A stretch of DNA of 64,000 bases. It comes from Acidobacteriota bacterium (GTDB taxonomy: Bacteria; Acidobacteriota; Terriglobia; Acidiferrales; UBA7541). Under the pieces are notes generated by a model, which searched no databases, had not been told where the DNA came from, and was given only the letters and a program-made list of their open reading frames with translations. The translations under genes were made by a program, and so were the position numbers. Below are positions 1 to 64,000 of the stretch, in pieces. The stretch is from positions 62,001 to 126,000 of the forward strand of contig JABCZN010000009.1 in the NCBI GenBank assembly GCA_013289665.1, read 5' to 3'. Within the stretch, counting starts at the first letter, position 1; every line of letters begins with the position of its first letter.

Positions 1-768
1 GGAGTTGTGCTGGCCGCGGCGCTGCTCGTTCTCGACGATACCTATCTCCCCTACGCCAACCAGCGCCAGGACGCGCTTCGCAACCAGATTAAAGGCAAGC
101 CCGCGCAAACTTACACTCGCCCGCAGCGCTGGATTTTCGGTGAAAATTCCAAGGTTTACAACTACGACATCTTCGATCCCAAGCAGAAACTTTTCGGCGG
201 CCTCAGCGTAATCGAGCTGGATCCAGTCACTTTTCAGATAAAGCGCCGCGTCTTCGCCAATCGCGCCCAATGGCTGGACACGGAAAAAACCTGGGCACTC
301 GAATCCGGCTGGGTCCGCGACTTCGCCGGCGGAACGGTCGAAAAATACGCGCCTTTCAAAGTCAATTACCTGCCGGAACTCGTCGAGCCTCCCTCGTATT
401 TCAATCGGGAAGTGATTCAGGCTTTCCAGATGAGCTGGCGCGACCTGCGCCGTTACATTTTCGGCCTGCAAAGCGCCGGCTTCGACGTCTCTTCGCTCAC
501 CGTTCAATGGCACAAAAAAATTGCTTACCCGCTCATCGCCCCCATCAGCATGCTGCTCGCGATTCCCTTCGCCATTTTGGTCGGCAGCCGCGGCGCCATC
601 GGCGGCATCGCGCTGGGCGTCGCCATCGGCATCTGTTACTGGGCGATAGCCGCGCTCCTCGAGGCCATGGGCGGTATCGGCCAACTCCCCCCCATGCTGG
701 CCGCCTGGTCCCCCGACCTGGTATTCTTCTTCCTCGGCATCTACTTCTTCCTCAAAATGCCCACCTGA
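1..768 (+). CDS. LptF/LptG family LPS export permease, C-terminal part
   Basis: The reading frame is open to the left edge, so this is the 3' end of a longer gene (255 codons present of a usual 360-400). LptF and LptG are the inner-membrane subunits of the LptB2FG ABC transporter, which extracts lipopolysaccharide for delivery to the outer membrane. The fragment holds the periplasmic beta-rich domain (about residues 20-150) and three C-terminal membrane helices ending in FFLGIYFFLKMP, which is typical of the family. Whether it is LptF or LptG cannot be decided from the fragment. A GTG at position 7 is internal, not the start. Confidence 0.85.
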   Translation, partial: GVVLAAALLVLDDTYLPYANQRQDALRNQIKGKPAQTYTRPQRWIFGENSKVYNYDIFDPKQKLFGGLSVIELDPVTFQIKRRVFANRAQWLDTEKTWALESGWVRDFAGGTVEKYAPFKVNYLPELVEPPSYFNREVIQAFQMSWRDLRRYIFGLQSAGFDVSSLTVQWHKKIAYPLIAPISMLLAIPFAILVGSRGAIGGIALGVAIGICYWAIAALLEAMGGIGQLPPMLAAWSPDLVFFFLGIYFFLKMPT

Positions 769-1361
769 GTAGCGTTGCGTCCGCCTTCAGGTGGACAAGC
801 CTTGGAGTGGGCTTGCCCTGAGCCTGCCGAATGGAGCTCTGCCACCGCTCTTGCGTATCAGACAAGTTCGACCAATCCTTTCTTCCGGCTGCCCGTGACT
901 CCTTAACTGCTCTGTGCCATTCATACAGTTGCCTCAGCTCACATTCCGCGATTAGCCTTGCCATATTCGCCCATGTCTCCAAGAAACAAATCCACGGTAC
1001 TCATCTTGGGTCTGGTGCTCCCTTACGGCGCCTTTGTGAGCTTTTTCGTCTTCTCCGCAACTCCGGGCTCCCCGCTGCCCCTAAGTGTCGGCACGCCGCT
1101 TTCCATGACCCTTCGTGTGCCCACTTTTCTTTCCGGCAGCCCGCGGACCGACGTTCAGTGTACCGACCGCGTCGTCCATGAATGCAGCCTTCGCAATGGC
1201 GACATCGGTTATGGTATCCACTTCGAGCAGATGCTCAACTTCCAACAAGGCAGCCTCCCCCAATCCGCCGCCCCTCAGCCCTCAACCAACTCTCCGAGCT
1301 GATCTAGTCCATCGCCCACGGCTGTCTCCCGCCCACCCTCTGCTCTCGCCGCTGCTCTCTG
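769..1361. other. 593-base gap; possible remnant of a small membrane protein
   Basis: No convincing gene is visible between the permease and the convergent methyltransferase. A frame from ATG 973 to 1302 begins with a charged tail and one hydrophobic segment (LILGLVLPYGAFVSFFVF), but then turns into low-complexity Ser/Pro-rich sequence and has no ribosome binding site. It may be a degraded small membrane protein gene or chance. Bases near 815-840 resemble a short dispersed element (GGCTCAGGGCAAGCCC read on the minus strand). Confidence 0.3.
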
Positions 1362-2141
1362 CTATCGGTCTTGCTCGAGCTTCCACAATATCTTCCTTAC
1401 CATCCCCAACAATACTTCCGCGTCACCCACCTCCAGCGAAAATCTGCGCAGCATCCGCCGCAATTTCTCTTCGGCCTTCACTTCTCCCCGCGCCGCAATG
1501 TACCCGCTCTTTCGCAGCGCCTCCAGCAAAGCCTCCCCAATCCGCTCCACAGTCTCCATCTCCGCAAACTCTTCCCTCTCTTGTTTCCTCAATGTAGCGC
1601 CGCTTTTCAAACTATCGTTGTCGATCACCTTCTCTTTTCCTTTACTTCCTTTTCCTCCTTTACTTCCTCTACCTCCCAATTCATACATCACCACCGCCGC
1701 GGCCTGCCCCAGATTCATCGAACGGTGCTCTACCCGCGTCGGTACGCGCATCAACCAATGGCAGTAGCTCAAATCCTCGTTCGACAATCCCCATTTCTCG
1801 GACCCGAACAAAACCGCCACGCGCCCCGACTTCATGCGCTTCCCGATCAATTGCGCTCCCTCCTCCAACCCGCGCAACGGATGCTTCATCTCGCGGTTCC
1901 CCACTGCCGTCGTTCCCACCACCAGTGAGCAATCCGCCACCGCCTCCGACAAGTCCGCAAACTCCTTTGCCCGCGCCAGCAACTCACCCGCGCCCACCGC
2001 TGACTTCGCTTCTCTCCACGCCTTCCCATAAGGCCGCACCGCGCGCAACTCCATCACGCCGAAATTGCTCATCGCCCGCGCCACCGCTCCCACATTCAGC
2101 GGATTCCGCGTCCTTACGAGCACCACGCACAAATTTGTCAT
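1362..2141 (-). CDS. trmJ: TrmH/TrmJ-family RNA 2'-O-methyltransferase
   Basis: A 259-residue SPOUT-class methyltransferase. The N-terminus carries RTRNPLNVGAVARAM, and the knot motifs LFGSEKWGLSNEDL and SMNLGQAAAVVMYEL are present, as in TrmJ, which methylates the ribose of tRNA position 32. The knotted domain occupies about residues 1-155, followed by a helical C-terminal extension typical of TrmJ. Between them is a Gly/Lys/Ser low-complexity linker. The ATG at 2141 is chosen because homology begins immediately after it; an upstream start would add about 32 low-complexity residues. TrmJ is preferred over other SpoU members, but target specificity is inferred. Confidence 0.85.
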   Translation of the reverse strand: MTNLCVVLVRTRNPLNVGAVARAMSNFGVMELRAVRPYGKAWREAKSAVGAGELLARAKEFADLSEAVADCSLVVGTTAVGNREMKHPLRGLEEGAQLIGKRMKSGRVAVLFGSEKWGLSNEDLSYCHWLMRVPTRVEHRSMNLGQAAAVVMYELGGRGSKGGKGSKGKEKVIDNDSLKSGATLRKQEREEFAEMETVERIGEALLEALRKSGYIAARGEVKAEEKLRRMLRRFSLEVGDAEVLLGMVRKILWKLEQDR

Positions 2142-2271
2142 TTCCCCGCTCACGGCTCCCCACTCTAAGCCATCCGCAGCGCCAACACCACGGCTCGCGG
2201 TTCGATCGGACCTTTCCGGACCAGGCCATCTTCCCAACCGCCCCGGGAGAGGCTATCCTTGCACGCGCTCC

Positions 2272-2685
2272 ATGAATAATCTGCTCACGCCTCCGCCGCC
2301 GCCGACCCCGAAACAATCTGTGCTCCTCATCCTCTCCGCGATGTGGATCACCTTCGTCGGCCTCCGCCTGTCCCTCCATCTCGGCGGAGTCCGCCACGTC
2401 TATCCGGGGGGCCATCTCGTCCATCATTTTTTCTTCGGAGCAATTCTCATCCTGCCCGCGGCGTTCCTCCTGGCCTTCCCGCCCCGCGCCCGCTGGTTCA
2501 GGTTCACCACCCTGGCCATTCTTGGAGTTGCCAGCGCGCTGCTCCTCGATGAATTCGTCTACCTGCTGGTCACTCAAACCACCGACGCCGACTACATTTC
2601 CCGCCTCTCCCTGATCGGCGCCCTGGTTCTCACCTCCTCCGCCTCGGTCCTGCTGCTGTCGATCTATCTCTACCACCGCGACTAA
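2272..2685 (+). CDS. small four-helix membrane protein of unknown function
   Basis: A 137-residue protein with a proline-rich N-terminal tail (PPPPPTP at residues 7-13) and about four hydrophobic segments: near 16-34, 46-68, 78-100 and 110-133. Two histidines (LVHHFFFG) and charged residues sit near the second helix. I do not recognise the family. The ATG is used because everything upstream in the same frame overlaps the divergent trmJ gene. It is transcribed away from trmJ, with 130 bases between the two start codons. Confidence 0.6.
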   Translation: MNNLLTPPPPPTPKQSVLLILSAMWITFVGLRLSLHLGGVRHVYPGGHLVHHFFFGAILILPAAFLLAFPPRARWFRFTTLAILGVASALLLDEFVYLLVTQTTDADYISRLSLIGALVLTSSASVLLLSIYLYHRD

Positions 2686-2877
2686 ACCATCGCCCAAACA
2701 CACCAATTCCGTCCAGAAAACTCCCCGTCTCAAATTGTCAGTGGATATAAGCTACCCGACGTCGACCGCAAACCGTAGATTCAGCTGCCACGCGTTTCCT
2801 GTGATCTGATCGCTACTATCCGTTCGCCTCTTACGGATTACTGCTTACCGATTACTGATTGCAGAAACTTTCTCCCT
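2686..2877. repeat. dispersed repeat, reverse orientation
   Basis: Bases about 2800-2865 read on the minus strand contain the AATCAGTAATCGGTAA and CGGATAGTAGCGATCAGA modules. These recur on the plus strand at about 32560-32620, 39667-39700, 54940-54970 and elsewhere. Here the unit has the opposite orientation to all the downstream copies. No gene is visible. Confidence 0.6.
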
Positions 2878-3258
2878 CTACCTCACCACGCCCTTCGCCA
2901 CAAACACCCTTTTCATCGGCCGCGCTCCCGCCACCGGAAACGACATGCTCCAGAAATTCCCTTCCGGGCAATGCAACTCAAACGCTCCGTGCAGCTTCCC
3001 GTCTTTGCCGAGGCGCACCGTCACAATCCGGCACGCAGCCTTCCGGCTGTTGAACTCATTCACAAGCTCAAATCTCTGCCCCACCGGCAGCGGCGCTTCC
3101 AGCAGAATCACGCCGCCATGCTGGCTCACGGAAATCGTCCGCGTCGAAAATTTGAATGGTGCGTTGCTTTCGCTCACGCCGGTGACTTCCATCTGGATGC
3201 TCACCACGGCCCGCGCCGTTCTCCGTCGCTCGATACTCCGGCAGTGCATTATCGCCAT
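2878..3258 (-). CDS. PilZ-domain protein
   Basis: A 126-residue single-domain protein. The N-terminus has ERRRTARAVV, matching the RxxxR half of the cyclic-di-GMP site, and SVSQHGG corresponds to the (D/N)xSxxG half, although the first position is Ser. Beta-strand pattern and length fit a stand-alone PilZ domain. Such proteins bind cyclic di-GMP and act as effectors on motility, secretion or exopolysaccharide. Ligand binding is inferred; the degenerate second motif makes it uncertain. Neighbours give no pathway hint. Confidence 0.75.
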   Translation of the reverse strand: MAIMHCRSIERRRTARAVVSIQMEVTGVSESNAPFKFSTRTISVSQHGGVILLEAPLPVGQRFELVNEFNSRKAACRIVTVRLGKDGKLHGAFELHCPEGNFWSMSFPVAGARPMKRVFVAKGVVR

Positions 3259-3526
3259 CTGTCACTCCTCTGGCCGTCGTTCGGATTCGTGCCCTCGACT
3301 TCCCGCCGCCGCGCGAGACCCGGAGTCAACACCACCGGCACGAACCACTTCCAAATCTCCCTGAATCTTACAGGTTCCCCTCTCCGGCGCGAATAGCATG
3401 CCGGTACCATTTCCACGGCCCTTTTCTAGTACTTTCCTACCAGCACCTTTCCACCTGTTTCGTTCTTCGCCCCAACAGCCCTTTAGTACAGTTTCTTTGT
3501 CTTATCTAACTCTTTACTATCGTCCT

Positions 3527-4138
3527 ATGCCACCAATCCACAACGCCCGACCCGCGCATGCCGAATTTCTGCTTCTGCTATTGGTCGTGGCTCTCGGTTT
3601 GGCGACCTGCGGCCGCGCCGAGGCAGCACCACCCGCCGTGCCCATGGAAACGGTCATGCAGATCATTCGCGCGTATGGTCACGGCCATCAGGGCACTCCC
3701 GCGCCTGCCCTTCCCGAGTCTCCGGATACCGCGGAAATGGCTTATGGGGAGCGTGTCCACTCCCTGCTGGAGCAGGGCAACTACGCTGAACTGGAATCGC
3801 TCGCCCAAATAAACCGCTCGGAGCGGGGCCGTTTTATCGCCGGCGTCTGGCGCAACATCAATTTCTTCAACTAGGTGGTCTGGATGCCGGCCTGTTATTG
3901 CGGGAGTTATATAGAAGAGATGAAAACCGCCGACTGGCCGAAATTGCAATTGGGTTTCGCCAATCTTCAGACAGCCTATGGACTCGATGACCTGAACGCC
4001 AACCGCCTCGCGGAGATGGCCACGGTTTTCCAGGACAAGCCCATAGCCCACAAGGCCTTTAGCCACGTCATGCAACCCGACCCAGACGTGTGGCTGACCG
4101 AGGATTCCTTTCAGCAAGCCCGCGCCTGGGCCAGTTAA
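3527..4138 (+). pseudogene. secreted protein gene interrupted by an in-frame TAG
   Basis: A start at 3527 gives a hydrophobic signal segment (FLLLLLVVALGLATCGRAEA) and 115 codons ending in TAG at 3872-3874. The same frame then continues without another stop to TAA at 4136-4138 (87 codons). The downstream half (NRLAEMATVFQDKPIAHKAFSHVM, then DPDVWLTEDSFQQARAWA) looks like the C-terminal end of a tetratricopeptide-like DUF4034-type protein, and the upstream half (LLEQGNYAELESLAQINRSERGRF) like its beginning. One nonsense mutation therefore seems to have split the gene. A sequencing error or stop-codon readthrough is possible. Family assignment is tentative. Confidence 0.55.
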
Positions 4139-4385
4139 TCACTAGAACTCGTGCGCACCCCCGACAGTCATCATCCTTTCAGGAAGCCTTGGCTTTTGAG
4201 CCATCCTTATGCGCCGGTACCTCCCGAGATCTAGCCGGGAGCGTTAACTCTGCTCATCCCGGCGGGTTCAGCCGAATGATTCTCCCAATTTACGCGCTAC
4301 TCCGTTCCCGTTTTCCACTTCGATCTTCCATTTTCTGACAATTGACACTATTCCGCGGTTGTCCTACCTTCTCCGCGTCGCCCCT

Positions 4386-5777
4386 ATGCCTCCCCCGCAG
4401 CATTACGACTCCATTGTGATCGGCTCCGGCCAGGGCGGCACGCCCCTTTGCCAGGCCCTCGCCAGTGCTGGCCTGCGCACCGCGCTTATCGAAAAAATCC
4501 ACGTCGGCGGCACATGCATCAACGAAGGTTGCACCCCCACAAAGACCATGGTCGCCAGCGGACGAGTCGCCTATCTTGCCCGCCGCGGCCCCGATTACGG
4601 CGTCCACACCCGCGCCGTGCGCATCGCCATGGAGCGGGTCCGCAAACGCAAGCGCGACATTGTCGTTTCCTTTCGCTCCGGCAGCGAGCGCCGCATCGCC
4701 AAAACCAGGAACCTCAATCTCATCTATGGTCAAGCTTCTTTCACCGGCCCCAAATCCATCGTTGTCCGCACACCCAAGCGCGGCGAACTCCATTTCACCG
4801 CCGACCGTTTCTTTATCAACGCCGGATGCCGCCCCACCGTTCCGGACATTCCCGGGCTTTCTGAGGTTCCCTTCCTCAACAGCACCTCCATCATGGAACT
4901 TGCCAAGGTTCCGGCGCATCTCTTCGTTCTCGGCGGCGGCTACGTTGGCCTGGAATCCGCGCAACTCTTTCGCCGCCTCGGCAGTCGCGTTACCATCCTC
5001 CAACGCGCCCCGCAACTCCTCAGCGGTGAAGACAAAGACATCGCCGAAGCCGTCGCCGGCATCCTTCAGCAAGACGGCATCCAGATCCATCTCGACTCTG
5101 CCGTCGAGGAAGTTTCGGGTTCCCGCAATCGCATCACCGTGAACTTCCGCACCGCAGGAAAATCCCGCAAGCTCGAAGGCACCCACCTCCTCGTCGCCAC
5201 GGGACGCGTTCCCAACTCCGACACGCTGAATCTCCCCGCCGCCGCAATCTCCGCCGACGCCCACCGCTTCATCCGCGTCAACGAAAAACTCGAAACCTCC
5301 GCGAAAGACATCTTCGCCCTCGGCGACATCAAGGGAGGCCCTGCCTTCACGCACATTTCCTACGACGATTTCCGCATCCTTCGCGCCAACCTGCTCGAAA
5401 ATGGCAACGCCTCCACGACGAATCGCCTCGTGCCGTACACCGTCTTCATTGATCCGCAACTCGGCCGCATCGGCATTTCCGAAGCCGAAGCCCGCGCGCA
5501 AAACCTCGCCGTCCGCATCGCCAAAATGCCCATGAACTACGTCGCCCGCGCCCTCGAAGTGGACGAATCCCGCGGCTTCATGAAAGCCATCGTTGACGCC
5601 ACCACCGACCAGATCCTCGGGGCCGCCATCCTCGGCATCGAAGGCGGCGAAATCATGGCCCAACTCCAAATCGCCATGATGGGCCAACTCCCCTACACCA
5701 CCCTGCGCGATGCCGTCTTCGCACACCCCACCCTAGCTGAATCCTTCAACAACCTCTTCACCAAGTTCCAGGATTAG
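4386..5777 (+). CDS. class I pyridine nucleotide-disulfide oxidoreductase (mercuric reductase/lipoamide dehydrogenase-like)
   Basis: A 463-residue flavoprotein. It has an N-terminal FAD-binding GSGQGG, the redox-active disulfide GGTCINEGCTPTK, a second nucleotide-binding GGGYVGLESA, the FAD motif IFALGDI and the C-terminal dimer-interface HPTLAES, in the usual order. It resembles the MerA/LPD-like branch but lacks the N-terminal heavy-metal domain and the C-terminal cysteine pair of true mercuric reductases, so mercury reduction is not supported. The substrate is unknown. ATG 4386 is used because homology starts four residues later; a TTG nine codons upstream is less likely. It is monocistronic and convergent with the peptidase gene. 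Confidence 0.85.
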   Translation: MPPPQHYDSIVIGSGQGGTPLCQALASAGLRTALIEKIHVGGTCINEGCTPTKTMVASGRVAYLARRGPDYGVHTRAVRIAMERVRKRKRDIVVSFRSGSERRIAKTRNLNLIYGQASFTGPKSIVVRTPKRGELHFTADRFFINAGCRPTVPDIPGLSEVPFLNSTSIMELAKVPAHLFVLGGGYVGLESAQLFRRLGSRVTILQRAPQLLSGEDKDIAEAVAGILQQDGIQIHLDSAVEEVSGSRNRITVNFRTAGKSRKLEGTHLLVATGRVPNSDTLNLPAAAISADAHRFIRVNEKLETSAKDIFALGDIKGGPAFTHISYDDFRILRANLLENGNASTTNRLVPYTVFIDPQLGRIGISEAEARAQNLAVRIAKMPMNYVARALEVDESRGFMKAIVDATTDQILGAAILGIEGGEIMAQLQIAMMGQLPYTTLRDAVFAHPTLAESFNNLFTKFQD

Positions 5778-5904
5778 TCCGCCCCCTGTGGCACAGGCAC
5801 TCCTGCCGGTGCTCTTGGGTTTCTCAGCTCTCTCTCTGCCTCTTCCTCAGCGACCTCTGCGGCAAAATCTTTCTCCCCCCTTGCACTCGTCAGATTCAGC
5901 TCAT

Positions 5905-7995
5905 CTACCAAATCCTCACCCGTTCCGCCGGTGACAGATACAGCTTCTCCCCTTCCTTCACCTGGAACGCCGGATACCACGCATCAATATTCCGCACGGT
6001 GTCTGTCCGGTACTCCGACGGCGCATGCGGATCCGTCATCACCTGCTGCCGCAGCGAGCCTTCCCGGGGCTTGTTCGCGCGCGTCTGTCCGTACGCCAGG
6101 AAAAATTGCTGGTCGCCGTTGAAACCGGCCTGCTCCGACGGCGTCTTCCCCGCCAGCGCAGCATGGTACGCGTCATAGGACGCCGCAATCCCCGCAACGT
6201 CGGCAAGATTTTCCGCAAGCGTCTGCTTGCCATTCACCGCCAAGTCGGGAAACGGCTTGTAGGTGTCGTATTGCTCCGCCAGCTTCTGCGTCGAAGCCTC
6301 AAAATGCGCCAGGTCCGCCGGCGTCCACCAGTTGCGCACCCGGCCCTTGGAGTCGAACGCCGCGCCCTCCGTATCAAACGTGTGGCTCACCTCATGCCCG
6401 ATCACCGCTCCGATCGCGCCATAATTAAAGGCGTCCGGGGCTTTCGCATCGAAAAACGGCGGCTCCAGAATTGCCGCTGGAAAACTCAGCGCGTTCTGCA
6501 GCGGCAAATTCACCGCGTTCACCGTCTGCGGCGTCATCGTCCACTCCTCGCGATCCACCGCCTTCCCCAGTCGCCCCACTTCCCGGTGATACACGTACAA
6601 ACTGCCGCGCCACAAATTCCCGAAAATATCATCGGCATTTATCTCGTACGCGGCATAGTTCTTCCAGTGCTCCGTGTAGCCGATGCCCACGTAAAGCGTA
6701 TTCAGCTTTGCCTGCGCCTCCGCCTTCGTCGCGGGATCCATCCACGTCAGCGCGTCAATCCGCTTGCGGAAGGCGGCCTCAATGTTGGCCACCATCTTTT
6801 CCACTCGCGCTTTCGATTCCGGCGGGAAATATTGTTTGGCGTACATCTCGCCGACGGCATCGCCGAGCTGCTGATTCACGGTTCCAACGGCGCGCTGCCA
6901 ACGCGGCCGCTGAGCTGTTGTTCCCTGCAGCGTCTTCCCGAAAAACGCAAACTCCTCATCGGCAAACGCTTTCGGCAGCACGTTCGGGTATCGCTCGATC
7001 AAGCTGTACGCCAGCCAATCCTTCCAGGTCTCCAGCGGCACCGAGCCCACCAGCGCCGATTCACCGGCAAACGCGGTCGGCTGCCACACGAGGAAGCTCT
7101 CCTGCTTTTCGAGTCCCGCGCCCCGGAAATATTCTGCCCAATCAAGACCCGGCGCCTTCGCGGCAAACTCCGTCCGCTTCCACGGGTTGTTGGCGTTGTG
7201 CACGTTTTCGTTATCCGCCAGGCTCAAATGCTTCTCCGCAATCGCGTGCTCCAGCTCCACAATTTTCGCCGCGCGCGCTTCCGCATCCGAAAATCCCGCC
7301 AGCTTCAGCATCACCGCCACATGCGCCTGATACGCCGTGCGCAGATTCTTCATCCGCTCGCTTTGTCCCAGGTAATATTCGCGGTCCGGCAATTGCAATC
7401 CGCCCTGCATCAGATATGCGGCATAGTGTTCCGAATCGTTGAAGTCCGGCGCCACCCACAGTCCGAACAAATTCTCCGTGTGAAAATTCGTGTTGTTCAA
7501 CGCGTCCACATCCGCGCGCAAAGTTTCCCCGAGCGCAAATGCCAGCGCCTTCTTGTCCTTGATGGCCGCGATTTCCTTCAAATGAGGTTCGAGCGGCGCC
7601 AACCCCTTCGCCTCAATCCCCGCTTCGTCCATGAACGATTTGTAGAGGTCCGCAATCTTCCGCGTGTTCGTACCAGCCGGCGCGTTCGCCGCCACCGCCT
7701 CGTCAATCAATCCCCGCACCCGCTGGCTGCTCTTGTCCACCAGCGTCGCAAACACGCTCACGCTCGGCCGGTCCGCCGGAATCTCCGTTTTCCTGAGCCA
7801 CGCCCCGTTGCAATACCGGAAAAAATCGTCCCCCGGCTTCACCGCCGGGTCCATGTTCCCCACCACAACGCCGTGCGACTCCGCGGCCGTCTGCTGCCCC
7901 CGCACCGGCTGCCAGCCCACCACCAGCGCACACGCGACCGCCGCCACCCACAGTCCAGTTTTCATCATCCGCTCAGCCTTCTGCGAAACTCTCAT
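5905..7995 (-). CDS. M13 family metallopeptidase (neprilysin/PepO-like), secreted
   Basis: A 696-residue zinc peptidase. The zinc site is HEVSH (about 534-538) with the third ligand in ENLADVAG (Glu about 595, Asp about 599), and the chain ends in VRIW as M13 enzymes do. Residues 10-34 form a signal peptide (GLWVAAVACALVVGWQPVRG), so the enzyme is exported, probably to the periplasm, to cleave oligopeptides. The ATG at 7995 is preceded by AGAGG; the longer frame upstream has no homology. Acidobacterial genomes carry many M13 paralogues, so specificity cannot be inferred. Confidence 0.92.
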   Translation of the reverse strand: MRVSQKAERMMKTGLWVAAVACALVVGWQPVRGQQTAAESHGVVVGNMDPAVKPGDDFFRYCNGAWLRKTEIPADRPSVSVFATLVDKSSQRVRGLIDEAVAANAPAGTNTRKIADLYKSFMDEAGIEAKGLAPLEPHLKEIAAIKDKKALAFALGETLRADVDALNNTNFHTENLFGLWVAPDFNDSEHYAAYLMQGGLQLPDREYYLGQSERMKNLRTAYQAHVAVMLKLAGFSDAEARAAKIVELEHAIAEKHLSLADNENVHNANNPWKRTEFAAKAPGLDWAEYFRGAGLEKQESFLVWQPTAFAGESALVGSVPLETWKDWLAYSLIERYPNVLPKAFADEEFAFFGKTLQGTTAQRPRWQRAVGTVNQQLGDAVGEMYAKQYFPPESKARVEKMVANIEAAFRKRIDALTWMDPATKAEAQAKLNTLYVGIGYTEHWKNYAAYEINADDIFGNLWRGSLYVYHREVGRLGKAVDREEWTMTPQTVNAVNLPLQNALSFPAAILEPPFFDAKAPDAFNYGAIGAVIGHEVSHTFDTEGAAFDSKGRVRNWWTPADLAHFEASTQKLAEQYDTYKPFPDLAVNGKQTLAENLADVAGIAASYDAYHAALAGKTPSEQAGFNGDQQFFLAYGQTRANKPREGSLRQQVMTDPHAPSEYRTDTVRNIDAWYPAFQVKEGEKLYLSPAERVRIW

Positions 7996-8361
7996 TTGAC
8001 CTCTCTGTCCTATCCTATTTTTTACTTTGCCCGGATGCGTCCAGACGCACACCCGTCCCCTTTTAAACGCCAAAATCCCAAGAAGGGTAGCACGTCCGCG
8101 CACGAACTCGAGCAGCTGGGTGCAACAATGTGCTGCATTATAGAAATGATATTCTTGAATTGTGCAAACTATTGCCTGGCCCCATCCCCGCATTCCTTAG
8201 TCAGCTCCAACTCTTTGAACGGCGATAGGTTATCAGTGTCAACCATGCCAAGGTTTGGAACCGGGATTGCCCGGGAAGGGTTGCTGACTGGGTCAAAGTG
8301 TGCACCATCAGGTACTTCCCACGGAACTTGCCTCGGGTAATTGAACAATTAGGAGGGCGCG
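7996..8361. other. divergent intergenic region
   Basis: 366 bases between the divergent M13 and PEP-CTERM genes. Promoters for both genes should lie here, but no near-consensus -35/-10 pair stands out. An AGGAGG ribosome binding site precedes the PEP-CTERM start (about 8351-8356). No repeat or small gene was recognised. Confidence 0.4.
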
Positions 8362-9000
8362 ATGAGGGGGATACCATTTCTGCTCGGTCTTTGTTTGCTG
8401 GTGTTATCTGGCGCCGCAGAAGCGCAGGTAACCAGCGTCACTGGAAGCGCCACTGTTGTTTCGCCTCCAGCTTCGGTCAAAACGGGAACTGGAACTAATT
8501 CGATTGTATTTGCTGAACAATCGGGCATTCTGACTTCCGATCTCGGTGTGGATATCAGTGCGTCTGGCACGTACAACAGTCTTGCCAGTCTCACGCCCGG
8601 TACGATCGCGGCGGGAACCGACGTAAGCTCCTTTTACTTACATAGTTTCGATGCAACAGATAGTTCTGGGACTATATACTCTGGATCCATCACCTTCTCG
8701 ACGGCCATTCTTGGAGTGGAGGGACTTGACGCAAGCCTTGTCGCAACAAACTCTGCCCTGGGTTCGCCAACTACGACTTACTTCACAAGTGCAGTCGGGC
8801 AAGGATTCGAGTTTGGCTCCCAGATCGATTCCCTTACCATCAATATTTCCGGTGATACACTCACCTATCTCGACGAAACCTTTGGCGCTCCGGATGATCT
8901 CCGCATCATCACCGCAGCACCCGAGCCTTCCATCCTCCTCATGCTGGGAAGCGGCCTGTTTACGCTGGTGTGCTTCAATTTGAAGCGATTTCTAGCCTAG
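8362..9000 (+). CDS. PEP-CTERM sorting domain protein
   Basis: A 212-residue secreted protein. It begins with a signal peptide (IPFLLGLCLLVLSGAAEA), continues as a Ser/Thr/Gly-rich beta-type region without cysteines, and ends in the sorting signal APEPSILLMLGSGLF followed by a hydrophobic stretch and NLKRF. Proteins of this type are cleaved and processed by exosortase and associated with surface or extracellular polymer. The body is not recognisable. A strong AGGAGG ribosome binding site and a hairpin terminator just downstream make it a single-gene unit. No exosortase gene is in the window. Confidence 0.85.
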   Translation: MRGIPFLLGLCLLVLSGAAEAQVTSVTGSATVVSPPASVKTGTGTNSIVFAEQSGILTSDLGVDISASGTYNSLASLTPGTIAAGTDVSSFYLHSFDATDSSGTIYSGSITFSTAILGVEGLDASLVATNSALGSPTTTYFTSAVGQGFEFGSQIDSLTINISGDTLTYLDETFGAPDDLRIITAAPEPSILLMLGSGLFTLVCFNLKRFLA

Positions 9001-9025
9001 ACCGAGACATAACCAAATCCTAAGG

Positions 9026-9060
9026 ACCCGCCGTGCGTAGCTGACGGCGGGTTCTTCGTT
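9026..9060 (+). terminator. intrinsic terminator after the PEP-CTERM gene
   Basis: A nine-base stem ACCCGCCGT/ACGGCGGGT (9026-9034 and 9044-9052) with a nine-base loop is followed by TTCTTCGTT, 25 bases after the stop codon. Confidence 0.75.
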
Positions 9061-9195
9061 CTGAAAGTGACATTTGCCAATCGTTTCCCCAACGGGACTT
9101 GGCTCTACATTAAGGCATCAGTCGGAGTTCGGAAACCGTCTCACTAGCCCTCGAGTACTTCCACACCCTCGCGAGCAAGGACTGCCTATCACATA

Positions 9196-9380
9196 CACTC
9201 GCGTGCATCTGTAGTTTCCCAGGCACTATTGAAACAATGAGCGCCTTCAGGACAACCGGCCACAGACTCAATGGAGAAAATCGTCATCGGGTCACGCCCG
9301 GATTTCCACAGTCGCGGGCGGCGAGCGCCCGATCAACCGCCCCACCTGGAGCCCAAACGCCCGCCGCCCGTTACCACTCC
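9196..9380 (+). repeat. decayed copy of the ubiquitin-like operon control region and first codons
   Basis: This stretch is a diverged direct repeat of about 11618-11805. Both share CAGGCACTATTGAA, then ATGAGC, GGCCAC and GACTCAATGGAGAAAATCG. In the downstream copy the last ATG begins the membrane protease of the ubiquitin-like operon. Here the same start gives MEKIVIGS and then a related proline-rich peptide (APDQPPHLEPKRPPP), after which similarity stops before the DUF2207 gene. The promoter equivalent is degraded (the -10 reads AAACAA). The DUF2207 and PilZ genes lie between the two copies. Confidence 0.75.
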
Positions 9381-9448
9381 GAGACCCTGCCCCACTCTTC
9401 CGCTCGCGAAAGACTTCCCTCGCCTTTTATCATCGAGGAAACCCCAAA

Positions 9449-10870
9449 ATGCGGCTCCTCGCCTACCCTCGTCGCTCGATTCTCTTCCTCGCTCTGGCGT
9501 CTTTCTGCCCGCAAACGATGCCTGCGCAACGCGAACTCGCTTCCCAGATACAGGTCGCCGTCTTGCCCTCCGGAGTTCCCTCGGGCGCTCCCGGAACATC
9601 GGACCGTCCCGACACCGACCCGCGGCAGTTCTATCTCGTCGACGCCATACTTATTCTTTCCTATTTCGTTGCCTACGCTCTGCTCACGGGCAGGCGCAAT
9701 TCCGCCGCAGTCGTGATCCAGTACGCCCCTCCGGCAAATCTTTCGCCCGCACAGCTTCGTTTCCTGCTCACCGGCGATTCCGATCGCAAAACCGTCGCTG
9801 CCGTAGTGCTGAGCCTCGCCGCCCGCGGCCTCGTCACCATCAAGTGCCTCGACAATTTCTATCTCATCACCAAGCGCTTGGACACTCCTCCGTCCGGTCT
9901 GCCCGCGGAAGAGGATCTGGCCTTCCGCGTCATGTTCGGCCTCGCGCCTGTCGCCGACCGGCCGGTTCCCAATCCGTGGGTTGACAAAGCCGTTCCCGAA
10001 GGCTCCTATCTCCTGCACCCCATCGCCGGCGAAGGCTTCGCGGCCCTTTTGCGCGCCATCCAGAAGGCGCTGCGCACCGGTTACGAACGCAGACTCTTCA
10101 CCCGTCATTTGGTTTTCTCCATCCCTGCCGCGGCTTTCTCCATCTATTTTCTGTCTTCCGCCGGCAAGGTCTTCCCCTATTCCGTGATTTTCGCCGGTAC
10201 GATCCTTGCCGGCGTGCTCTTCGCCAATTTTACACCCTACGTACGCGACGCTCTCCGTGGCCGCAGTTCCCCGCAGCAGAAAAGCCTCATGACCGTGTTG
10301 ATCTTCATCTACATCTCCTACGCCGGCATTATCTCCGGAGTTTCCCGCGAATATCCGAACACGTTTCTGTTCACACTGTTCCTGGCCATCTTCGTCAACG
10401 TCTGGTTTCCCATCAAACTCCGCAGCCTCACTGCGGAAGGCCGCAGGCTTCTCCACGAACTCAAAGGCTACAAGATATTCCTGACCACCGTGGAGGTGGA
10501 TCGCCTCCAGCGCGTCATCGGCGACAACTGGACGCCGTCAGAGACCACCACCAATCTCGCTTACTCCGTTGCGTTTGATCTTCACGGCACCTGGGAAGAC
10601 TACCTCGCCCAATCGGATTTCCATTCTGTCTACTGGAGGCCCAGCCAGACCAAGCCGGCCTTCCCGGGACTGCCCCTAAACGATGCTGTCGGCCCTGTCA
10701 CCGCGTCCTTCCGCCGCTACCTCATCCATACCGGCGTTTTGTGCGTCCTCGTGCTGATCGCCAACGGCCTGGCGCACTCTAACGTCGAATTCATTTTCTA
10801 TCTGCTCATCTTCGCCGGCATTGCACGCTTCGCCCAATACGTCCACGAAGCAAACCAGGCCAATCAGTAG
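9449..10870 (+). CDS. DUF2207-like membrane protein
   Basis: A 473-residue protein with an N-terminal signal or anchor (ILFLALASFCPQTMPA). A first helix lies near residue 62-80, then a soluble part containing PPANLSPAQLRFLLTGDSDRK and AVVLSLAARGLVTIK, which are hallmarks of the C-terminal half of DUF2207 proteins. Central and C-terminal helices flank the motif GRRLLHELKGYKIFL. The extracellular beta domain usual at the N-terminus of DUF2207 is missing. The start has a GAGGAAA ribosome binding site. Function is unknown. A decayed copy of the ubiquitin-like operon leader lies immediately upstream. Confidence 0.75.
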   Translation: MRLLAYPRRSILFLALASFCPQTMPAQRELASQIQVAVLPSGVPSGAPGTSDRPDTDPRQFYLVDAILILSYFVAYALLTGRRNSAAVVIQYAPPANLSPAQLRFLLTGDSDRKTVAAVVLSLAARGLVTIKCLDNFYLITKRLDTPPSGLPAEEDLAFRVMFGLAPVADRPVPNPWVDKAVPEGSYLLHPIAGEGFAALLRAIQKALRTGYERRLFTRHLVFSIPAAAFSIYFLSSAGKVFPYSVIFAGTILAGVLFANFTPYVRDALRGRSSPQQKSLMTVLIFIYISYAGIISGVSREYPNTFLFTLFLAIFVNVWFPIKLRSLTAEGRRLLHELKGYKIFLTTVEVDRLQRVIGDNWTPSETTTNLAYSVAFDLHGTWEDYLAQSDFHSVYWRPSQTKPAFPGLPLNDAVGPVTASFRRYLIHTGVLCVLVLIANGLAHSNVEFIFYLLIFAGIARFAQYVHEANQANQ

Positions 10871-11186
10871 TTTTCCCTTCGGAATGCTGCTTGCCGCCGC
10901 AGGAACTCCGCCTCTCACTGTCCCAGCGCCAACGCGGTCAGCCGAAAAGGTACTAAGGTCTTTACTCGATTGTTTGAGGCAAGGACGAATAGTACACAAG
11001 AGCGGACCCAGCGTGGCTATGCAAGGTTCCCGGGGACCGCGAATCGGCCGATCGCCTGTAGGGAAACGGGAACCCTCAGCCCGCCATGTGAGTCGTTTCG
11101 AGCAAGCAAAAACCCGGGTGATCGTCCTCCTTAGAAACGAGGGCCCCGCAGCACCTCAGGGTTTGCCCAGTTAGGGTGTAAGCGGC
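10871..11186. other. 316-base gap without recognisable content
   Basis: Between the DUF2207 and PilZ genes I see no open frame with protein-like composition, no strong hairpin and no member of the repeat families described elsewhere in the window. Confidence 0.4.
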
Positions 11187-11543
11187 ATGCATGAAGATGA
11201 AGCGCTCCACGGCAGGACGGAACGGCGACTACCAATGATTGTGGTGGTTCGCCTCGCAAATCTGGAGCTCCCAGGTTCCGACGGCATAGAGTGGACCTAC
11301 ACGGATAACGTCAGCGGACACGGGGCCCGCGTATTCTCCAAGCGCCCCTGGCGGACCGGTGAGGAGATTGCGATCACTCCTTTCAATGAACAAACGACCC
11401 AGGGAAGCGTCGTCTATTGCCAGCGGCTGGCGGACGGCCGCTGTTTTATCGGGGTGAATTTCAAAGATCGCGTGGCATGGTCGGTTGTGCGCAGATACAA
11501 CGGCATAAAAACCGACGCCCCACCCAGACCAAAGTCCAGTTAG
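11187..11543 (+). CDS. PilZ-domain protein
   Basis: A 118-residue single-domain protein. RTERRLP provides the RxxxR motif and DNVSGHGARV the (D/N)xSxxG motif, so both halves of a cyclic-di-GMP site are present, better conserved than in the PilZ protein at 2.9 kb. It probably binds cyclic di-GMP. It lies 158 bases upstream of the ubiquitin-like operon, which has its own promoter, so co-transcription is doubtful. Confidence 0.8.
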   Translation: MHEDEALHGRTERRLPMIVVVRLANLELPGSDGIEWTYTDNVSGHGARVFSKRPWRTGEEIAITPFNEQTTQGSVVYCQRLADGRCFIGVNFKDRVAWSVVRRYNGIKTDAPPRPKSS

Positions 11544-11637
11544 AGAGCAAGTCCTCAGGTCACCATCCGCACGGCTGGCTGAAAATGCACAAAACCCCTG
11601 CGAATAACGCATTTCTCTCACATGCACCCCCGGGCAG

Positions 11638-11666
11638 TTGTAATTTCCTAGGCACTATTGAATAAT
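11638..11666 (+). promoter_or_regulatory. predicted promoter of the ubiquitin-like operon
   Basis: TTGTAA (11638-11643) and AATAAT (11661-11666) are separated by 17 bases and lie 35 bases before the first start codon. The same block is recognisable, but degraded, about 2.4 kb upstream. It is assigned by consensus only. Confidence 0.5.
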
Positions 11667-11701
11667 GAGCACCTTCACACAAAGGACCGGCCACGGACTC
11701 A

Positions 11702-12763
11702 ATGGAGAAAATCGTCATCGGGTCTGGCGAAATTTCCGCAGTCGCCCCGCCAGCGCCCGATCAGCCGCCCCGCCTGGAGCCTAAGCTCCCGCCGCCCGTT
11801 CCCCTATGGGCAAAAATCGCGGTTTCGCCTTTGGTTTTGTTGCTCCCCGTCCTTTGCATCGTTACGCTGATCGTTCGCGTGGCCATGCGCGGACTGCCGC
11901 CACGCACCCGGTTCGCCTGGCTTTCGTTTCTCTCCACCCTGCTGATCATCAGCGGCATGTTGACCTCGGCCGCCGCCGTCCTTAGCGTCGCGTTCGTTCC
12001 GCTCCCCGCCATCGTCAGCCAAAGCCTCAGCGAACTCGACGCCAAAAGCGTCTTCCCCGCTCTTCCTACATCCATCCCAATGTCCGCCAGGGAAATTTCC
12101 GAAGCGCTGAAGCCACTCGTCGCGGTAATCACTCCCGCGCGGCGCACCTGGTTCAATCACAACGAAGTTCCATCCAACGGCTTCGGCGCCGGTGTCCTTC
12201 TCGAAGCCACTTCGAGCGGCTACCTGCTGGTCACCGCACGCCACGTGATTGACGAATCCGCATTCCAGCGGGGCGGCGCCCGCGCGCTGGTCGCCATGGC
12301 TTCCGGCACCTGGGCCGGCGCCGACGTCATTGCCCGCCACAAAAATCTCGACTTGTGCCTGATCTGGCTCCCGCGCGAAAGCGGCAGCGGCGAATTTGTT
12401 CAGCCCGTCGAGCCAAAAAAACAAATCAGCGAAGGCGAAAATATTTTCGTCATCGGCCATCCGCAGGGACTTCGCTTCACGCTGAGCACCGGCATCATCT
12501 CTCGCGCCGATAACGACGCCATCCAGATCACCGCTCCCGTCAGCCCCGGCAACAGCGGCGGCCCCGTCTACGACGAGCGGGGCAACCTCCTCGGCGTGGT
12601 CACCTCCATGGTCGACCGCAACCTCAGCCCCAACGCCGAAAACCTCAATTTCGCCGTGCGCGCCGACGCCGTGCTCGATCCCGACCGCTGGGATTTTTCT
12701 GCCGGCGGCCGCAAGCACCTCGATGACTTTCTTTCCGCGGTAACAAAGAAGGCTCCGAAATAA
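11702..12763 (+). CDS. membrane-anchored trypsin-like serine protease, first gene of the ubiquitin-like operon
   Basis: A 353-residue protein. A proline-rich N-terminal tail (residues 14-34, PAPDQPPRLEPKLPPPVP) is followed by two membrane helices (about 36-60 and 72-98) and a chymotrypsin-fold protease domain of the DegP type. The catalytic triad is His181 (TARHVI), Asp217 (HKNLDLCL) and Ser285 (SPGNSGGPV). There is no PDZ domain. With two helices, the protease should lie on the same side as the N-terminus, probably the cytoplasm. It is 25 bases from the ubiquitin-like gene. By position it may mature the ubiquitin-like protein or degrade conjugates, but that is inference. No clear Shine-Dalgarno precedes the ATG. 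Confidence 0.88.
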   Translation: MEKIVIGSGEISAVAPPAPDQPPRLEPKLPPPVPLWAKIAVSPLVLLLPVLCIVTLIVRVAMRGLPPRTRFAWLSFLSTLLIISGMLTSAAAVLSVAFVPLPAIVSQSLSELDAKSVFPALPTSIPMSAREISEALKPLVAVITPARRTWFNHNEVPSNGFGAGVLLEATSSGYLLVTARHVIDESAFQRGGARALVAMASGTWAGADVIARHKNLDLCLIWLPRESGSGEFVQPVEPKKQISEGENIFVIGHPQGLRFTLSTGIISRADNDAIQITAPVSPGNSGGPVYDERGNLLGVVTSMVDRNLSPNAENLNFAVRADAVLDPDRWDFSAGGRKHLDDFLSAVTKKAPK

Positions 12764-12788
12764 TTCGCGCCCTGGGAGACAACGGTTC

Positions 12789-13058
12789 ATGGCCACGATC
12801 AACGTCACCGTCTACGACTCCACGGAAAATAAGCGTGTCCCCGTGGAACTACCCGACGATGCGCCCTGCAACAAAATCATCGCCGTGCTGATACAAAAGC
12901 TGCGTCTCCCCACCAACGGCCCCGACGGCGCGCCGCTGAGCTACAAATTCCATCACAAAAATTCCGGCCGCCAGATTCAGGACACGCAAACCCTCGCCGA
13001 AGCCCAGGTGCAGGACGGCGACATCCTCCGCCTGCAACCGGAGATCACCGCGGGCTGA
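12789..13058 (+). CDS. YukD/EsaB-type ubiquitin-fold protein
   Basis: An 89-residue protein with the beta-grasp pattern of the YukD/EsaB branch of ubiquitin-like proteins. A first strand pair (INVTVYDS and KRVPVELPDD) is followed by a helix (CNKIIAVLIQKLRL), an SYKFHHKNSGRQIQ strand region and the terminal GDILRLQPEITAG. It ends in a single glycine with no residues beyond it, so it could be activated by an E1 without prior trimming. A four-residue tail (ITAG) follows the last strand. It lies 15 bases from the E1 gene. It is the presumed modifier of this operon. Confidence 0.85.
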   Translation: MATINVTVYDSTENKRVPVELPDDAPCNKIIAVLIQKLRLPTNGPDGAPLSYKFHHKNSGRQIQDTQTLAEAQVQDGDILRLQPEITAG

Positions 13059-13073
13059 GCCCGCCACCCGCCC

Positions 13074-14261
13074 ATGACCATCATTTCCAAAAGCGACCTC
13101 CACGAAGATCGCTACAGCCGCCTCCGGTTAATCCCGTGGTGGGACCAGGAAAAACCTGCGGCGGCACGCGTACTGGTCATCGGCGCCGGGGCGCTCGGCA
13201 ATGAAATTCTGAAAAATCTCGCGCTCCTCGGCTTCCGCAACGTGATCATCGTGGATATGGATAAGATTGACGAATCCAATCTTTCCCGCACGATTCTGTT
13301 TCGCACCAGCGACATCGGCGATTTCAAGGTCAACGCCGCAGCCAGCGCGTATCTTTCCATCGCGCCCGACGCCCTGCTGCAGCCCATCGTCGCCAACGTC
13401 ACGCGCGAGTGCGGCCTCGGCCTCTTCGCCTCTTGCGACCTGATTCTCGCCGGCCTCGACAATCGCGAAGCCCGCCTGTGGATCAACCGGTCCGCATGGA
13501 AAGTGAATCGCCCCTGGATTGATGGCGCGATCGAAGGCATCAACGGCGTCGCCCGCGTCTTTCTTCCCGGCGCGGCTCCCTGCTATGAATGCACGCTCGG
13601 CGAGGTGGATTGGGCCATCCTTGAGCGCCGCATGTCCTGCAACCTTCTCACTCACGAAGAAGTCGCCGAAGGCAAAGTCCCCACCACGCCCACGATTTCT
13701 TCCATCGTCGCCGGCATCCAGGTTCAGGAAGCCGTGAAACTTCTCCACGGACTGCCCACGCTTTCAGGAGGCGGCTTCGTCTTCGAAGGCCTGCAGCACT
13801 CCTCCTATCGCGTCGAATACACGGTGAATCCCGACTGCATGAGCCACTACACGCTGCCCTCGGTCGTTTCCCTGCCGCAGGGCTCCAGCGAACTCACGCT
13901 GCACGAATTGTGGCAACGCGCCTCGAATGACCTCGCCTCCAGCGAACTTACCATCGAATTCAGCCGCGACGTTCTTCACAAACTGGTCTGCCCGCACTGC
14001 GCCGCGGAGGAAATTCTCTTCGTTCCCGTCGGCTCCATAAGCTATGAAGCCGGCCGCTGCCGCGCCGACGGCCACATGCGCGTCGTCCACACGCTGCACG
14101 GCTACGAAGGCCGCGAATCCTACGGCTCGCGCAAACTCAGCGAACTCGGCCTGCCTCCCTTCGACATCTTCACTGCGCGCACTTCCTCCCGCGAAACAGG
14201 CTACCTCCTTGCCGGCGACGCTCCCGAGGTCCTCGGCCCGCTGACGCAGGGCGGCGCGTGA
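13074..14261 (+). CDS. ThiF/E1-like ubiquitin-activating enzyme
   Basis: A 395-residue protein. The adenylation domain occupies about residues 15-245, with the nucleotide loop VIGAGALGNEIL (Gly37, Gly39, Gly42), VDMDKIDESNLSRTILF and the LDNREARLWIN segment. Cys170/Cys173 (PCYECTL) and Cys306/Cys309 (CPHC) are a likely zinc site. Cys189 (RMSCN), just before VPTTPTISSIVAG, is placed like the catalytic cysteine of UBA3-type E1s. Residues 250-395 form an extra C-terminal domain. It would adenylate the C-terminus of the upstream ubiquitin-fold protein and pass it to the E2 encoded at the end of the operon. Its stop overlaps the next start (TGATG). Confidence 0.9.
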   Translation: MTIISKSDLHEDRYSRLRLIPWWDQEKPAAARVLVIGAGALGNEILKNLALLGFRNVIIVDMDKIDESNLSRTILFRTSDIGDFKVNAAASAYLSIAPDALLQPIVANVTRECGLGLFASCDLILAGLDNREARLWINRSAWKVNRPWIDGAIEGINGVARVFLPGAAPCYECTLGEVDWAILERRMSCNLLTHEEVAEGKVPTTPTISSIVAGIQVQEAVKLLHGLPTLSGGGFVFEGLQHSSYRVEYTVNPDCMSHYTLPSVVSLPQGSSELTLHELWQRASNDLASSELTIEFSRDVLHKLVCPHCAAEEILFVPVGSISYEAGRCRADGHMRVVHTLHGYEGRESYGSRKLSELGLPPFDIFTARTSSRETGYLLAGDAPEVLGPLTQGGA

Positions 14262-15124
14262 TGTCGAAATCCGCAAAGGACAAACACGCCAACGTCCGCA
14301 TCAGCACGGAAGTGGCGCGCCAGATTCGTCAGCACGCCCGCTCGAATCTCAAAACGGAAGTCTGCGGCGTGCTGATCGGCGGCTTTGAAGACGGCTGCAC
14401 GCACGTCCGCGCTAGCATCGGCGGTGCCAATGCAGCGCAGGGTGGCGCGCACGTCACCTTCACGCAAGACACCTGGGAGCACATTTACAAAATCAAGGAC
14501 CGCAACTTCCCTGACGAGCGCATCGTCGGCTGGTATCACTCGCATCCCGGCTTCGGCATTTTTCTTTCCGATCACGACACCTTCATTCACAAAAACTTTT
14601 TCTCCGCTCCCGAGCAGGTCGCCTGGGTCTTCGACCCGCACTCCGATGAAGAGGGCTGCTTCGGCTGGCACAGCGGCCGTCTCGAACGCATCCCGCGTTT
14701 CTCCTTCACCGACGCGCACGGCGGCGAACCCGCCAACGCCGCAAACAAACCCGAGCCGAGACGCTCTCCGGATCCCGATTCCGAATGGGAAGAAGAGACC
14801 GTCCGCAACGCCAAAAGCAATGACAATGACGATTCCGGCTCCGATGAAGATCTCTCGAAGCTCGCGCGTACCGCCACCATGATCTTTTCTCACCTTGCCG
14901 TGCTGCTCATCGGCGGGCTCCTGGTCTGGTATTTTCTTCCGCATATTGTTGTGTTGCCGGTCCCCGTTGATCCGCAGACCGGCCGGCCTCTGAAGGAGTT
15001 TATGGACCGCAACTTCCTCAACTCCCTTTCTCCCAATTCGGCTCCGGCTCCAGGCAATTCGCCGGCGCCCGCTGCGCCCGCTGCCGGCAAGCCGCAAACA
15101 AAGGGGAATGATGCCCAGCCATAA
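14261..15124 (+). CDS. JAB/MPN (JAMM) isopeptidase with C-terminal membrane anchor
   Basis: A 287-residue protein. The JAMM motif is complete: Glu33 (TEVCGVLIGG), His93, His95, Ser103 and Asp106 (HSHPGFGIFLSDHD). JAMM enzymes of this type cleave ubiquitin-like proteins from conjugates. Residues 150-205 are acidic and disordered. One helix (about 210-232, IFSHLAVLLIGGLLVWYFL) places the catalytic domain in the cytoplasm. The tail after it is Pro/Ala-rich. ATG 14261 overlaps the E1 stop by one base; a GTG at 14258 is the alternative. This is the predicted deconjugase of the operon. Confidence 0.9.
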   Translation: MSKSAKDKHANVRISTEVARQIRQHARSNLKTEVCGVLIGGFEDGCTHVRASIGGANAAQGGAHVTFTQDTWEHIYKIKDRNFPDERIVGWYHSHPGFGIFLSDHDTFIHKNFFSAPEQVAWVFDPHSDEEGCFGWHSGRLERIPRFSFTDAHGGEPANAANKPEPRRSPDPDSEWEEETVRNAKSNDNDDSGSDEDLSKLARTATMIFSHLAVLLIGGLLVWYFLPHIVVLPVPVDPQTGRPLKEFMDRNFLNSLSPNSAPAPGNSPAPAAPAAGKPQTKGNDAQP

Positions 15125-16178
15125 CGACAAAGAACCCCTTCGCATCACTTCGGAGGATTTGGCCGGCGTCGTCGTTCCCGTCGAGGGCCCGGGCCCTGCT
15201 TCGGCATCCGATGGCGCGCCGGCCGCAAAATCCTATGGCTCCATCAACGATGCCGCCGACAAAGCGCCCATCGTCGCCGATGAACGCGGCAGCTTTCTCC
15301 TGCAAGGCTGGTTTTATCTCGGCATGGCCGGACTGATCGGCGCGATGCTCGGTTGGGCTCTTTGCGAACCGGGCTTCGTGGATGGGGCCGGCCCCAACCG
15401 CTGGGGGAATCTGCTGCTGCTTCCCGCGATCATCACCTTCATGTGTATCGGCTTCGGCGTTTCAGAAAGTATCGTTGAGCGCTCACTCGCGAAGGCCTTT
15501 CTGCGTGGCGTGCTGGCCCTGCCCCTCGGGATCATTCTGGGTTTTATTTTTGAGTTCGTCGCCAACATCATCTACAACCTGGGCCTTGCCATGTGTGCGC
15601 AGATGGGCGTGGTCTCCTACCGGAATCCCGCCGCGTGGATTGCGCGCGGGCTTGCCTGGGCGGTCTTCGGCGCGGCCGGCGGCACGATTTACGGGATCGT
15701 CGGCCAGTCGTTCAGAAAGGCGAAGTACGGGATCATCGGCGGCCTGCTCGGCGCGGGGCTTGGCGGAATCATCTTCGACCCCATCGCCATGGCCACCAAG
15801 GGCGGAGCACCGAGCCGCGCGGTCGGCTTCGCGCTTGTGGGCATCGCCACCGGCGTTGCCATGGGCTTGGTGGAAAGCGCGCTGAAAGATCGCTGGCTCT
15901 ACGTCACCTCCGGTCCACTTGCGGGCAAGCAGTTCATTCTCTACAAACAGCTCAGCACCATCGGCAGCCAGCAACAGTCGGATATCTACCTCTTCAAGGA
16001 TCCTTCCATCCTGCCGCAGCACGCGGTCGTTGCCGTCAGCGGCTCGCGCGTGCAACTGAAAGCGCTCGGCACTACCTACGTCGGCGGCAGCCCTGTCAGC
16101 ACACGCGTGCTGCAGGACGGCGACCTGCTGCAGATCGGCCGCTACGCTTTCCGCTACAAGGAGCGCCACCGCTCATGA
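15108..16178 (+). CDS. multi-helix membrane protein with C-terminal FHA-like domain
   Basis: A 356-residue protein. After a soluble N-terminus of about 65 residues there are about five or six membrane helices with many glycines (about 66-250). Residues 262-350 then match an FHA fold (STIGSQQQSDIYLFKDPSILPQHAVV, then DGDLLQIGRYAFRYKE). The arginine of the usual GR motif is replaced by Ser, and the conserved Asn is absent, so canonical phosphothreonine binding is doubtful. It overlaps the JAMM gene by 17 bases (two adjacent ATGs, 15108 and 15111) and the RING gene by four. It could anchor or sense for the pathway at the membrane. Confidence 0.8.
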   Translation: MMPSHNDKEPLRITSEDLAGVVVPVEGPGPASASDGAPAAKSYGSINDAADKAPIVADERGSFLLQGWFYLGMAGLIGAMLGWALCEPGFVDGAGPNRWGNLLLLPAIITFMCIGFGVSESIVERSLAKAFLRGVLALPLGIILGFIFEFVANIIYNLGLAMCAQMGVVSYRNPAAWIARGLAWAVFGAAGGTIYGIVGQSFRKAKYGIIGGLLGAGLGGIIFDPIAMATKGGAPSRAVGFALVGIATGVAMGLVESALKDRWLYVTSGPLAGKQFILYKQLSTIGSQQQSDIYLFKDPSILPQHAVVAVSGSRVQLKALGTTYVGGSPVSTRVLQDGDLLQIGRYAFRYKERHRS

Positions 16179-16864
16179 GCGCCGCCGTCTGCCCCTACTG
16201 CCGCACGCCCGTTGAACCCGATTCGGGCGAGCAGTACCTGTGCACCGGATGCGGCACTCCGCACCACGCCGATTGCTACACAGAAAACGGCGGCTGCACC
16301 GTTTTCGGCTGCAGTGCCGCGCCCGCCGATGAGCAAAAGGTCAGCGTCACCCGCCGTGACATCGCCTCTCCGGTTGCAGGCGCTCCTCCGGCTCCCACGG
16401 CCGGCAATCTGCCCCAAATGCTTCCGGGAATCGGGCTGATGCCGCCGGGCCGCGGTCCCAAGGCCCCGCCGAAGCCGGTCAAGGCTGCGCCGCCTCCTCT
16501 GCCCCCCGGCGCCGCTGCCGCCGCGCCCCAGGTGGCGCGCCCCGTGGCGCGCGTCGGCGTTGGCAGCATGTTTTTTGACGCCCCACCGGTGCCCGTTCCG
16601 GCTTCCTCCACTGCGCCTTCCTTCGATTTCGATCTGGAGCCCGATCCCAACGCAAAAAATCGCAGCACCTTTATCATTCTCGGGGCGCTCCTCGGCTTTT
16701 TCGGCGCTCACAATTTTTACGCCGGCTACAAGCGCAAAGCCGTGGGGCAGCTTTGCCTGACTGCCTTCACCCTGGGTTTCGCCGGAATCATGAGCTGGGT
16801 CTGGGCCGTCATCGACGTTTGCACCGTGGATCGCGACAGCGCGGGAGTCAAATTCAAATCGTAG
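16175..16864 (+). CDS. RING-like zinc finger protein with C-terminal TM2 domain (candidate E3)
   Basis: A 229-residue protein. Residues 6-46 contain eight zinc ligands spaced as in prokaryotic RING domains: Cys6, Cys9, Cys23, Cys26, His30 or His31, Cys34, Cys41 and Cys46. A long proline-rich linker (about 85-150) includes two PPG motifs (MPPGRG and LPPGAA). The end is a TM2 domain (about 165-222: GFFGAHNFYAGYKRKAVGQL, two helices). A membrane-tethered RING beside E1, E2 and a ubiquitin-fold protein is a natural E3 candidate. It starts with ATGA overlap to the FHA gene. Confidence 0.85.
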   Translation: MSAAVCPYCRTPVEPDSGEQYLCTGCGTPHHADCYTENGGCTVFGCSAAPADEQKVSVTRRDIASPVAGAPPAPTAGNLPQMLPGIGLMPPGRGPKAPPKPVKAAPPPLPPGAAAAAPQVARPVARVGVGSMFFDAPPVPVPASSTAPSFDFDLEPDPNAKNRSTFIILGALLGFFGAHNFYAGYKRKAVGQLCLTAFTLGFAGIMSWVWAVIDVCTVDRDSAGVKFKS

Positions 16865-16876
16865 GACCAAACGCCA

Positions 16877-17536
16877 ATGGAATACTTCGTTCAACGCGGT
16901 GAACAGAAATTTGGTCCGTACAGCCTGGCGGAGATGCAGGAATACGCGCAGGCCGGGCGAATCCTCCCCACCGATTTGGCCAAGAGCGAAGGCCTCGCGG
17001 ATTGGGTTCCCGTCTCAGAAATCCTCGGAAATATTCCCGCGCCTGTGGCCGCGCCGGTGGCGGTGGCCCCCCAGGCAGAAACCGTGCCGTTGCCTCCCAA
17101 CCTTCACTGGGCCATCCTGCTGGTGCTGCTGGTGGTGGGAAGAGTGTTTGTAAACTCGCTCTGGCTTCTTTTCAACTGGGTGTGGACGCTGATTCTGGCC
17201 AATTGGGCGCGTCGCCTGAGCGGCACGAACAAGGCCATGGTCCTGGTTGCCATGTATCCCGCGGGATTTGTTGCCGGCGCCCTGGCTCTGGGCTTTGGCG
17301 CGGTCCGGGGGAATGCGGCGACGGAGGGCGTCGGCGGGATTCTGATCTTCGCGGGTCTGATCGCCTACATCGTCGGCATTTTCAAAATCAGGGAGGCGAT
17401 GGAAGAGCATTACAATTCGAAGGAAAATATTGCCCTCACCCTAAGCGGCGTCATGACTTTCTTCTTCAGCACCATCTACCTGCAGTACCATATCAACCGC
17501 ATCGCCCAGTGGAAAAGGACCGGGATTCTGAGCTGA
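16877..17536 (+). CDS. GYF-domain (DUF4339-type) multi-helix membrane protein
   Basis: A 219-residue protein. The N-terminal GYF_2/DUF4339 domain (residues 1-50) reads YFVQRGEQKFGPYSLAEMQE and ends in LADWVPVSE. Four membrane helices follow. The C-terminal part (EAMEEHYNSKENIALTLSG, then YLQYHINRIAQWK) resembles DUF4234-type membrane domains. GYF domains bind proline-rich peptides, and four other proteins of this operon carry proline-rich segments, so a scaffolding role is plausible but inferred. It is 12 bases after the RING gene. Confidence 0.82.
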   Translation: MEYFVQRGEQKFGPYSLAEMQEYAQAGRILPTDLAKSEGLADWVPVSEILGNIPAPVAAPVAVAPQAETVPLPPNLHWAILLVLLVVGRVFVNSLWLLFNWVWTLILANWARRLSGTNKAMVLVAMYPAGFVAGALALGFGAVRGNAATEGVGGILIFAGLIAYIVGIFKIREAMEEHYNSKENIALTLSGVMTFFFSTIYLQYHINRIAQWKRTGILS

Positions 17537-17557
17537 GCAACAGGAACACAAGGACCG

Positions 17558-18208
17558 ATGCCTTCGCCGCGCACACGCCGACTGCTTCTTGACCACCAGA
17601 CGCTTACCTCGCGCCTGGCCGGCTGGCCGCTGATCCAGATCAGCGGCACCGCAGGCATGCCGCCGGAAATTTATCGTTTCACCTATAATCTTCGCGGCCT
17701 GTACGTCGCGCCTAGCGGCGAAATTCTTGAGCGCCAGGTGCATGTGCTCGAAGTCAATCTTTCGCTCGGCTACCCGCGCCGCGCTCCGCAGTGCCGCATG
17801 CTCACCCCTGTCTTCCACCCCAATTTCGACGACTCCATGGTCTGCATCGGCGACTTCTGGGCGGCTTCTGAAGGCCTCGACGACCTGATCATCCGCATCG
17901 GCCGGATGATCACCTATCAGGAGTACAACACCAAAAGCCCGCTTAACGGCCTGGCTGCAAAATGGGCCGCGCAAAACCCCTCGTTGCTGCCGATTGACAC
18001 GCGCAACATCTCTCCCCCTGCCGCCCAACCTCCAGACCCCGGTTCCGCCGTCCAAGCCGCGCAATCTGGATTGCCCGGTCCGGCCGACATTCCTCCGGTG
18101 GTCGCCGCTCCCCTTGAAGCCCTGAGCAGCAACCCCCCAGCTCCTTCTTCAGAAGAGCCTCCTACGCCTCCTCAGGACCCCTGGACAGAGAAAATCTCTC
18201 TCGTCTGA
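17558..18208 (+). CDS. E2 ubiquitin-conjugating enzyme-like (UBC fold) protein
   Basis: A 216-residue protein with a UBC-fold domain in residues 1-145. It has YPRRAP, HPN (87-89), the presumed catalytic Cys96 (MVCIGDFW), and PLNGLAAKWA, which corresponds to the PLNxxAA of eukaryotic E2s. The HPN-to-Cys spacing is as in true E2s. Residues 150-212 are a disordered tail rich in proline. It is the last gene of the operon, 21 bases after the GYF gene. Its role is to accept the ubiquitin-fold protein from the E1 as a thioester and, probably with the RING protein, attach it to targets. Confidence 0.9.
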   Translation: MPSPRTRRLLLDHQTLTSRLAGWPLIQISGTAGMPPEIYRFTYNLRGLYVAPSGEILERQVHVLEVNLSLGYPRRAPQCRMLTPVFHPNFDDSMVCIGDFWAASEGLDDLIIRIGRMITYQEYNTKSPLNGLAAKWAAQNPSLLPIDTRNISPPAAQPPDPGSAVQAAQSGLPGPADIPPVVAAPLEALSSNPPAPSSEEPPTPPQDPWTEKISLV

Positions 18209-18319
18209 CTCCTACTCTAGTACCACTGAAAGTGGTCACGCCTGAGTTCCATTTTGGGCTGGAGCCTGAATCCAATTTGAATTACAGTCTAGAGGTCCCT
18301 GATCGCTCCGAGGGAACAA

Positions 18320-18691
18320 ATGGCTTCCCAATCGTTCCAGCCCCGAATCCGGAAGTCACTTACACTTAGCCTCACCTGGGTGCTCACGACCGGCCTGTTT
18401 ATCATCACGGTCGAAAACATCTGGCTGGATCCCTGGCTCAGGAGCCGATACCCCGACTTTCCATCTCTGGCGCCGCAACCTCCGAGCATTCTCTGGATCA
18501 TTTCCTTTGCCGGGATCGGCATCGTCTGCGTGGTGCTGATGGTCGGCCAGGTTCTGCTCATGCGTCGCGACGGCGTTTCGCGCAACTCCAGAATCTTCGC
18601 CGGAGTCTCCGTGATCATGGCGTTGCTGCTTTCGGTGACGTGGTTCCTGGTCACGAGCGGCATCACTGCCGCGCCGCACTTGTCTTTGTAA
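18320..18691 (+). CDS. small three-helix membrane protein of unknown function
   Basis: A 123-residue protein with three hydrophobic segments (about 16-34, 56-80 and 91-112) and a basic loop between the second and third (LLMRRDGVSRNSR). No family is recognised. It is 111 bases downstream of the E2 gene, in the same direction, with the small hairpin ACCACTgaaAGTGGT (18222-18236) between them, so membership in the ubiquitin-like operon is uncertain. It converges with the TonB receptor gene; the palindrome CCGGTCTTAAGACCGG (18695-18710) lies between the two stops. Confidence 0.6.
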   Translation: MASQSFQPRIRKSLTLSLTWVLTTGLFIITVENIWLDPWLRSRYPDFPSLAPQPPSILWIISFAGIGIVCVVLMVGQVLLMRRDGVSRNSRIFAGVSVIMALLLSVTWFLVTSGITAAPHLSL

Positions 18692-18721
18692 CGACCGGTC
18701 TTAAGACCGGCCGCTAGAAAG

Positions 18722-21220
18722 CTATAGCTTCCCCAAAAACCGCAGGCGTCCGGTAAACGCGCGGCCCTGTCCACCTGAAAAATTCAGAAAGCCCGGCACA
18801 ACTCCCGGTTCTTTTGCGTCAAAATTGTTCACCACTACGTTCGGATTCTGCCGGCCCGTGAGATTAATCACCGTACCGCGCACCGCGAATAAATACTTGC
18901 CGAACCGGAATTTTTTTTCGAGGCTGATGTTCAGGCTGGCGTAGTCCGGAAAGCGCAGACTGTTCGGCGCGCCAATCAGGGATTGCTGCTGGTTCACCAC
19001 GCTGAACGGGTAACCGGTGCGGTATTCAAGAAAATAGGCGAAATCTATGCCCCAGAACGGCGTCGGCACCGTGCCCCAGGAGAGCGCGCGGTTCGGCGCG
19101 TCCCAGGAAAGCGGCGCACCCTGTTGCGACTGAAAAAACAGTGCGCCGAGAACCGGGTCCAGCGCCTGGTCGGTGTTTGCGCGCGAGCGGGTGAAACTTC
19201 CAAACAGCACCGCGCCATTTTCAAACGTGTGCCGCGCGGCCACCGTTGCGCCGCGATATTTATCGCGGCGCGTCGATTGCAACAGAAAAACGCTGCCGAG
19301 CTGCGGGCCCGGATTCAAAGTCTCGAAGGCCAGTTCGCGGTGGCCGTTGCGCGCAAGCAGTTCCACGGAAACGATGGTTTGAGCCCAGATGCGCTCTTGC
19401 CAGCCGGCGCTGGTGATATCGAAAAACGGCTGCTGCAAGCCGTGCGCGGGCATCAGAAACGTGCTGGTCGCCGGGCCCGTTGTACACACCGGCTGCGGGG
19501 GGTTGCACTGGCTGCCGTAAGAATAAAGCGTGTCCACCTGCTGCTGGTCCTGCGTCAGCCCCAGCACGGAAAGACTGAGCGGGATGTTGTAAATTCCCCA
19601 GCCGATGGAAAATTTTCCGCGGCCGTCAGAAAAAGGAAGGTAGTTCACGGCTGCGCGAGGCTGCACCATTGCCGCGCGCACGAACTGGTCCCAGTCGCCG
19701 CGAAGGCCAACTTGAGCGACCCAGCGCGAACTCAGGCTCCAGTTATCTTGCACGAACGCGCCGGCCAGCGTGTTGTCCACGTCAATAACCGCATTTCCCG
19801 CGAACGTCGTCCGCCGGACCAGCTGCTGCGCCGCGTTGAAAGCCTGAATTTCGCCGCGCTGGCTCGACTGGTTCAGCACCACCACAGAAATATTTGTGCC
19901 CGCGGAAATCGTGTGCAATCCGTACCAGTGAAAGCCCGGGCGGATGGCGTCGGCAAAAAACTGGTGGCGGCGGCTGGACTGGTCCGAACGTTGAAAGAAA
20001 TTTCCCTTCGCGCCATTCACGAACAAAAGATAAGGCCCGTTGCCTTGCGGATCGAAATCGCGGACCGTGCGGTCTTCGGCGAAGCCCGCTTCAAAGAGCG
20101 TGTGGTTCCACCACAACTGGTTTTTTATCGAAGCGAAAATCCGGTCGCTGGGCTCGTCCAGTGTGGTGGATTCTGGGTGCAGCGAATCGAGTCCCACGCT
20201 GGTATCGCTTTCGTTGTTGTAGAGCAAGGTCAAATGCAGGCTGTCGTTCGGGGCCACGTGCCACAAGAGACGCGAAAATGTGTCGCCGCTCCACTGCTCG
20301 CTGGTGTTATTGCCCATTTTAATGTCCCGCTCGATGTTCAGCGTGTGGTCGAAGCTGAACGACTGCAGGAACCAGAGTTTTCCCTTCACCAGCGGCCCGG
20401 AAAACGTGATGCGCGGATAATAGTTCGCAAGCGTCACGCCTTGTTGCGACCTGAGTCCTGGAACAAAATCCGTGGCATTGAAGCGCCAGTGGTCGTCGCC
20501 TTCGGGCGTTTCAAACTTCAGGATGGCCGCGCCGGGATGCGCAAATTCCGCGCCGTATCTTCCGGTTTCGATTTCCGCGGTACGCAACGCATCCACAATG
20601 AGGGGAATCGTCAACGTTCCATTCACCGCGTCGCCGACCTCAAAGCCATCCATTAAATAGAGCGCCTGCGTCTCGCGGGCGCCAGCCACATGCAGCACGC
20701 CCTGGTTATCACGGACGATCTGCGGAAGGGCGATCAGGCTCTGCCGGTAATCATGGGAGCTGGGCACGGGAATGTAGAAGAATTCCGTGGAAGTGAGCGT
20801 TGCGGATTGCGTCGTTTCGGTGGGCTCGATGCGGTTAGGGTCCGCCACCACGTCCACTTTTTCGCGCACTTCCTGGATGTGGTTGAGCGTGAAGGAAAAT
20901 TCCGTGGCGCCGGGGGCCACATGAATGGCCTGGCCGCTCAAAACGAAGAAGTCCACCTTCTCCATCCGCACCGTGTATTCGCCAGGCGAGAGATTTGGAA
21001 TGGAGAAATACCCAGCGTCGTCGGTCAACGCGGAAATTTTGGGTTTTCGCAAACCTTCAAGTTTTACTTGAACCCCGGCGACGGGCAGTCCGTCCTCGTC
21101 CAGCACCCGGCCCCGCAGGGTGAGCGCCGTCTCAGCCTGCGCAAGCAGGCCGCCGGCGCCAAGACTCCCAGCGAGCAGGAGCGCCACCGTTAGAGCCGCA
21201 ACTCGCAGACCTAGGAACAC
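18722..21220 (-). CDS. TonB-dependent receptor with N-terminal carboxypeptidase-regulatory-like domain
   Basis: An 832-residue outer-membrane protein of the type expanded in Acidobacteriota. A signal peptide (about 1-28) is followed by a beta-sandwich domain (33-115: TLRGRVLDEDGLPVAGVQVKLEG, then GYFSIPNLSPGEYTV), a plug-like region and a long beta-barrel with aromatic-ended strands, ending in GRLRFLGKL. It probably imports an unknown substrate, perhaps a carbohydrate or peptide. No TonB or ExbBD gene is near. A 17-base palindrome TTCAAGT-N3-ACTTGAA occurs inside the gene at the VKLEG codons. Confidence 0.85.
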   Translation of the reverse strand: MFLGLRVAALTVALLLAGSLGAGGLLAQAETALTLRGRVLDEDGLPVAGVQVKLEGLRKPKISALTDDAGYFSIPNLSPGEYTVRMEKVDFFVLSGQAIHVAPGATEFSFTLNHIQEVREKVDVVADPNRIEPTETTQSATLTSTEFFYIPVPSSHDYRQSLIALPQIVRDNQGVLHVAGARETQALYLMDGFEVGDAVNGTLTIPLIVDALRTAEIETGRYGAEFAHPGAAILKFETPEGDDHWRFNATDFVPGLRSQQGVTLANYYPRITFSGPLVKGKLWFLQSFSFDHTLNIERDIKMGNNTSEQWSGDTFSRLLWHVAPNDSLHLTLLYNNESDTSVGLDSLHPESTTLDEPSDRIFASIKNQLWWNHTLFEAGFAEDRTVRDFDPQGNGPYLLFVNGAKGNFFQRSDQSSRRHQFFADAIRPGFHWYGLHTISAGTNISVVVLNQSSQRGEIQAFNAAQQLVRRTTFAGNAVIDVDNTLAGAFVQDNWSLSSRWVAQVGLRGDWDQFVRAAMVQPRAAVNYLPFSDGRGKFSIGWGIYNIPLSLSVLGLTQDQQQVDTLYSYGSQCNPPQPVCTTGPATSTFLMPAHGLQQPFFDITSAGWQERIWAQTIVSVELLARNGHRELAFETLNPGPQLGSVFLLQSTRRDKYRGATVAARHTFENGAVLFGSFTRSRANTDQALDPVLGALFFQSQQGAPLSWDAPNRALSWGTVPTPFWGIDFAYFLEYRTGYPFSVVNQQQSLIGAPNSLRFPDYASLNISLEKKFRFGKYLFAVRGTVINLTGRQNPNVVVNNFDAKEPGVVPGFLNFSGGQGRAFTGRLRFLGKL
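21056..21072. repeat. 17-base palindrome TTCAAGT-TTT-ACTTGAA, intragenic
   Basis: A perfect inverted repeat with a three-base centre inside the TonB receptor gene. Close relatives lie at 23102-23118, 27842-27858 and 31397-31413, and the core is part of the four composite elements between 24.2 and 30.4 kb. Confidence 0.6.
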
Positions 21221-21238
21221 AAGGAAACCCTTTTGCGC

Positions 21239-21336
21239 GCGGAGGCGAAGCCTCCGCTTTTACGGTCTAGCCCTCCAGACCAACTTATCATCTGGCCTTC
21301 AAGTATCAACCGTAAAAGCGGCAGCTCCGCTGCCGC
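21239..21336. repeat. paired-hairpin element with inverted ends, also a terminator for ppdK
   Basis: Two hairpins (GCGGAGGC-gaa-GCCTCCGC and GCGGCAGC-tcc-GCTGCCGC) face each other. Their inner flanks CCGCTTTTACGGT and ACCGTAAAAGCGG are inverted repeats. The same layout recurs at 30532-30634 and, degraded, at about 24290-24398. It looks like a small miniature inverted-repeat element that supplies bidirectional terminators. Confidence 0.55.
21311..21336 (-). terminator. intrinsic terminator after ppdK
   Basis: Read on the minus strand, GCGGCAGC-gga-GCTGCCGC is followed directly by TTTTACGG, 12 bases past the ppdK stop. It is half of the paired-hairpin element. Confidence 0.65.
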
Positions 21337-21347
21337 ACGGAAAAGTG

Positions 21348-24050
<2,703 letters not shown>

Positions 24051-24402
24051 TTTAAGCCTCGCTTGAATTCATTATTGCGTTTACTGGCTTCCCCGGCCCG
24101 CGGCTCAATTGGGTTTGGAGCGCAAGGCGCAGGGGGCGCCGAAAAAAATGTTTTGCGAACTTCGTTCGAGCAGCTTGCCGCTTCGGCGAATTTCTGCTGG
24201 CCGGTCTTAAGGCCCGCCGCCACAGGTTCACTTCCCGGGAATGTCGGCGCGCCGACATTTAAAGTAATACTTGAAGGTTTCCATTTGAGTGCGGGGGCGG
24301 AACCGCCGCTTTTAAGGGGTTGCGATCGGCACCAAGTTGTAGTTTTGGCTCGATTCTCTACTCCTCAAGAGCGAACGCTTCGCTGCCCGACTCAAAATGC
24401 CC
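24051..24402. repeat. ppdK-glyS gap with composite palindrome and degraded paired-hairpin element
   Basis: Bases 24240-24259 are the perfect 20-base palindrome AATGTCGGCGCGCCGACATT, followed at 24260-24277 by TAAAGTAATACTTGAAGG. From about 24290 to 24398 lies a degraded version of the paired-hairpin element (GGCGGAACCGCCGCTTTTAAGG, then GAGCGAACGCTTCGCTGC). A GGCCGGTCTTAAGGCCCG module at about 24201 matches the palindrome at 18695. No gene is visible. Confidence 0.65.
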
Positions 24403-26583
24403 TTACACTTCGCCGCCCAGTTCGGAGAAGTCGGCGATGGTGGTGAACTCGCGCAGGATTTCCGCGAGGAGAGCCAGGCGGTTCCTGCGGACCGCTTCGT
24501 CTTCAGCCATCACCATCACTTCTTCGAAGAAGGCATCCACTGCTTTGCGGAGGCCGGCGATCTGCTCCAGCGCCTCCTGATACTTCCCCATCCGCTTATC
24601 TACGACGACGCTGGCGGCGGCTTTGCGTACAGCCGCGTACAGATTCCGTTCGGCGTCCTTATCAAAGATCTGAGTGTTTACAGGCTGCACATCGCCAGCA
24701 GACAGGTTGGCCTTTTCGAGGATCTTGCGAATACGCTTAAAGGAGACGGCCAGTGGCTCGAAGTTGCGCGTCTTGCGGATGGCTTTGAGTGCCTTGAGCC
24801 GCTTCTCGACGTCTACCAGGTCGTCGGAACCCGCGCGGAAGACCGCGCTGACTTCGTCGTAGGCGTAGCCGGACCTTTCCTTGAGAACAAATTTTGCGCG
24901 GTCGAGAAGGAAGTCGAGAATCTGCTGCTCCTGGGCAAGGGTGACGGTCTTCTTCGGCGGGTTCGTCAGCAGCGCCTTCGAGGCGGCGCCCACGGCGAGC
25001 GAGAGGGATACCGGGAGTTTCTGGTCGAGGATGATTTTGACGATGCCAAGCGCTGCGCGGCGAAGCGCGTAAGGATCGCTTGAACCCGTGGGGATTACGC
25101 CTACGCTGAAGCAGCCGACGACGGAATCGAGCTTGTCGGCCAGTGCGACGGCACAGCCAGTCAGGTTGCGCGGGATGGGGTCATCGAGGCCCACGGGGCG
25201 GTAATGGTCATAGACGGCATCGGCGACGATCTCGGGTTCGCCTTGCGCGCGGGCGTAAAGACCGCCGACGATGCCTTGAAGCTCCGTGAACTCGCGCACC
25301 ATCTCCGTGGCCAGGTCGCACTTGGCGAGTTCCGCTGCGCGGTCGGCATCGGCCACGTGCGCCTGAATCATGCCGAGGTTGAACCACTGCTCGGCCAGCC
25401 AGCGGGCGATGGCGCGCATGCGTTCGACCTTGGCGTGGTAGCTACCCAGGCGCGATTCGTAGGTGATCCTGTCGAGCTTCGGAAGGATGTCCGCGAGGCG
25501 CACCTTTTGATCGGACTCCCAGAAGAATCGGGCGTCGGCAAAGCGCGCGCGGAGGACGCGTTCGTGGCCGGCGCGCACGAGGCCCTGGGAATCTTTGGCG
25601 AGATTGATGACCGCGAGGAAATGTGGCGCCAGTTCCCCGCTGCGCTTTTCGACGGCGAAATATTTCTGGTGACCGCGCATCACGGTGATCAGGATTTCGT
25701 CGGGAAGTTCAAGGAACGCGGGATCGAAGCTGCCCTCGATGACATGCGGAAACTCGTTGAGATAGCTGACCAGCTCGAGCAGTTCGGGATCCGGGTGGAC
25801 ATGGAAGCCGGTGCGCTTCGCGTAGCTGGCGAGTTCGCGCTCGATTCGTTCGCGGCGCTCGGCCGGGCGGACGATGACACCGTTGGCGCGGAGCTTCTTC
25901 TCGTAGTCCGCGAAGGTCCTGACGCGGATTTCTGACTTGCCGAGAAAGCGGTGGCCGACAGTGATATCCCCTGCGGTGATGCCGCCAAAGGAGAACTTCA
26001 ACGGCTTTCCGTCGAGGACGCCTACGAGCCAGCGGACGGGGCGGATGAAGCGCGCACCTTCCAGTCCTGTCCAGGTCATGGTGCGCGGCCAGGGCAGATC
26101 GTGGATGACGCGGGGAAGGGTTTCCATCAACAACTCATGGGCGGACCGGCCGCGCTTGGTGACTTTGGCGGCTATGTATTCGCCTTTGGGAGTTTCGACC
26201 AGATAGATCTGGTGGAGCGGCACGCCCTGGCGTTCGGCGAAGCTGACAGCGGCACGGGTGGCGGCGCCGGTCGCGTCGTAGGCGACGGATTTGGGCGGGC
26301 CGGTGACTTCGTTCTCGACGTCGACTTGCTTGGCGATTAGGCCGCGGATCGAGGCGCTGAGGCGGCGGGGGCCGCCGAAGGTTTCGATCGTGACGCCTTC
26401 GAGATAATTCTCGGCGGCGAGGTGACGCTCCAGGATGGACTTCAACTCGGAGACGGCGCGGGGGAGCATGCCGGCTGGAATTTCTTCGGCGCCGATTTCA
26501 AAGAGGAGCTCGACCCGGGGATCGTGTCCGGCGGAGGACTTGGGCATGGGGGAGTGTTTTGCTCCCTTCTTCGAGGAGGTCAT
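24403..26583 (-). CDS. glyS: glycyl-tRNA synthetase beta subunit
   Basis: A 726-residue beta chain of the heterotetrameric bacterial glycyl-tRNA synthetase, which provides tRNA recognition. It starts near VELLFEIGAEEIPAGMLPRA and contains the family segments GPPKSVAYDA, VIEGSFDPAFLELPDEIL and HQKYFAV, then ADKLDSVVGCFSVGVIPTGSSDPYALRRAA, with the anticodon-binding-like C-terminus. ATG 26583 is used; ATG 26547 would drop 12 non-conserved residues. It is normally next to glyQ; here 313 bases containing a composite repeat separate them. Confidence 0.95.
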   Translation of the reverse strand: MTSSKKGAKHSPMPKSSAGHDPRVELLFEIGAEEIPAGMLPRAVSELKSILERHLAAENYLEGVTIETFGGPRRLSASIRGLIAKQVDVENEVTGPPKSVAYDATGAATRAAVSFAERQGVPLHQIYLVETPKGEYIAAKVTKRGRSAHELLMETLPRVIHDLPWPRTMTWTGLEGARFIRPVRWLVGVLDGKPLKFSFGGITAGDITVGHRFLGKSEIRVRTFADYEKKLRANGVIVRPAERRERIERELASYAKRTGFHVHPDPELLELVSYLNEFPHVIEGSFDPAFLELPDEILITVMRGHQKYFAVEKRSGELAPHFLAVINLAKDSQGLVRAGHERVLRARFADARFFWESDQKVRLADILPKLDRITYESRLGSYHAKVERMRAIARWLAEQWFNLGMIQAHVADADRAAELAKCDLATEMVREFTELQGIVGGLYARAQGEPEIVADAVYDHYRPVGLDDPIPRNLTGCAVALADKLDSVVGCFSVGVIPTGSSDPYALRRAALGIVKIILDQKLPVSLSLAVGAASKALLTNPPKKTVTLAQEQQILDFLLDRAKFVLKERSGYAYDEVSAVFRAGSDDLVDVEKRLKALKAIRKTRNFEPLAVSFKRIRKILEKANLSAGDVQPVNTQIFDKDAERNLYAAVRKAAASVVVDKRMGKYQEALEQIAGLRKAVDAFFEEVMVMAEDEAVRRNRLALLAEILREFTTIADFSELGGEV

Positions 26584-26896
26584 CGTGACCCCGCTGAATG
26601 CGCCGGGTGTCGGGAGCTGGAGTGGCGGTCTCTAGGGTCGGCCACTCGAGGAGATTGCGAAGCAGGCGACGTAGCCCCGCCTCTACACCCGGATGCCGGA
26701 GAAAATGTCGGCGCGCCGACATTGAAAGTATTACTTGAAGGTTTTACCAAACAATCTGTTTTCAATTTCATGGATGGCTCGGCGTGGGCCCCTTTCCAGA
26801 ATGGCCATTTTGCGCCAAGGCCTGCGTCGTGAGTGCCTGAGCTTCGCTCCCGCACTCGAAATCGGGGCGCGCCGAGAGTTAAGGCATTCCTTGCGG
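26584..26896. repeat. glyS-glyQ gap with composite palindrome
   Basis: AATGTCGGCGCGCCGACATT at 26704-26723 is followed by GAAAGTATTACTTGAAGG (26724-26741), the same arrangement as at 24240 and 30383. The rest is GC-rich without a gene. The element separates two genes that are usually adjacent or overlapping. Confidence 0.65.
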
Positions 26897-27865
26897 TCAT
26901 GCGCGCACCCCGGGTTTGGGGGCGGCGCCCGTGGATTGCTCGAGGTAGGCAGCGGCGGCGCGGCAGGAGAGGGTGCGGACTCGCTGCATGAGGGCTGCGC
27001 GCTCGGTGGCAGAGATTACGCCGCGGGCGTCCATGAGATTGAACAGGTGCGAGCACTTGAGGCAGTGGTCGTAGGCGGCCAGGATCGGGTAGCGCTTCAG
27101 GGCAGCGGGAGAGGCGCCAACGGTTTCCTCACGTTTCTTCCAGCCGTCGAGGAGTTCCTTGGCCTCCTTTTCGTGCAGCTCGAATTCCGAGCGCAGGGCT
27201 TTCGCATCGCTGCGGTCGAAACTGTATTCGGAGAGTTGCTGCTCTTCGGCGAGGCGGATATCGCCGTAGGATTTGTCGCGGGTCCACCGGATCTGGTAGA
27301 CGCTTTCAACGTCCTCGAGGAAGGCGCAGATGCGCTCGAGGCCGTAGGTGATTTCGACAGGTATGGGGTCGAGATCAATGCCGCCGCTCTGCTGGAAGTA
27401 GGTGAACTGGGTGATCTCGAGGCCGTCGAGAAGGACCTGCCAGCCGATGCCCCAGGCGCCGAGCGTGGGCGATTCCCAATTGTCTTCCTCAAAGCGGATG
27501 TCGTGGGCGCGGAGGTCAATGCCGATGGCGCCGAGGCTGCGCAGGTAGAGATCCTGGACGTTGGCGGGCGAGGGCTTGAGGATCACCTGATACTGGAAAT
27601 GCTTGTAGAGGCGGTTGGGATTTTCGCCGTAGCGGCCGTCGGCAGGCCGGCGGGAGGGCTGCACGAAGGCGACGCGGTAGGGATCTTTGCCGAGGACGCG
27701 GAGAAACGTTTCCGGGTGCATGGTGCCGGCGCCGACTTCGGTGTCGTAAGGTTGCTGGAGGACGCAGCCCTGGTTGTCCCAGAAGTGCATGAGCTTGAGG
27801 ATGAGCTCTTGGAAGGTGAGCCCTCTAGGCTTTGCCTTACCTTCAAGTTTTACTTTAAAGTTCAC
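26897..27865 (-). CDS. glyQ: glycyl-tRNA synthetase alpha subunit
   Basis: A 322-residue catalytic alpha chain. [41 protein letters not shown] is the usual opening, and [24 protein letters not shown] and the [23 protein letters not shown] region are conserved. No ATG precedes the homology, so a GTG at 27865 with GGAG 9-10 bases upstream is chosen. That start adds about 15 residues ([14 protein letters not shown]) before the family begins, and these codons are made by the TTCAAGT-N3-ACTT palindrome. A longer start at 27955 would run through repeat-like sequence and is unlikely. Confidence 0.93.
27842..27858. repeat. 17-base palindrome variant at the start of glyQ
   Basis: TTCAAGT-TTT-ACTTTAA on the plus strand. 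Read on the minus strand it supplies codons 2-8 after the proposed GTG start of glyQ. Confidence 0.5.
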
Positions 27866-28010
27866 GGCATCTCCAGAACCTTTTGCTTCCCTGCTTTGTA
27901 GCTCGGGCCTTCGGGCCTGCGGGTTTCCATTGCTGCGGCGCGGTCTTGCTTGCACTTTCTAAAGCCTCGCCCCTATGGGGACGGGCTATGGCCGCACCTG
28001 CGATGCTCTC

Positions 28011-28751
28011 TTACGGCGTCTCCAAGAGTTCGCGCGTCAGGAGCTTTCGCTCCGTGTGATGCTCGATCCAGTTCAGGGCCGCTTCGCGCAATTCCCTGGC
28101 CCAGGGTTGCGATTCGAGCGCGGCGTCCAGCTTGGCCAACCCTTCCCGCGTGAAGACTTCCGCGAGATGGCGCGCATCGCTTGAAACCGGCTTCATGCCG
28201 GAGCGGCGATGCTCTCCGCAGACAAGGCCGGGATGCGAGGCCGACTGAAAGGCCGGGCGATCCGCGAACGGCTTGCCGCATTCGGCGCAGACATCGAAGC
28301 GCGGCAACCAGCCCGCCAGGCGCACAGTCCAGAACGCGAAGTAGCTGAGCGGGAGGATGCCGTTCCCGCGGCGTTCGACCTCGCGCACCGTGAGCAGAAT
28401 GAGCCGGAACATCGGCTCGGACGGCTCGTGCTCCGGAAGAACGAGTTCGACGGTTTCGCTGACCAGCGCGAGGCTGGTCGAGAGCTCGTAGTCGCTCTGA
28501 GACTTGTTGAAGGACTCGAGCAACTCGGCCTGCTGGATGCGGACCAGGTCGCGCGTTTCGCGTTCGACATACCAGAGCTGCACGTGCGCGAGCAGTTCCA
28601 ACGTGGAGCCGTAGCGGTTCTTGATGCGGCGCGCGCCAGCGGCTACTCCCCGCATGCGCCCCGAAGTGCGGCCCAGAAAACTGACCAGACGATCGGCCTC
28701 GCCCAGCGCGAAGGTCTTGAGGATGATGGCTTCCGTTTCGCGGGCAGGCAT
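28011..28751 (-). CDS. recO: DNA repair protein RecO
   Basis: A 246-residue RecO, which loads RecA with RecF and RecR by displacing SSB and annealing single strands. It has an N-terminal OB fold (ETEAIILKTFALGEADRLVSFLGRTSGRMRGVAAGARR) and a helical C-terminal domain with a zinc site (CAECGKPF, then VCGEH). The start at 28751 is set by homology. The bases just before it (AAATGTCGGCGCG) are half of the 20-base palindrome found elsewhere. Confidence 0.93.
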   Translation of the reverse strand: MPARETEAIILKTFALGEADRLVSFLGRTSGRMRGVAAGARRIKNRYGSTLELLAHVQLWYVERETRDLVRIQQAELLESFNKSQSDYELSTSLALVSETVELVLPEHEPSEPMFRLILLTVREVERRGNGILPLSYFAFWTVRLAGWLPRFDVCAECGKPFADRPAFQSASHPGLVCGEHRRSGMKPVSSDARHLAEVFTREGLAKLDAALESQPWARELREAALNWIEHHTERKLLTRELLETP

Positions 28752-29456
28752 GAAATGTCGGCGCGAACGCTTGGAAAGAGTTCTGCCGGAAAGACTCTGA
28801 GCAAGCGGGACGCACATGCAGGACTAGATTAGATACCACAGGTGCGGGAGCATCGCAATGTTGGCGTGGGGCGGTTGTGGAAGAAATGGAGTGGGGATGG
28901 CGGCGGGGGCGCGGCTCAAACGCAATTCTAAAAGCGGGAAAACCCTCAAGTATTACTTTCAATGTCGGCGAGCCGACATTTTTGGAGATGTGGCCTTCCT
29001 TGAAGCTCAGGCCGTGAAGACCTGAGTGCTGCTGATGGGCGAGGGAAGGGTCTTGCCGGTGCGGTAGAAACCCTCACCCCTGAAGGGGTGACCTACCGAA
29101 CTGCACCGACACTCTGGCGTGGACCGTGAGTTCGGGAGCAGGGGCAGCAGCCTGAAAAGCGGCCGCTTCGCCGTTCGCAATGAAAAGGAGCGTGCTCATG
29201 GATCGGGCGGGATCTCAGGGCGAATATTGGGGTAGAAAGATTCTGTTAACCAGGAAAATCCCGGGATGAAATTATAGGACGCAGCGGCGCTGCGCTTCCC
29301 TTTTCGTGCAGGGCTTCCAGAGAATTCGGGCACGCGCAATGTCGGCCACAGGCGAGAAATAATGGATTGAGGTTCCCGGGGACGGGGAGTAGGTTTGGCG
29401 GAGATAGGCGGTCCAGGTTTTTGACGAAGTGGAAGGCCTGGAAGACGGAGATCCAT
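28752..29456. repeat. 705-base gap with reverse composite palindrome
   Basis: Bases 28945-28980 hold a reverse-oriented composite element (CTCAAGTATTACTTTC, then AATGTCGGCGAGCCGACATT, one base off the perfect palindrome). A second inverted repeat TCACCCCTGAAGGGGTGA lies near 29074-29091. The remainder has no convincing gene. Promoters for recO (minus) and the DUF3011 gene (plus) should be here but none is clear. Confidence 0.6.
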
Positions 29457-30381
29457 ATGCGAATTCTGAGGGTGCTGGTTGTGGTGTGTGTGTGGGCGGG
29501 AACGGCGAAGGCGCAGGTCCAATCGAGTGGGGGCAGGCAAGTTCCCTGCTCTTCCTGATGACGGACGGCGGCGATATTGCCCGGCGGACAGGCGAGCGGG
29601 CGTGGTGCTGGAAAAACAGACCAGCGGGGCCGCTTGCCAACAGGGACATTCATGGGGCTATGACGAACGCGGAATTTGGGTGGATCACAGCTGGCGGGCG
29701 TACTTCCGTGTGGAGTTCGAGAGGCCGGGAGAAAACCGGGGAGGCGAGTCGATTGTGCGCTGCTCGTCAGACGACGGAGGGCGGCACTACTGCGAAGCGG
29801 ACACGCGTGGGGACGTGGACCTGATTCGGCAGCACAGCGAGACGCCTTGCGAGGAAGGGATATCCTGGGGCTTCGACCAGCGAGGGATCTGGGTGGACCA
29901 TGGATGCCGGGCGGAGTTTGTGGCGCAGCCAAACGAGCGGCCGGAACATCCGAGAGGTCAGGGCGGACCTGCGCAGTCGCTTTATTGTGCTTCGGATGAC
30001 GGAAAAAGGAATTTCTGTCAGGCGGATGCGCGGGGCGGAGTGCAGATGGTGAAGCAGCGCAGCGGGACGGCATGCCAGGGGGGATATTCATGGGGAGCCA
30101 GTGAGAGCGGGATCTGGGTGGACCATGGGTGCGGGGCGGATTTTGTGGCGACGGGTCGCTACGAAGGGCATGGAGAAGAGCGCCGTCCGGGAAGGGCCTG
30201 CAACCGTTCGATTGGACAAGAGAGGGCGGATGAACTGGAGCGGCAATGCCAGCAGGTTGTCCCGGGGAGCCGCGCGAGCTGCAACGATGAGAACTCCTGC
30301 CGGATGATTACCGATGAGATCCGTCGTGGTTGCCAGTTGCTCGGGGGGGATGGGCCACGGTTTTGCGAGGAGTATCGGTAG
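29457..30381 (+). pseudogene. secreted DUF3011-repeat protein with a one-base frameshift
   Basis: ATG 29457, preceded by GGAG, opens a signal peptide (RILRVLVVVCVWAGTAKAQ) that runs to CSS and a TGA at 29556. In the +1 frame the chain continues directly as DDGRRRYCPADRRAGVVLEK and runs to 30381. Removing the T at 29556 joins CSS to DDG, which matches CSSDDGGRHYC and CASDDGKRNFC in the second and third repeats of the same protein. The restored protein has three DUF3011 repeats ending in GIWVDHxCxAEF, and a Cys-rich tail. It may be a recent mutation, an assembly error or recoding. Confidence 0.75.
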
Positions 30382-30664
30382 GAATGTCGGCACGCCGACA
30401 TTGAAAGTAATACTTTAAGGTTGCGGGAATTGCGGCCATTTTCTTCTCCCGATTGTTCCGCGCCTCCGTCGCTCGTGAGGAGCTTCGGTGCGGCCAACTC
30501 CTGCGGTTGGCGAATGGGAATTTTTTTGACTGCGGAGGCGGAGCCTTCGCTTTTGCGGTCATTACACCGAGTCTCATTTTTGATTTTGGTTTGGATCCTT
30601 ACGCCGCAAAAGCGGCAGCTTCGCTGCTGCACCGAAAAGGGGCGCGGCGCGATACACTGGCTGA
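30382..30664. repeat. composite palindrome plus paired-hairpin element
   Basis: AATGTCGGCACGCCGACATT (30383-30402, one mismatch to a perfect palindrome) is followed by GAAAGTAATACTTTAAGG (30403-30420). A paired-hairpin element occupies 30532-30634 (GCGGAGGCGGAGCCTTCGCTTTTGCGG facing GCCGCAAAAGCGGCAGCTTCGCTGCTG in part), like the one at 21239. Confidence 0.6.
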
Positions 30665-31318
30665 ATGATTCCGCTGAAGGATATTAATCCGACCCGAACT
30701 TTTCCTTTTGTCAATGTGATGCTGATTTCGGCGAACGTGCTGGTGTTTTTCTATCAAATCACGTTGCCGCCTCACGCGGCCAAGGCGTTCCTGCTGGCCA
30801 ATGCCACTGTACCGGCGCGGTTGCCGGCGTTTCTGGCCGGGCATGCGCCGGCCAGCGTAGCGCTGTTTCCTTTATTCAGCAGCATGTTTCTGCATGGCGG
30901 ATTGATGCACCTGCTGGGGAATATGCTGTTCCTCTATATATTCGGGGACAACGTGGAGGACGCCTTCGGGCATATCGGGTATTTGTTCTTCTATCTATTG
31001 TGTGGGATTGGGTCGGGCTTGATTCATGTGCTGTTCAACTGGGGTTCGGGGATCCCGGCTTTGGGGGCTAGCGGGGCGATCAGCGGGGTAATGGGGGCGT
31101 ACGCGGTGATGTTCCCGAGGCACCAGATTTTGACGTTCTTTTTTATTTTTCTGATTCCGGTGCCGGCGATTTTGATTCTGGGGTACTGGTTTGTGTTGCA
31201 GTTTGTGGCGGGGATCAATGGATTGGGGATGGCGACGGCCGGGGGAGTGGCCTGGTGGGCGCATATCGGGGGTTTCTTGATGGGAGTGGTGATTGCATGG
31301 GCAACGAAGAAGAGGTAG
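30665..31318 (+). CDS. rhomboid family intramembrane serine protease
   Basis: A 217-residue polytopic protein with about six helices. The catalytic dyad is Ser in GASGAISG and His in WWAHIGGF. The family's HxxxxHxxxN segment is present as FLHGGLMHLLGNM. Rhomboids cleave membrane proteins within or near their transmembrane segments. The N-terminus (MIPLKDINPTRTFPFVN) is typical of the short bacterial subfamily. Substrate unknown; monocistronic. Confidence 0.93.
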   Translation: MIPLKDINPTRTFPFVNVMLISANVLVFFYQITLPPHAAKAFLLANATVPARLPAFLAGHAPASVALFPLFSSMFLHGGLMHLLGNMLFLYIFGDNVEDAFGHIGYLFFYLLCGIGSGLIHVLFNWGSGIPALGASGAISGVMGAYAVMFPRHQILTFFFIFLIPVPAILILGYWFVLQFVAGINGLGMATAGGVAWWAHIGGFLMGVVIAWATKKR

Positions 31319-31396
31319 GAGGAGAAAGGCAAGATTTAAGGGAGAGTTCGCAGCGGGGACCCAGAAGACCGAGAGTTTAAGCAACAGAGATCAGGG

Positions 31397-31413
31397 TTCA
31401 AGTGTTACTTGAA
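31397..31413. repeat. 17-base palindrome TTCAAGT-GTT-ACTTGAA at a stop codon
   Basis: A perfect inverted repeat covering the last codons and the stop (TGA) of the dehydrogenase gene read on the minus strand. Confidence 0.55.
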
Positions 31414-32498
31414 CGTTTGGAGATTTGGTTGAGGAGGTAGTCGGAGACTTCGCTTGTTGTTCTGGAGCCGCCGAGGTCGCGGGTGGTGATGTTGTCGTCG
31501 AGGGCGGATTTTACGGATTGTTTTAGTTGCTGAGCTTCGTCGTTCCAGCCCAGAAATTCCATCAACAAGCCAGCGGTTAGAACGGAGCCGAAGGGGTTGG
31601 CAATCCCCTTTCCGGCGATGTTGGGGGCAGAACCGTGGACCGGTTCAAAGAGCGAGGTGCGGCCGGGATGGATGTTGGCGGAGGGAGCGAGGCCGAGGCC
31701 ACCGGCGAGTTGCGCGGCAAGGTCGCTGATGATGTCGCCGAAGAGATTGTTGGTGACGATGACGTCGAACTGGCGGGGGTCGCGGACGAGTTCCATGGCG
31801 AGAGTGTCTATGTAGAGGTGGCGGGAGTCGATGTCGGGATATTCGGCGCGGACGGATTTGAAGACGCGCTGCCAGAGGTCACCGGCGTAGGTCATAGCGT
31901 TGGATTTGTCGGACATGCAGAGGCGCTTGAGCTTGTGGGCTTGGGCGTAGTCGAAGGCGTGGCGGATGATACGTTCGACGCCCTTGCGGGAGTTGACGTC
32001 TTCCTGGACGGCGATTTCGTCAGGGGTGTCTTTCTTGAAGAAACCGCCCATACCGACGTAGAGGCCTTCGGTGTTTTCGCGGAAGACGATCAGGCGGATG
32101 TCGTTGGTCGTGATGTCGCGGAGCGGGGTGTAGCGAGGGTGGAGGAGTTCTGTGGGGCGGGCGTTGACGAAGAGATCGAGCTGGAAACGGAGGCCGAGGA
32201 GGATGTCGGCGGCGTGCTGGTTGGATGGGACGCGAGGATCGCCTAGGGCCCCGAAAAGAATGGCGTCGAATTCATCGCGCAGGATTCGGACGGCGCCGGG
32301 GGGAAGAGTGATGTTTTCACGCAGGAATTTGTCGGCGCCCCAATCGAAGTGGACGAATTCGATGGGGCGATTGTGTTTCGTGGCGGCGGCCTGGATGGCT
32401 TTGACGGCGACGGGAGTGACTTCCATGCCGATGCCGTCACCGGGGATGACGGCGATGCGGGCGCAGGGACCGCCGTTGCGGAGGGGAATATTGGGCAC
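31398..32498 (-). CDS. isocitrate/isopropylmalate-family beta-decarboxylating dehydrogenase
   Basis: A 366-residue enzyme of the LeuB/Icd superfamily: IAVIPGDGIGMEV at the N-terminus, the RENTEGLYVGMGG loop, catalytic-site segment VTNNLFGDIISDLAAQLAGGLGLAPSANI and EPVHGSAPNIAGKGIANP near the NAD site. Most likely it is 3-isopropylmalate dehydrogenase (leucine biosynthesis) or a related 2-hydroxyacid enzyme such as tartrate dehydrogenase. No leucine genes are adjacent, so the specific reaction is left open. A separate NADP isocitrate dehydrogenase gene lies at 49.8 kb. Confidence 0.88.
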   Translation of the reverse strand: MPNIPLRNGGPCARIAVIPGDGIGMEVTPVAVKAIQAAATKHNRPIEFVHFDWGADKFLRENITLPPGAVRILRDEFDAILFGALGDPRVPSNQHAADILLGLRFQLDLFVNARPTELLHPRYTPLRDITTNDIRLIVFRENTEGLYVGMGGFFKKDTPDEIAVQEDVNSRKGVERIIRHAFDYAQAHKLKRLCMSDKSNAMTYAGDLWQRVFKSVRAEYPDIDSRHLYIDTLAMELVRDPRQFDVIVTNNLFGDIISDLAAQLAGGLGLAPSANIHPGRTSLFEPVHGSAPNIAGKGIANPFGSVLTAGLLMEFLGWNDEAQQLKQSVKSALDDNITTRDLGGSRTTSEVSDYLLNQISKRSSNT

Positions 32499-32693
32499 GT
32501 GTGTGGCTCCGATGGAATTTTGGGCGAAGGTTACGTTAGCACAGGTTGAGAAGCGTTATCAGTAATCGGTAATCAGTAACAGGCTAACGGATAGCAGCGA
32601 TCAGAGAACAGGAGGCTGGAAGGTGGAGCGATCAGGGGTGGATTGACTCCGGCGAGAGAGTTGATTAGGCTCGCGCTACCTGAGGAGGGGACC

Positions 32694-33020
32694 ATGAGAA
32701 AGTTCGCGATTCCCGGAATGTTGATCGCAGTGGCGATGTTGAGCGTTGGGATTTGGGCGGCGGCGCAGGACAAGCCGGAGGTTGTGGAAGTGACGGGGAT
32801 TCTGGTGAAGGTGTCGGCGGTTGGGACGGACACGACGGGATGGGAGATTCACCTTCCAAATGAAATGAACATTGGCGGAAAGATGACGAAGGCGGTCGAG
32901 GTGGACGGGGATCCGCACAAGTTTCAGAAGCTGGAGAATTTGCGGATCACGGTGAAGGGTTACTTGATGCGGCCGTCGGAGAATCGGATTGTGATCAAGG
33001 TGCAGAAGATTAAGGAGTGA
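32694..33020 (+). CDS. small exported protein of unknown function
   Basis: A 108-residue protein with a signal peptide (FAIPGMLIAVAMLSVGIWAAA) and a short beta-rich body (VVEVTGILVKVSA, NLRITVKGYL and RIVIKVQKIK), suggesting a small OB- or beta-sandwich fold. The ATG follows a strong GAGGAGGGG. I do not recognise the family. Downstream starts a block of dispersed repeats. Confidence 0.65.
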   Translation: MRKFAIPGMLIAVAMLSVGIWAAAQDKPEVVEVTGILVKVSAVGTDTTGWEIHLPNEMNIGGKMTKAVEVDGDPHKFQKLENLRITVKGYLMRPSENRIVIKVQKIKE

Positions 33021-33216
33021 GGGACCAAAGAGTGGGCCAGTGGCATGCGACCAGCGGCCAGTGAGGAGAGGAGATTTAACACAGAAGACACTCGGGAAGA
33101 GCACGGAGGGCGCGGAGAATAGACGCCCGAAAGGGCCGGGCGACCAGCGCCCGGCCGACCTGAATGTCAATTGTTCGCTTTTTTCATCGTGACGGCGCAT
33201 TCCGCGGAATCACCCT
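33021..33216. repeat. dispersed repeat block
   Basis: It contains a GGCCAGTGGCATGCGACCAG module (also near 43147 and 58245), a TTTAACACAGAAGACACTCGG tract of the 'CGCAGAG' family (33075-33115) and an inverted repeat CCGGGCGACCAGCGCCCGG near 33138. No gene. Confidence 0.6.
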
Positions 33217-34158
33217 TTAGCACGAGACGGGCGCGTTCGTGGGTCCGGGACGGCTTGAGGGAAGGTAATTGAAATGCGCCACACCTTCCTCATCAAGATA
33301 TGAAGTCCCGCTGTGGGCGTAGGGCTTCCCTTCCAGGGAGTCCATTTCTACATCGCGCACCAAAACAAAAATCCTTTCGTGGAGTTCGGGAGGAGCGGCC
33401 ACGTTAACGGTGATGGTGCCTAATGGCTCGGGGCGGAACCGAATTTCGGGGATGGTCAGGTTCTGCTTTTTGGCGAGCGAGATTTTTCCGTACTCTCCGA
33501 CGCCTCTTCCCTTCGGAGTCGGGTGATAGTCGATGGCAGTAACATAGTAGGTTCCTTCGGGAAGGAACCTGATTTGAAACGAGCCGTCAGGATGGACCTT
33601 CTGACGACCGGCGATCAAGTTCTGGCGATGGCCCTTTGCATTGACTTCCCAAACGGTCAGATAGGCATTCGGTGATTCTGGTGGGGTGAGACTCACAACC
33701 TTGCCTCGCAGCGTGGCTCCCTGCGAAGCGAGGCTGGGGTGCATCATCAAGCGGAATTTTTCGTCGAAGGGGATGAGATCATCTTCGGTTGGCGACTCTC
33801 CTCGGGCATAGCGAATATCCGCCCCAGCCTCTCCGGGAGAAATAGGCCGGCAGGATCCGATGAAGATTTTGCCGCTTTTGTCCTGGAAACCGTAAATGAA
33901 GAATATCATGCCGTTGTGCGGCTGACCAAAACCACAGTCGGAGTAGGCATACCGCTCTATGACCTCAATCGAATCGCTATCAAGGCCCTTGTAGGCTGCC
34001 GGCACCTTGAACATGATGATGACGTCTTCGCCTTCCGTTCTCGCGCTGGCCACTTCTCCTTCGAAAACAACCGCTGCCTCCGCATAAGCCAATGCCGCAT
34101 CTTCCCTCTGGTTATCGCCGCGCGGTAGGCACACGCAAGGGTTCGCGCGATCCGGCAA
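33217..34158 (-). CDS. secreted protein with carboxypeptidase-regulatory-like domain; 5' end unclear
   Basis: At least 313 residues. The N-terminal part (CVCLPRGDNQREDAALAYAEAAVVFEGEVAS) resembles secreted proteins with a tissue-inhibitor-like beta barrel. The C-terminal part (GATLRGKVVSLTP, then GSFQIRFLPEGTYYVTAIDY) resembles a carboxypeptidase-regulatory sandwich. Upstream of the listed TTG the same frame encodes a hydrophobic signal-like stretch (TVLALIACFGSTIIFLPD) but reaches a TAA without any ATG, GTG or TTG. The true start may be non-canonical or lost by mutation. Confidence 0.6.
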   Translation of the reverse strand: MPDRANPCVCLPRGDNQREDAALAYAEAAVVFEGEVASARTEGEDVIIMFKVPAAYKGLDSDSIEVIERYAYSDCGFGQPHNGMIFFIYGFQDKSGKIFIGSCRPISPGEAGADIRYARGESPTEDDLIPFDEKFRLMMHPSLASQGATLRGKVVSLTPPESPNAYLTVWEVNAKGHRQNLIAGRQKVHPDGSFQIRFLPEGTYYVTAIDYHPTPKGRGVGEYGKISLAKKQNLTIPEIRFRPEPLGTITVNVAAPPELHERIFVLVRDVEMDSLEGKPYAHSGTSYLDEEGVAHFNYLPSSRPGPTNAPVSC

Positions 34159-34303
34159 GAAGATGATGGTAGATCCGAAACAGGCGATCAGAGCAAGGAC
34201 TGTTTTCTGATGCGTGGTGGTGGCTTATCGTACCAGCGAGTTGTGATGACAGATTTGTTTTTCGCGTTGTTCAGCGGCCAAGACGGATGTCGCGAATTTG
34301 AGC

Positions 34304-35260
34304 TCAGGAGGAGCGGGCGGATTCGGTTAGGAAGAGGCCAAGAAGGGCTAGGGCGGCGCCGAAGAGTTCGGACCAGGAGCCACGTTCATTGAGAAAGAGG
34401 ATGCCGAGGATGGTGGCGGAGACGGGGAGGAGGTAGGAGAAGGCGCTGAGTTGGGAGGCTTCGAGGTAGCGGAGGAGCCAGAAGTAGAAGAGGTAGGCGA
34501 GAGTGGAGCTGAAGATGGCCGTGAAGGCGAGGCAGACCCAGGCGGTCCAGGGGATGGATTGCCAGTTGGAGAGAGGCCCGAGGGCGAAGGCTCGATTGAT
34601 GGCGATGGGAAGAATGATCAAGCCGCCGAAAAGATAGTTCCAGGTGGTCATGGTGAGGGCGTCGTAGTTCCCTGCCACGCGCTTGCCGAGGACGACATAG
34701 AGGGCGAAGGCGAGCGAGCCGCATAGGGTGATGAAGTCGCCCGTGAGCGTGGGCGAGTGGCGGGAGACGCCGCCGGAGCCGGAGGCGAGGATAGCCACGC
34801 CGATGAACGAGACGGCCATACCGAGGGCTTTGCCGAGGGTGAGTTTTTCGAGGCGGAAGAGGACGGCGAGGACGAGGGCGTAAATTGGCCCCATGCCGAG
34901 GATGAGAGAAGAGTGGGCGATGCTCGTGTAACGAAGACCTACCGTGAAGCACATCTGATTTAGACCGATACAGAAAAAACCGAGATACGCGAAGGTGAAG
35001 AGGTCGCGGAGCGTGCGCGGCTGCTTGTGGGCTCTGAGATCGGCGGAGAAGGCGGGGAGGCGCGCCGCGATTGGGTAGATGGCGAGCATGAAGAGGGAGG
35101 CGGCGACTACGCGGAATGAGGCGAGAGTAAGCGGCTGGAGATAGCGGAGAGCGAACTTGACGGCCAGATAGTTGACGGCCCAGATGGCCATGATGAGGGT
35201 GATAGAGGCGACGAGGATGGAGCGGGAGGGACGGTGGCCGTCGGAGGGTTCTATGCGCAC
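34304..35260 (-). CDS. EamA-family (DMT superfamily) transporter
   Basis: A 318-residue protein with ten predicted helices arranged as two EamA repeats. The first begins IMAIWAVNYLAVKFALRYLQPLTLASFRV and the second LAFALYVVLGKRVAGNYDALTMTTWNYLFGG, ending in LLPVSATILGILFLNERGSWSELFGAALALLGLFL. Such proteins export or import metabolites and amino acids. Substrate unknown. It is upstream, in the same direction, of the enolase-superfamily/GNAT pair. Confidence 0.9.
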   Translation of the reverse strand: MRIEPSDGHRPSRSILVASITLIMAIWAVNYLAVKFALRYLQPLTLASFRVVAASLFMLAIYPIAARLPAFSADLRAHKQPRTLRDLFTFAYLGFFCIGLNQMCFTVGLRYTSIAHSSLILGMGPIYALVLAVLFRLEKLTLGKALGMAVSFIGVAILASGSGGVSRHSPTLTGDFITLCGSLAFALYVVLGKRVAGNYDALTMTTWNYLFGGLIILPIAINRAFALGPLSNWQSIPWTAWVCLAFTAIFSSTLAYLFYFWLLRYLEASQLSAFSYLLPVSATILGILFLNERGSWSELFGAALALLGLFLTESARSS

Positions 35261-35576
35261 GGGCGTGGGCGGAGCGCGGACATTTTTTGGATTATATGCG
35301 AGAAAGAGAGACGGATGGATAGCAGATATGAGCGATCGCAGGAGGCGAAGAGCGCGGGTTCAATCTGTATCGGCAAGATCTTCGAGGCGAGTGTCGGGCA
35401 GATCCAGTCGAATGCGAAACTTCCGCTTAATAAAGCGGGTGGGCAAGCCGGACGTCGGTCCCACCGCAAAGATTTGCGTAATCGCGTTGGCGTTGAGTCT
35501 TGGCTTCATCGCGCCGGATGCGAGAGACGGGCTGAAACCACAGGCTGTAGTCGACGACAGGGCTGGGCAAAAAAAA
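35261..35576. other. gap with a dispersed repeat and a possible small frame
   Basis: Near 35318-35360 is a GATAGCAGATATGAGCGATCGCAGGAGGCGAAGAGCG repeat module shared in part with 36737-36775 and 59365-59378. Then a plus-strand frame starting MRNFRLIKR has one hydrophobic segment (CVIALALSLGFIAPD), but it runs on into the antisense of the next gene, so I do not call it. Confidence 0.35.
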
Positions 35577-36683
35577 TCAGGTGAGATGGAGTTTGCGGGT
35601 GGTCAGGGTGTCGATGCGTTTCAGGTTGGGGAGGAAGCCTATGCCGGGGGCGGTGGGGACGGTTATGGTGCCTTCGGGACTTACAGTTACTTCGGGGGTG
35701 ATGATGTCCTGGTGCCAGTAGCGGGCGCTGGCGGAGACGTCGCCGGGGAGCGAGAAGTTGGATTGGGTGGACATGGCGATGTTGTGGGCTCGGCCGACGC
35801 CGGATTCGAGCATGCCGCCGCACCAGACGGGGAGGGAATTTTTGGCGCAGAGATCGTGGATGCGTTTGGCCTGCAGGTGGCCGCCGACGCGTCCGAGCTT
35901 GACGTTGATGATTTTGCAGGCGCCGAGGGAGATGGCGGCTTCGGCTTGTTCATAGGTGTGGATGCACTCATCGAGGCAGACAGGGGTTTGCAGGTTTTTC
36001 TGGATGGCGACGTGGCCAAACAGGTCGTCCCAGCCAAGAGGCTGCTCGATCATCATTAGGTAGAAGGCGTCGAGCTGCTGGAGGAGATGGAGATCGTCCG
36101 CGCGATAGGCGGAGTTGGCGTCAACGGAAAGCTTGATGCGGGGGTAGAGATTGCGAATGTGCTGGACGGGGACGAGGTCCTTGCCGGGCTTGATTTTCAG
36201 CTTGATGCGCTGGTAGCCGGAGTCGAGTTCTTTTTTTACGGCGGCGGTGAGTTCTTCGACGGTTTCCTTTATGCCGATGGAGACACCGCAGGGGATTTCT
36301 TCGCGCGTGCCGCCAAGCAATTTCCAGAGAGGAAGATTTTTTACTTTGGCTTCGGCGTCCCACGCGGCGGTTTCGAGCGTGGCCTTGGCCATGGTGTGAC
36401 CGCGGACCTGTTCGAGGAGTGGCCAGATGTCGGAGGCGGAGTCGATGCTCTTCCCTTTCAGCATGGGCCAGAGATAGGTGGTGATGATGTGCCAGCAGGT
36501 CTGGGTGTCTTCAGGAGAGTAGAAGGGATTTTCGCCGGCCGTGCATTCACCCCAGCCGAAGGCGGAATCGAGATTGAGTTCGGCGAGGAGGATGCGGCGT
36601 TCGGTGACGCGGTCCATGCTCGTTTCGAAGGGAGTGAGGAGTTTCAGGTGGATTTCGCGGAGGGTGAGGGAGCGGATTTGCAT
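35577..36683 (-). CDS. menC: enolase-superfamily enzyme (o-succinylbenzoate synthase / N-succinylamino acid racemase type)
   Basis: A 368-residue protein of the muconate-lactonizing subgroup. Active-site lysines are in RIKLKIKPG and VKLGRVGG. The metal ligands are Asp (SVDANSAY), Glu (IEQPLGWDD) and Asp/Glu (CLDECIH). MenC makes o-succinylbenzoate in menaquinone synthesis, and close homologues racemise N-acyl amino acids. No other men gene is present. The neighbouring GNAT gene, read in the same direction, is the usual partner of the racemase form, so amino-acid racemisation is at least as likely as menaquinone synthesis. ATG 36683 is set by homology. Confidence 0.85.
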   Translation of the reverse strand: MQIRSLTLREIHLKLLTPFETSMDRVTERRILLAELNLDSAFGWGECTAGENPFYSPEDTQTCWHIITTYLWPMLKGKSIDSASDIWPLLEQVRGHTMAKATLETAAWDAEAKVKNLPLWKLLGGTREEIPCGVSIGIKETVEELTAAVKKELDSGYQRIKLKIKPGKDLVPVQHIRNLYPRIKLSVDANSAYRADDLHLLQQLDAFYLMMIEQPLGWDDLFGHVAIQKNLQTPVCLDECIHTYEQAEAAISLGACKIINVKLGRVGGHLQAKRIHDLCAKNSLPVWCGGMLESGVGRAHNIAMSTQSNFSLPGDVSASARYWHQDIITPEVTVSPEGTITVPTAPGIGFLPNLKRIDTLTTRKLHLT

Positions 36684-37007
36684 TAGGGAATTATTATGAC
36701 GCAATTCGTGAGGGTGGAGGAGCCTGAATTAGGGGATAACAGACAGCAGCGATCCGATAGCAGGAGGCGAAGAGAAGAGAGAACTTAACGTCCGACCAGA
36801 CCGGGGTAAACGCCGGACGCTCAGATCGGACAGAGGGGGCGCGGAGAAAAGTATTCCAACAACACAGCGAGCGATCGCTCGGCCACAAGGACGGAACGTC
36901 AGATTTCGCGAGTAGTCGAACTGGGTTCACTGATTTCGAGATTGGTTGGAGCGGGGAACGGGGCTAATGGCGCAAAAGCGGAAGCTGCGCTTCCGCACTC
37001 AAAAGGG
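36684..37007. repeat. dispersed repeat block
   Basis: GATAACAGACAGCAGCGATCC and GATAGCAGGAGGCGAAG modules (about 36737-36775), a CTTAACGTCCGACCAGACC tract that recurs near 47708, and a half paired-hairpin unit GCAAAAGCGGAAGCTGCGCTTCCGC (about 36972-36996). No gene. Confidence 0.55.
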
Positions 37008-37733
37008 CTAGAAATCCGACCAGGGTTGAAGGAGGTAGTCGGCGCCGGTGGGGGTGAAGCGGAGGGAGGTGGCAGCGTAGCGTTTGGAGAACCAGGATTG
37101 GAATTCGGAACGGATTCTGGATTGGATGGAGGCAGTTGAGGATTCGGTTGGATCGAGTTTGGGGATATGGATTGTGGCGGGGGCTTCGGTGGGATCGGGG
37201 GTGAGGTTGTTGATGGCGGAGACTACGAGGGGGGAGTCGAGGTGCCACTCGGCCAGGAGTCGGTCGGTCGGCAGGTTGCGATGGAGGGGGCTGGAGGTGA
37301 TGCCGTAGAAATTGGGGATGTAGGTGCGGACAATGGCGCCCAAGCGGTTCAGGTTGAAATGGGCGTTGCGGGTTTCGAGGGGGTCGAAGGTCCATTCGAT
37401 TCGGCGGATGTCGCGGCTGAGGGCTTCCTCGCGCTGGAAGAGTTTCAGGGCGCGGCCGATTTTGCGGTTGCGGTATTCGGCGAGGACGGCGGTCATGTGG
37501 GAGTGGAGGTAAGGCGCGTTGTCGTGGAAGCCGACGAGGGCCATGGTGAAGCCGACCATGACGGGGCCGTCGAAGGCGCCGAGGACTTGGCCTCCGGTTT
37601 GGCCGGCGACGACGAAGGTAGTGTAGGGTTCGGTCTCGAGGTCGGATTCGTTCCAGACGGCTTTTTGGATTTCGACGCAGCGGCGGAAGTCGGGGAGGGT
37701 GGTGCATTTGCGGATTTGGATTTGGGAGGTCAT
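37008..37733 (-). CDS. GNAT-superfamily acetyltransferase-like protein
   Basis: A 241-residue protein. It opens with IQIRKCTTLPDFRRCVEIQKAVWN and has the acetyl-CoA loop region AVLAEYRNRKIGRALKLFQREEAL, followed by a longer C-terminal domain that is typical of the predicted acetyltransferases found beside N-acylamino acid racemase genes. Here it is directly upstream of such a gene, in the same direction. The pair could handle N-acylated (D-)amino acids. The link is by gene association only. Confidence 0.8.
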   Translation of the reverse strand: MTSQIQIRKCTTLPDFRRCVEIQKAVWNESDLETEPYTTFVVAGQTGGQVLGAFDGPVMVGFTMALVGFHDNAPYLHSHMTAVLAEYRNRKIGRALKLFQREEALSRDIRRIEWTFDPLETRNAHFNLNRLGAIVRTYIPNFYGITSSPLHRNLPTDRLLAEWHLDSPLVVSAINNLTPDPTEAPATIHIPKLDPTESSTASIQSRIRSEFQSWFSKRYAATSLRFTPTGADYLLQPWSDF

Positions 37734-37839
37734 GACGAAGCTGGCAGTCGACAGTCGACAGCCAGGTCGGCGGAGAAGAGAAAGGGTTTAACACAGAGGG
37801 CACAGAGACAGGACACAGAGGTCGGAGAGAAGAGTGGCT

Positions 37840-38868
37840 TCATTTTGCGGAGGCCCTGGGGAGTTCGCGCTGCTTGGACTCGTTCCAGAGGGATTCGAGT
37901 TGGGGGCGGGGGATATCGGAGAGGGTGGTTCCCTGCTCGCGGGCGATTTCCTCCATTTCTCGGAAGCGGCGGATAAATTTGGCGCTGGCCTTGTGCAGGG
38001 CGATTTCGGGGTCGACGTTGAGGAAGCGGGAGAGATTTACGGCGACGAAGAGGATGTCGCCAAGCTCGGATTCGATACGGTCGGGAGATTCTTTTTTCTG
38101 GAGTACTTCCCGAAGTTCGGTGGATTCTTCGCGGAGCTTGTCGAAGATGCCTTCGACGTTGTCCCAGTCAAAGCCAATGCGAGCGGCTTTGCGGGTTAGT
38201 TGGAAGGCTTCGAGTAGGGCAGGGATGGTGCGGGGGACGCCGTCCAGCAAGGATGCGGAATCGGAAGTTGAGGACATAGAGGAAGTGCGGGAGGTCAAGG
38301 ATTCAGAGTCGGAAGAAGACCGGAGGGCGTGCCGTGCAGAAGCCAAAGCTGGCTCTGCATTCAAAGAGGGGCGGGCGAACCCGGCCCCCACAAAGTTGTT
38401 CGGAGATTTCGATTGGCGCTCTTGTTTTTTCAGGAGTTCCCAGTTGCGGAGGACTTCGGCGGAGGTTTTGGCGTTGGCGGTGCCGAAGACATGGGGGTGG
38501 CGGCGAATCATTTTGTCGTGGATTTCGCGGATTACGTCGTTGATGGTGAAGCGGCGGTCTTCTGCGGCGATTTGGGCATGGAAGAGGACCTGGAGAAGGA
38601 GGTCGCCCAGTTCTTCGGCGAACTTGGAGTCGTCGCGGGAATCGAGGGCGTCGAGGACTTCGTAGGCTTCTTCGACGAGATAGGTGCGAAGGGTGGAGTG
38701 GGTTTGCTCGCGGTCCCAGGGGCAGCCGCCAGGGGCGCGGAGACGGGCCATTACGGCGGCTAGTTGGGCGAAGGCGGGACCGGGATCTTGCGGGCGTGGG
38801 GATTTTTTGGCGTGGCGTGGTCTGGGCCTTGATTTTTTGCGGGGGCGAGAGAGTTTTTTCGGAGGCAT
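37840..38868 (-). CDS. mazG: MazG-family nucleoside triphosphate pyrophosphohydrolase with an internal insertion
   Basis: A 342-residue protein. Two MazG halves are present: residues 45-152 (LRAPGGCPWDREQTHSTLRTYLVEEAYEVLDAL, then EELGDLLLQVLFHAQIA) and 207-320 (SLLDGVPRTIPALLEAFQLTRKAARIGFDWD, then ELGDILFVAVNLSRFL). Between them lies an in-frame stretch of about 55 residues (GAGFARPSLNAEPALASARHAL and a Ser-rich run), where the family normally has a short linker. The inserted DNA contains modules of the intergenic repeats. ATG 38868 is preceded by AGGA; the N-terminal 30 residues are Arg/Lys/Pro-rich. It probably hydrolyses aberrant NTPs. Confidence 0.9.
   Translation of the reverse strand: MPPKKLSRPRKKSRPRPRHAKKSPRPQDPGPAFAQLAAVMARLRAPGGCPWDREQTHSTLRTYLVEEAYEVLDALDSRDDSKFAEELGDLLLQVLFHAQIAAEDRRFTINDVIREIHDKMIRRHPHVFGTANAKTSAEVLRNWELLKKQERQSKSPNNFVGAGFARPSLNAEPALASARHALRSSSDSESLTSRTSSMSSTSDSASLLDGVPRTIPALLEAFQLTRKAARIGFDWDNVEGIFDKLREESTELREVLQKKESPDRIESELGDILFVAVNLSRFLNVDPEIALHKASAKFIRRFREMEEIAREQGTTLSDIPRPQLESLWNESKQRELPRASAK
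38248..38412. repeat. repeat-derived insertion inside mazG
   Basis: It includes GGGGCGGGCGAACCCGGCCC, the hairpin unit of the intergenic family at 53702-53735, and GCAGAAGCCAAAGCTGGCTCTGC, an inverted repeat. Length is a multiple of three, so the frame is kept. Confidence 0.6.
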
Positions 38869-38934
38869 GCGCACGTTTTTTCCTGAGGGAATTACTTTAA
38901 TGTGAGCGAAGAGGTTTCGCAAGCGGGAGCGGAA

Positions 38935-39156
38935 AAAGAAAAGAAAAAGGATTTAGCGCAGCGGACAGGGGAGAGAAAGCACACAGTGCGCAGAGGAACG
39001 GAAGGATTTAACGCAGAGTTCGCTCGGGACGCGCCAGTTCAGAGAGAAGAGGGGAGAATTGTGCGAACCGGGGGGTGGGTGGCGGGGGTGTTCCCTTCCC
39101 GTGATAAACTGAGGGGGAGTTGCTTACTTGAGAAGCTGGGGAAGAGGAAGACTACC
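38935..39156. repeat. dispersed repeat block before the DUF1844 gene
   Basis: Two tracts of the 'CGCAGAG' family (about 38953-38998 TTAGCGCAGCGG and CACACAGTGCGCAGAGG; 39007-39030 TTTAACGCAGAGTTCGC). A frame runs through them into the next gene, but repeat content argues against translation. Confidence 0.55.
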
Positions 39157-39651
39157 GTGTCTGAACATAAGCAGGATGAGGGATTCAAGGTGATTGACCG
39201 GCGGCCGTTTACCGCCGAGGGCGAGATGCGCAAAGAAGTGGTGGAAGAGCAGGAGCGCGAGGCGCAGCGCGAAGTAGTGAAGGAAAAGGCGGTGGCGCAA
39301 GCGGCGGCGGATGCAAAGACGGCGGCGGCTCCTCCTGCGGAGACGCCGAAGAAGGTGCCGGCGTTTGAGAATTTGGTGCGGATGATCGGGAGCAATGCAG
39401 CGATGGTGCTGGGGGCGTATGCGGATCCGCGGACGGGCGAGCCGGTGATTGATCCGGAGGCGGCGCGGGAGCTGATTGACATGCTGGATGCGCTGCAGGT
39501 GAAGACGAAGGGTAACCTGGCGCCGGAAGAGGACTCGATGCTGCTGGATCTACTGGGGAAGTTGAAGATGACGTATTTGGAAATCAGCAAGGCGATGGCG
39601 GCGCAGATGGCGCAGGTGCAGGGAGCGATGAAGGGGGAGAGGAAGAAGTAA
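39157..39651 (+). CDS. DUF1844 domain protein
   Basis: A 164-residue protein. A GTG start gives SEHKQDEGFKVIDRRPFT, the usual opening of this family in Acidobacteriota, then an Ala/Glu/Lys-rich helical linker, then the DUF1844 core (ENLVRMIGSNAAMVLGAYADP, then ELIDMLDALQVKTKGNLAPEED, MLLDLLGKLKMTYLEI). Function unknown. The longer frame starting at 38902 passes through repeat tracts and is rejected. Divergent from mazG. Confidence 0.8.
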   Translation: MSEHKQDEGFKVIDRRPFTAEGEMRKEVVEEQEREAQREVVKEKAVAQAAADAKTAAAPPAETPKKVPAFENLVRMIGSNAAMVLGAYADPRTGEPVIDPEAARELIDMLDALQVKTKGNLAPEEDSMLLDLLGKLKMTYLEISKAMAAQMAQVQGAMKGERKK

Positions 39652-40102
39652 ACAGCAAACAGCCGATCGTAATCAGTAATCAGTAAGAGCATACGGATTA
39701 TTGACCGTGGTTTGATTTAGGTTGAGATCCCTGACGCGTCCCTGTCGGATGCGTTTGAGGATGACCAGTTTTGGGTAGGGATCCCGGGTGCTGCTTGGCG
39801 GCACTTGGGATTTTTTGTTTTTGGGAGAGAAAAAGAAAGAGTTTACACACCCAGAGGGAACACCGGGGCGCCAGAGAGAGCACAGAGTTGAGAAATCGGA
39901 AGAAGAGATTTGGAGAGGTGGGATCGTCAGAACCCGCCTTTCCTCCCCCGCGGCGGGCAAAGGCCGGGGCACCCTCGAGTTCATTTTGGATTTGATGGTT
40001 GATCGAGAACCCGACAGGGCGGAGCAAGTTCCGCCCCTACAATGGACGGTGGGGGTATGGGACAATTGCGCTGTGGCGAATGCGAAAATCAGTAGCGACC
40101 GT
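39652..40102. repeat. 451-base gap filled with dispersed repeats
   Basis: AATCAGTAATCAGTAA (39670-39685), a CCCAGAGGGAACACC and AGAGAGCACAGAGTTGAG tract (39848-39895) and a GGGCGGAGCAAGTTCCGCCC hairpin (about 40017-40036). A frame continues through it into the next gene but has no homology and repeat composition. Confidence 0.55.
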
Positions 40103-41998
40103 ATGCGGGTGACGGTGCTGGGGTCGGGGACGTCGATGGGCGTGCCTACCCTGGGGTGTCATTGCGTGGTGTGCGAGTCGGCCGATGCGCATGATAAAAG
40201 GTTGCGGCCTTCGTTGCTGCTTTCGCGGGGCGAGCAGAATGTGGTGATTGATACTACGCCGGATTTCCGGACGCAGGCTTTGCGGGCGGGGATTGACCGG
40301 CTGGATGCGGTTTTGCTTACGCATGGGCATGCGGATCATATTCTGGGATTTGATGATTTGCGGCCGTACAACTTCAAGCAGCGGGCGGCCATGCCGGTGT
40401 ATGGGAACGAAGAGACGTTTCGGATTCTGCGGCGGGCGTTTGCCTACGTGTTTGACGACAAGCCGACGTTGAGCAGCATTCCTAGCGTGAAATTGCATGT
40501 GGTGAAGGAGCCGTTTGAATTGATGGGTGTGCGGTTTGTGCCCGTGCCGCTGGTGCATGGGGAGATGGAAGTGCTCGGATATAGATTTGGGCGGGCGGCG
40601 TATTTGACGGATTTCAGCCGATTGCCGGATTCGAGCGCGGCGCTGCTCGAGGGATTGGATGATTTGATTCTGGATGCGCTGCGGGATGTGCCGCATCCGA
40701 TGCATATGACGGTGGAGCAGTCGCTGGCGTTGATTGACCGGTTGAAACCGAAGCGGGCCTGGTTCACGCATATTGCGCATGATTTGGCGCATGCGGCAAC
40801 GAATGAGCGGTTGCGGAAGGCGGGGTACCCGCAGGTGCAGTTGGCTTATGACGGGTTGACGTTTGAGGTGCGGACGGAGGCGCGGGGGGTGGGGGTGCGG
40901 CCGGCGGGTGGGTTGCGGGTGTTTACTTCGGGGGAGGCGTGGGCGGAGACATTTGGAGAAGAAAATGAAGAAAAAACAAGAGGGGAAACCAAGGGTGCGG
41001 CACCCACAGAAAATAGTACCCCAAGAGCACAGCCAGGAATGGCTGTGCCACAAGAAGCAGGGCGAGGCCGCGGTAGTGTGATTGCGATTGGGAATTTTGA
41101 CGGGATCCATTTGGGGCATCAGAGGGTGTTGGAGTTTTCTATTGGGCTGGCGAAGCAGAGCAGGGCGGTGGCTACGGCGCTGACGTTTGAGCCGCCACCG
41201 CTGAAGGTGTTGCGACCGGAGGCGGCGCCACCGCGGATTTCGACGAACGAGCAGAGAGTGGAATGGTTTGGGGCGCTGGGGATGGAGGCGGCGGTGGTGT
41301 TGCCGTTCACGATGGAGCTGGCGAAGTTGTCGCCGGAGGATTTTGTTGACGAGATTTTAGTGGCGCAATTGCAGGTGCGCGCAGTGGTGGTGGGAGATAA
41401 TTTTAGATTCGGGCACAAGCAGGCGGGGAGCGTGAAGCTCTTGCGGGAGTTGGGAATGCGGGATGGATTTGATGTGATCGTGCACGAGCCGGTGGTGGTG
41501 GATGGGGAGATTGTGTCGAGCACGGTGATCCGGAAACTGATTGCGGAGGGCGAAGTTACGCGGGCGGCGCGGATGCTGGGGCGAGCGTTTGCGTTGACGG
41601 GCGAAGTGGTGGCGGGGACGGGGACGGGGCGGAAATTTACGTTTCCGACGCTGAATTTGCGGCCGGAGCAGGAGTTGCTGCCGGCTCGGGGCGTTTACAT
41701 TACCCGGACGGTGCTGGAGGGGGAACCGAACAGTCACCGAAGCGTGACGAATGTGGGGATGCGGCCGACGTTCAATGGAACGGGGCTGACGGTGGAGACG
41801 CATTTGCTGGATTATTCGGGGAATTTTTCACCGAAGAGGATTGAAGTGCGGTTCTGGAAGAAATTGCGGGAGGAGAAGAAGTTTGGCGGGGTGGAGGAGT
41901 TGAAGGCCCAGATCGCGAAGGATATTGCGCGGGCGAATGGATTTTTCTCGAAGTTGAGGAAGGTGCGGGGGAAGAGGTTGGCGGGGATGAGGGAATAA
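40103..41998 (+). CDS. ribF: fusion: metallo-beta-lactamase-fold hydrolase (PhnP-like) + RibF riboflavin kinase/FMN adenylyltransferase
   Basis: A 631-codon frame. Residues 1-265 are a metallo-beta-lactamase-fold hydrolase of the PhnP type (VLGSGTSMGVPTLGCHCVVC, THGHADHILGFDD, LTDFSRLP, WFTHIAHD). Residues about 275-631 are bifunctional RibF, making FMN and FAD: nucleotidyltransferase IAIGNFDGIHLGHQRV, ISSTVIR-type signature IVSSTVIRKLI, and kinase domain GRKFTFPTLNL and SVTNVGMRPTFNG. The RibF N-terminus (GLRVFTSGEAWAETFG) is separated from GNFDG by an in-frame stretch of repeat DNA. No stop lies between the halves, so it is a true fusion unless an internal GTG or TTG start is used. Confidence 0.85.
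   Translation: MRVTVLGSGTSMGVPTLGCHCVVCESADAHDKRLRPSLLLSRGEQNVVIDTTPDFRTQALRAGIDRLDAVLLTHGHADHILGFDDLRPYNFKQRAAMPVYGNEETFRILRRAFAYVFDDKPTLSSIPSVKLHVVKEPFELMGVRFVPVPLVHGEMEVLGYRFGRAAYLTDFSRLPDSSAALLEGLDDLILDALRDVPHPMHMTVEQSLALIDRLKPKRAWFTHIAHDLAHAATNERLRKAGYPQVQLAYDGLTFEVRTEARGVGVRPAGGLRVFTSGEAWAETFGEENEEKTRGETKGAAPTENSTPRAQPGMAVPQEAGRGRGSVIAIGNFDGIHLGHQRVLEFSIGLAKQSRAVATALTFEPPPLKVLRPEAAPPRISTNEQRVEWFGALGMEAAVVLPFTMELAKLSPEDFVDEILVAQLQVRAVVVGDNFRFGHKQAGSVKLLRELGMRDGFDVIVHEPVVVDGEIVSSTVIRKLIAEGEVTRAARMLGRAFALTGEVVAGTGTGRKFTFPTLNLRPEQELLPARGVYITRTVLEGEPNSHRSVTNVGMRPTFNGTGLTVETHLLDYSGNFSPKRIEVRFWKKLREEKKFGGVEELKAQIAKDIARANGFFSKLRKVRGKRLAGMRE
40985..41065. repeat. repeat-derived insertion inside the ribF part
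   Basis: AGGGTGCGGCACCC (about 40992-41005) is followed by a 37-base unit at 41016-41052 that is identical to intergenic bases 44495-44531. The unit contains the inverted repeat CAGCCAGGAATGGCTG and recurs with small changes at 53748-53783. Confidence 0.75.
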
Positions 41999-42052
41999 AT
42001 ACGGAAGAATCGACGAGCGGCCGGGTTGAAGGCGAGGTTGAGGTTGAATCCA

Positions 42053-42087
42053 AACCCGCACCATGAAAACCGCAGGGTGCGGCACCC
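42053..42087. repeat. GGGTGCGGCACCC-type hairpin, intergenic copy
   Basis: AACCCGCACC, a short spacer and GCAGGGTGCGGCACCC form an imperfect hairpin. The same family occurs at 55127-55157 and 57126-57163, and inside the coding regions of cobA and sulfite reductase. Confidence 0.65.
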
Positions 42088-42098
42088 GAGGCGATTCA

Positions 42099-42302
42099 CT
42101 ACTTAGCTCGAAACCATCCCGTCAATGCAGGCGCAAACAAAACCATAAGTGCTGCCCAAATACAACCTTCCGTTATGGAGTGAGCGAGGCTACGGCGCCA
42201 CGACGGGAAGAGAAAGCCAAAACCTTGATCGAGTAGTATCCAAAGAAGTGACAGTACAACAAACCCAATGAGGCGTTCTAGAGGTGTCGGTGGCTTAATC
42301 AT
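42099..42302 (-). CDS. possible small two-helix membrane protein
   Basis: A 67-residue frame with two hydrophobic segments (LIGFVVLSLLWILLDQGFGFLF and CIWAALMVLFAPALTGWF) and a basic turn between them. Base use is less G-skewed than its surroundings, which supports coding. AAAGGG lies 18-23 bases before the ATG, too far to be a good ribosome binding site. No family recognised. Confidence 0.4.
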   Translation of the reverse strand: MIKPPTPLERLIGFVVLSLLWILLDQGFGFLFPSWRRSLAHSITEGCIWAALMVLFAPALTGWFRAK

Positions 42303-42341
42303 TGGAGTGACGTTTTCCCTTTAGCTCCCAGAAAACATCGG

Positions 42342-43121
42342 TCAGAGTTTGAAGAGTTCGCGGAGGCGCTTGGTTTGCTGGCGGGAGACGGGGATTTCGG
42401 AGGATTTTTTGTCGTTCATTTTCAGCATGAAGCTGGATTTGAACCAGGGGACGACTTCGCGGATGTGGTGAATGTTGACGAGGTAGGAGCGGTGGGGGCG
42501 CCAGAAAGAGTCGGAGTCGAGGGTGGCGTGAAGTTCTTCAAGGGTGCGGTAGTTGGAGGAGCCTTCAAGATCCTTGGCGGTGACGGAGATGAGGCCGCCT
42601 TCGATAGAGGCGAAGATGAGGTCTTCGGCATCTACCAGGAGCATACGTTGCTGGGAACGGATGAGGATTTTGCTGGGTTGCGTGGAGGAGGATTTGGGAG
42701 CGGAGAGCTGGGAGACTAGCTGCTCGAGGCGTTCGGTGGTGCTGGTGTGGGCTTCGATCTCTTTTTTGGCTTTGGTGATGGCTTTGGAGAGGCGAGCTTT
42801 GTCGAAGGGTTTTAGGACGTAGTCCACTGCGTTTACGTCGAAAGCTTGGACAGCGTAGTGGTCGAAGGCGGTGGCGAAGACTACGTGGGGGACTTTGAGT
42901 TTCCGCTCGACTAGCTTTTGCAGGACGCCGAACCCATCGAGGCCGGGCATCTGGACGTCGAGGAAGACGAGGTCGGGATTGTGCTCTTTGATCAAGCTTA
43001 CGGCTTCGAGGCCGTTTTTGCCCTGGCCGATTAGCGAGATTTCGGGGAAGGCTCTGAGGAGGAAAGCCAGTTCCTCGCGAGCGGGCTTTTCGTCGTCGAC
43101 GATGATGGTGTTGATTGGCAT
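42342..43121 (-). CDS. LytTR-family response regulator
   Basis: A 259-residue protein. The receiver domain (residues 1-120) has the acidic pocket VDDEKPAREE, phosphoacceptor Asp in LVFLDVQMPGLDG and the Lys in DYVLKPFDK. The C-terminal LytTR DNA-binding domain (about 155-258) has ILIRSQQRMLLVDAEDLIFASIEGG, then FWRPHRSYLVNIHHIREVVPWF. Such regulators control genes in answer to a LytS-type histidine kinase. No kinase gene is adjacent. ATG 43121 is set by the receiver start; the longer frame passes through repeats. Confidence 0.93.
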   Translation of the reverse strand: MPINTIIVDDEKPAREELAFLLRAFPEISLIGQGKNGLEAVSLIKEHNPDLVFLDVQMPGLDGFGVLQKLVERKLKVPHVVFATAFDHYAVQAFDVNAVDYVLKPFDKARLSKAITKAKKEIEAHTSTTERLEQLVSQLSAPKSSSTQPSKILIRSQQRMLLVDAEDLIFASIEGGLISVTAKDLEGSSNYRTLEELHATLDSDSFWRPHRSYLVNIHHIREVVPWFKSSFMLKMNDKKSSEIPVSRQQTKRLRELFKL

Positions 43122-43389
43122 TGGGGTGAAGGGAAAGTATACAGTGGCCGATGGCCAGCGACCAGTGACCCGAAGGAAGAAGAGGGGACTTAACGCAGAG
43201 GGCGCTGAGGTCGGCGCGCAGAGGTCGCTCAGAAGAGTTCTCACCACGGAGGACACAGAGAGCACTGAGAAAGGCAGCGTCAGAAGTTGGGCGTCAAGAC
43301 GCATGGGTTGAGGTCCTTCGGCTATCCTTATCGGATAGCCTCAGGATGACAGACGCTATTAGAATTCGGGGCGATGGACTGGAGGAATT
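43122..43389. repeat. dispersed repeat block
   Basis: CCGATGGCCAGCGACCAGTGACCCG (43149-43173), a CTTAACGCAGAGGGCGCTGAGG tract (43189-43210) with further GGACACAGAGAGCACTGAG, and a TTGAGGTCCTTCGGCTATCC and GGATAGCCTCAGG hairpin unit (43308-43347) that recurs at 55027-55065. Confidence 0.6.
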
Positions 43390-43941
43390 GTGACGAAGGC
43401 GAAGGCGGGCAAGGGGCCGGCTGAGATTTTGCGGAGTGAGATGGTTTATCAGGGGAAGGTGTTTGGGGTGCGGCGGGATGAGGTGGTGGAGCCTAGCGGG
43501 TTGAGGGCGACGCGTGAGGTGATTACGCATCCGGGGTCGGTAGTGGTGCTGCCAGTACTGCCAGATGGAAGGATTGTAATGATTCGTCAGTATCGGCATG
43601 CGACGCGGCAGTATTTGTGGGAGTTGGTGGCGGGACGCAAGGAGCCGGAGGAGACGCCGAAGGAGGGGGCGGCGCGGGAGCTGCTGGAGGAGACAGGATA
43701 TCGCGCGAAACGATTCAAGGTTTTCCTGGATGTGTTCCCAACCCCGGGATTTCTGGAGGAACGGATGTACCTGTTGCTTGCGGAGGGGTTGACGGCAGGA
43801 GAGGCACAGCCGGAAGAGGACGAGAAGATCGAGGTGCGGCCGTTCAAGCTGAAAGAACTGAAACAGATGATCAAAAGCGGACGATTGCGGGACGCCAAGT
43901 CCATCGCCGGGATTTTCTATTACGTTACTTTTTTGCGGTAG
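43390..43941 (+). CDS. Nudix hydrolase (ADP-ribose pyrophosphatase type)
   Basis: A 183-residue protein. The Nudix box is complete: GRKEPEETPKEGAARELLEETGY. The preceding VVVLPVLPDGRIVMIRQYRHATRQYLWELVAG and following PGFLEERMYLLLAEGL fit the ADP-ribose/ADP-sugar pyrophosphatase branch. GTG start with GGAGG nine bases upstream. It removes ADP-ribose or related nucleotide sugars; the exact substrate is inferred. Confidence 0.9.
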   Translation: MTKAKAGKGPAEILRSEMVYQGKVFGVRRDEVVEPSGLRATREVITHPGSVVVLPVLPDGRIVMIRQYRHATRQYLWELVAGRKEPEETPKEGAARELLEETGYRAKRFKVFLDVFPTPGFLEERMYLLLAEGLTAGEAQPEEDEKIEVRPFKLKELKQMIKSGRLRDAKSIAGIFYYVTFLR

Positions 43942-44020
43942 GCTTCCCCTCCCTGACGGTTTCAACCGTTGAAAAGCGTATAAATATGCACAAGCGTGTA
44001 AGAAAGTCGTTAGAGTTCGC

Positions 44021-44048
44021 TTGACTCCGAAGTCCAGTTTGATACACT
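44021..44048 (+). promoter_or_regulatory. predicted promoter of the cold-shock gene
   Basis: TTGACT (44021-44026) and TACACT (44043-44048) with a 16-base spacer give near-consensus sigma-70 elements. Transcription would start near 44055, leaving a leader of about 65 bases. Confidence 0.6.
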
Positions 44049-44121
44049 CCGCGCAATTCGTGCTCATGGCGGCGCGTCTAGGTATTCCGCCCCCAGAGTC
44101 ACCGTCCAAAGGAGACACGAA

Positions 44122-44322
44122 GTGCAAGGAACAGTAAAGTGGTTCAATAATTCGAAAGGATACGGATTCATAGGCCGGGAAGATGGGCCCGATGTATTCG
44201 TACACTATTCGGCAATCACCGGGGATGGCTACCGGACGTTGCAGGAGGGTGATCCGGTCGAATTTGAGATAGTCCAGGGACCCAAAGGACCGCAGGCGGC
44301 CGAGGTGAAAAAAAGCGCCTGA
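44122..44322 (+). CDS. cspA: cold-shock protein (CspA family)
   Basis: A 66-residue OB-fold nucleic-acid chaperone. Both RNA-binding motifs are present: RNP1 KGYGFI and RNP2 [12 protein letters not shown] start with AAAGGAG upstream. It has its own promoter and terminator, so it is monocistronic. Confidence 0.95.
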
Positions 44323-44345
44323 TAGAGAATTTGGATCTGATCGGG

Positions 44346-44378
44346 ACGGCGGAGGTGAAAGCTTCCGCCGTTTTTTTT
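44346..44378 (+). terminator. intrinsic terminator of the cold-shock gene
   Basis: Stem ACGGCGGA/TCCGCCGT (44346-44353 and 44364-44371) followed by a run of eight T. Confidence 0.85.
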
Positions 44379-44596
44379 GTTGGGGTCGCAAGAAGATTGG
44401 GGAGTTGCCGAGAGTTAGGGGAAAACAGATAACAGGAAGCTGGGAGAAGAATTAACGCTGAGTGCGCTGAGAACGCTGAGGTCGTCGAGAAGAGGTACCC
44501 CAAGAGCACAGCCAGGAATGGCTGTGCCACAGGGAACCGAACAGCACAGGCTAAAGCGTGTGCTACCTGGGGGCGGAGAGGAATATAATTGCGGGC
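44379..44596. repeat. dispersed repeat block
   Basis: AACAGATAACAGGAAGCTGGG, an ATTAACGCTGAGTGCGCTGAG tract (44452-44490), and the 37-base unit at 44495-44531 that is identical to the one inside the ribF coding region. Confidence 0.65.
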
Positions 44597-46474
44597 ATGG
44601 ACAACAAACAGATTGCACGGATTTTGCGGGAGACCGCGTCACTTTTGCAGATTGACGGGGCGATCATCGGGCGCTACCGGAGTTATGAGAAGGCGGCGGA
44701 ACTGATTGACAGCTTGCCGGAGTCGGTGGAGCAGTTGGTGGCTACACCGGAGAAGTTGACGGAGTTGCCGGGGATTGGCGACCGGATGGTGGAGCATCTG
44801 CAGGAGATCGTCGAGAGCGGCGATTACTCGCTGCGGAAGAAATTGCTGAAGAAATATCCGGAGACGATTCTGGATTTGCTGAATCTGCAATCGCTGGGGC
44901 CGAAGAAGGTGGCTTTTTTGTGGAGCAAGTTCAAGGCGGGCAGCGTGGCGGACGTGGAGAAACTGGCGAAGGAAGGCAAGCTGCGGGATTTGCCGGGATT
45001 TGGAGAGAAGAGCGAGCAGAATATTTTGAAGGCGGTGGAGGTGTTCAAGAAGTCGTCGGGAAGATTTTTGATCAGCCGGGGAGAAGAGGCGGCGATTGCG
45101 ATTTCGGCGCACATCGGGAAGGCGGGGAAAGGCGTGGAGAGCGTGACACCGGCGGGCTCGCTGAGGCGAGGCAAGGAGACCGTGGGAGATCTGGATTTAC
45201 TGGTGACCCTGGCGCCGGGGCATACGAAGCAGAAGGAAGTGGATGCGCTTGCGGCGCACATTTTGAAGTTTCCGGGGATTGACCAGACGCTGGCGCACGG
45301 CGAGAACAAGGTTAGTTTCACGCTGCAGGATGGGCTGCAGGTGGATGTGCGTTTACTGGAGAAGGAGAATTTTGGGGCGGCGCTGCTTTATTTTACGGGG
45401 TCGAAAGAACACAACGTGGCTTTGCGCGGGCGCGCGAACGACATGGGGTTTACGTTGAACGAGTATGAATTGGCGATGTTGGGAGAAGGCGAAGAAGGAA
45501 AAGGCAAACCCAAGAGCGGGCCGGGCCCTTCGGACAGATTGAAGGCAGGCAAGCCCGGCCCCTTGAAAGGAGAGGAGGAGGCGAAGAAAGGGCGGCGGGT
45601 GGCGGGGCGGACGGAGGAGGAGATTTACGCGAAGTTGAAGATGGAGTATGTGCCGCCGGAATTGCGGGAGAACACGGGGGAGATTGCGGTGGCGGAAAAC
45701 TACAAGCTGCCGAAATTGATTGAGCTGCGGGATCTGAAGGGCGACCTGCAGATGCATACGACGGCCAGTGACGGGAAGAATTCGATTGAGGAGATGGCGG
45801 AGGCAGCGCGGGCGCTGGGGCACGACTACATCGCGATCACGGACCACTCGAAAGCGGTGACGGTGGCGAATGGGTTGGATGAAAAGCGGATGGCGGCGCA
45901 TATCAAGAATTTGCGGGCAGCGGACGAGAAGGGGCTGGGAATCCGGGTGCTGGCGGGGTCGGAAGTGGATATTTTGAAGGACGGGTCGCTGGATTATCCA
46001 GATGAGATTCTGGCGCAATTGGATGTGGTGGTGTGCTCGATCCATTCCTATTTCAATCTGGAGCAGGCGGCGATGACCGAGCGGATGCTGGCGGCGATCG
46101 AGAATCCGTACACGCAAATTATCGCGCACCCGACGGGGCGGCTGCTGTTGCGGCGGGATCCGATTGATTACGACATGGAGAAGGTGCTGGGCGCATGCGC
46201 GAAGCACGGGGTGGCGATGGAGTGCAATTCCTATCCCGACCGGTTGGATCTGAAGGATGTGTATCTGAGGATGTGCAAGGAGCGCGGAGTGAAGGTGGTA
46301 ATTTCGACGGACTCGCATAATACGGGGAATTTATCGTTGATACGGTACGGGGTGGTAATGGGGCGGCGGGGGTGGTTGGAGAAGAAGGATGTGATTAATA
46401 CGTTGCCGACGAAGGAGTTTTTGGAGGAGTTGCGGGAGAAGCCGGGGAGTAAGAGGAAGGCGGCCAAGAAGTAG
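44597..46474 (+). CDS. polX: PolX-family DNA polymerase/3'-5' exonuclease (Pol beta-like + PHP)
   Basis: A 625-residue protein. The N-terminal helix-hairpin-helix part (LPGIGDRMVEHLQEIV and LPGFGEKSEQNIL) is followed by the nucleotidyltransferase centre (AGSLRRGKETVGDLDLLVT, VDVRLL) and a C-terminal PHP nuclease domain from about residue 380 (DLQMHTTASDG, YIAITDHSKA, STDSHNTG). It acts in gap-filling repair. Between the two domains (about residues 303-330) there is an in-frame stretch KSGPGPSDRLKAGKPGPLKG encoded by a copy of an intergenic hairpin repeat. Confidence 0.93.
   Translation: MDNKQIARILRETASLLQIDGAIIGRYRSYEKAAELIDSLPESVEQLVATPEKLTELPGIGDRMVEHLQEIVESGDYSLRKKLLKKYPETILDLLNLQSLGPKKVAFLWSKFKAGSVADVEKLAKEGKLRDLPGFGEKSEQNILKAVEVFKKSSGRFLISRGEEAAIAISAHIGKAGKGVESVTPAGSLRRGKETVGDLDLLVTLAPGHTKQKEVDALAAHILKFPGIDQTLAHGENKVSFTLQDGLQVDVRLLEKENFGAALLYFTGSKEHNVALRGRANDMGFTLNEYELAMLGEGEEGKGKPKSGPGPSDRLKAGKPGPLKGEEEAKKGRRVAGRTEEEIYAKLKMEYVPPELRENTGEIAVAENYKLPKLIELRDLKGDLQMHTTASDGKNSIEEMAEAARALGHDYIAITDHSKAVTVANGLDEKRMAAHIKNLRAADEKGLGIRVLAGSEVDILKDGSLDYPDEILAQLDVVVCSIHSYFNLEQAAMTERMLAAIENPYTQIIAHPTGRLLLRRDPIDYDMEKVLGACAKHGVAMECNSYPDRLDLKDVYLRMCKERGVKVVISTDSHNTGNLSLIRYGVVMGRRGWLEKKDVINTLPTKEFLEELREKPGSKRKAAKK
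45505..45572. repeat. repeat-derived insertion inside polX
   Basis: AAACCCAAGAGCGGGCCGGG and GGCAAGCCCGGCCCC match the intergenic unit at 53702-53738 (AAACCCAAGAGCGGGCCGGG, then AGCCCGGCCCCTACA). The insertion keeps the reading frame and lies in the interdomain linker. Confidence 0.65.
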
Positions 46475-46700
46475 GAGAAGAAAGAAGGCTGAACAGAGAG
46501 GCGCCGAGATCGCAGAGAAGAGGGAGAACGGACGGTGGGCGGCGTTGGTGTAGAAGAGCCCACCCTTTCCGGGCGGCGCAAAAGGCACCCTCAAGCACCC
46601 CGGTGCCCCAGCTCGACCGGGAAAAGACGGGAAATCCACAGGGAACATTTTGCGGGGGAAATGCGTTTCTGGATACAGGACGAGTTGCGGAGGCCTATTT
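46475..46700. repeat. dispersed repeat block
   Basis: GAACAGAGAGGCGCCGAGATCGCAGAG tract and an AGAGCCCACCCTTTCCGGGCGG/AGGCACCC unit (46556-46595), which recurs at about 57010, 60530 and 62059. Confidence 0.55.
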
Positions 46701-47615
46701 ATGAGGAGAGGATTGGAGCGGCGCATGACGATGCTGGCGGCTGGAATGCGGATACGGATGGCTCACCACGTGGTATTGCTTGGGGCTTTGTTCTGTGGGG
46801 GGATGCTGCTGGTGCCGGGCGGGGTGCTCGCAGATGAGGTGGCGAAGACTTTTGCTGTGTCGGGGCACGCTCATGTGCGGGTGCAGACAGATGATGGGTC
46901 CGTGAGGGTGTCCACAGGAGATATCAAGCAGGTGGAAATTCGGGTCGAATATACCGGGTACAAGCTGGATCGGGATTTGCAGGTTAGCACTTCGCAGAAT
47001 GGGGATTCGGTCGAAGTGACGGCGCGGACGCACGGCGGAAATTGGTTCAATTTTGGAGTACGGCACTCGAGCTTGCGGGTGGAAGTGCACATGCCGAAGA
47101 ACGCGGATCTGGAGGTGACTTCGGGGGATGGGTCGGTGGAGGCGGATTCGATTAATGGGAATCTGGATGTGAAGACAGGCGATGGGCATATCTCGGTGCA
47201 GGGAGCGAAGGGGAATATCCGACTGCACACGGGCGACGGGCACATTGAGGGGCGCGCGTTGGATGGCCGGGCGGAGATTACTACGGGCGATGGACACGTG
47301 AATGTGGAAGGGCGATTTGACGCGCTGAGTATCAGGACGGGGGATGGCAACGTGACCGCGCGGGCGGGCAAGGGGTCGACGGTGGCTTCGGCGTGGAATA
47401 TTCATACGGGAGATGGAAGTGTGGATCTGGATTTGCCGGGGGAGATGCAGGCGAACCTGGATGCTAGCACGCATGATGGGCGCATCAGCTTGGGGATTCC
47501 GGTGATGGTGGAGGGGACGTTTAGTTCGACGAAGATTCTGGGGAAGATGAATGGCGGCGGGCAGACGATTGTGGTTCGGACGGGGGATGGGTCGATACAC
47601 TTGAATAAGAGCTGA
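46701..47615 (+). CDS. DUF4097 family beta-repeat protein, exported
   Basis: A 304-residue protein. The N-terminus has a signal or anchor segment (HHVVLLGALFCGGMLLVPGGVLA). The body is a series of short beta repeats with a TGDG motif, seen at least seven times (TGDGHISV, TGDGHIEG, TTGDGHVNV, TGDGNVTA, TGDGSVDL, TGDGSIHL). Such repeats form a right-handed beta-helix; the family is annotated as putative adhesin. ATG 46701 is chosen because GGAGG lies seven bases before it. Function is unknown; a periplasmic or surface role is inferred. Confidence 0.88.
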   Translation: MRRGLERRMTMLAAGMRIRMAHHVVLLGALFCGGMLLVPGGVLADEVAKTFAVSGHAHVRVQTDDGSVRVSTGDIKQVEIRVEYTGYKLDRDLQVSTSQNGDSVEVTARTHGGNWFNFGVRHSSLRVEVHMPKNADLEVTSGDGSVEADSINGNLDVKTGDGHISVQGAKGNIRLHTGDGHIEGRALDGRAEITTGDGHVNVEGRFDALSIRTGDGNVTARAGKGSTVASAWNIHTGDGSVDLDLPGEMQANLDASTHDGRISLGIPVMVEGTFSSTKILGKMNGGGQTIVVRTGDGSIHLNKS

Positions 47616-47666
47616 GACGGGAAGGCGCGAACAGATTCAAGCGGACAGGGAGCAGGGTGCGGCAAG

Positions 47667-47699
47667 CGGCACGGTTCGGACTGTGCCGTTCTTCTTTTT
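47667..47699 (+). terminator. intrinsic terminator after the DUF4097 gene
   Basis: CGGCAC/GTGCCG stem (47667-47672 and 47683-47688) followed by TTCTTCTTTTT, about 50 bases after the stop codon. Confidence 0.6.
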
Positions 47700-47966
47700 G
47701 GAGGGAACTTAACGCCCCGACCAGGTCGGCGTAAACGCCTTCTGCCGAGGAAGCGCGCAGAAGCCGCTGAGAAGAGGAGAAATTGGAGCGTACGGGTACT
47801 GGGAAAGGAGTTCTAGGACTCGATTGAAGGGCGTGTGAACTGGATGGCAGAAATGTCGTCTGGCGGGGACAGAAGTTGGATGGAGAAGAACGTAAGTTGA
47901 AGTAAAGGAAGAGCTGGAAGATGGCAGGAGGCTTGCTCTGGATAAAGGTGTTGGGGGGGTGAGCCG
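47700..47966. repeat. repeat tract, no gene
   Basis: CTTAACGCCCCGACCAGGTC and GGCGTAAACGCC (47707-47738), related to tracts near 36784 and 61978. The rest is purine-rich and without a frame of protein-like composition. Confidence 0.45.
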
Positions 47967-48056
47967 ATGGTGGTGATGATTCTCGGTTTGGCTGTGTTTG
48001 GGTTGTTTGTGTTTTCGTTGCTGACCTCGTATTTCTCAGAGCGGCGTCGGTCCTGA
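47967..48056 (+). CDS. possible 29-residue single-helix membrane peptide
   Basis: ATG 47967, preceded by GGGGGGGTGAG, encodes MVVMILGLAVFGLFVFSLL followed by TSYFSERRRS and TGA: one hydrophobic helix with a basic C-terminus, the layout of small regulatory membrane proteins. A terminator hairpin begins inside its last codons, which supports a real transcript. No family recognised. Confidence 0.4.
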   Translation: MVVMILGLAVFGLFVFSLLTSYFSERRRS

Positions 48057-48068
48057 CGCCGCTTTTAT
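48040..48068 (+). terminator. intrinsic terminator overlapping the small peptide gene
   Basis: Perfect nine-base stem AGCGGCGTC/GACGCCGCT (48040-48048 and 48055-48063) with a six-base loop, followed by TTTTA. Confidence 0.75.
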
Positions 48069-48291
48069 TCTAAGCAAAATCTGAGCCGCAGTTCCCTGCC
48101 CTGGTTTTGGGGGATTGAGAATTGGTGTGGACATGGGTCTTGTCGAAGAGGAGCGTGCCGCGCCTGGCTAGAGCGCTTTTGTGTTTTGGTGATTGGATCC
48201 CCGGGCTGGCGCCCGAGGCTGACTTGTTCCGCGCCTTCGCCGCCTGGGAGATGGGCAAGCCTCAGGCCTTGAAGGCCCGAGCTACAAGCGA

Positions 48292-48639
48292 CTACTTTGC
48301 GGCGAGGCGGGCGTCGACGGCGTCGAGGGTGCGGAGAGAGTAGATTAGGGTGGCACCGGCGTTCATGGCCATGGCGACACCGAGGGCTTCGGCGATTTCT
48401 TCGCGGGTGGCGCCGGCTTTGAGGGCGTTATCGGTGTGGATGGTGATGCACCCATCGCAGTGGGTGGTGACGGCGACGGCGAGAGAGATGAGTTCGCGGA
48501 CTTTCGGGCCGAGCTTGGAGTCCTTGGCGTTGGCGGCGGACAGGGTCTGGTAGCCGCGGACCGAATCAGGCGTGAGTTTCATGAATTGGGAAAGTTGGGC
48601 ACCGATTTGTTTATGGTATTCATTCCAATCGAGCATCAT
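48292..48639 (-). CDS. carboxymuconolactone decarboxylase/AhpD-like protein
   Basis: A 115-residue helical protein with the redox motif CDGCITIHT (CxxC followed by His) typical of AhpD-like members of the family, plus KVRELISLAVAVTTHC and GATREEIAEALGVAMAMNAG. Such proteins are usually alkylhydroperoxidase partners or thiol peroxidases. ATG 48639 has GGAGG six bases upstream; the longer frame is rejected. Monocistronic. Confidence 0.9.
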   Translation of the reverse strand: MMLDWNEYHKQIGAQLSQFMKLTPDSVRGYQTLSAANAKDSKLGPKVRELISLAVAVTTHCDGCITIHTDNALKAGATREEIAEALGVAMAMNAGATLIYSLRTLDAVDARLAAK

Positions 48640-48923
48640 GAGAGGCCTCCAAAATGAGGTGAGACGATGAAACTTGGAAAGTATACGACAGAAGGAGTGC
48701 CGGGCGATTGCTCGATGGTGCATGGATAGAAAACGGGAATCGGAAAACAGAAAACAGGAGGAGTAAAGACCGAACGCAGACACGCGGAGTGCGGTGAGGA
48801 TTCACAGAGGAGAGGAAGAGTAGAGTACACCCGAGAGCTGGCAGAAGGGTCAAAGAGGGCTCGGAGAAGTGAGATCGTGGCTTTCGAAGGTCAGGGCCCA
48901 GCCTTAAAAGCCAAGGGGCAGTC

Positions 48924-49451
48924 TCAAGTTCCGCTGTTTGGGTAGCGTGACGGGAGGTCGAGCGACATTAGGATTTCGTCGGCGTATTGGTTGTTGTGCT
49001 TGAGGGCGTTTTTTTCGAGGCCGTACGGGCGAAAGCCGAGGGTTTGGTAGAGACGGATGGCGGGTTGGTTGTCGCTGACTACGGCGAGTTGGACTTGTTC
49101 TACTTTTTGACGGGCAGTGGCGATTACGGCCTGGACGAGCAGGCGGCCGGCGCCCATGCGGCGTGCGGCGGGGCGGACGTACATGGCCCGGAGGAGGCCC
49201 TTGTGGGATTCCTTGAGGCCGGAGGCGATGGTGAAGCTGGCGGTGCCGATCAGCTCGGAGTTTTGGTAGGCGCCGAAGACGGCGGAGTTGGTTAGCCAGC
49301 CGGTGTAGCGGGTGAGAGGCTCATCCCTTTCGAATTCGTAGGTGCTGCCGAAGGCTTCCGGGTTCAGGCGGAGGCCTTCGAGGCGGAGTTCGCGGAAGGA
49401 TTCGGCGTCGGCGGGGGTTAGCTGGCGGATCTGGATTTTGGAGGGAGGCAT
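48924..49451 (-). CDS. GNAT family N-acetyltransferase
   Basis: A 175-residue acetyltransferase. The fold elements are present: IQIRQLTPADAESFRELRLEGL, the acetyl-CoA loop VRPAARRMGAGRLLVQAVIATA, and DNQPAIRLYQTLGFRPYG at the C-terminus. It could acetylate a small amine or a protein N-terminus. ATG 49451 is preceded by no strong ribosome binding site. Monocistronic and divergent from icd. Confidence 0.9.
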   Translation of the reverse strand: MPPSKIQIRQLTPADAESFRELRLEGLRLNPEAFGSTYEFERDEPLTRYTGWLTNSAVFGAYQNSELIGTASFTIASGLKESHKGLLRAMYVRPAARRMGAGRLLVQAVIATARQKVEQVQLAVVSDNQPAIRLYQTLGFRPYGLEKNALKHNNQYADEILMSLDLPSRYPNSGT

Positions 49452-49750
49452 GATTATAGATAACTCAAGAATGGGGAGTCGGACAAGATTTTTGGGGAAT
49501 GAGGGAATTTCGGGGTGAGGGTTGCGGTGTGATATTGTTTTGGGTTCGGTGATGGGCGCTGGTCGCATGCGTGGGGAAGAGGGAAAATCCCAACGCAGAG
49601 ACGCTCGGGACAGAGAGGAAGCGCAGAGAAAGAGGAAGAGCAGGGGGCTGGCTTCGAATGCCGGCGCTACATTCAGGAATTAAGAGAACGGACACAGGCG
49701 CCCGCCTCAGAAGGCGGCCGCCAGGAAGGCCGGGGAGCCGGGGGACAATT
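49452..49750. repeat. dispersed repeat block upstream of icd
   Basis: CCCAACGCAGAGACGCTCGGGACAGAG tract (49589-49615) and a GGCGCCCGCCTCAGAAGGCGG hairpin (about 49698-49718). A frame passes through this block into icd but is not translated in my view. Confidence 0.5.
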
Positions 49751-51172
49751 ATGAAGACTAGTTATAACGGGGTGGCGGTGCCGGGGGATGGCAAGGGGAT
49801 CGGGTATGAAGGCGGCGCGCTGAAGGTGCCGGACAATCCGATTATTCCGTTTATTGAGGGCGACGGGACGGGGAGAGATATCTGGAAGGCGTCGCGGCGG
49901 GTGTTTGATGCGGCGGTGGAGAAGGCGTACGGGGGGAAGCGGCGCGTGGCGTGGTTTGAGGTGTTTGCGGGAGAGAAGGCGTTCAATACGTTCAAGCAGT
50001 GGCTGCCGGATGAGACGGTGGATGCGGCGCGGGATTTTCGGGTGTCCATCAAGGGGCCGCTGACTACTCCTGTGGGGGGCGGGATTCGTTCGCTGAATGT
50101 GGCGCTGCGGCAGATTCTGGATTTGTATGCTTGCGTGCGTCCGGTGCGGTATTTCCAGGGAGTTCCCTCCCCTGTTCGGGAGCCGGAAAAGATGGATGTT
50201 GTGATTTTCCGGGAGAACACGGAAGACGTCTACATCGGGATTGAGTGGAAGAGCGGAACGCCGGAAGTGAAGAAGTTGCTGGAATTTTTGAACAAGGAAA
50301 TGTTGAGCGGAGGGAAGAAACAGATCCGGATGGATTCGGGCGTGGGAATCAAGCCGATTTCGCCGTTTGGGACGAAGCGGCTGGTGCGGCGGGCGATTCA
50401 GTATGCGCTGGCACACAAGCGGCCGCTGGTGACGCTGGTGCATAAGGGGAACATTCAGAAGTTTACCGAAGGCGCGTTTCGCGATTGGGGCTATGAGCTG
50501 GCGGTGGAGGAGTTTCGCGCTGAGACGGTAACGGAGCGGGAAAGCTGGATTCTGGGCAATTTGGAGAAGAATCCGGAGCTTACAGTGGAACAAAACGCGG
50601 CGATGATCGAGCCGGGGTTGGAGCAGGCGACGGAGGAGTTTAAGAAGGCGATTTATGCCGAGGTGAAGCGGACTTTGGATGCAATTGAGAGCTCGCATGG
50701 GAAGGGCCAGTGGAAGAAGAAACTGATGGTGAATGACCGGATCGCGGATTCGGTGTTTCAGCAGATGCTGCTGCGGCCGAATGAGTACAGCGTGCTGGCG
50801 ACACCCAATTTGAATGGGGATTATTTGAGCGATGCTTGCGCGGCGCAGGTGGGGGGATTGGGGATTGCGCCGGGGTCGAATATTGGCGATGGGTATGGGG
50901 TGTTTGAGGCTACGCACGGGACGGCGCCGAAGTATGCGGATAAGGATGTGATTAATCCGAGTTCGGTGATGCTTAGCGGGGCGATGATGTTTGAGTTTAT
51001 GGGTTGGAAGGAAGCGGCGAAGTTGATTGAGGATGGGATAGCCAAGACGATCCAGCAGAAGAGGGTGACGTACGATTTGGAGCGGTTGATGACCGGCGGG
51101 ACGAAGTTGGGGACGAGCGCATTTGCGTCGGCGATTATTGAGAACATGGTGGGATTGGCGGCGGGGAGGTAG
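49751..51172 (+). CDS. icd: NADP-dependent isocitrate dehydrogenase
   Basis: A 473-residue TCA-cycle enzyme that converts isocitrate to 2-oxoglutarate. Motifs: [14 protein letters not shown], substrate loop [11 protein letters not shown] with the regulatory Ser, [33 protein letters not shown] and [20 protein letters not shown]. Slightly longer than the E. coli enzyme because of an extended region before PNLNGDY. It is followed at 51365 by mdh in the same direction, so TCA genes are clustered; repeats fill the 192-base gap. Confidence 0.95.
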
Positions 51173-51259
51173 TTGGAAAATGGAATTTGGAAAATAGAAA
51201 ATGGGAAGAGGGATCGTCACATAAAGGTCGGGCGTTCGTGGCCGATTGTTTACCACCGG

Positions 51260-51345
51260 GATGTGCGAACGTGGGATTTAACACAGAGTGCACTGAGGTA
51301 GGAACACGGAGTTCACAGAGTTTGGAAGAGAAGAAAAGAAGGAAT
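51260..51345. repeat. dispersed 'CGCAGAG'-family tract between icd and mdh
   Basis: TTTAACACAGAGTGCACTGAGG and GAACACGGAGTTCACAGAGTTTGG, a typical copy of the family. Confidence 0.55.
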
Positions 51346-51364
51346 TAGGACCGAGGAGAAGAAG

Positions 51365-52306
51365 ATGAGCAGGAAGAAGGTTACGGTGGTGGGTGGTGGA
51401 TTTGTGGGGTCGACTACGGCGCAGAGGATTGTGGATCTGGAGCTGGCGGATGTGGTGTTGACGGATATTTTGGAGGGGGCGCCCGCGGGAAAGGCGTTGG
51501 ATATGGTGGAGTCGACGCCAATTACGCGGACGGATTCGTTTGCTACGGGAATTTCCACGGCTAATGGAGATTACAGCGCTACGGCTGGCAGCGATGTGGT
51601 GGTGATTACGGCAGGATTTCCGCGGAAGCCGGGGATGAGCCGCGACGATTTACTGAAGGCGAATTACGACGTGGTGAAGGCGGTGGTGGAGCAGATTGTG
51701 AAGCACTCGCCAGACTGCATCATCGTGGTGGTGACGAATCCGCTGGATGCGATGGCGCAGGCGGCGTTTCGCGTGAGCGGGTTTCCGAAGAACCGCGTGC
51801 TGGGAATGGCGGGGGTACTGGATTCGGCGCGGATGAGCGCGTTTGTGGCGATGGAGTGCAAGGTGAGCGTGGAGAATGTGCACTCGTTTGTGCTGGGCGG
51901 GCATGGAGACGACATGGTGCCGCTACCACGGTATTCGACGGTGGCGGGAATTCCTTTGCCGGATTTGCTGCCGAAGGAACGGATTGACGCGATTGTGGAG
52001 CGGACGCGGAAGGGCGGCGCGGAAATTGTGAATTTGCTGAAGACGGGGTCGGCGTATTATGCGCCTTCGGCGGCGGCGGTGGAGATGGTGGAAGCGATTT
52101 TGAAAGACAAGAAGAAGATTCTGCCGTGCGCGGTTTATCTGGAGGGCGAGTATGGGATTAAAGGGTTGTTTGTTGGTGTGCCGGTGAAGTTGGGGGCGGG
52201 CGGCGCGGAAGAGATTATTCAGATTAAGTTGACGGCGGAGGAAAATGTGGCGCTGCAGAAGTCGGCGGGGAGCGTGAAGGAGTTGGTGGGAGTGTTGGGG
52301 ATTTAA
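51365..52306 (+). CDS. mdh: malate dehydrogenase
   Basis: A 313-residue NAD-dependent enzyme of the LDH/MDH superfamily. [12 protein letters not shown] is the nucleotide loop; [14 protein letters not shown] carries the arginines that select malate over lactate; VVTNPLDAM and the catalytic His in [10 protein letters not shown] follow. It oxidises malate to oxaloacetate in the TCA cycle. Length and motifs match the lactate-dehydrogenase-like bacterial MDH group. Confidence 0.95.
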
Positions 52307-52393
52307 CTGGAAGAAGGATGAGGAAATCGAAATAGCGAAGGATAGAAAACAGAGGCGCGCGTGGCAGGATAGATCGTTGACGAGCGTGAGGTT

Positions 52394-52825
52394 TTGGTGG
52401 ACTTCAGGAAGTTGCTTGGCTTTAAGACGATTTATGGGCCAGCGATATCGGTCGGCGTGCGGGATATGGAGCGAGCGGTCGCGTGGTACTGCGACAAACT
52501 GGAGCTCGACCACGAGCCGAAGAGAACCGACGTTTCCGAAGTGAAAATTGGATATCCCGGTGGGGAATTTGACCTAGTCCCCCTGATTCTTCTTGTGAAG
52601 ATTCCCGAAGGGCACAGTAATGTTTATGCAGGGCGTCATCCTGTAATTTTCACCAGAAGATTGCAGGAAGTGCATGAGAAACTTGCTTCCAACGGGATTG
52701 CAGTTGGAGCGATTGAGCAGGATTCGGCGGGAAATAGCTTTTTCAGATTTGTGGATTGCGAGGGAAACCAAATCGAAATTTGCCTTGAGCCAGGTCTACA
52801 GCCGCGATCTGGGGTGAATCGATAG
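52394..52825 (+). CDS. VOC-superfamily (glyoxalase/dioxygenase fold) protein
   Basis: A 143-residue protein. AISVGVRDMERAVAWYCDKLEL is the first beta-alpha-beta unit and GNSFFRFVDCEGNQIEICLEP the last, with the metal-ligand-type Glu at its end. Most such single-domain proteins bind a divalent metal; the substrate cannot be named. GTG start. Its base use is less G-skewed than its neighbours. Confidence 0.85.
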   Translation: MVDFRKLLGFKTIYGPAISVGVRDMERAVAWYCDKLELDHEPKRTDVSEVKIGYPGGEFDLVPLILLVKIPEGHSNVYAGRHPVIFTRRLQEVHEKLASNGIAVGAIEQDSAGNSFFRFVDCEGNQIEICLEPGLQPRSGVNR

Positions 52826-52884
52826 CTGGCACGGATTCAGGAGTGTTTACGCGAGAGAAAACGGGGATCATAGAAGAAGCAGCG

Positions 52885-53460
52885 ATGCGCCAGAAACTGC
52901 ACATTATATTCATTGCCGCGTTCACTGTGCTAGCAATAGCGGTGCTGAACGCTGCTGCGAGCCCGGCCGGGGAAACGTATAAGCAAAATGAGCAGGGGTT
53001 GGAGAAGCAGTTTGAGGGTTTTTTGAAGGCTTACCAGAGGGGCGATGACAAGGGGATGGACGAGAGTTTTGGCGTGTTTCGCTTGCCAAAAGCGAAGGAA
53101 TGGTTTGGGGAACATTTTTCGGCGGAGGATGCGGCGAAGCTGGTTGCCGCTTACGATCGGGAAATGAGCGAAGCGGAAGCTTCGCTGATTGAAGACATGA
53201 ACAAGGCGGATCCTGGGAGCCGGTTCCGGGTGCGATGTGAAGCTCGGGGGGACAGTGGCGCGGGGCAAGGCAGTACGGGAGGGTATGGTTTTAAACCGGT
53301 GAAGCCGATAGCTGTGGAACAGTTCCGGTTGGAGTTCCGGTCGGGGAGCCACGATCAGAAATTTTCGTTTATTGCGAATTTTGTTTATGTGGACGGGGCG
53401 TACCGGTTTGTGGGCGGGGGTGGAGTGGCGTTCTGGGCGAAGCCGGGGGCGGGGCGGTGA
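52885..53460 (+). CDS. exported protein of unknown function
   Basis: A 191-residue protein with a signal peptide (LHIIFIAAFTVLAIAVLNAAAS) and a helical then beta-rich body (GLEKQFEGFLKAYQRGDDKGMDESFGVFRLP, then FSFIANFVYVDGAYRFVGGG). The ending YVDGAYRFVGGG is common in small acidobacterial secreted proteins of unknown role. A perfect hairpin terminator follows 80 bases later. Confidence 0.65.
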   Translation: MRQKLHIIFIAAFTVLAIAVLNAAASPAGETYKQNEQGLEKQFEGFLKAYQRGDDKGMDESFGVFRLPKAKEWFGEHFSAEDAAKLVAAYDREMSEAEASLIEDMNKADPGSRFRVRCEARGDSGAGQGSTGGYGFKPVKPIAVEQFRLEFRSGSHDQKFSFIANFVYVDGAYRFVGGGGVAFWAKPGAGR

Positions 53461-53816
53461 GGGGCAGGGAGAGAACGGATAAAGAGAGAAAAAGATAACG
53501 CAGCGACGCTGAGAGCGCAGAGTTTCGCAGAGGAGAGTCGGAGGGGCACGCCCGATAACGTGCCCCTCTTTTTTTGTAGCGCCGCGTTTTTTCTGAGCGG
53601 CCTACAAAAAGGAAGAAAACATAAGAGCCAATCTGAAGATGGGCCACTACAGAAGAAGAACCCAAGAGGGCGGGTAAAGCCGCCCCTACGTCAGCGAAGA
53701 GAAACCCAAGAGCGGGCCGGGCGAGCCCGGCCCCTACAAGAGCGCGAGGACCCCAGGAGCGCAGCCAGGAATGGCTGTGCCACAAGAGGCGAAGAGCGCT
53801 GACATAAAAGTCAGCG
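53461..53816. repeat. terminator and dense repeat block
   Basis: After a CAGCGACGCTGAGAGCGCAGAG tract and the terminator at 53541 come several hairpin units in series: GGGCGGGTAAAGCCGCCCC (about 53670-53690), AAACCCAAGAGCGGGCCGGG and AGCCCGGCCCCTACA (53702-53738), and GGAGCGCAGCCAGGAATGGCTGTGCCACA (53755-53783). The second and third match insertions inside polX and ribF. Confidence 0.65.
53541..53575 (+). terminator. intrinsic terminator
   Basis: Perfect ten-base stem GAGGGGCACG/CGTGCCCCTC (53541-53550 and 53559-53568) with a run of T. Confidence 0.85.
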
Positions 53817-54902
53817 CTACAAGTGGAAGAGGCGGTCGGCGCCGATTACCAGGGCCAGGGTGAAGGCGGCGATGGCGATTTCGCCGATGAAACCTACGGC
53901 GAAGGGGCGGAGGCCTTGTAGGCGCATTTCGCGGAAGTTGGTGCGTAGGCCGACTCCGGCAAAGGTTAGGAGGAAGGCCCAGCGGGAGAGGTTGGCGAGG
54001 TTGGTGTTTTGGTCCTTGGTGAAGAAGCCGACTGTTGCCAGGACGGAGACTAGTAAAAAGCCCAGGACGAATTTCGGGAATTTTTGCCAGAGGAAGGCGG
54101 CTTTGTTGGTTACGGCTTGGGCTTGGCCGCGGCTGGCCCAGTAGATGGCGTAGGCGAGGACTACGAAGCCGATCAGGGCATTGCGGGTGGTTTTGACGAG
54201 GACGGCTAGTTTGGCGGCGGAGTCGGAGAAGAGGGCGCCGGCAGCGGTGGCTTCGGCGGTGTTGTCAACGGCGAGGCCGGCCCAGGCGCCGTAGGCGTGA
54301 TCGCTCAGATGGAGAGCGTGGCCGATTAGCGGGAAGGTGAAGAGGGAGAGGGCACCGAGGGCTAGGATGGCGGCTATGGCGAAGGAGGAGTCTTCGTCGT
54401 CGGCTTCGATGGCGCCTTTGGTGGCGATGATGGCGCTGACGCCGCAGACGGCGGAGCCGACTGCTAAAAGCGTGGTGAGTTTTGGGCGAAGGCGGAAGAG
54501 ACGGCCGAGGAAAGTCATGAAGGCTAGGGAGCCGGCGATTTCGATGAAGACGAGGAGCAGGCTTACGCTGCCGAGTTTCCAGACGTCGCCGAGCAAGAAG
54601 CGGGAGCCGAGGAGGACGATGCCGGCTTTTAGCCAGAATTCGTAGGTGGCGACGCCGGGTTTGAAGATTCTGGCGAGGCCGAAGATGTTGGAGATGGCCA
54701 GGCCGATGAGGATGGCCCAGAGGACGTATTCGATGTTGGGGATGGTCCAGTGGTGGGACTTGGCGTAGAGGTTGATATTTTTTTCAAGGAGTTTGCCGGC
54801 GAAGCCGATGACGGCGAGGAGGGCTACGCCGGGGATCAGGCGGAGGAATTTGGTGGAGATGGAGATGGGAGGATTTTGGGGGAGCGCGATGGAGTCGGCC
54901 AT
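53817..54902 (-). CDS. YeiH-type (UPF0324, putative sulfate exporter family) transporter
   Basis: A 361-residue protein with about ten helices. Family signatures are IGLAISNIFGLARIFKPGVATYEFWLKAGIVLLGSRFLLGD, ICGVSAI-type SAVCGVSAIIATKGAI and AVDNTAEATAAGALF. Members are annotated as putative sulfate exporters. It lies at the end of a sulfur-assimilation cluster read in the same direction, which agrees with a role in sulfur-anion transport but does not prove it. Confidence 0.9.
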   Translation of the reverse strand: MADSIALPQNPPISISTKFLRLIPGVALLAVIGFAGKLLEKNINLYAKSHHWTIPNIEYVLWAILIGLAISNIFGLARIFKPGVATYEFWLKAGIVLLGSRFLLGDVWKLGSVSLLLVFIEIAGSLAFMTFLGRLFRLRPKLTTLLAVGSAVCGVSAIIATKGAIEADDEDSSFAIAAILALGALSLFTFPLIGHALHLSDHAYGAWAGLAVDNTAEATAAGALFSDSAAKLAVLVKTTRNALIGFVVLAYAIYWASRGQAQAVTNKAAFLWQKFPKFVLGFLLVSVLATVGFFTKDQNTNLANLSRWAFLLTFAGVGLRTNFREMRLQGLRPFAVGFIGEIAIAAFTLALVIGADRLFHL

Positions 54903-55163
54903 GGTTTAGTTCCCTTCTGGTTTTGAAAATCGGATAACAGATAACAGTGAGCAGCGATCAGGAAGCGGTTGGTTGCTGAGTTTGTCGGCGTTGGTGCGCG
55001 AACAGCACCGCCGGGTTTCGTTTCGGTTGAGGTCCTTCGGCCATCCTTGTCGGATGGCCTCAGGCACTTTCAAACCTCTGGAGCACCCGGCTGGGCCACC
55101 TGAAGGTGACCGCTACACGGGGCGGAAAACCCCACCCTGAAAACAGCAGGGTGCGGCCCCCGC
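54903..55163. repeat. dispersed repeat block
   Basis: GGATAACAGATAACAGTGAGCAGCGATCAGG (54941-54971), a TTGAGGTCCTTCGGCCATCC and GGATGGCCTCAGG hairpin (55027-55065) nearly identical to that at 43308, CCACCTGAAGGTGACCGC (about 55097-55114) and a GGGTGCGG-family hairpin (55127-55157). Confidence 0.6.
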
Positions 55164-55295
55164 TTACCAGGGGATGCGATGGATTACGCCTGCGCGGATT
55201 AGGATGGCGGCGGCTAGGGCGATTAGGACGGCCCAGGTGTCCAGCGAGAGGCGTGGGTTGGTCTTGGCGGCGCTAGTCGAGTTGTCGTTCCTCAT
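55164..55295 (-). CDS. 43-residue single-helix membrane protein in the sulfur cluster
   Basis: ATG 55295 is preceded by AAGGAG with seven bases between. The frame reads a polar N-terminus (MRNDNSTSAAKTNPRLSLD), one hydrophobic helix (TWAVLIALAAAILIRAGVI) and HRIPW at the C-terminus. It lies between cobA and the YeiH-type transporter, same direction. The good ribosome binding site and helix make it a probable real small gene. Function unknown; a partner of the transporter or reductase is possible. Confidence 0.6.
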   Translation of the reverse strand: MRNDNSTSAAKTNPRLSLDTWAVLIALAAAILIRAGVIHRIPW

Positions 55296-55406
55296 TGTGT
55301 TTCTCCTTCGAAGAAAAATCTGCTTGCGGGAGTGAGTGCCGATTGGAAGAACGGCCCGGCCCCTACAAAAGCGAGAGAAGAAGGCGGTGTAAAGCCGCCC
55401 CTACAT

Positions 55407-56303
55407 TTAGGAGATGCGGACATTGGGGAGACCTCCTTCGACGGCGTCGTGGAAAAAGTCGTGGGTGCTTGCGGCATCGGACAGGGTGGCGCAGGCGTTG
55501 GCGGAGGCGGCTACTCGGCCTATTAGGAGTAGGGCGGGCGCGGGGAGCGGAGCGAGTTGATTGAGGCCAGCTACCGTTGTGGCTTGTTGCGATTGATCGG
55601 GGTGGGAGGCTCTGGAGATTACTAGAACGGGTGTCGCGGGGGAGACGGCGGCGTCCTGGAGCCAGCGGGAGGCTTCGGCATAATTGGGGCCGGGCATGTA
55701 GACGACTACCGTGGTGTCGGCGGTTAGGCCGATGCCGGGGAGGAACTTTGATTCGGGGGCGCGGGAGAAGGTGGTGAAGAGGACGTGGGAGGATAGGCGA
55801 CGATCGGTAAGGGAGACTTTTGCGGCTGCGGCTGCGCTGAAAGCGGCGGAGATGCCGGGGACTACTTCGAAATTGATTTTGGCTTCGCGGAGGGCTTGGA
55901 TTTCTTCGGCGGCGCGGCCGAACAGGAGGGGGTCGCCTCCTTTGAGGCGGACTACGATTTTGTGCTTTGCGGCGTTGGCGAGGAGGAGCGAGTTGATGTC
56001 TTGCTGGATCAGGAGGCGGAAGCCGGCTCGTTTGCCTACGTCGATTCGTTCGGCGGTGGGGGGGATTAGATTCAGGATTTCGGGGCCGATGAGGGAGTCG
56101 TGGAGAACTACGTCGGCGGATTGGAGGATGCGGAGGGCTTTGATTGTGAGGAGTTCGGGATCGCCGGGGCCGGCACCGATTAGGAAAACTTTGGAAGAAA
56201 AGTGGTGGCCAGCGGATGAGTCGGAGGAAGAAAAGTCAAAACCCGCACCCTGAAAATCAGAGGGTGCGGCACCTAGGGTTTTAGAATGGATGGGCTTGGA
56301 CAT
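55407..56303 (-). CDS. cobA: uroporphyrinogen-III C-methyltransferase with repeat-derived N-terminus
   Basis: A 298-residue SAM-dependent enzyme that makes precorrin-2, the precursor of siroheme. From residue 38 the family begins (KVFLIGAGPGDPELLTIKALRILQSADVVLHDSLIG), with VVRLKGGDPLLFGRAAEEI and VVPGISAAFSAAA. Residues about 8-37 (GAAPSDFQGAGFDFSSS region) are absent from the family and come from an in-frame copy of an intergenic repeat. Its start overlaps the stop of the precorrin-2 dehydrogenase gene (ATGA). Siroheme is the cofactor of the reductase upstream. Confidence 0.92.
   Translation of the reverse strand: MSKPIHSKTLGAAPSDFQGAGFDFSSSDSSAGHHFSSKVFLIGAGPGDPELLTIKALRILQSADVVLHDSLIGPEILNLIPPTAERIDVGKRAGFRLLIQQDINSLLLANAAKHKIVVRLKGGDPLLFGRAAEEIQALREAKINFEVVPGISAAFSAAAAAKVSLTDRRLSSHVLFTTFSRAPESKFLPGIGLTADTTVVVYMPGPNYAEASRWLQDAAVSPATPVLVISRASHPDQSQQATTVAGLNQLAPLPAPALLLIGRVAASANACATLSDAASTHDFFHDAVEGGLPNVRIS
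56224..56278. repeat. GGGTGCGGCACC-family repeat inside cobA
   Basis: 55 bases, 49 of them identical to 58276-58330 inside the sulfite reductase gene and read in the same frame. The core is a hairpin (CCGCACCCT and AGGGTGCGG). Intergenic relatives at 42053, 55127 and 57126. Confidence 0.85.
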
Positions 56304-56920
56304 CAGGCGGCTCCTTCGGAGTTGTCTGTAGAGGTGGCTTGTTTGAGGAAGCGTTCGAACATGGGCTTACTGGCCAGGATATGGAGACAATGCTTGGTGG
56401 CTTCGGGATCCTGAGATTGGGCGCGGAGGGCTTCGCGGGCGGCGCCTAGCCACGCAAGCCAGGATTCGTATTCGGGGCCGAATTGGTCTTCAAGTTCTTT
56501 GCGGAGGCGCTGGGCCAACGCGGGGCTTTTGCCGTTGGTGGAGATGGCGATTTGAAGATCGCCGCGCTGGACGATCGAACCGTAGTAGAAGTGGCAGTGG
56601 TCGATGTCGTCTACGGCGTTGCAGAGGATGGAGCGTCGGTCGGCTTCATTGTAGACGGCTGCGTTCAGGTCTCGGATCGAGGTGGCGGCGATTACGAGGA
56701 AGGCGCCGCAGAGATCGTTGGGTTCGAAGGGCTTGGGGGACCAGGTGATTTGTTGGTTGCGGACCCATTCGGCCAGTTGGGGGGCGAGTTTGGGGGAGAC
56801 TACGTGGACCTGGGCGCCGGCTTCGAGCAGGCCGGGAATTTTTTGGGCGGCGATCGAGCCGCCACCGACCACGAGGACTCGGCGGGAGTGAAGTTTCAGG
56901 AAAGCGGGGAAGAGGGACAT
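56303..56920 (-). CDS. precorrin-2 dehydrogenase / siroheme ferrochelatase (CysG N-terminal type)
   Basis: A 205-residue protein. Residues 1-110 form an NAD-binding fold (FLKLHSRRVLVVGGGSIAAQKIPGLLEAGA), followed by VDDIDHCHFYYGSIVQRGDLQIAISTNGKSPALAQRLRKELE, the signature of the Met8p/CysG dimerisation domain. It oxidises precorrin-2 and may insert iron to give siroheme. It is coupled by overlap to cobA, and the reductase gene is 262 bases upstream. Confidence 0.93.
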   Translation of the reverse strand: MSLFPAFLKLHSRRVLVVGGGSIAAQKIPGLLEAGAQVHVVSPKLAPQLAEWVRNQQITWSPKPFEPNDLCGAFLVIAATSIRDLNAAVYNEADRRSILCNAVDDIDHCHFYYGSIVQRGDLQIAISTNGKSPALAQRLRKELEDQFGPEYESWLAWLGAAREALRAQSQDPEATKHCLHILASKPMFERFLKQATSTDNSEGAA

Positions 56921-57182
56921 TAGGCGGGTCTCCAGGAGAGATTGAGAGAAGAAAGAAAAAATCTAACGCCGAGACGCACCGGGCGCAGAGAATGCGCCGA
57001 GGACAGCAAGAGCCCATCCTTCCCAAAAAGCGCAAAGGGCAAGCAACCGAGCGCAAGAGCAGAACAACCCGGGAGCCCCAGGAGCGGCTGTGCCACGGGA
57101 GATGGCGTTCGGGAAGCTAGGATAGAAAAACCCGCACCCCGAGAAAGGCAGGGTGCGGCACCCACGATTTTTTCTCTGATCG
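56921..57182. repeat. repeat block between sulfite reductase and precorrin-2 dehydrogenase
   Basis: AATCTAACGCCGAGACGCACC tract (56962-56983), AGAGCCCATCCTTCCC, AGCCCCAGGAGCGGCTGTGCCAC and a GGGTGCGGCACCC-family hairpin (57126-57163). The operon probably reads through. Confidence 0.55.
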
Positions 57183-58982
57183 TCATGGACGGTCCTCGAT
57201 GGAGTGAGGGACGCGATGGGCGGGGACGTCGCGGACGGCGAATTCGGTTTGGGCGGCGGGTTGGCCGGAGAGGATGGCGCGGAGGCTTTCTGTGGAGTGG
57301 CGTGCCAGGAATTTTTGCAGCGGCTCGCCCTGATGGCGATGGGCGTGGAAGTCGGCCAGGAGGCGCGTGATGGCGTTGGGGACTTCGTCGGCGAGGCAGC
57401 GGTAGCCTACAGGGCGGGCGATGGCGGCGAATTGGCCTACGCTGCCGCCTAGGCAGAAGTAGTAGGCGTCGATCATCTTTCCGTCTTGCTTGATTTTTTT
57501 GCCTTCAATGCCGATGTCGGCGATCCAGTGCTGGCCGCAGGAGTTGGGGCAGCCGGTGATGTGGAGCTTGAGGTCTTCCTGGTAGCCGGGGAAACGCTCT
57601 TCGAGCTGCTCGGTCAACCAGCGGGCGTAGGATTTGGTTTCGGTGAGAGCGAGTTTGCAAAATTCGGAGCCGGTGCAGGCTACCGTGCCGCGGACGAAGG
57701 CGTTGGTTTCCACCGGGAGGCCGTTGGCAACGAGTTCCTGGACGACAGAGTTGACGCGGGATTCGGAAATGTTGATTAGGAGAAGATTCTGCATGAGCGT
57801 GGCGCGGAGATGGCCGTCGCCATGATGTTCGGCCAGATCCGCGGCTAGGCGGATTTGTGCGGGAGTGATGCGTCCGCGGATTACGCTGGCGCCAATGCTG
57901 AAGAGGCCGGGCTGCTTTTGCGGGATGACGCCCAGGTGGTCGCGATGGATGGAGGCGGGGAGTTGTTCGGGAGCGGAGGGATCGAGTTTGTAGCCTAGCT
58001 TAGATTCGATGGCGGCTAAGAAGGAGTCCGCGGTCCATCCGTGTTGGAGGAAAAGGAATTTCAAGCGGGCCTTTTCGCGGGATTGGCGGAGGACTTCGCT
58101 TTCACGGAAGACTTCGGCGATGGCGCGGGCTACGGGGAGGACTTGTTCCCAGCGGATGAAGGCGTTTAGTCTTGCGGCGAGATGGGGTTCGGTGGAGAGG
58201 CCACCTGCGATGCGGACGGAGAAGCCGACGCCGGAGGGGTGGTGGTCAGGGGCCGGCGACCCGTGACCCGAGGAAGAGGAAGAAAAGTCAAAACCCGCAC
58301 CCTCAAAACCGGAGGGTACGGCACCCACGGATTTTCTGAGAGTGGCGGTGAAGGAGATGTCGTTGATTTCGGGGTAGGAGCACCAGTCGGGGCAGGCGGT
58401 TATGGTGATTTTGAATTTGCGCGGGAGATTGTAGAAGTCGGGATTGCCACCGAGTTCCTTATCCAAGGCAAGAGTTAGCGAGGAGACGTCGGCTAGTTCG
58501 TGGGAATGGATTCCCGCCAGGGGGCAGCCGGTTATGTTGCGGGTTACGTCGCCGCAGGCGCCGGTGGTGCGGAGGCCTACCGACCAGAGGCGTTCGAGAA
58601 GTTCCGGGAGATTTTCGACGCGGATCCAATGGAGCTGAACGTTTTGGCGGACGGTGATGTCGGCTACGCCGTTGCCGAACTGGTCTGAGAGATCGGCGAT
58701 GGCGCGGGCTTGTTCGCTGGTGAGGAGACCGTTGGGGATGCGAATGCGGACCATGAAGTAAGGGACGGCTTTGCCTTCACCGTTTTTGCCGCCGATTACG
58801 CCAACGCCGTCACCTTGGGTGTAAATGCCCCAGGGCCGGAAGTAGGTCCCCAGCCATTCGGGGGGAATGGAGTCGAAACCCTGGCGGGCGAATTGTCGGA
58901 TTTCGTCGAGGTGGTCCCACGGATTTTTGGCGCGTTTCAGGCGCTCGACGCGCTGGGCTTTGGTTTCTTTTAAGTCGGGCAT
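57183..58982 (-). CDS. siroheme-dependent ferredoxin-type sulfite/nitrite reductase with internal insertion
   Basis: A 599-residue protein with two ferredoxin-like and two siroheme-binding halves. The 4Fe-4S/siroheme cysteines are in VACTGSEFCKLALTETK and ITGCPNSCGQHW. N-terminal TVRQNVQLHWI and TGACGDVTRNITGCPLAG are typical. The family includes NirA/Sir enzymes, and sulfite versus nitrite cannot be settled by motifs; siroheme genes and a cysteine-rich leader peptide favour sulfite. Residues about 216-250 (VGAVPSGFEGAGFDFSSS, then a Ser/Gly/Pro/His run) interrupt a region that is normally continuous (ITACPDWCSYPEINDISF, then GVGFSVRIAGGLS). Confidence 0.92.
   Translation of the reverse strand: MPDLKETKAQRVERLKRAKNPWDHLDEIRQFARQGFDSIPPEWLGTYFRPWGIYTQGDGVGVIGGKNGEGKAVPYFMVRIRIPNGLLTSEQARAIADLSDQFGNGVADITVRQNVQLHWIRVENLPELLERLWSVGLRTTGACGDVTRNITGCPLAGIHSHELADVSSLTLALDKELGGNPDFYNLPRKFKITITACPDWCSYPEINDISFTATLRKSVGAVPSGFEGAGFDFSSSSSGHGSPAPDHHPSGVGFSVRIAGGLSTEPHLAARLNAFIRWEQVLPVARAIAEVFRESEVLRQSREKARLKFLFLQHGWTADSFLAAIESKLGYKLDPSAPEQLPASIHRDHLGVIPQKQPGLFSIGASVIRGRITPAQIRLAADLAEHHGDGHLRATLMQNLLLINISESRVNSVVQELVANGLPVETNAFVRGTVACTGSEFCKLALTETKSYARWLTEQLEERFPGYQEDLKLHITGCPNSCGQHWIADIGIEGKKIKQDGKMIDAYYFCLGGSVGQFAAIARPVGYRCLADEVPNAITRLLADFHAHRHQGEPLQKFLARHSTESLRAILSGQPAAQTEFAVRDVPAHRVPHSIEDRP
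58233..58337. repeat. repeat-derived insertion inside the sulfite reductase gene
   Basis: It contains the GGGTGCGG-family unit (58276-58330) and a CAGGGGCCGGCGACCCGTGACCC stretch related to the GGCCAGCGACCAGTGACCCG module at 43154. Net length is a multiple of three. Confidence 0.75.
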
Positions 58983-59073
58983 TGGTGGTGATGTTCCCTT
59001 TCAATCGCAGCGAACCCGAGAGCACAGGCAACAGGTGCCTTTGCCACACTTGCCGGCCGCTGCTAGAAAAGCC

Positions 59074-59122
59074 TGAACAAAAACGAAAAGCCCACGTTGC
59101 CGGTGATCTGGCACGTGGGCTT
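59074..59122 (-). terminator. attenuator hairpin in the sulfite reductase leader
   Basis: Read on the minus strand, AAGCCCACGTGCC (59122-59110) pairs with GGCAACGTGGGCTT (59101-59088, one bulged base) and is followed by TTCGTTTTTGTTC. It sits 24 bases after the stop of the leader peptide and about 90 bases before the reductase start, the place expected for a transcription attenuator. Confidence 0.75.
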
Positions 59123-59225
59123 CGAAGCTTAGAGTTCAAAAATATCTAGATTCGAAAGCACCTCTGGCCAGATCTCAGCAGCCGACAGCAACAGCAGGCT
59201 ACCGCGGCACGACAACAGATCTGGC
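59102..59225 (-). promoter_or_regulatory. alternative pairing segments of the leader
   Basis: On the minus strand three segments can pair in two ways. Segment 1 GCCAGATCT (59225-59217) pairs with segment 2 AGATCTGGC (59175-59167). Segment 2 can also pair over eight bases with GCCAGATC (about 59113-59106) in the 5' arm and loop of the attenuator hairpin. The cysteine codons lie between segments 1 and 2. A ribosome stalled there would cover segment 1 and free segment 2. The second pairing overlaps only the inner GCC of the terminator stem, so its strength is uncertain. Confidence 0.55.
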
Positions 59226-59238
59226 GAGAATTCATCAT
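59146..59238 (-). CDS. polycysteine leader peptide of the sulfite reductase operon
   Basis: ATG 59238 opens a 30-codon frame ending in TAG (59146-59148). It contains seven Cys codons at positions 8, 9, 15, 16, 17, 18 and 27, including a run of four (TGC TGT TGC TGT). The predicted transcription start (about 59241-59242) is only three or four bases before the ATG and no Shine-Dalgarno is present, so translation would be nearly leaderless. It precedes a terminator hairpin and then the sulfite reductase/siroheme genes. Polycysteine leaderless short frames act as cysteine-responsive attenuators in mycobacteria; by analogy this one should sense cysteine or Cys-tRNA supply. This is inference. Confidence 0.72.
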   Translation of the reverse strand: MMNSRQICCRAAVACCCCRLLRSGQRCFRI

Positions 59239-59247
59239 ATTCAAGAG

Positions 59248-59276
59248 AGGCTACGCGGTAAGGACAAGGATGTCAA
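59248..59276 (-). promoter_or_regulatory. predicted promoter of the sulfite reductase operon
   Basis: On the minus strand, TTGACA (59276-59271) is a perfect -35 and TAGCCT (59253-59248) a weak -10 with 17 bases between. The start site would be near 59241. Confidence 0.6.
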
Positions 59277-59519
59277 TCCGCGTGGCGGCTCAAATATTGG
59301 ATGCAGTGGATTGGGGATTTAGATACATGGAGAGGAGGAGGATAACAATCAGCAGATGACCGATAGCAGGAGGCGGGTGGTCGTGCCTTTGCCTGCGGAG
59401 GGGTTGATTGGTTGGCTGGGCCCTTCCGTCCTGGCGAGGCACGTCGCGGCCGGGATCTCGGAATGAAAGCCTACCCCAACAGAGCCGGGCAAGCCCGGCC
59501 CCTAGAACGGATTACGAGA
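59277..59519. other. gap between the sulfur cluster and the cyclophilin gene
   Basis: An ACAATCAGCAGATGACCGATAGCAGGAGGCGG repeat module lies near 59346-59377 and a GAGCCGGGCAAGCCCGGCCCC hairpin near 59482-59502. No gene seen. Confidence 0.45.
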
Positions 59520-60353
59520 TTATTGCTGGGGTTTGGGGGCGGTGGCGGTGCCTGGCTTGGCGGCAGGCTTGGCTGCGCCGGAGGGTTTGGCAGCGGGCTT
59601 GGCGGGGGCGGCGGCAGCGCCGATTAGGGTGGCGGATTTGATGATGTCGAGCTTGGGGTAGTGGGCGGCCAGGTATTTTTCACCGCCCTTGGTGATGTTT
59701 TCCTGGTCGTCTCCAGCGGCTGCGCCGTATTGGTCGTACAACAAGTCGACAACATTCATGCCATTACCATCCACAACCGCGAACGGAGCAAAACCCCCGG
59801 CGTCGAGAGATTGTGAAAGCTTCGGATTATCTCTGGAATTGTCCTGGAGATTGATGAACAGTTGCGTGGTCCGGGTGTTGGGGCCTGCGGTAGCAAAGAC
59901 CAGAGTGCCACGCTTGTTCTTCTGGGTGACGGGATCGTCCTTTATCGAAGCCTTTTCCCAGGCGGCGTTGACGGTGGGATCGGCGCTGAGGCCGAACTGG
60001 ACGACGAAGTTCGGGATGACGCGGAAGAAGCGGGCGTTGTCGAAATAGTGGTGCTTGACGAGATTGTAGAAACGGTCGGCGCCGAGGGGAGCCCAGGCGC
60101 GGGTGACTGTGACTGTGAATTCACCACTGGCATGATCGCGGTTTTCGGTAACAAATTTGACCTGGTAGGTTTCGGGGGCTTGGTCTTTTAGGAGGGCGGG
60201 TTTCAGGAGAGCGCGGTCGTAGGTGGGGGCGGCTGGTTTGGCGGCGGTGGTTGCGGTGGATTTGGGTTTGGTGGCAGGGGCTGGGGTTTGCGCGAGGGTG
60301 GGGATCGCGAGTGTGAGCGCGGCCAGGAGTTGCGCGCAGGTTTTCAGGTGCAT
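59520..60353 (-). CDS. secreted cyclophilin-type peptidyl-prolyl isomerase
   Basis: A 277-residue protein. Signal peptide (LLAALTLAIPTLAQ), a Pro/Ala/Lys-rich linker, and a cyclophilin domain (about 60-235) with RFYNLVKHHYFDNARFFRVIPNFVVQFG, which includes the catalytic Arg, and GTLVFATAGPNTRTTQLFINLQDN. The C-terminal 40 residues are an Ala/Pro/Lys-rich tail. It probably assists folding of exported proteins in the periplasm. Confidence 0.92.
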   Translation of the reverse strand: MHLKTCAQLLAALTLAIPTLAQTPAPATKPKSTATTAAKPAAPTYDRALLKPALLKDQAPETYQVKFVTENRDHASGEFTVTVTRAWAPLGADRFYNLVKHHYFDNARFFRVIPNFVVQFGLSADPTVNAAWEKASIKDDPVTQKNKRGTLVFATAGPNTRTTQLFINLQDNSRDNPKLSQSLDAGGFAPFAVVDGNGMNVVDLLYDQYGAAAGDDQENITKGGEKYLAAHYPKLDIIKSATLIGAAAAPAKPAAKPSGAAKPAAKPGTATAPKPQQ

Positions 60354-60660
60354 GGTTCGTCGGCCTCCGGTAAGTTTTGATGGGTGGTGATGGATGTTTG
60401 CGAGGATTAGTTTTGCATATTTTGGGGGGAAGAGGAAGGAACAGGGGAAAAAGAAAAAGATTTAGCACCGAGAACCGGGAGAGAGCGCACAGAGAAGAGG
60501 AAGAACGGAGTTTGGCGATGTCCGATGGCAAGAGCCCGCCCTTACAAACCAAGGGCACCCTCAAGGCCATCTGTTCCGTGGCGGAACGAAAAAAAAAACA
60601 AAGAGGGCGGCGCAAGGCCTGCCTCGGACAGGCAGGCCGCCCCTGGGTGTGCGTGGAGAA
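60354..60660. repeat. repeat block
   Basis: GATTTAGCACCGAGAACCGGG and AGAGCGCACAGAGAAGAGG tract (60460-60502), AGAGCCCGCCCTTACAAACC unit, and a GGCCTGCCTCGGACAGGCAGGCC hairpin (about 60618-60640). No gene. Confidence 0.55.
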
Positions 60661-61875
60661 TTATTTGTTCCGGTTGTGGCTTACTTGTTCGACTTCGGTT
60701 AGGACGCGCAGGGTGTTTTCGCCGAGAATTTTGCGGATGTCGGATTCGGAGTAGCCCTTTTTCAGGAGGGCGTCGGTGATTTGGGGAATGTGGGTGACGT
60801 CCTGCATGCCGAGGGGCATTACGGCGCCGTCGAAGTCGGAGCCGAGGCCTACGTGGTCGGCACCGACGATTTTTACGGCGTGGTCGATGTGGTCGACGAT
60901 GACGGTCCAGTCCACTTTGGGGAGCTTGCCGGCTTGCATGAAGTCGCGGACGACTTGATCGCCGGTGGTTAGTTTGCAGGCTTCGTTGTCGCCGCAGCGT
61001 TTTTTGACTTCTTCGTTAATTTCCTTTTCCGCTTCGGGGTGGGCTTTTTCGTAATCGCGGAATTCCTGGCTTAGGAAGCCGACGTGATAGTTGATCTGAA
61101 TTACGCCGCCATGTTTGGCGAGGTCGCGGATCATGTCGTCGGTCATGTTGCGGGGAGCCTGGCAGAGGGCACGGCAAGAAGAGTGCGAGCTGAAGATGGG
61201 GGCTTTGCTGGTTTCAAGCGCGTCGTAGAAGGTTTTGTCGGAGACGTGGGCGACGTCGACAATGATGCCGAGGCGATTCATTTCGCGGATTACGTCTTTG
61301 CCGAAGTCGGTCAGGCCGTTGTGGGCGGGCTTGTCGGTGGAGGAGTCGGCCCACTCGTTGTTGTCCATGTGGGTGAGGGTCATGTAGCGGACACCCAGGG
61401 CGGCGAAGGTACGGAGGACGGAGAGGTCGTTGCCCATCATGTGGCCGCCTTCAACACCCATGAGGACGGCGATTTTGTGCTGCTTTTTGGCTTCGCGGAT
61501 GTCAGCGGCGGAGGTGGCGAGCAGCAATTGGTCGGGATTTTTGCGGACAGTTTCGCGGACGGCGTCGATTTGATCGATGGCTTGCTTGACGGCATCGGGG
61601 CCTGTGATTTTGCTGGAGATCCAGATGGAGAAGAAGATGGCGGAGAGGCCGCCTTCTTTCATGCGAGGGATGTCTATGTTGCCGTCGTTATGGCGGACGG
61701 AGAGATCGAATCCGGGGTCGAGGAGGCGCTGGGTGGTGTCGTCGTGGGTGTCGATGACGATGGAAGTCGATTGGAGCCTTTTGGCTTGGTCGGAGATCGA
61801 TTGGGTGGCGGCGAGGCTGGGCATGATTAAGAGTAGCAGAAGCGAGACGAAGAGAGATCCTGGTGGGCGATGCAT
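60661..61875 (-). CDS. membrane dipeptidase (peptidase family M19), exported
   Basis: A 404-residue zinc dipeptidase of the renal dipeptidase type. A signal peptide (LFVSLLLLLIMPSLAATQ) is followed by the metal motif IDTHDD, the bridging Glu in LMGVEGGHMM, THMDNNEWADS, HSSCRALCQAPRNMTDDMIR and GLGSDFDGAVMP. It hydrolyses dipeptides, including D-containing ones, in the periplasm. Monocistronic. Confidence 0.93.
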   Translation of the reverse strand: MHRPPGSLFVSLLLLLIMPSLAATQSISDQAKRLQSTSIVIDTHDDTTQRLLDPGFDLSVRHNDGNIDIPRMKEGGLSAIFFSIWISSKITGPDAVKQAIDQIDAVRETVRKNPDQLLLATSAADIREAKKQHKIAVLMGVEGGHMMGNDLSVLRTFAALGVRYMTLTHMDNNEWADSSTDKPAHNGLTDFGKDVIREMNRLGIIVDVAHVSDKTFYDALETSKAPIFSSHSSCRALCQAPRNMTDDMIRDLAKHGGVIQINYHVGFLSQEFRDYEKAHPEAEKEINEEVKKRCGDNEACKLTTGDQVVRDFMQAGKLPKVDWTVIVDHIDHAVKIVGADHVGLGSDFDGAVMPLGMQDVTHIPQITDALLKKGYSESDIRKILGENTLRVLTEVEQVSHNRNK

Positions 61876-62161
61876 GGGGCTCCTTTGGAATTTGGAATTA
61901 GTAGAGTAGCAGAAGCGTTAAGGGTTGAAAGTTCGAAGTTGAAGCAGGGAGATTAAGGATAACGCTCGGACGCCCCGACCGGGTCGGGGTGAACCCCGGA
62001 CGCCCGGGATTCGCAGCGAAGGGGAAGAGCAGGAATTGGCTGCTGTGGGAGCATCAGAGCCCACCCTTTCGGAGACACCGCAAGCGTTGGGGCGCCCTCA
62101 AGCGCATGGATCCGCTCACGTGTAGACATGAGCGGAAGCGCACAGGCTAGAGCCTCTGCTC
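61876..62161. repeat. repeat block
   Basis: GGATAACGCTCGGACGCCCCGACC and GGTCGGGGTGAACCCCGGACG tract (61957-62003) and an AGAGCCCACCCTTTCGGAGAC unit (62059-62079). A CATGTCTACACG hairpin-like stretch lies near 62118. No gene. Confidence 0.5.
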
Positions 62162-62911
62162 CTAGCCGAGGAGCCAGCCGACGAGGGATTGTTTCCAGGC
62201 TTCGCGGTTTACTTCGGCTATCGATTCGGTCAGGGGGATGGCTTTGGGGCAGGCTTGGACGCAATTTTGGACGTTGGCGCATTCTTCGATGCCGCCTTCG
62301 CCCTGGAGGGCCCGGATGCGCTCCTTGGCGTGCATGGCGCCAGTGGGGTGCATATTGAAGAGGCGGACCTGGCTGATGATGGCGGCGCCAACGAAATTGT
62401 TGCCGGAGTTTACTTGCGGGCAGACTTCGAGGCAGAGGCCGCAGGTCATGCAGCGGGAGAGCGGGTAACCTTTTTCCTGGATTTCAGGGGCAACGCGGGG
62501 ACCTTCGCCGAGGCTGTAGGTGCCGTCAATGGGGATCCAGGCTTTTACGCGCTGGAGGGAATCGAACATGAACTGGCGATTGACAGCGAGGTCGCGAACG
62601 ATCGGGAACTTGGTCATCGGCTCGATGGTGATTGGTTGCGTGAGCTGATCGACGAGGGCAGAGCAGGCCATTTTGACTTTGCCGTTGATGACCATGGCGC
62701 AGGAGCCGCAGACTTCTTCAAGGCAGTTGGAGTCGTAGGAGACGGGAGTGGTTTTTTTGCCGTCGCGGGTGACGGGATTTTCGGCGATGTCACGGAGGCA
62801 GATGATGATGTTCATGGAGGGGCGCCAGCGGAGGGAAAATTCTTCCCAGTGGGCGGGTTGGCCCGGGGAGGATTGGCGTTTGATTTTGAGTATTACTTTT
62901 TTTTCGGCCAT
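62162..62911 (-). CDS. sdhB: succinate dehydrogenase iron-sulfur subunit
   Basis: A 249-residue subunit. The 2Fe-2S ligands are in CLEEVCGSCAMVINGKVKMAC, the 4Fe-4S ligands in CMTCGLCLEVCP and the 3Fe-4S/4Fe-4S set in CANVQNCVQACP. It passes electrons from the flavoprotein to quinone in complex II. It is the second gene after sdhA, 116 bases away, with one hairpin repeat (GGGCGGGGCAAGCCCCGCCCC) between them. No membrane anchor gene is visible downstream. Confidence 0.95.
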   Translation of the reverse strand: MAEKKVILKIKRQSSPGQPAHWEEFSLRWRPSMNIIICLRDIAENPVTRDGKKTTPVSYDSNCLEEVCGSCAMVINGKVKMACSALVDQLTQPITIEPMTKFPIVRDLAVNRQFMFDSLQRVKAWIPIDGTYSLGEGPRVAPEIQEKGYPLSRCMTCGLCLEVCPQVNSGNNFVGAAIISQVRLFNMHPTGAMHAKERIRALQGEGGIEECANVQNCVQACPKAIPLTESIAEVNREAWKQSLVGWLLG

Positions 62912-63027
62912 GAGTCCTCGGTCAGGAAATAATCAGCAATCTGCAAAACGCGATCATCGAACAGATAACAGCGATCAGGAAACGGGCTTGGGCGGGGCAA
63001 GCCCCGCCCCTAGAAAAGCAAAGAATT

Positions 63028-64000
63028 CTATTTCGCGGCGTCGTATTTGCGGACGCGCGGGGGAATTAGCGAGATGTCGACCGGCTCGTAAGTTAGTTGG
63101 ATATCGCCATTTTTGAATTTGGCGCGGGTGGTTTTGAGCCAGTTGGCATCGTCGCGTTCCGGGAAATCTGGTTTGTAGTGGGCGCCGCGGGATTCGTTGC
63201 GGGCGAGGGCGCCCAGAGTGACCACGCGGGCGAGGAGGAGCATGTTTTCGAGTTCGCGCGCGAAGTTCAGGGTTTGATTGGACCACCTGGTGCGGTCGCT
63301 CAGATTGATTTTGCGATAGCGGGTTTGGAGGGCGCGAAGCTGGCTGTCGGCTAGTTCGAGATTTTTGTTGATGCGAGTTACGGTGACGTGCTCGGTCATG
63401 ATCTCGCCCATTTCCTTCCAGATGGTCATGGGGTTTTCGGCGCCGTCTTGACTGAGGAGGGCCTGGTTTTTTTCGTCCTGGCGTTTCTTTTCGCTGTCGA
63501 AGATGGTGGAGGGAACGGAGGCAGTTCCCTTCTCGAGATTGTTGGAGTATTTAACCGCGGCAGTGCCTGCGATACCGCCGCCAAAGATGCAGCTGACTAA
63601 CGAGTTAGCGCCGAGACGATTGGCGCCGTGATACTGGTATTCACATTCGCCGGCGGCGTAGATGCCGGGCACATTGGTGGCTTGATCTACCGCATTGATC
63701 CAGATGCCGCCCATGGTGTAGTGCATGCCGGGAAAAACTTTCATGGGTTCTTTGCGGGGATCCACGCCGCAGAATTTTTCGTAGATTTCGAGGATGCCTT
63801 CGAGCTTGCGGTCGAGAGTTTCGCTGTCTATATGGGAGACGTCGAGATAGACGGCGGCCTGGCCGTTGATGCCGAGTTTTTCCTGATAGACGATGCGGTG
63901 GATGGCGCGCGTGGCGATGTCGCGCGGAACGAGATTACCGTATTTCGGATACCACTCTTCGAGGAAGTAGAAGCGCTCGCTTTCGGGAATAGATTTTGCG
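63028..64000 (-). CDS. sdhA: succinate dehydrogenase flavoprotein subunit, C-terminal part
   Basis: The frame is open to the right edge, so the N-terminal FAD-binding region lies outside the window (about 323 codons present). MHYTMGGIWINAVDQATNVPGIYAAGECEYQYHGANRLGANSL is the conserved capping/FAD region with the substrate-binding His and Arg. The C-terminal helical domain follows (NLELADSQLRALQTRYRKINLSDRTRWSNQTLNFARELENML). It oxidises succinate to fumarate and transfers electrons to SdhB. Confidence 0.93.
   Translation of the reverse strand, partial: AKSIPESERFYFLEEWYPKYGNLVPRDIATRAIHRIVYQEKLGINGQAAVYLDVSHIDSETLDRKLEGILEIYEKFCGVDPRKEPMKVFPGMHYTMGGIWINAVDQATNVPGIYAAGECEYQYHGANRLGANSLVSCIFGGGIAGTAAVKYSNNLEKGTASVPSTIFDSEKKRQDEKNQALLSQDGAENPMTIWKEMGEIMTEHVTVTRINKNLELADSQLRALQTRYRKINLSDRTRWSNQTLNFARELENMLLLARVVTLGALARNESRGAHYKPDFPERDDANWLKTTRAKFKNGDIQLTYEPVDISLIPPRVRKYDAAK

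Follow-up and report, generated by a model that had tools for sequence, protein, structure and literature searches.

Do some bacteria carry a complete, membrane-anchored ubiquitin-type conjugation pathway and, if so, what would it be used for? The question is raised by a same-strand run of eight tightly spaced ORFs at positions 11702-18208 of the window (the whole 64,000-nucleotide stretch of DNA that was analysed), which comes from a soil bacterium of the Acidobacteriota whose assembly of 26 contigs amounts to 4.5 Mb and is about 77% complete. The genes follow one another in the order protease, YukD-like ubiquitin-like protein (Ubl), E1, JAMM peptidase, FHA membrane protein, RING-TM2 protein, GYF membrane protein and E2, with intergenic gaps of 25, 15, 12 and 21 bases and three start/stop overlaps. 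A sequence-only reading made earlier had described this eight-gene layout, and its gaps, overlaps and assignments are borne out by the ORF coordinates and by Pfam:

11594..11701, + strand: operon leader/promoter region; a single sigma-70-like match (11638-11666), and a consensus match alone is no evidence of function
11702..12763, + strand: Trypsin_2 serine protease (Pfam Trypsin_2, 5e-23)
12789..13058, + strand: YukD-like ubiquitin-fold modifier, 89 aa (Pfam YukD, 1e-15)
13074..14261, + strand: E1-like activating enzyme, 395 aa (Pfam ThiF, 3e-50)
14261..15124, + strand: JAMM/JAB isopeptidase (Pfam JAB, 2e-14); alternative start GTG at 14258
15111..16178, + strand: 6-helix membrane protein with a C-terminal FHA-like domain (Pfam FHA, 5e-8; Yop-YscD_cpl, 1e-8); alternative ATG at 15108
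16175..16864, + strand: RING-TM2 protein (Pfam TM2, 9e-11; Prok-RING_1, 5e-6, below the cut-off)
16877..17536, + strand: GYF_2-domain membrane protein (Pfam GYF_2, 7e-12)
17558..18208, + strand: E2 ubiquitin-conjugating-type enzyme (Pfam UQ_con, 1e-8)

A copy of the leader, 74-97% identical, lies 2.4 kb upstream at 9165-9293. Four further genomes of the class (L029-L032) have the identical eight genes in identical order, so this set is not a product of chance. In some relatives, a DUF2752 membrane gene is inserted between GYF and E2.

We regard the tail of the Ubl as the most telling single sign of conjugation competence. The window protein is a single 89-aa domain, and its LRLQPEITAG tail stops exactly at Gly89. 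The tail, in the general form [LIVM]R[LIVM]QPEITAG, is present in 46 of the 49 aligned Ubl rows; 23 of these 46 proteins stop at the Gly and the other 23 extend beyond it by unrelated stretches of 1-19 aa, such as AAREN in L029. Judging from these alignments, a near-invariant tail followed by a stop or by unrelated short extensions is the pattern of ubiquitin-type precursors. The window Ubl, ending at Gly, is predicted to need no maturation, and its JAMM enzyme would therefore serve tag removal. Burroughs and colleagues reportedly proposed in 2011 that YukD-like Ubls are conjugated. Alternatively, the Ubl could remain unconjugated and act as an assembly part of a non-covalent membrane complex, like the YukD of type VII secretion. 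Two points are in line with this alternative: the protein falls in Pfam YukD, and the YukD of B. subtilis does not undergo conjugation (Iyer 2006, PMC1779556). However, the terminal Gly is conserved among variable extensions, the E1, E2 and JAMM sites are intact, and the cassette contains no ESAT-6/FtsK-type genes, whereas YukD of type VII secretion is accompanied by WXG100 and FtsK/EssC-type genes. A non-covalent role is therefore very unlikely. The operon's Ubl is the only YukD-family gene in the host genome.

The catalytic residues that had been read from the letters in the protease, E1, JAMM and E2 were all recovered at those positions. The window E1 has one ThiF/adenylation domain, with GAGALG at 37, Cys189 and zinc-type CYEC 170 and CPHC 306; across 41 sequences, Cys189 and the two zinc-type CxxC pairs vary little or not at all. 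The best solved-structure match of the E1 profile is the catalytic subunit of the NEDD8 E1 (UBA3, 1e-34). The matches to NEDD8, SUMO and ubiquitin E1s range from 1e-34 to 1e-27, versus 5e-20 for MoeB and 2e-9 for CBASS Cap2. By profile similarity, the E1 thus resembles eukaryotic E1s more closely than it does MoeB or Cap2. The window E2 carries HPN at 87-89 and Cys96 in the active-site stretch HPNFDDSMVCIGDFWAASEGLDDLIIRIG, with no His after Cys96; a variable Pro/Ala linker and a conserved C-terminal DPWTEKISLV (18176-18205) complete the protein. HPN and the catalytic Cys occur in 49 of 49 E2 sequences, and the E2 profile matches Ube2A/B, E2C and E2N (2e-9 and weaker). The window JAMM peptidase contains E33, H93-S-H95, S103 and D106; the two His, the Ser and the Asp are invariant in 36 JAB sequences, and the Glu is nearly invariant.

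To what extent is this gene set kept together elsewhere? A genome-wide pattern scan for the E2 yielded at least 355 relatives, and 80 loci were kept. Gene content was counted at the 46 loci whose upstream sequence exceeds 8.8 kb (two locus labels, L029 and L073, refer to the same contig). E2 is present at all 46, RING at 45, JAB and the FHA-like protein at 44 each, E1 at 43 and Ubl at 41, while the protease is present at 33, GYF at 24 and DUF2752 at 15. Therefore, the core consists of Ubl, E1, JAB, FHA, RING and E2; the protease is frequent, and GYF is found mainly in Acidobacteriota. The sequence-only reading had named homologous operons consistently missing E1, E2 or Ubl as one outcome that would speak against it, and the counts for these three genes run the other way.

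The same counts bear on a second alternative, in which the Ubl would be a sulfur carrier or cofactor-synthesis protein, the E1 an adenylase of the MoeB/ThiF kind and the remaining genes incidental. A single-domain E1 with a CxxC...CxxC zinc pattern, as in MoeB, ThiF and UBA5, would fit such a role. The invariant E2 active site, the near-constant presence of RING and JAMM and the closeness of the E1 to eukaryotic E1s do not, and two further ThiF-family genes in the host genome are available for such functions. We consider this alternative extremely improbable. The evidence favours a membrane-anchored cascade of Ubl conjugation and deconjugation, to which we assign a probability of about 75%.

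Prokaryotic operons of this general kind have been predicted before. The class is already known, because RING-containing Ub-like operons were predicted by Burroughs, Iyer & Aravind 2011 (Mol BioSyst 7:2261) in Actinobacteria, Planctomycetes and Acidobacteria, as related in PMC4197634. According to that account, the operons of this class resemble the window in combining Ubl, E1, E2, RING and JAB, and resemble its family in being sporadic and often absent from close relatives. The window shows these class features: E1, E2, Ubl, JAB and RING occur together and the Ubl has an exposed C-terminal Gly. A similar gene set, likened here by description, is the archaeal cluster of Caldiarchaeum subterraneum, with Ub, E1, E2, RING and Rpn11-type JAB together (PMC4197634). 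BilABCD (Millman 2022; Chambers 2024; Hor 2024) likewise has Ubl, E1, E2 and JAB, but it consists of four genes and lacks both RING and a membrane module. Its ISG15-like BilA has two tandem Ubl domains, its E1 has an inactive and an active adenylation domain and its E2 has a CEHH motif (PMC11354881), in contrast to the single-domain Ubl, the single ThiF domain and the E2 without His after Cys96 of the window. The PADLOC BilD profile matches the window E1 at only 1.4e-8 (aa 31-143). Type II CBASS is similar in its E1- and JAB-domain enzymes (Cap2 and Cap3); however, it combines a CD-NTase with an E1-E2 fusion (Cap2), whereas the window cassette has no CD-NTase/cGAS-like gene and its E1 and E2 are separate. 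Judged by these sequence features, the operon lacks the hallmarks that define Bil and CBASS. The same bacterial E1/E2/Ubl/JAB-type class includes the Bub operons (Gong 2025; Ye 2026), compared by description only. They often adjoin CapW/CapHP/CapKS regulators (PMC13373217), and no such neighbour was seen beside the window operon.

Since relatives of the operon's class, Bil and CBASS, are antiviral, anti-phage defence has to be considered: upon infection, the Ubl would be attached to proteins of the phage or of the host. Such a role is an alternative for the purpose of the cascade and would leave its chemistry as proposed. The distribution is patchy, as might be expected in defence: it extends to 3 of 61 relatives, and at E<1e-50 the operon family was detected in 16 of 392 Planctomycetota, 3 of 388 Verrucomicrobiota and 5 of 396 Acidobacteriota. 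Members also occur in Armatimonadota, Lentisphaerota, Sumerlaeota and Riflebacteria. However, the E1 tree follows the phyla, unlike what is seen in freely moving defence genes: it requires 7 changes, close to the minimum of 6 and far from the shuffled mean of 19.3. This suggests that the genes are old and have been inherited mostly vertically, with losses. Moreover, no toxin, nucleotidyltransferase or CapW/CapHP/CapKS-type regulator was seen in the cassette. A defence-island setting and carriage by phages were both considered and rejected. The 104 flanking proteins, searched with Pfam and PADLOC, are mostly housekeeping proteins, with only a handful matching PADLOC models (a number that has no baseline set), and in a scan of viral contigs none of the 58 pattern matches was a true relative. 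In view of these data, a defence role appears somewhat unlikely.

The membrane attachment of the cascade calls for a closer description. Hydropathy predicts two transmembrane (TM) segments in the protease, one in JAB, five in the FHA protein, one in RING and three in GYF; no segment was predicted in Ubl, E1 or E2. In the window JAB, the single C-terminal TM helix (aa 214-232) is followed by a Pro-rich tail. The RING protein is of the C4HC3 type and the Prok-RING_1 family, with a Pro-rich linker and a TM2 membrane domain. It scores 26-27 bits against Prok-RING_1 (PF14446), below the 29.1-bit cut-off, and 31 of 31 family members match this profile at E<=0.01 (best 6e-15). The eight zinc ligands are invariant in 31 sequences, and in all phyla the RING proteins combine a C4HC3 pattern ending in C-x4-C with TM helices. 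Prokaryotic RINGs have been described as C4HC3 with a long last spacing (IJMS 2024 review, PMC11354881). The AlphaFold model shows a small treble-clef domain whose nearest folds, RING and PHD, are not separable (Z about 5). Because the window RING lies under the Pfam cut-off and the fold match fits RING and PHD alike, we regard its E3 activity as putative.

In the AlphaFold model of the FHA protein (mean pLDDT 87), six long helices are joined to a C-terminal FHA fold, which superposes on the FHA domains of GarA and OdhI at about 1 A. The FHA label given earlier suggests phosphothreonine binding, and this reading has to be abandoned: the binding Ser (S-R-x-H) is found in 0 of 28 domains and the Arg (G-R) in 2 of 28. 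From these residues, the phosphothreonine pocket is lost in essentially all members. Canonical FHA domains occur only in Phycisphaerae, as a second FHA fused to RING. Natural fusions, namely FHA-RING (L097), RING-GYF-CD225 (L069) and RING-Trypsin_2 (L124), suggest that RING, FHA, GYF/CD225 and protease work together. The sequence-only reading had proposed a complete, apparently membrane-bound conjugation operon distinguished by its anchoring. The set of E1, E2, RING, JAMM and Ubl, with intact sites and anchors, stands; the distinction does not, since TM-bearing RING and FHA proteins are found in nearly all relatives across phyla. The membrane module is therefore a trait of the family.

Four of the proteins share a short K-I-x-I motif, at frequencies far exceeding those expected by chance. 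It is found at the N-terminus of the protease (MEKIVIGSGEI, 11708-11734), at the N-terminus of the FHA protein (LRITSEDL, 15138-15161), in the linker after the RING (KVSVTRRDI, 16337-16363) and, as DPW..KIxI, at the C-terminus of the E2; the linkers flanking the motifs are not conserved. A 12-residue matrix, [KR]-phi-x-phi-[ST]-x-x-[DE]-phi, was trained solely on FHA N-termini. At p<=0.01 it detects 82% of 38 protease N-termini (versus 2% of control ORFs) and 62% of 37 RING linkers from Acidobacteriota and Verrucomicrobiota (versus 3%). The E2 C-terminus was scored separately because it carries only the first half of the motif and fails the 12-residue matrix; [KR]-phi-x-phi is present in the last 14 residues of 22 of 31 E2s, compared with 1.3 in shuffles and 4% of control ORFs. 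The N-terminus of JAB shows no enrichment with the FHA-derived matrix. The motifs are probably docking peptides for one common partner. Our guess is that this partner is the Ubl, bound in the fashion of SUMO-interacting motifs (SIMs). Docking through phosphorylation, with S/T-x-x-D as an FHA ligand, was dropped in view of the lost phosphothreonine pocket and of the AlphaFold model, in which the FHA protein's own motif is undocked, at low confidence.

How would such a machine work? The E1 would adenylate Gly89 of the Ubl, load it on Cys189 and hand it on to the E2 at Cys96. The RING protein, anchored in the inner membrane by TM2, would then position E2~Ubl for the tagging of a target in or close to the membrane, and the membrane-tethered JAMM would strip the tag or, in relatives with a C-terminally extended Ubl, mature the precursor. 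Scaffold and adaptor functions may fall to the 6-TM pseudo-FHA protein and to the GYF protein. The protease, its catalytic domain probably located beyond the membrane, would link the cascade to envelope events. It is an HtrA-like enzyme of the trypsin type without PDZ, with the triad H181, D217 and S285 and two N-terminal TM segments. Its N-terminus is a signal-like or single TM segment in several relatives, and in Acidobacteriota it comprises two TM segments with a strongly positive loop; these patterns suggest an extracytoplasmic protease domain, although the topology is ambiguous. The positive-inside pattern in Acidobacteriota puts both protease ends outside, which clashes with cytosolic docking by the N-terminal motif.

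The purpose of the cascade could be control or turnover of envelope proteins. This is our leading guess because the membrane module and the protease are conserved, and it is a tentative one. The cassette contains no unfoldase or degradation partner. A proteasome partner was rejected: the sole PF00227 match in the genome is 183 aa, presumably of HslV type and size, and E. coli and B. subtilis also have matches. By analogy with eukaryotic ER-associated ligase complexes, one may speculate further that an extracytoplasmic protease, pseudo-FHA scaffold, RING ligase and E2 all dock via K-I-x-I-[ST]-x-x-[DE], possibly a SIM-like, Ubl-binding motif, in a membrane ubiquitination machine that would convert envelope damage on the outside into membrane-protein tagging on the inside. 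We consider this version unlikely.

In the surveyed literature, in which Burroughs 2011 is represented by a citing paper, there appears to be no description of the membrane module, the pseudo-FHA protein, the fusions or the shared motif. The family offers a full eukaryote-like set, including RING, together with a conserved membrane module over Acidobacteriota, Planctomycetota and Verrucomicrobiota. To our knowledge, experiments have demonstrated Ubl conjugation through an E1-E2 cascade in bacteria for systems of the defence type only, and we know of no experimentally studied member of the RING-containing class. Some members belong to named strains (Edaphobacter aggregans DSM 19364, Acidobacteriaceae ZG23-2 and Spartobacteria LR76), which makes the family open to experiment. 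If its proteins do conjugate, they would constitute a RING-dependent, membrane-based ubiquitin-type pathway in bacteria.

About 210 bp, made up of the operon leader and the start of the protease coding sequence, are present twice in the window, in copies lying 2.43 kb apart that are 74-97% alike in three blocks. The layout is as follows:

9165-9375, upstream copy of the leader
9449-10870, DUF2207 gene, downstream of the upstream copy
11187-11543, PilZ gene, likewise downstream of it
11594-11803, operon copy, spanning the leader and the initial codons of the protease gene

The DUF2207 gene may lie behind a copy of the operon promoter, because the leader is duplicated in front of it and this upstream copy retains ATGGAGAAAATCGTCATCGGG yet is frameshifted.

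Among relatives of the operon in other genomes, the Verrucomicrobiota locus L080 carries a tandem pair of ubiquitin-like protein (Ubl) genes:

L080:5102-5356, first Ubl gene
L080:5363-5704, second Ubl gene

The PEITAG tail is gone from the first Ubl, which could not be conjugated. In Phycisphaerae relatives (L097, L098, L103, L104, L108, L119 and L120) the RING is fused to an additional FHA domain whose pThr signature, GR...SRxH, is intact, whereas the FHA in the 6-TM protein is degenerate. In the flanks of loci L047-L085, phosphate-induced protein 1 (Phi_1) family members make up 7 of 104 proteins; these seven may all come from a single tandem array, or the family may be a neighbour that recurs from locus to locus.

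More distant E2-centred operons are found in other Acidobacteriota (L034, L036, L037, L039, L041 and L044-L046). Their E2s, 27-35% identical to the window E2, are accompanied by E1, JAB and single Ubls, and the window-type RING/FHA module is mostly missing; an FHA-like gene is present in L041. These operons look like other Bil/Bub-like families.

Follow-up and report, generated by a model that had tools for sequence, protein, structure and literature searches.

The 55-base repeat that two adjacent genes of this soil acidobacterium carry in frame is very likely a REP element, a hairpin of 37 nt that would once have been spread by RAYT transposases and whose copies persisted in coding loops that tolerate them. 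The element is assigned to a RAYT system because hairpins with the same tag and the same geometry bracket RAYT genes in congeneric species, and because the genome itself retains a RAYT fossil.

Two copies in cobA and a sulfite/nitrite reductase gene

Both copies are located on the minus strand of the window, the whole stretch of 64,000 nt that was analyzed. The first (56224–56278; REP core 56238–56275; R1 55.9 bits) lies in cobA (55407–56303, minus strand), which encodes a uroporphyrinogen-III C-methyltransferase of 298 aa (PRK06136, 1.7e-75). The second (58276–58330; REP core 58290–58327; R1 62.1 bits) lies in the gene of a ferredoxin-type sulfite/nitrite reductase of 599 aa (57183–58982, minus strand). 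The sequence-only reading had located both copies correctly, with identity at 49 of 55 positions, and their common codon phase is confirmed: counted from the ATG, the offsets are 25 in cobA and 652 in the reductase gene, which is phase 1 in each. They are read on the sense strand as GAxPSxFxGAGF. The intergenic relatives placed earlier near 42053, 55127 and 57126 were recovered as GGGTGC-type REPs on the minus strand at 42051–42088 (61.2 bits), 55125–55162 (downstream of cobA; 53.4 bits) and 57127–57164 (between cysG and the reductase gene; 56.5 bits). The repeat core thus has five matches in the window, against none in 100 dinucleotide-preserving shuffles. The 55-base match extends beyond the mobile core, of about 37 nt, into a subfamily flank, GAAAAGTC, which a third copy, located in the leucyl-tRNA synthetase (LeuRS) gene, also has.

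The cobA copy is indeed N-terminal: the ATG of cobA overlaps the cysG stop codon (ATGA), and the element sits before the methyltransferase domain. Given this overlap, and since a reading of the 5' part of cobA found no ATG, GTG or TTG between the element and the domain, the sequence indicates that translation very probably includes the copy, barring an unusual start. Most cobA homologues start directly at the domain, and the cobA of the sister species G020 has an N-terminal extension of its own.

The reductase copy had been proposed to split a conserved region, and a family alignment bears this out. About 35 extra residues near amino acids 219–249 are absent from 79 of the 80 aligned homologues (the 79 being Acidobacteria, Rokubacteria and Methylomirabilota records) and from the solved structure of NirA (1zj8); no distant homologue with the same residues was found in this set. 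At this site the nearest relative (locus L011 of G020) contains another insert, about 90 residues long, which includes a GTAG-type hairpin, GGTAGCGCCGGCTTCCAGCCGGC, and nine further reductases of the genus with a readable site are all empty. In an AlphaFold model of the reductase (mean pLDDT 77.7, pTM 0.80), the insert at residues 219–249 falls between the strands 209–216 and 251–258, with a pLDDT below 50 that partly reflects too few aligned sequences there. The model places the insert at a hairpin turn, that is, in a loop. That the two genes belong to one pathway, a point stressed by the sequence-only reading, looks incidental, because LeuRS and miaB carry copies too.

Hairpin architecture and copies in other genes

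Ten strong matches genome-wide define the element as a hairpin that consists of the tag GGGTGC and a 9-bp stem enclosing a 7-nt loop (9/7/9), with a tail that is T-rich or reads TCTTGG. The exact tag with this geometry, scanned for with at least 7 of 9 stem pairs, occurs at 17 places in 2.29 Mb and at none in shuffled sequence; other stem and loop sizes were not clearly above the shuffled level. By both scan and folding, the element is a short (20–40 nt) hairpin with a conserved 5' tag, which is the architecture of a REP. Stems vary among families, and tag and geometry are constant; counts of covarying stem pairs carry little weight and are partly circular, as the elements were chosen by pairing. 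The copies are dispersed and, outside LeuRS, mostly intergenic, with ten strong matches against the more than 100 copies usual for REPs. The GGGTGC family lacks the canonical GTAG or GTGG tetranucleotide at the foot of the hairpin, and a second family has GTGG. One further match (C1:82156), with a poor tag, looks like chance and was rejected.

The scan of genes covered the same 2.29 Mb, about 51% of the assembly, for which a simple gene caller returned 1781 genes. Intergenic sequences gave 160 matches in 49 coding sequences, against 3 matches in 3 coding sequences with reversed queries. Many of the matches that have one intergenic partner resemble pseudogenes or paralogues in decay and were rejected as REPs. 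The clear in-frame cases of the GGGTGC type are LeuRS, miaB, cobA and the reductase, and LeuRS contains five such copies at four places, plus one GTGG-type copy. IscS, mazG, ArgS, trmJ and a polX-like gene have repeat matches inside and are candidates by sequence match. In mazG (window positions 37840–38751), extra residues between two domains match an intergenic repeat (NFVGAGFARPS); trmJ (1362–2141) and the polX-like gene (44597–46474) have the repeat-like inserts GGRGSKGGKGSKGKE and GKPGPLKGEEEAKKG.

The second, GTGG-tagged family is read in scpB and in a fused open reading frame on the plus strand that joins an MBL-fold hydrolase to RibF (39788–41998; L119:1788–3998). The REP, GCACAGCCAGGAATGGCTGTGC, is located at 41015–41058 (plus strand) and overlaps the linker, at about residues 402–424; judging from its sequence, the frame may represent two genes fused across a repeat. 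Another GTGG-type copy, of repeat family D4, lies at 53747–53790 (plus strand). The window holds further repeats: a palindromic family, AATGTCGGCGCGCCGACATT with a TACTTGAAGGTTT tail, at 24238, 26702, 28936 and 30381; a GCGGCAGCTTCGCTGC repeat family at 21304–37007; and two similar stretches of about 200 bases at 9165–9375 and 11594–11803, one of which covers the start of the predicted gene C9:73701–74763.

These counts bear on whether the inserts could be ordinary fast-evolving or low-complexity loops that match by chance, or products of local recombination between genes. The inserts do occupy variable loops, and cobA and the reductase gene are near neighbours that share a longer match than other copies. 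Yet shuffled sequence yields no match and reversed queries yield 3 against 160, distant copies are present in LeuRS and miaB, different REP stems occupy one site across species, and the DNA-level matches to intergenic copies contradict such an origin, which is scarcely credible. Duplication between neighbours as the sole cause was rejected, as distant copies exist.

RAYT genes and the identity of the element

The Pfam profile Y1_Tnp (PF01797) has matches in 29 of the 36 genomes of the genus and none in the 77%-complete genome studied here, in which a full RAYT query also found no intact RAYT. The full query, and not the Pfam profile, did detect a RAYT fossil (L314; G000:C7:208072–208212), comprising the last 47 aa at 64% identity (E 1.7e-14) and containing a stop; no flanking hairpin was seen at this locus. 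The fossil has the appearance of a decayed gene of which the C-terminal part alone is left.

A comparison of 20 transposase loci of congeners reveals that several RAYT-like genes (for example in L297, L298, L302 and L306) are bracketed, in inverted orientation, by hairpins that share this tag and geometry. Under one counting rule, the RAYT loci contain 16 GGGTGC 9/7/9 hairpins in 65.5 kb and other loci contain 6 in 341 kb. By locus, 9 of 20 compare with 4 of 85 (Fisher p 2.6e-5), so that the flanking of RAYT genes, a mark of REPs, is found in congeners. Several of the 6 control-locus hairpins are copies inside LeuRS, and roughly one in two of the RAYT loci examined lacks a GGGTGC hairpin within about 1.5 kb. 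A GTGG-type hairpin, the type found in the MBL-RibF linker, flanks the RAYT-like gene in L304. The RAYT-like gene of G035 in L296 (278 aa) has repeated QGLKPLPP-type segments at its C-terminus, perhaps translated REPs.

The repeat might instead be a selfish element of its own kind, MITE- or RPE-like, moved by a DDE or other transposase and unrelated to RAYTs. A 77%-complete genome without an intact RAYT, a tag that is neither GTAG nor GTGG, and a palindrome that occurs in coding sequence as RPEs do would all agree with this. Such an element is improbable, however, in view of the congener RAYT genes bracketed by the same tag, stem and loop lengths in inverted orientation; terminal inverted repeats or target duplications are also not evident by eye in the printed inserts. 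The element resembles the RAYT/TnpA_REP systems (Quentin et al. 2018, PMC6006769) in being a 5'-tagged hairpin placed, in inverted orientation, next to the gene of a Y1 transposase. In those systems, GT[AG]G is the canonical tag for most RAYT subclasses, and some subclasses have atypical structures. Here, by contrast, the tag is not GT[AG]G and no intact transposase was found in the host assembly; along with the ten strong copies and the use of a draft assembly alone, these points count against the REP reading. The atypical tag lowers the case for a canonical REP, not that for the RAYT association.

Under the REP reading, the element would be a single-strand hairpin that owed its past spread to RAYT (Y1, HUH-type) transposases, and the spreading RAYTs would still exist in congeneric species. 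We infer that RAYTs like those of the congeners carried out the transposition. Some copies would have landed in coding sequence, and those alone would have persisted whose net insert was in frame and free of stops. The survivors would lie in surface loops, linkers or termini able to accommodate a flexible Gly/Ala/Pro/Ser/Lys-rich segment, where they are presumably translated and nearly neutral for the protein, and such tolerant places would then have been entered again in other species.

Recurrent insertion, reading frames and known systems

The usual lengths between anchors in LeuRS (29 congeneric sequences) are 3, 8, 16 and 28 residues at the four places, against 45, 34, 53 and 47 in the species studied here (G000). 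Places 1 to 3 are also long in the LeuRS of the sister species G020, with different letters, and G002, which is outside the G000/G020 clade, has a REP of its own at place 2. Place 2 thus contains three different REP stems in three species (G000, G020 and G002). At place 4, the LeuRS of G035 has a GGGTGC-type REP followed by a GTGG-type REP. The middle of miaB contains about 55 extra residues that are absent from congeners where the region is resolved. Overall, the inserts vary in sequence and length between sister species, and most congeners lack them. The miaB of G035 (L228) has about 100 extra N-terminal residues ahead of its MiaB domain, made up of several repeat-like segments (AGLKPGTYR, and NRSVCAT in two copies).

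The GGGTGC-type copies in LeuRS are read in one frame in all five own copies and in all five from four congeners (10/10, five species). This frame is antisense to the tag and results in Gly/Ala/Pro-rich linkers such as TQAPGAKPAPGAP and SQDPPSHIEGGAP. The GTGG-type copies scanned (LeuRS of two species, scpB and MBL-RibF) likewise share one frame in 4 of 4 cases, with AQxxxxVPQ-like peptides. The same frame in both genes, as the sequence-only reading had it, holds for cobA and the reductase, but the miaB copy is read in another frame and the LeuRS copies on the other strand. The search in about 51% of the assembly yielded further in-frame genes, in frames that are not uniform: at least three are in use overall, and a fixed frame for all copies was rejected on these three. 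The frames in use encode small, flexible residues, and the other frames Cys, Trp and Arg. No p-value is attached to the frame excess, as copies within one gene are not fully independent. We infer that selective filtering caused the frame bias; it may also arise because the transposase favours particular strands or targets.

Repeated entry of the same loops, and the single frame in the ten LeuRS copies and in the four scanned GTGG-type copies, could be taken as signs of functional inserts, arising by targeted insertion or as peptides selected for regulation, RNA structure or protein interaction. This is very improbable: sister species have inserts unlike each other in sequence and length, most congeners have none, and the inserts are predicted to be disordered; tolerance for Gly/Pro/Ala-rich peptides accounts for the frame bias as well as function does. 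A broader form of the REP reading, somewhat doubtful and offered tentatively, is that the REPs of the genus are a steady supplier of translated linkers, entering a few tolerant loops almost always in one frame. Gly/Ala/Pro/Ser/Lys peptides would then lengthen loops and bridge neighbouring genes, as in the MBL-RibF fused frame, owing to a target or strand preference of the transposase or to strong selective filtering of frames.

The likeness to Rickettsia palindromic elements (RPEs) noted earlier stands insofar as the repeat is palindromic, lies in frame in coding sequence and comes from an unrelated phylum, the closest records being Acidobacteria MAGs. It is neither the sole nor the first case outside Rickettsia, because intragenic REPs were reported in several phyla by Di Nocera et al. 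2013 (PMC3733652). RPEs are in-frame translated palindromic repeats of about 150 bp in unrelated conserved genes (PMC10969869). In-frame insertion in conserved genes is shared, whereas the core measures 37 nt here and the longest shared copy 55 nt; compared by description rather than by sequence, the present element also differs in its RAYT association, its several frames and its use of both strands. Its behaviour is like that of a Rickettsia element, but a REP is the better reading.

PMC3733652 describes intragenic GTAG/CGTC REPs in several species, tRNA synthetase genes among their hosts, with more than one insert in a gene. It also describes different REPs at approximately the same recB site in two Xanthomonas species, and equates the repeats that lie within R. 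conorii genes with RPE-4 and RPE-6. Relative to that account, the present copies are likewise short tagged palindromes in conserved genes, including tRNA synthetases, with several per gene; they differ in the GGGTGC tag and the GTGG family, in the phylum Acidobacteriota, and in the recurrence of insertions at given places, followed through a genus of about 36 species. It also reports acidobacterial TIRYT (Y1 transposase) genes with flanking repeats in Koribacter and others, which share the phylum, Y1 genes with flanking repeats and one genome-repeated family; these are compared by description rather than by TIR sequence, and the passages on them mention no intragenic copies. The phenomenon is therefore not new as such, intragenic REPs having been described in other phyla in 2013; what is added is the non-canonical tag, the phylum, the genus-wide filled and empty sites and the frame excess. 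No report of this acidobacterial case was found in the part of the literature that was searched.

A free-living lineage can, on this evidence, gain protein sequence again and again from "extragenic" palindromes. The genus-wide series of filled and empty sites, in LeuRS and other essential enzymes, constitutes a natural experiment on loop tolerance, on the frames that survive and on target choice by RAYTs.

Follow-up and report, generated by a model that had tools for sequence, protein, structure and literature searches.

A putative ribosome-mediated, cysteine-sensing attenuator upstream of sulfite reductase genes in Acidobacteriota

Organization of the sir locus

The window, by which we mean the whole 64,000-nucleotide stretch analysed, carries on its minus strand a gene for a siroheme reductase (sir) followed by siroheme-synthesis genes and preceded by a short Cys-rich frame (Table 1). 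Matches to NIR_SIR, TIGR01470 and TIGR01469 bear out the preliminary description of this DNA, which had placed sulfite reductase and siroheme genes 3' of the leader. The best solved relative of the sir product, a member of the NIR_SIR family, is M. tuberculosis NirA (1zj8), which we take to be a sulfite reductase containing a Tyr-Cys bond; the Tyr and Cys aligned to 1zj8 appear to be retained, and the protein passed no NCBIfam equivalog cut-off. Since genes for a CysG N-terminal domain protein and a uroporphyrinogen methyltransferase lie 3' of sir, the operon makes both the enzyme and its cofactor. An 88-codon frame between the downstream genes has no family match.

The TTGACA-17-TAGCCT promoter, the 30-codon frame with seven Cys codons, four of them consecutive (CCCC), and the terminator had likewise been noted beforehand, and all are present on the minus strand. 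The -10 box is weak, agreeing with TATAAT at three of six positions, and transcription would be expected to start at about 59241–59240, 2–3 nt 5' of the leader ATG. Within the 400 nt upstream of sir, six Cys fall in 12 codons of a start-to-stop frame, a density equalled by none of 3000 dinucleotide shuffles, and the leader folds with a z-score of -4.9. A generic promoter and terminator scan of the window listed neither at the leader because its rules are stricter than these sites, and riboswitch, T-box and leader families of Rfam 15 gave no match at gathering score in positions 50000–64000.

Table 1. Features of the sir locus in window coordinates
Feature	Position	Strand	Remarks
-35 box TTGACA	59271..59276	minus	read from sequence
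-10 box TAGCCT	59248..59253	minus	17 nt from TTGACA, 9 nt before ATG
Leader peptide frame MMNSRQICCRAAVACCCCRLLRSGQRCFRI	59146..59238	minus	ATG at 59238, stop TAG 59148-59146
Segment 1 (protector arm) GCCAGATCT	59217..59225	minus	5' of Cys run; base-paired to segment 2 when the leader is free
Sensor run, four Cys codons TGC TGT TGC TGT	59185..59196	minus	
Further leader Cys codons	59217-59212 and 59160-59158	minus	
Segment 2 AGATCTGGC	59167..59175	minus	3' of Cys run; CTGG starts 13 nt after the run, and 18 nt lie between CTGGC and the stop
Segment 3 GCCAGATC	59105-59112	minus	inside terminator hairpin
Antiterminator, GAUCUGGC with GCCAGAUC, inner helix GCUU(U)CGAA with UUCGAAGC	59105..59174	minus	predicted by folding
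Intrinsic terminator	59079..59121	minus	hairpin 59121-59089 holding segment 3, then U tract TTTTCGTTTTT to 59079
NirA/SirA-type siroheme [4Fe-4S] reductase (sir), probably sulfite reductase	57183..58982	minus	family and structure matches
Precorrin-2 dehydrogenase / CysG N-terminal domain protein	56303..56920	minus	TIGR01470 above cut-off
Uroporphyrinogen-III C-methyltransferase	55407..56303	minus	TIGR01469 above cut-off

Conservation of the leader frame and its promoter

Absence of the Cys codons from relatives had been named in advance as what would speak against a cysteine leader. The comparison set held 80 sir relatives (69 from Acidobacteriota and 11 from Rokubacteria/Methylomirabilota, assigned by record title; 81 sequences with the window), whose upstream regions were searched with nested starts allowed. 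A Cys-rich leader was found at 67 of the 70 Acidobacteriota sir loci, window included, and at none of the 11 Rokubacteria/Methylomirabilota loci; the 68 leader-like frames among all 81 sequences include the zinc-ribbon fragment of L029. The Acidobacteriota loci lacking a leader are L072, L073 and L051, the last with just 65 nt upstream to inspect, and L036 and L079, with few Cys or no promoter, are less typical of the 67. These two were omitted, together with L037 and L071, from the alignments and the ribosome-placement folding described below. In five Rokubacteria/Methylomirabilota sequences (L029, L058, L059, L065, L069) sir is preceded instead by a short CPxC-type, zinc-ribbon-like frame.

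The enrichment in Cys is well above control levels. At least four Cys within 12 codons of a start-to-stop frame occur in 61 of 80 upstream regions of 400 nt (the window and 79 relatives in which 200 nt or more precede sir). That density is reached by 3.2% of 4000 dinucleotide shuffles, by the reverse strand in 2 of 80 cases and by 8 of 375 stretches taken from elsewhere in these loci; in L007, a near relative of the window, the best 12 codons hold only three. Cys occupies the four positions of the window's sensor run in 76–89% of 62 anchored leaders, and TGY triplets 5' of segment 2 number 379 in frame versus 96 and 60 in the other two frames. The three core Cys codons are TGT in 40, 41 and 40 of 42 leaders, and individual leaders carry up to 10 Cys. 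By its predicted translation, the leader is a short frame with repeated codons for the end product of the pathway. Residues outside the Cys run vary, and the C-terminal SGAGRLLT is conserved. Silent sites of its TCT GGC (segment 2) and CTG CTG (inner helix) codons are almost fixed, other positions being variable, so that the conserved ending reflects the RNA.

Placement of the promoter is similarly conserved. A strict TTGAC/16-18/TAnnnT promoter lies 6–13 nt before the start codon in 56 of 67 leaders, but before only 5 of the 1121 remaining start codons in these regions, and an SD-like motif precedes the start in 3 of 67. Thus, leaderless or nearly leaderless initiation is probably a conserved property of Acidobacteriota sir leaders. 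Leaderless genes make up 13.3% in three Acidobacteria genomes, according to the relevant passage of PMC3160421.

A box ATSSAAWNTWT (for example in L031 and L043) lies some 75 nt 5' of the leader start, near promoter position -65, with 27 matches in the 67 upstream regions versus 0.1 expected from base shuffles; similar letters occur in the window near 59303-59290. The box is possibly a transcription-factor site or an UP element.

Terminator, antiterminator and protector pairing

Between the leader and the first gene, 61 of 67 leaders have an intrinsic terminator of -12 kcal/mol or better, as does one of 67 shuffles, and the terminator pairs covary, with a score attained by none of 500 shuffles. 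In the window its hairpin has an energy of -21.5 kcal/mol in the terminator scan, and the terminator folded alone reaches -24.6 kcal/mol (z -4.46). The alternative pairing around the Cys codons suggested at the outset could be traced to segments AGATCTGGC, GCCAGATCT and GCCAGATC: the free window leader up to segment 3 folds as 1:2, and the part beyond a stalled ribosome folds as a 2:3 antiterminator of -26.6 kcal/mol (z -4.42), which none of 200 shuffles equalled. When a ribosome is placed on the Cys run in the fold calculation, segment 2 pairs with segment 3 in 59 of 61 leaders, a set that omits L027 and L062, in which no segment 3 is found by rule.

The spacing of these elements is tightly constrained. 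Downstream of its A-site codon a ribosome covers about 13 nt, and exactly 13 nt separate the last Cys run from CTGG in 42 of 63 leaders, with 18 nt between CTGGC and the stop in 55 of 63. Folding and geometry together describe a mutually exclusive antiterminator that stalling would free, with weak covariation. In alignment A2, which holds 42 of the 53 clade-B leaders (L017 and ten others were omitted), paired cells of the antiterminator amount to 87.9%; column shuffles give 87.2%, and 59 of 500 of them score as high. The excess is kept small by the near invariance of the columns, and when the register is slid at most 58% of cells pair.

Formation of the terminator when cysteine is replete may be achieved in more than one way. 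A CCAG segment 1 is found before the Cys run by a simple rule in just 26 of 61 leaders, so the protector arm is not universal, and in the other leaders the replete state probably depends on a ribosome that has reached the stop codon and covers the inner helix. With no ribosome at all, the antiterminator forms in the folds of 25 of 61 partial transcripts, whence untranslated leaders of this kind would read through.

Further leaders and exchange of sensor codons

A covariance model (R1) built from 42 clade-B leaders, the window leader not among them, recovers the latter at 35.1 bits and matches none of the 11 Rokubacteria/Methylomirabilota loci. It also revealed in the window genome a second, stronger leader, MSLDFRERQTVASTCCRCRAFVSSGTGRLVI (81.8 bits), which stands 38 nt 5' of an operon of CysD-CysN-CysH-like type that includes a TauE-type exporter. 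Across the class, 89 of 200 genomes have an R1 match, a tally inflated as a count of Cys leaders in that matches limited to model positions about 122–162 are terminators, those inspected belonging to Thr leaders; matches including segment 2 occur in at least 74 of the 200 genomes (hand count, among the matches listed), and nine genomes have terminator-only matches. At 69 distinct sites picked from the best matches (L158, a duplicate, and L098, at a contig edge, were omitted), 63 leaders have at least three Cys per 12 codons, and the next gene (asd, ilvB and aspartokinase being named by reading the proteins) is sir-like in 15, cysD in 13, a two-domain rhodanese in 12, a small rhodanese in five, a TonB-type outer-membrane protein in four, a peroxiredoxin, TauE or siroheme gene in three each, asd or ilvB in two each, an aspartokinase in one and another gene in six. 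R1 matches extend to 18 of 247 genomes in the wider phylum. Eight of these lie outside the class, and poly-Cys leaders there stand before cysH in family f30, before a uroporphyrinogen methyltransferase in f22 and before a cysteine-synthase-like PLP enzyme in f95; at least two of these eight matches (L171, L172) were rejected as hairpins beside a likely tRNA. Two plain sequence patterns were rejected. A four-Cys-codon pattern gave 57 matches over the window genome (16 forward, 41 reverse) versus 28 for the backward control and is too unspecific, and a strict phylum pattern, found in 8 of 396 genomes, all eight from families f30 and f95, misses the window genome's own leaders.

Exchange of the sensor codons within one scaffold is suggested by the terminator-only R1 sites. 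Four of the five read have Thr-rich leaders, such as MMTTFTKRITSTKSMSTTSTTTTSTILASGAWRNS; at the fifth, L208, a full-length Cys leader precedes a methyltransferase. Further sites, from which L215 was omitted as too short a stretch, carry Thr-rich codons in the same scaffold in 19 of 19 cases, the leader being chosen, without a shuffle control, as the frame richest in Thr. Seventeen of the 19 precede a protein with KFGGS/T, which we take to be an aspartokinase-like motif, one precedes a semialdehyde-dehydrogenase-like protein and the remaining one has no assignment; the one aspartokinase candidate checked in Pfam matched AA_kinase. At L205-L207, L209-L214, L216-L229 and L137, aspartokinase-like genes are preceded by Thr/Ile-rich leaders that share this terminator scaffold. 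Two ilvB leaders (L133, L144) carry IVVVRLV in a similar scaffold, and a leader with MCCMAMPM before a PLP enzyme of Cys/Met metabolism (L165) is possibly a Met/Cys sensor.

The downstream pathway follows the leader codon, as ribosome-mediated attenuation predicts. We incline slightly to the view that one leaderless scaffold is a general platform for amino-acid control in Acidobacteriota, its 3' part (segment 2, the SG-containing peptide end and the terminator) being kept and its sensor codons exchanged. Cys codons would serve sulfur assimilation, rhodaneses, peroxiredoxin and outer-membrane transporters, Thr/Ile codons aspartokinase, Val/Ile codons ilvB, and Met/Cys codons the Cys/Met PLP enzyme. 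The outcome would be a multi-operon regulon with no dedicated transcription factor. Thr codons in the same scaffold also provide a natural codon-swap comparison.

Proposed mechanism and its alternatives

The leader is very probably a ribosome-mediated transcription attenuator that senses charged tRNA-Cys, as the layout had first suggested and as the conserved pairings, the terminator and the near-leaderless promoter support. This reading is built on sequence anatomy, conservation and energies, from which we infer the start site, stalling, read-through and cysteine response. Transcription would begin 0–3 nt before the leader ATG, and a ribosome would thereby load at the 5' end without a Shine-Dalgarno site. 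With ample Cys-tRNA it would reach the stop codon and cover the inner helix of the antiterminator, segment 2 would be covered or re-paired with segment 1, and the terminator would form, ending transcription before sir. With Cys-tRNA scarce, the ribosome would stall on the Cys run and cover segment 1, its leading edge halting immediately before segment 2, which lies about 13 nt off; segment 2 could then capture segment 3 as it is transcribed, the 2:3 pairing would block the terminator, and sir and the siroheme genes would be expressed. The sulfite-reduction genes thus appear to be on only when ribosomes run short of cysteine at the leader.

It is quite unlikely that the leaders act by translation attenuation of the mycobacterial kind, in which stalling on the Cys codons would expose the sir ribosome-binding site and the hairpin would not be a terminator. 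Mycobacterial leaderless polycysteine frames are reported, in the passages of PMC9031893 and PMC13236596 that deal with them, to act on translation of the downstream gene, and at L039, L047 and L061 the sir match starts only 63–66 nt after the leader stop, right behind the U tract. However, a stable hairpin with its U tract accompanies 61 of 67 leaders, which does not fit translational control lacking an intrinsic terminator; moreover, segment 3 sits in the terminator arm and not on an SD site, and in the window about 100 nt separate the end of the hairpin from the start of sir.

We consider it very improbable that the peptide itself is the active species, for example as a small Cys-rich metal- or redox-binding protein whose codons are not a sensor. 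The frame is indeed conserved and Cys-rich, and some targets (rhodanese, peroxiredoxin) are redox genes, but the variable residues outside the Cys run, the coincidence of SGAGRLLT with pairing RNA conserved at silent sites, and the Thr-rich codons in the same scaffold before threonine-pathway genes all point away from such a role. A metabolite riboswitch, or an ordinary intergenic terminator with a Cys-rich frame beside it by chance, is scarcely credible. No positive support was found for this reading, the empty Rfam search being neutral either way: the shuffle result and the fixed geometry oppose chance, already refuted by conservation, and the leader has its own promoter 3' of the upstream isomerase gene, which ends at 59520.

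Relation to known attenuators

The trp, his and thr attenuators of enterobacteria follow a 1:2, 2:3, 3:4 segment logic with the sensor codons between segments 1 and 2, and their leader peptides are SD-led. Attenuation as proposed here shares this logic and the placement of sensor codons, but ribosomes would initiate at the 5' end or close to it, and a single scaffold accommodates Cys, Thr and apparently Val/Ile sensors. Another related system is the uORFC-8-2 motif before cysS in Rhodobacterales, for which the section of PMC8632094 devoted to it reports a terminator and proposes ribosome-mediated transcription attenuation. Like the Acidobacteriota leaders, it combines tandem Cys codons in a short uORF with hairpins and a U run at the end; as characterized in that section, however, uORFC-8-2 has two Cys codons and is confined to cysS and one alphaproteobacterial order, whereas the Acidobacteriota leaders have up to 10 Cys, are probably leaderless or nearly so and precede many sulfur operons. 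The window leader, lying before sir, falls outside the motif, which is defined by a place before cysS with that consensus, and in the stretch read at the window genome's cysS no such leader is seen.

Leaderless polycysteine short ORFs were described in mycobacteria by Canestrari et al. 2020 (as cited in PMC9031893, PMC9094748 and PMC13236596), the last presenting them, where it discusses them, as translation attenuation, and the actinobacterial Cys leaders of Seliverstov et al. 2005 are without conserved terminators in the relevant part of PMC1262725. To the extent of these accounts, the common ground is a Cys-rich frame before sulfur-assimilation genes, in Acidobacteriota probably leaderless or nearly so, with cysteine availability as the proposed signal; apart from the phylum, the Acidobacteriota leaders differ in conserving an intrinsic terminator and an antiterminator segment. 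Within open PMC full text, to which most subscription journals do not belong, no Cys-leader attenuation in Acidobacteriota was found described, in agreement with the preliminary statement that none was known. Attenuation by Cys codons is already known as a kind, and its terminator-bearing, probably leaderless form in Acidobacteriota would join leaderless initiation and intrinsic termination in one attenuator.

Acidobacteriota attenuators were noted in 2010 with almost no assigned function, as far as the pertinent passage of PMC2965389 goes, and a signal, a mechanism and target genes can now be proposed for a large set of them, amounting to a predicted cysteine regulon in an abundant, little-studied soil phylum. 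Cys leaders also precede genes for outer-membrane receptor, porin and FadL-type proteins (L093, L094, L127, L147, L097, L151), which may take up sulfur compounds.
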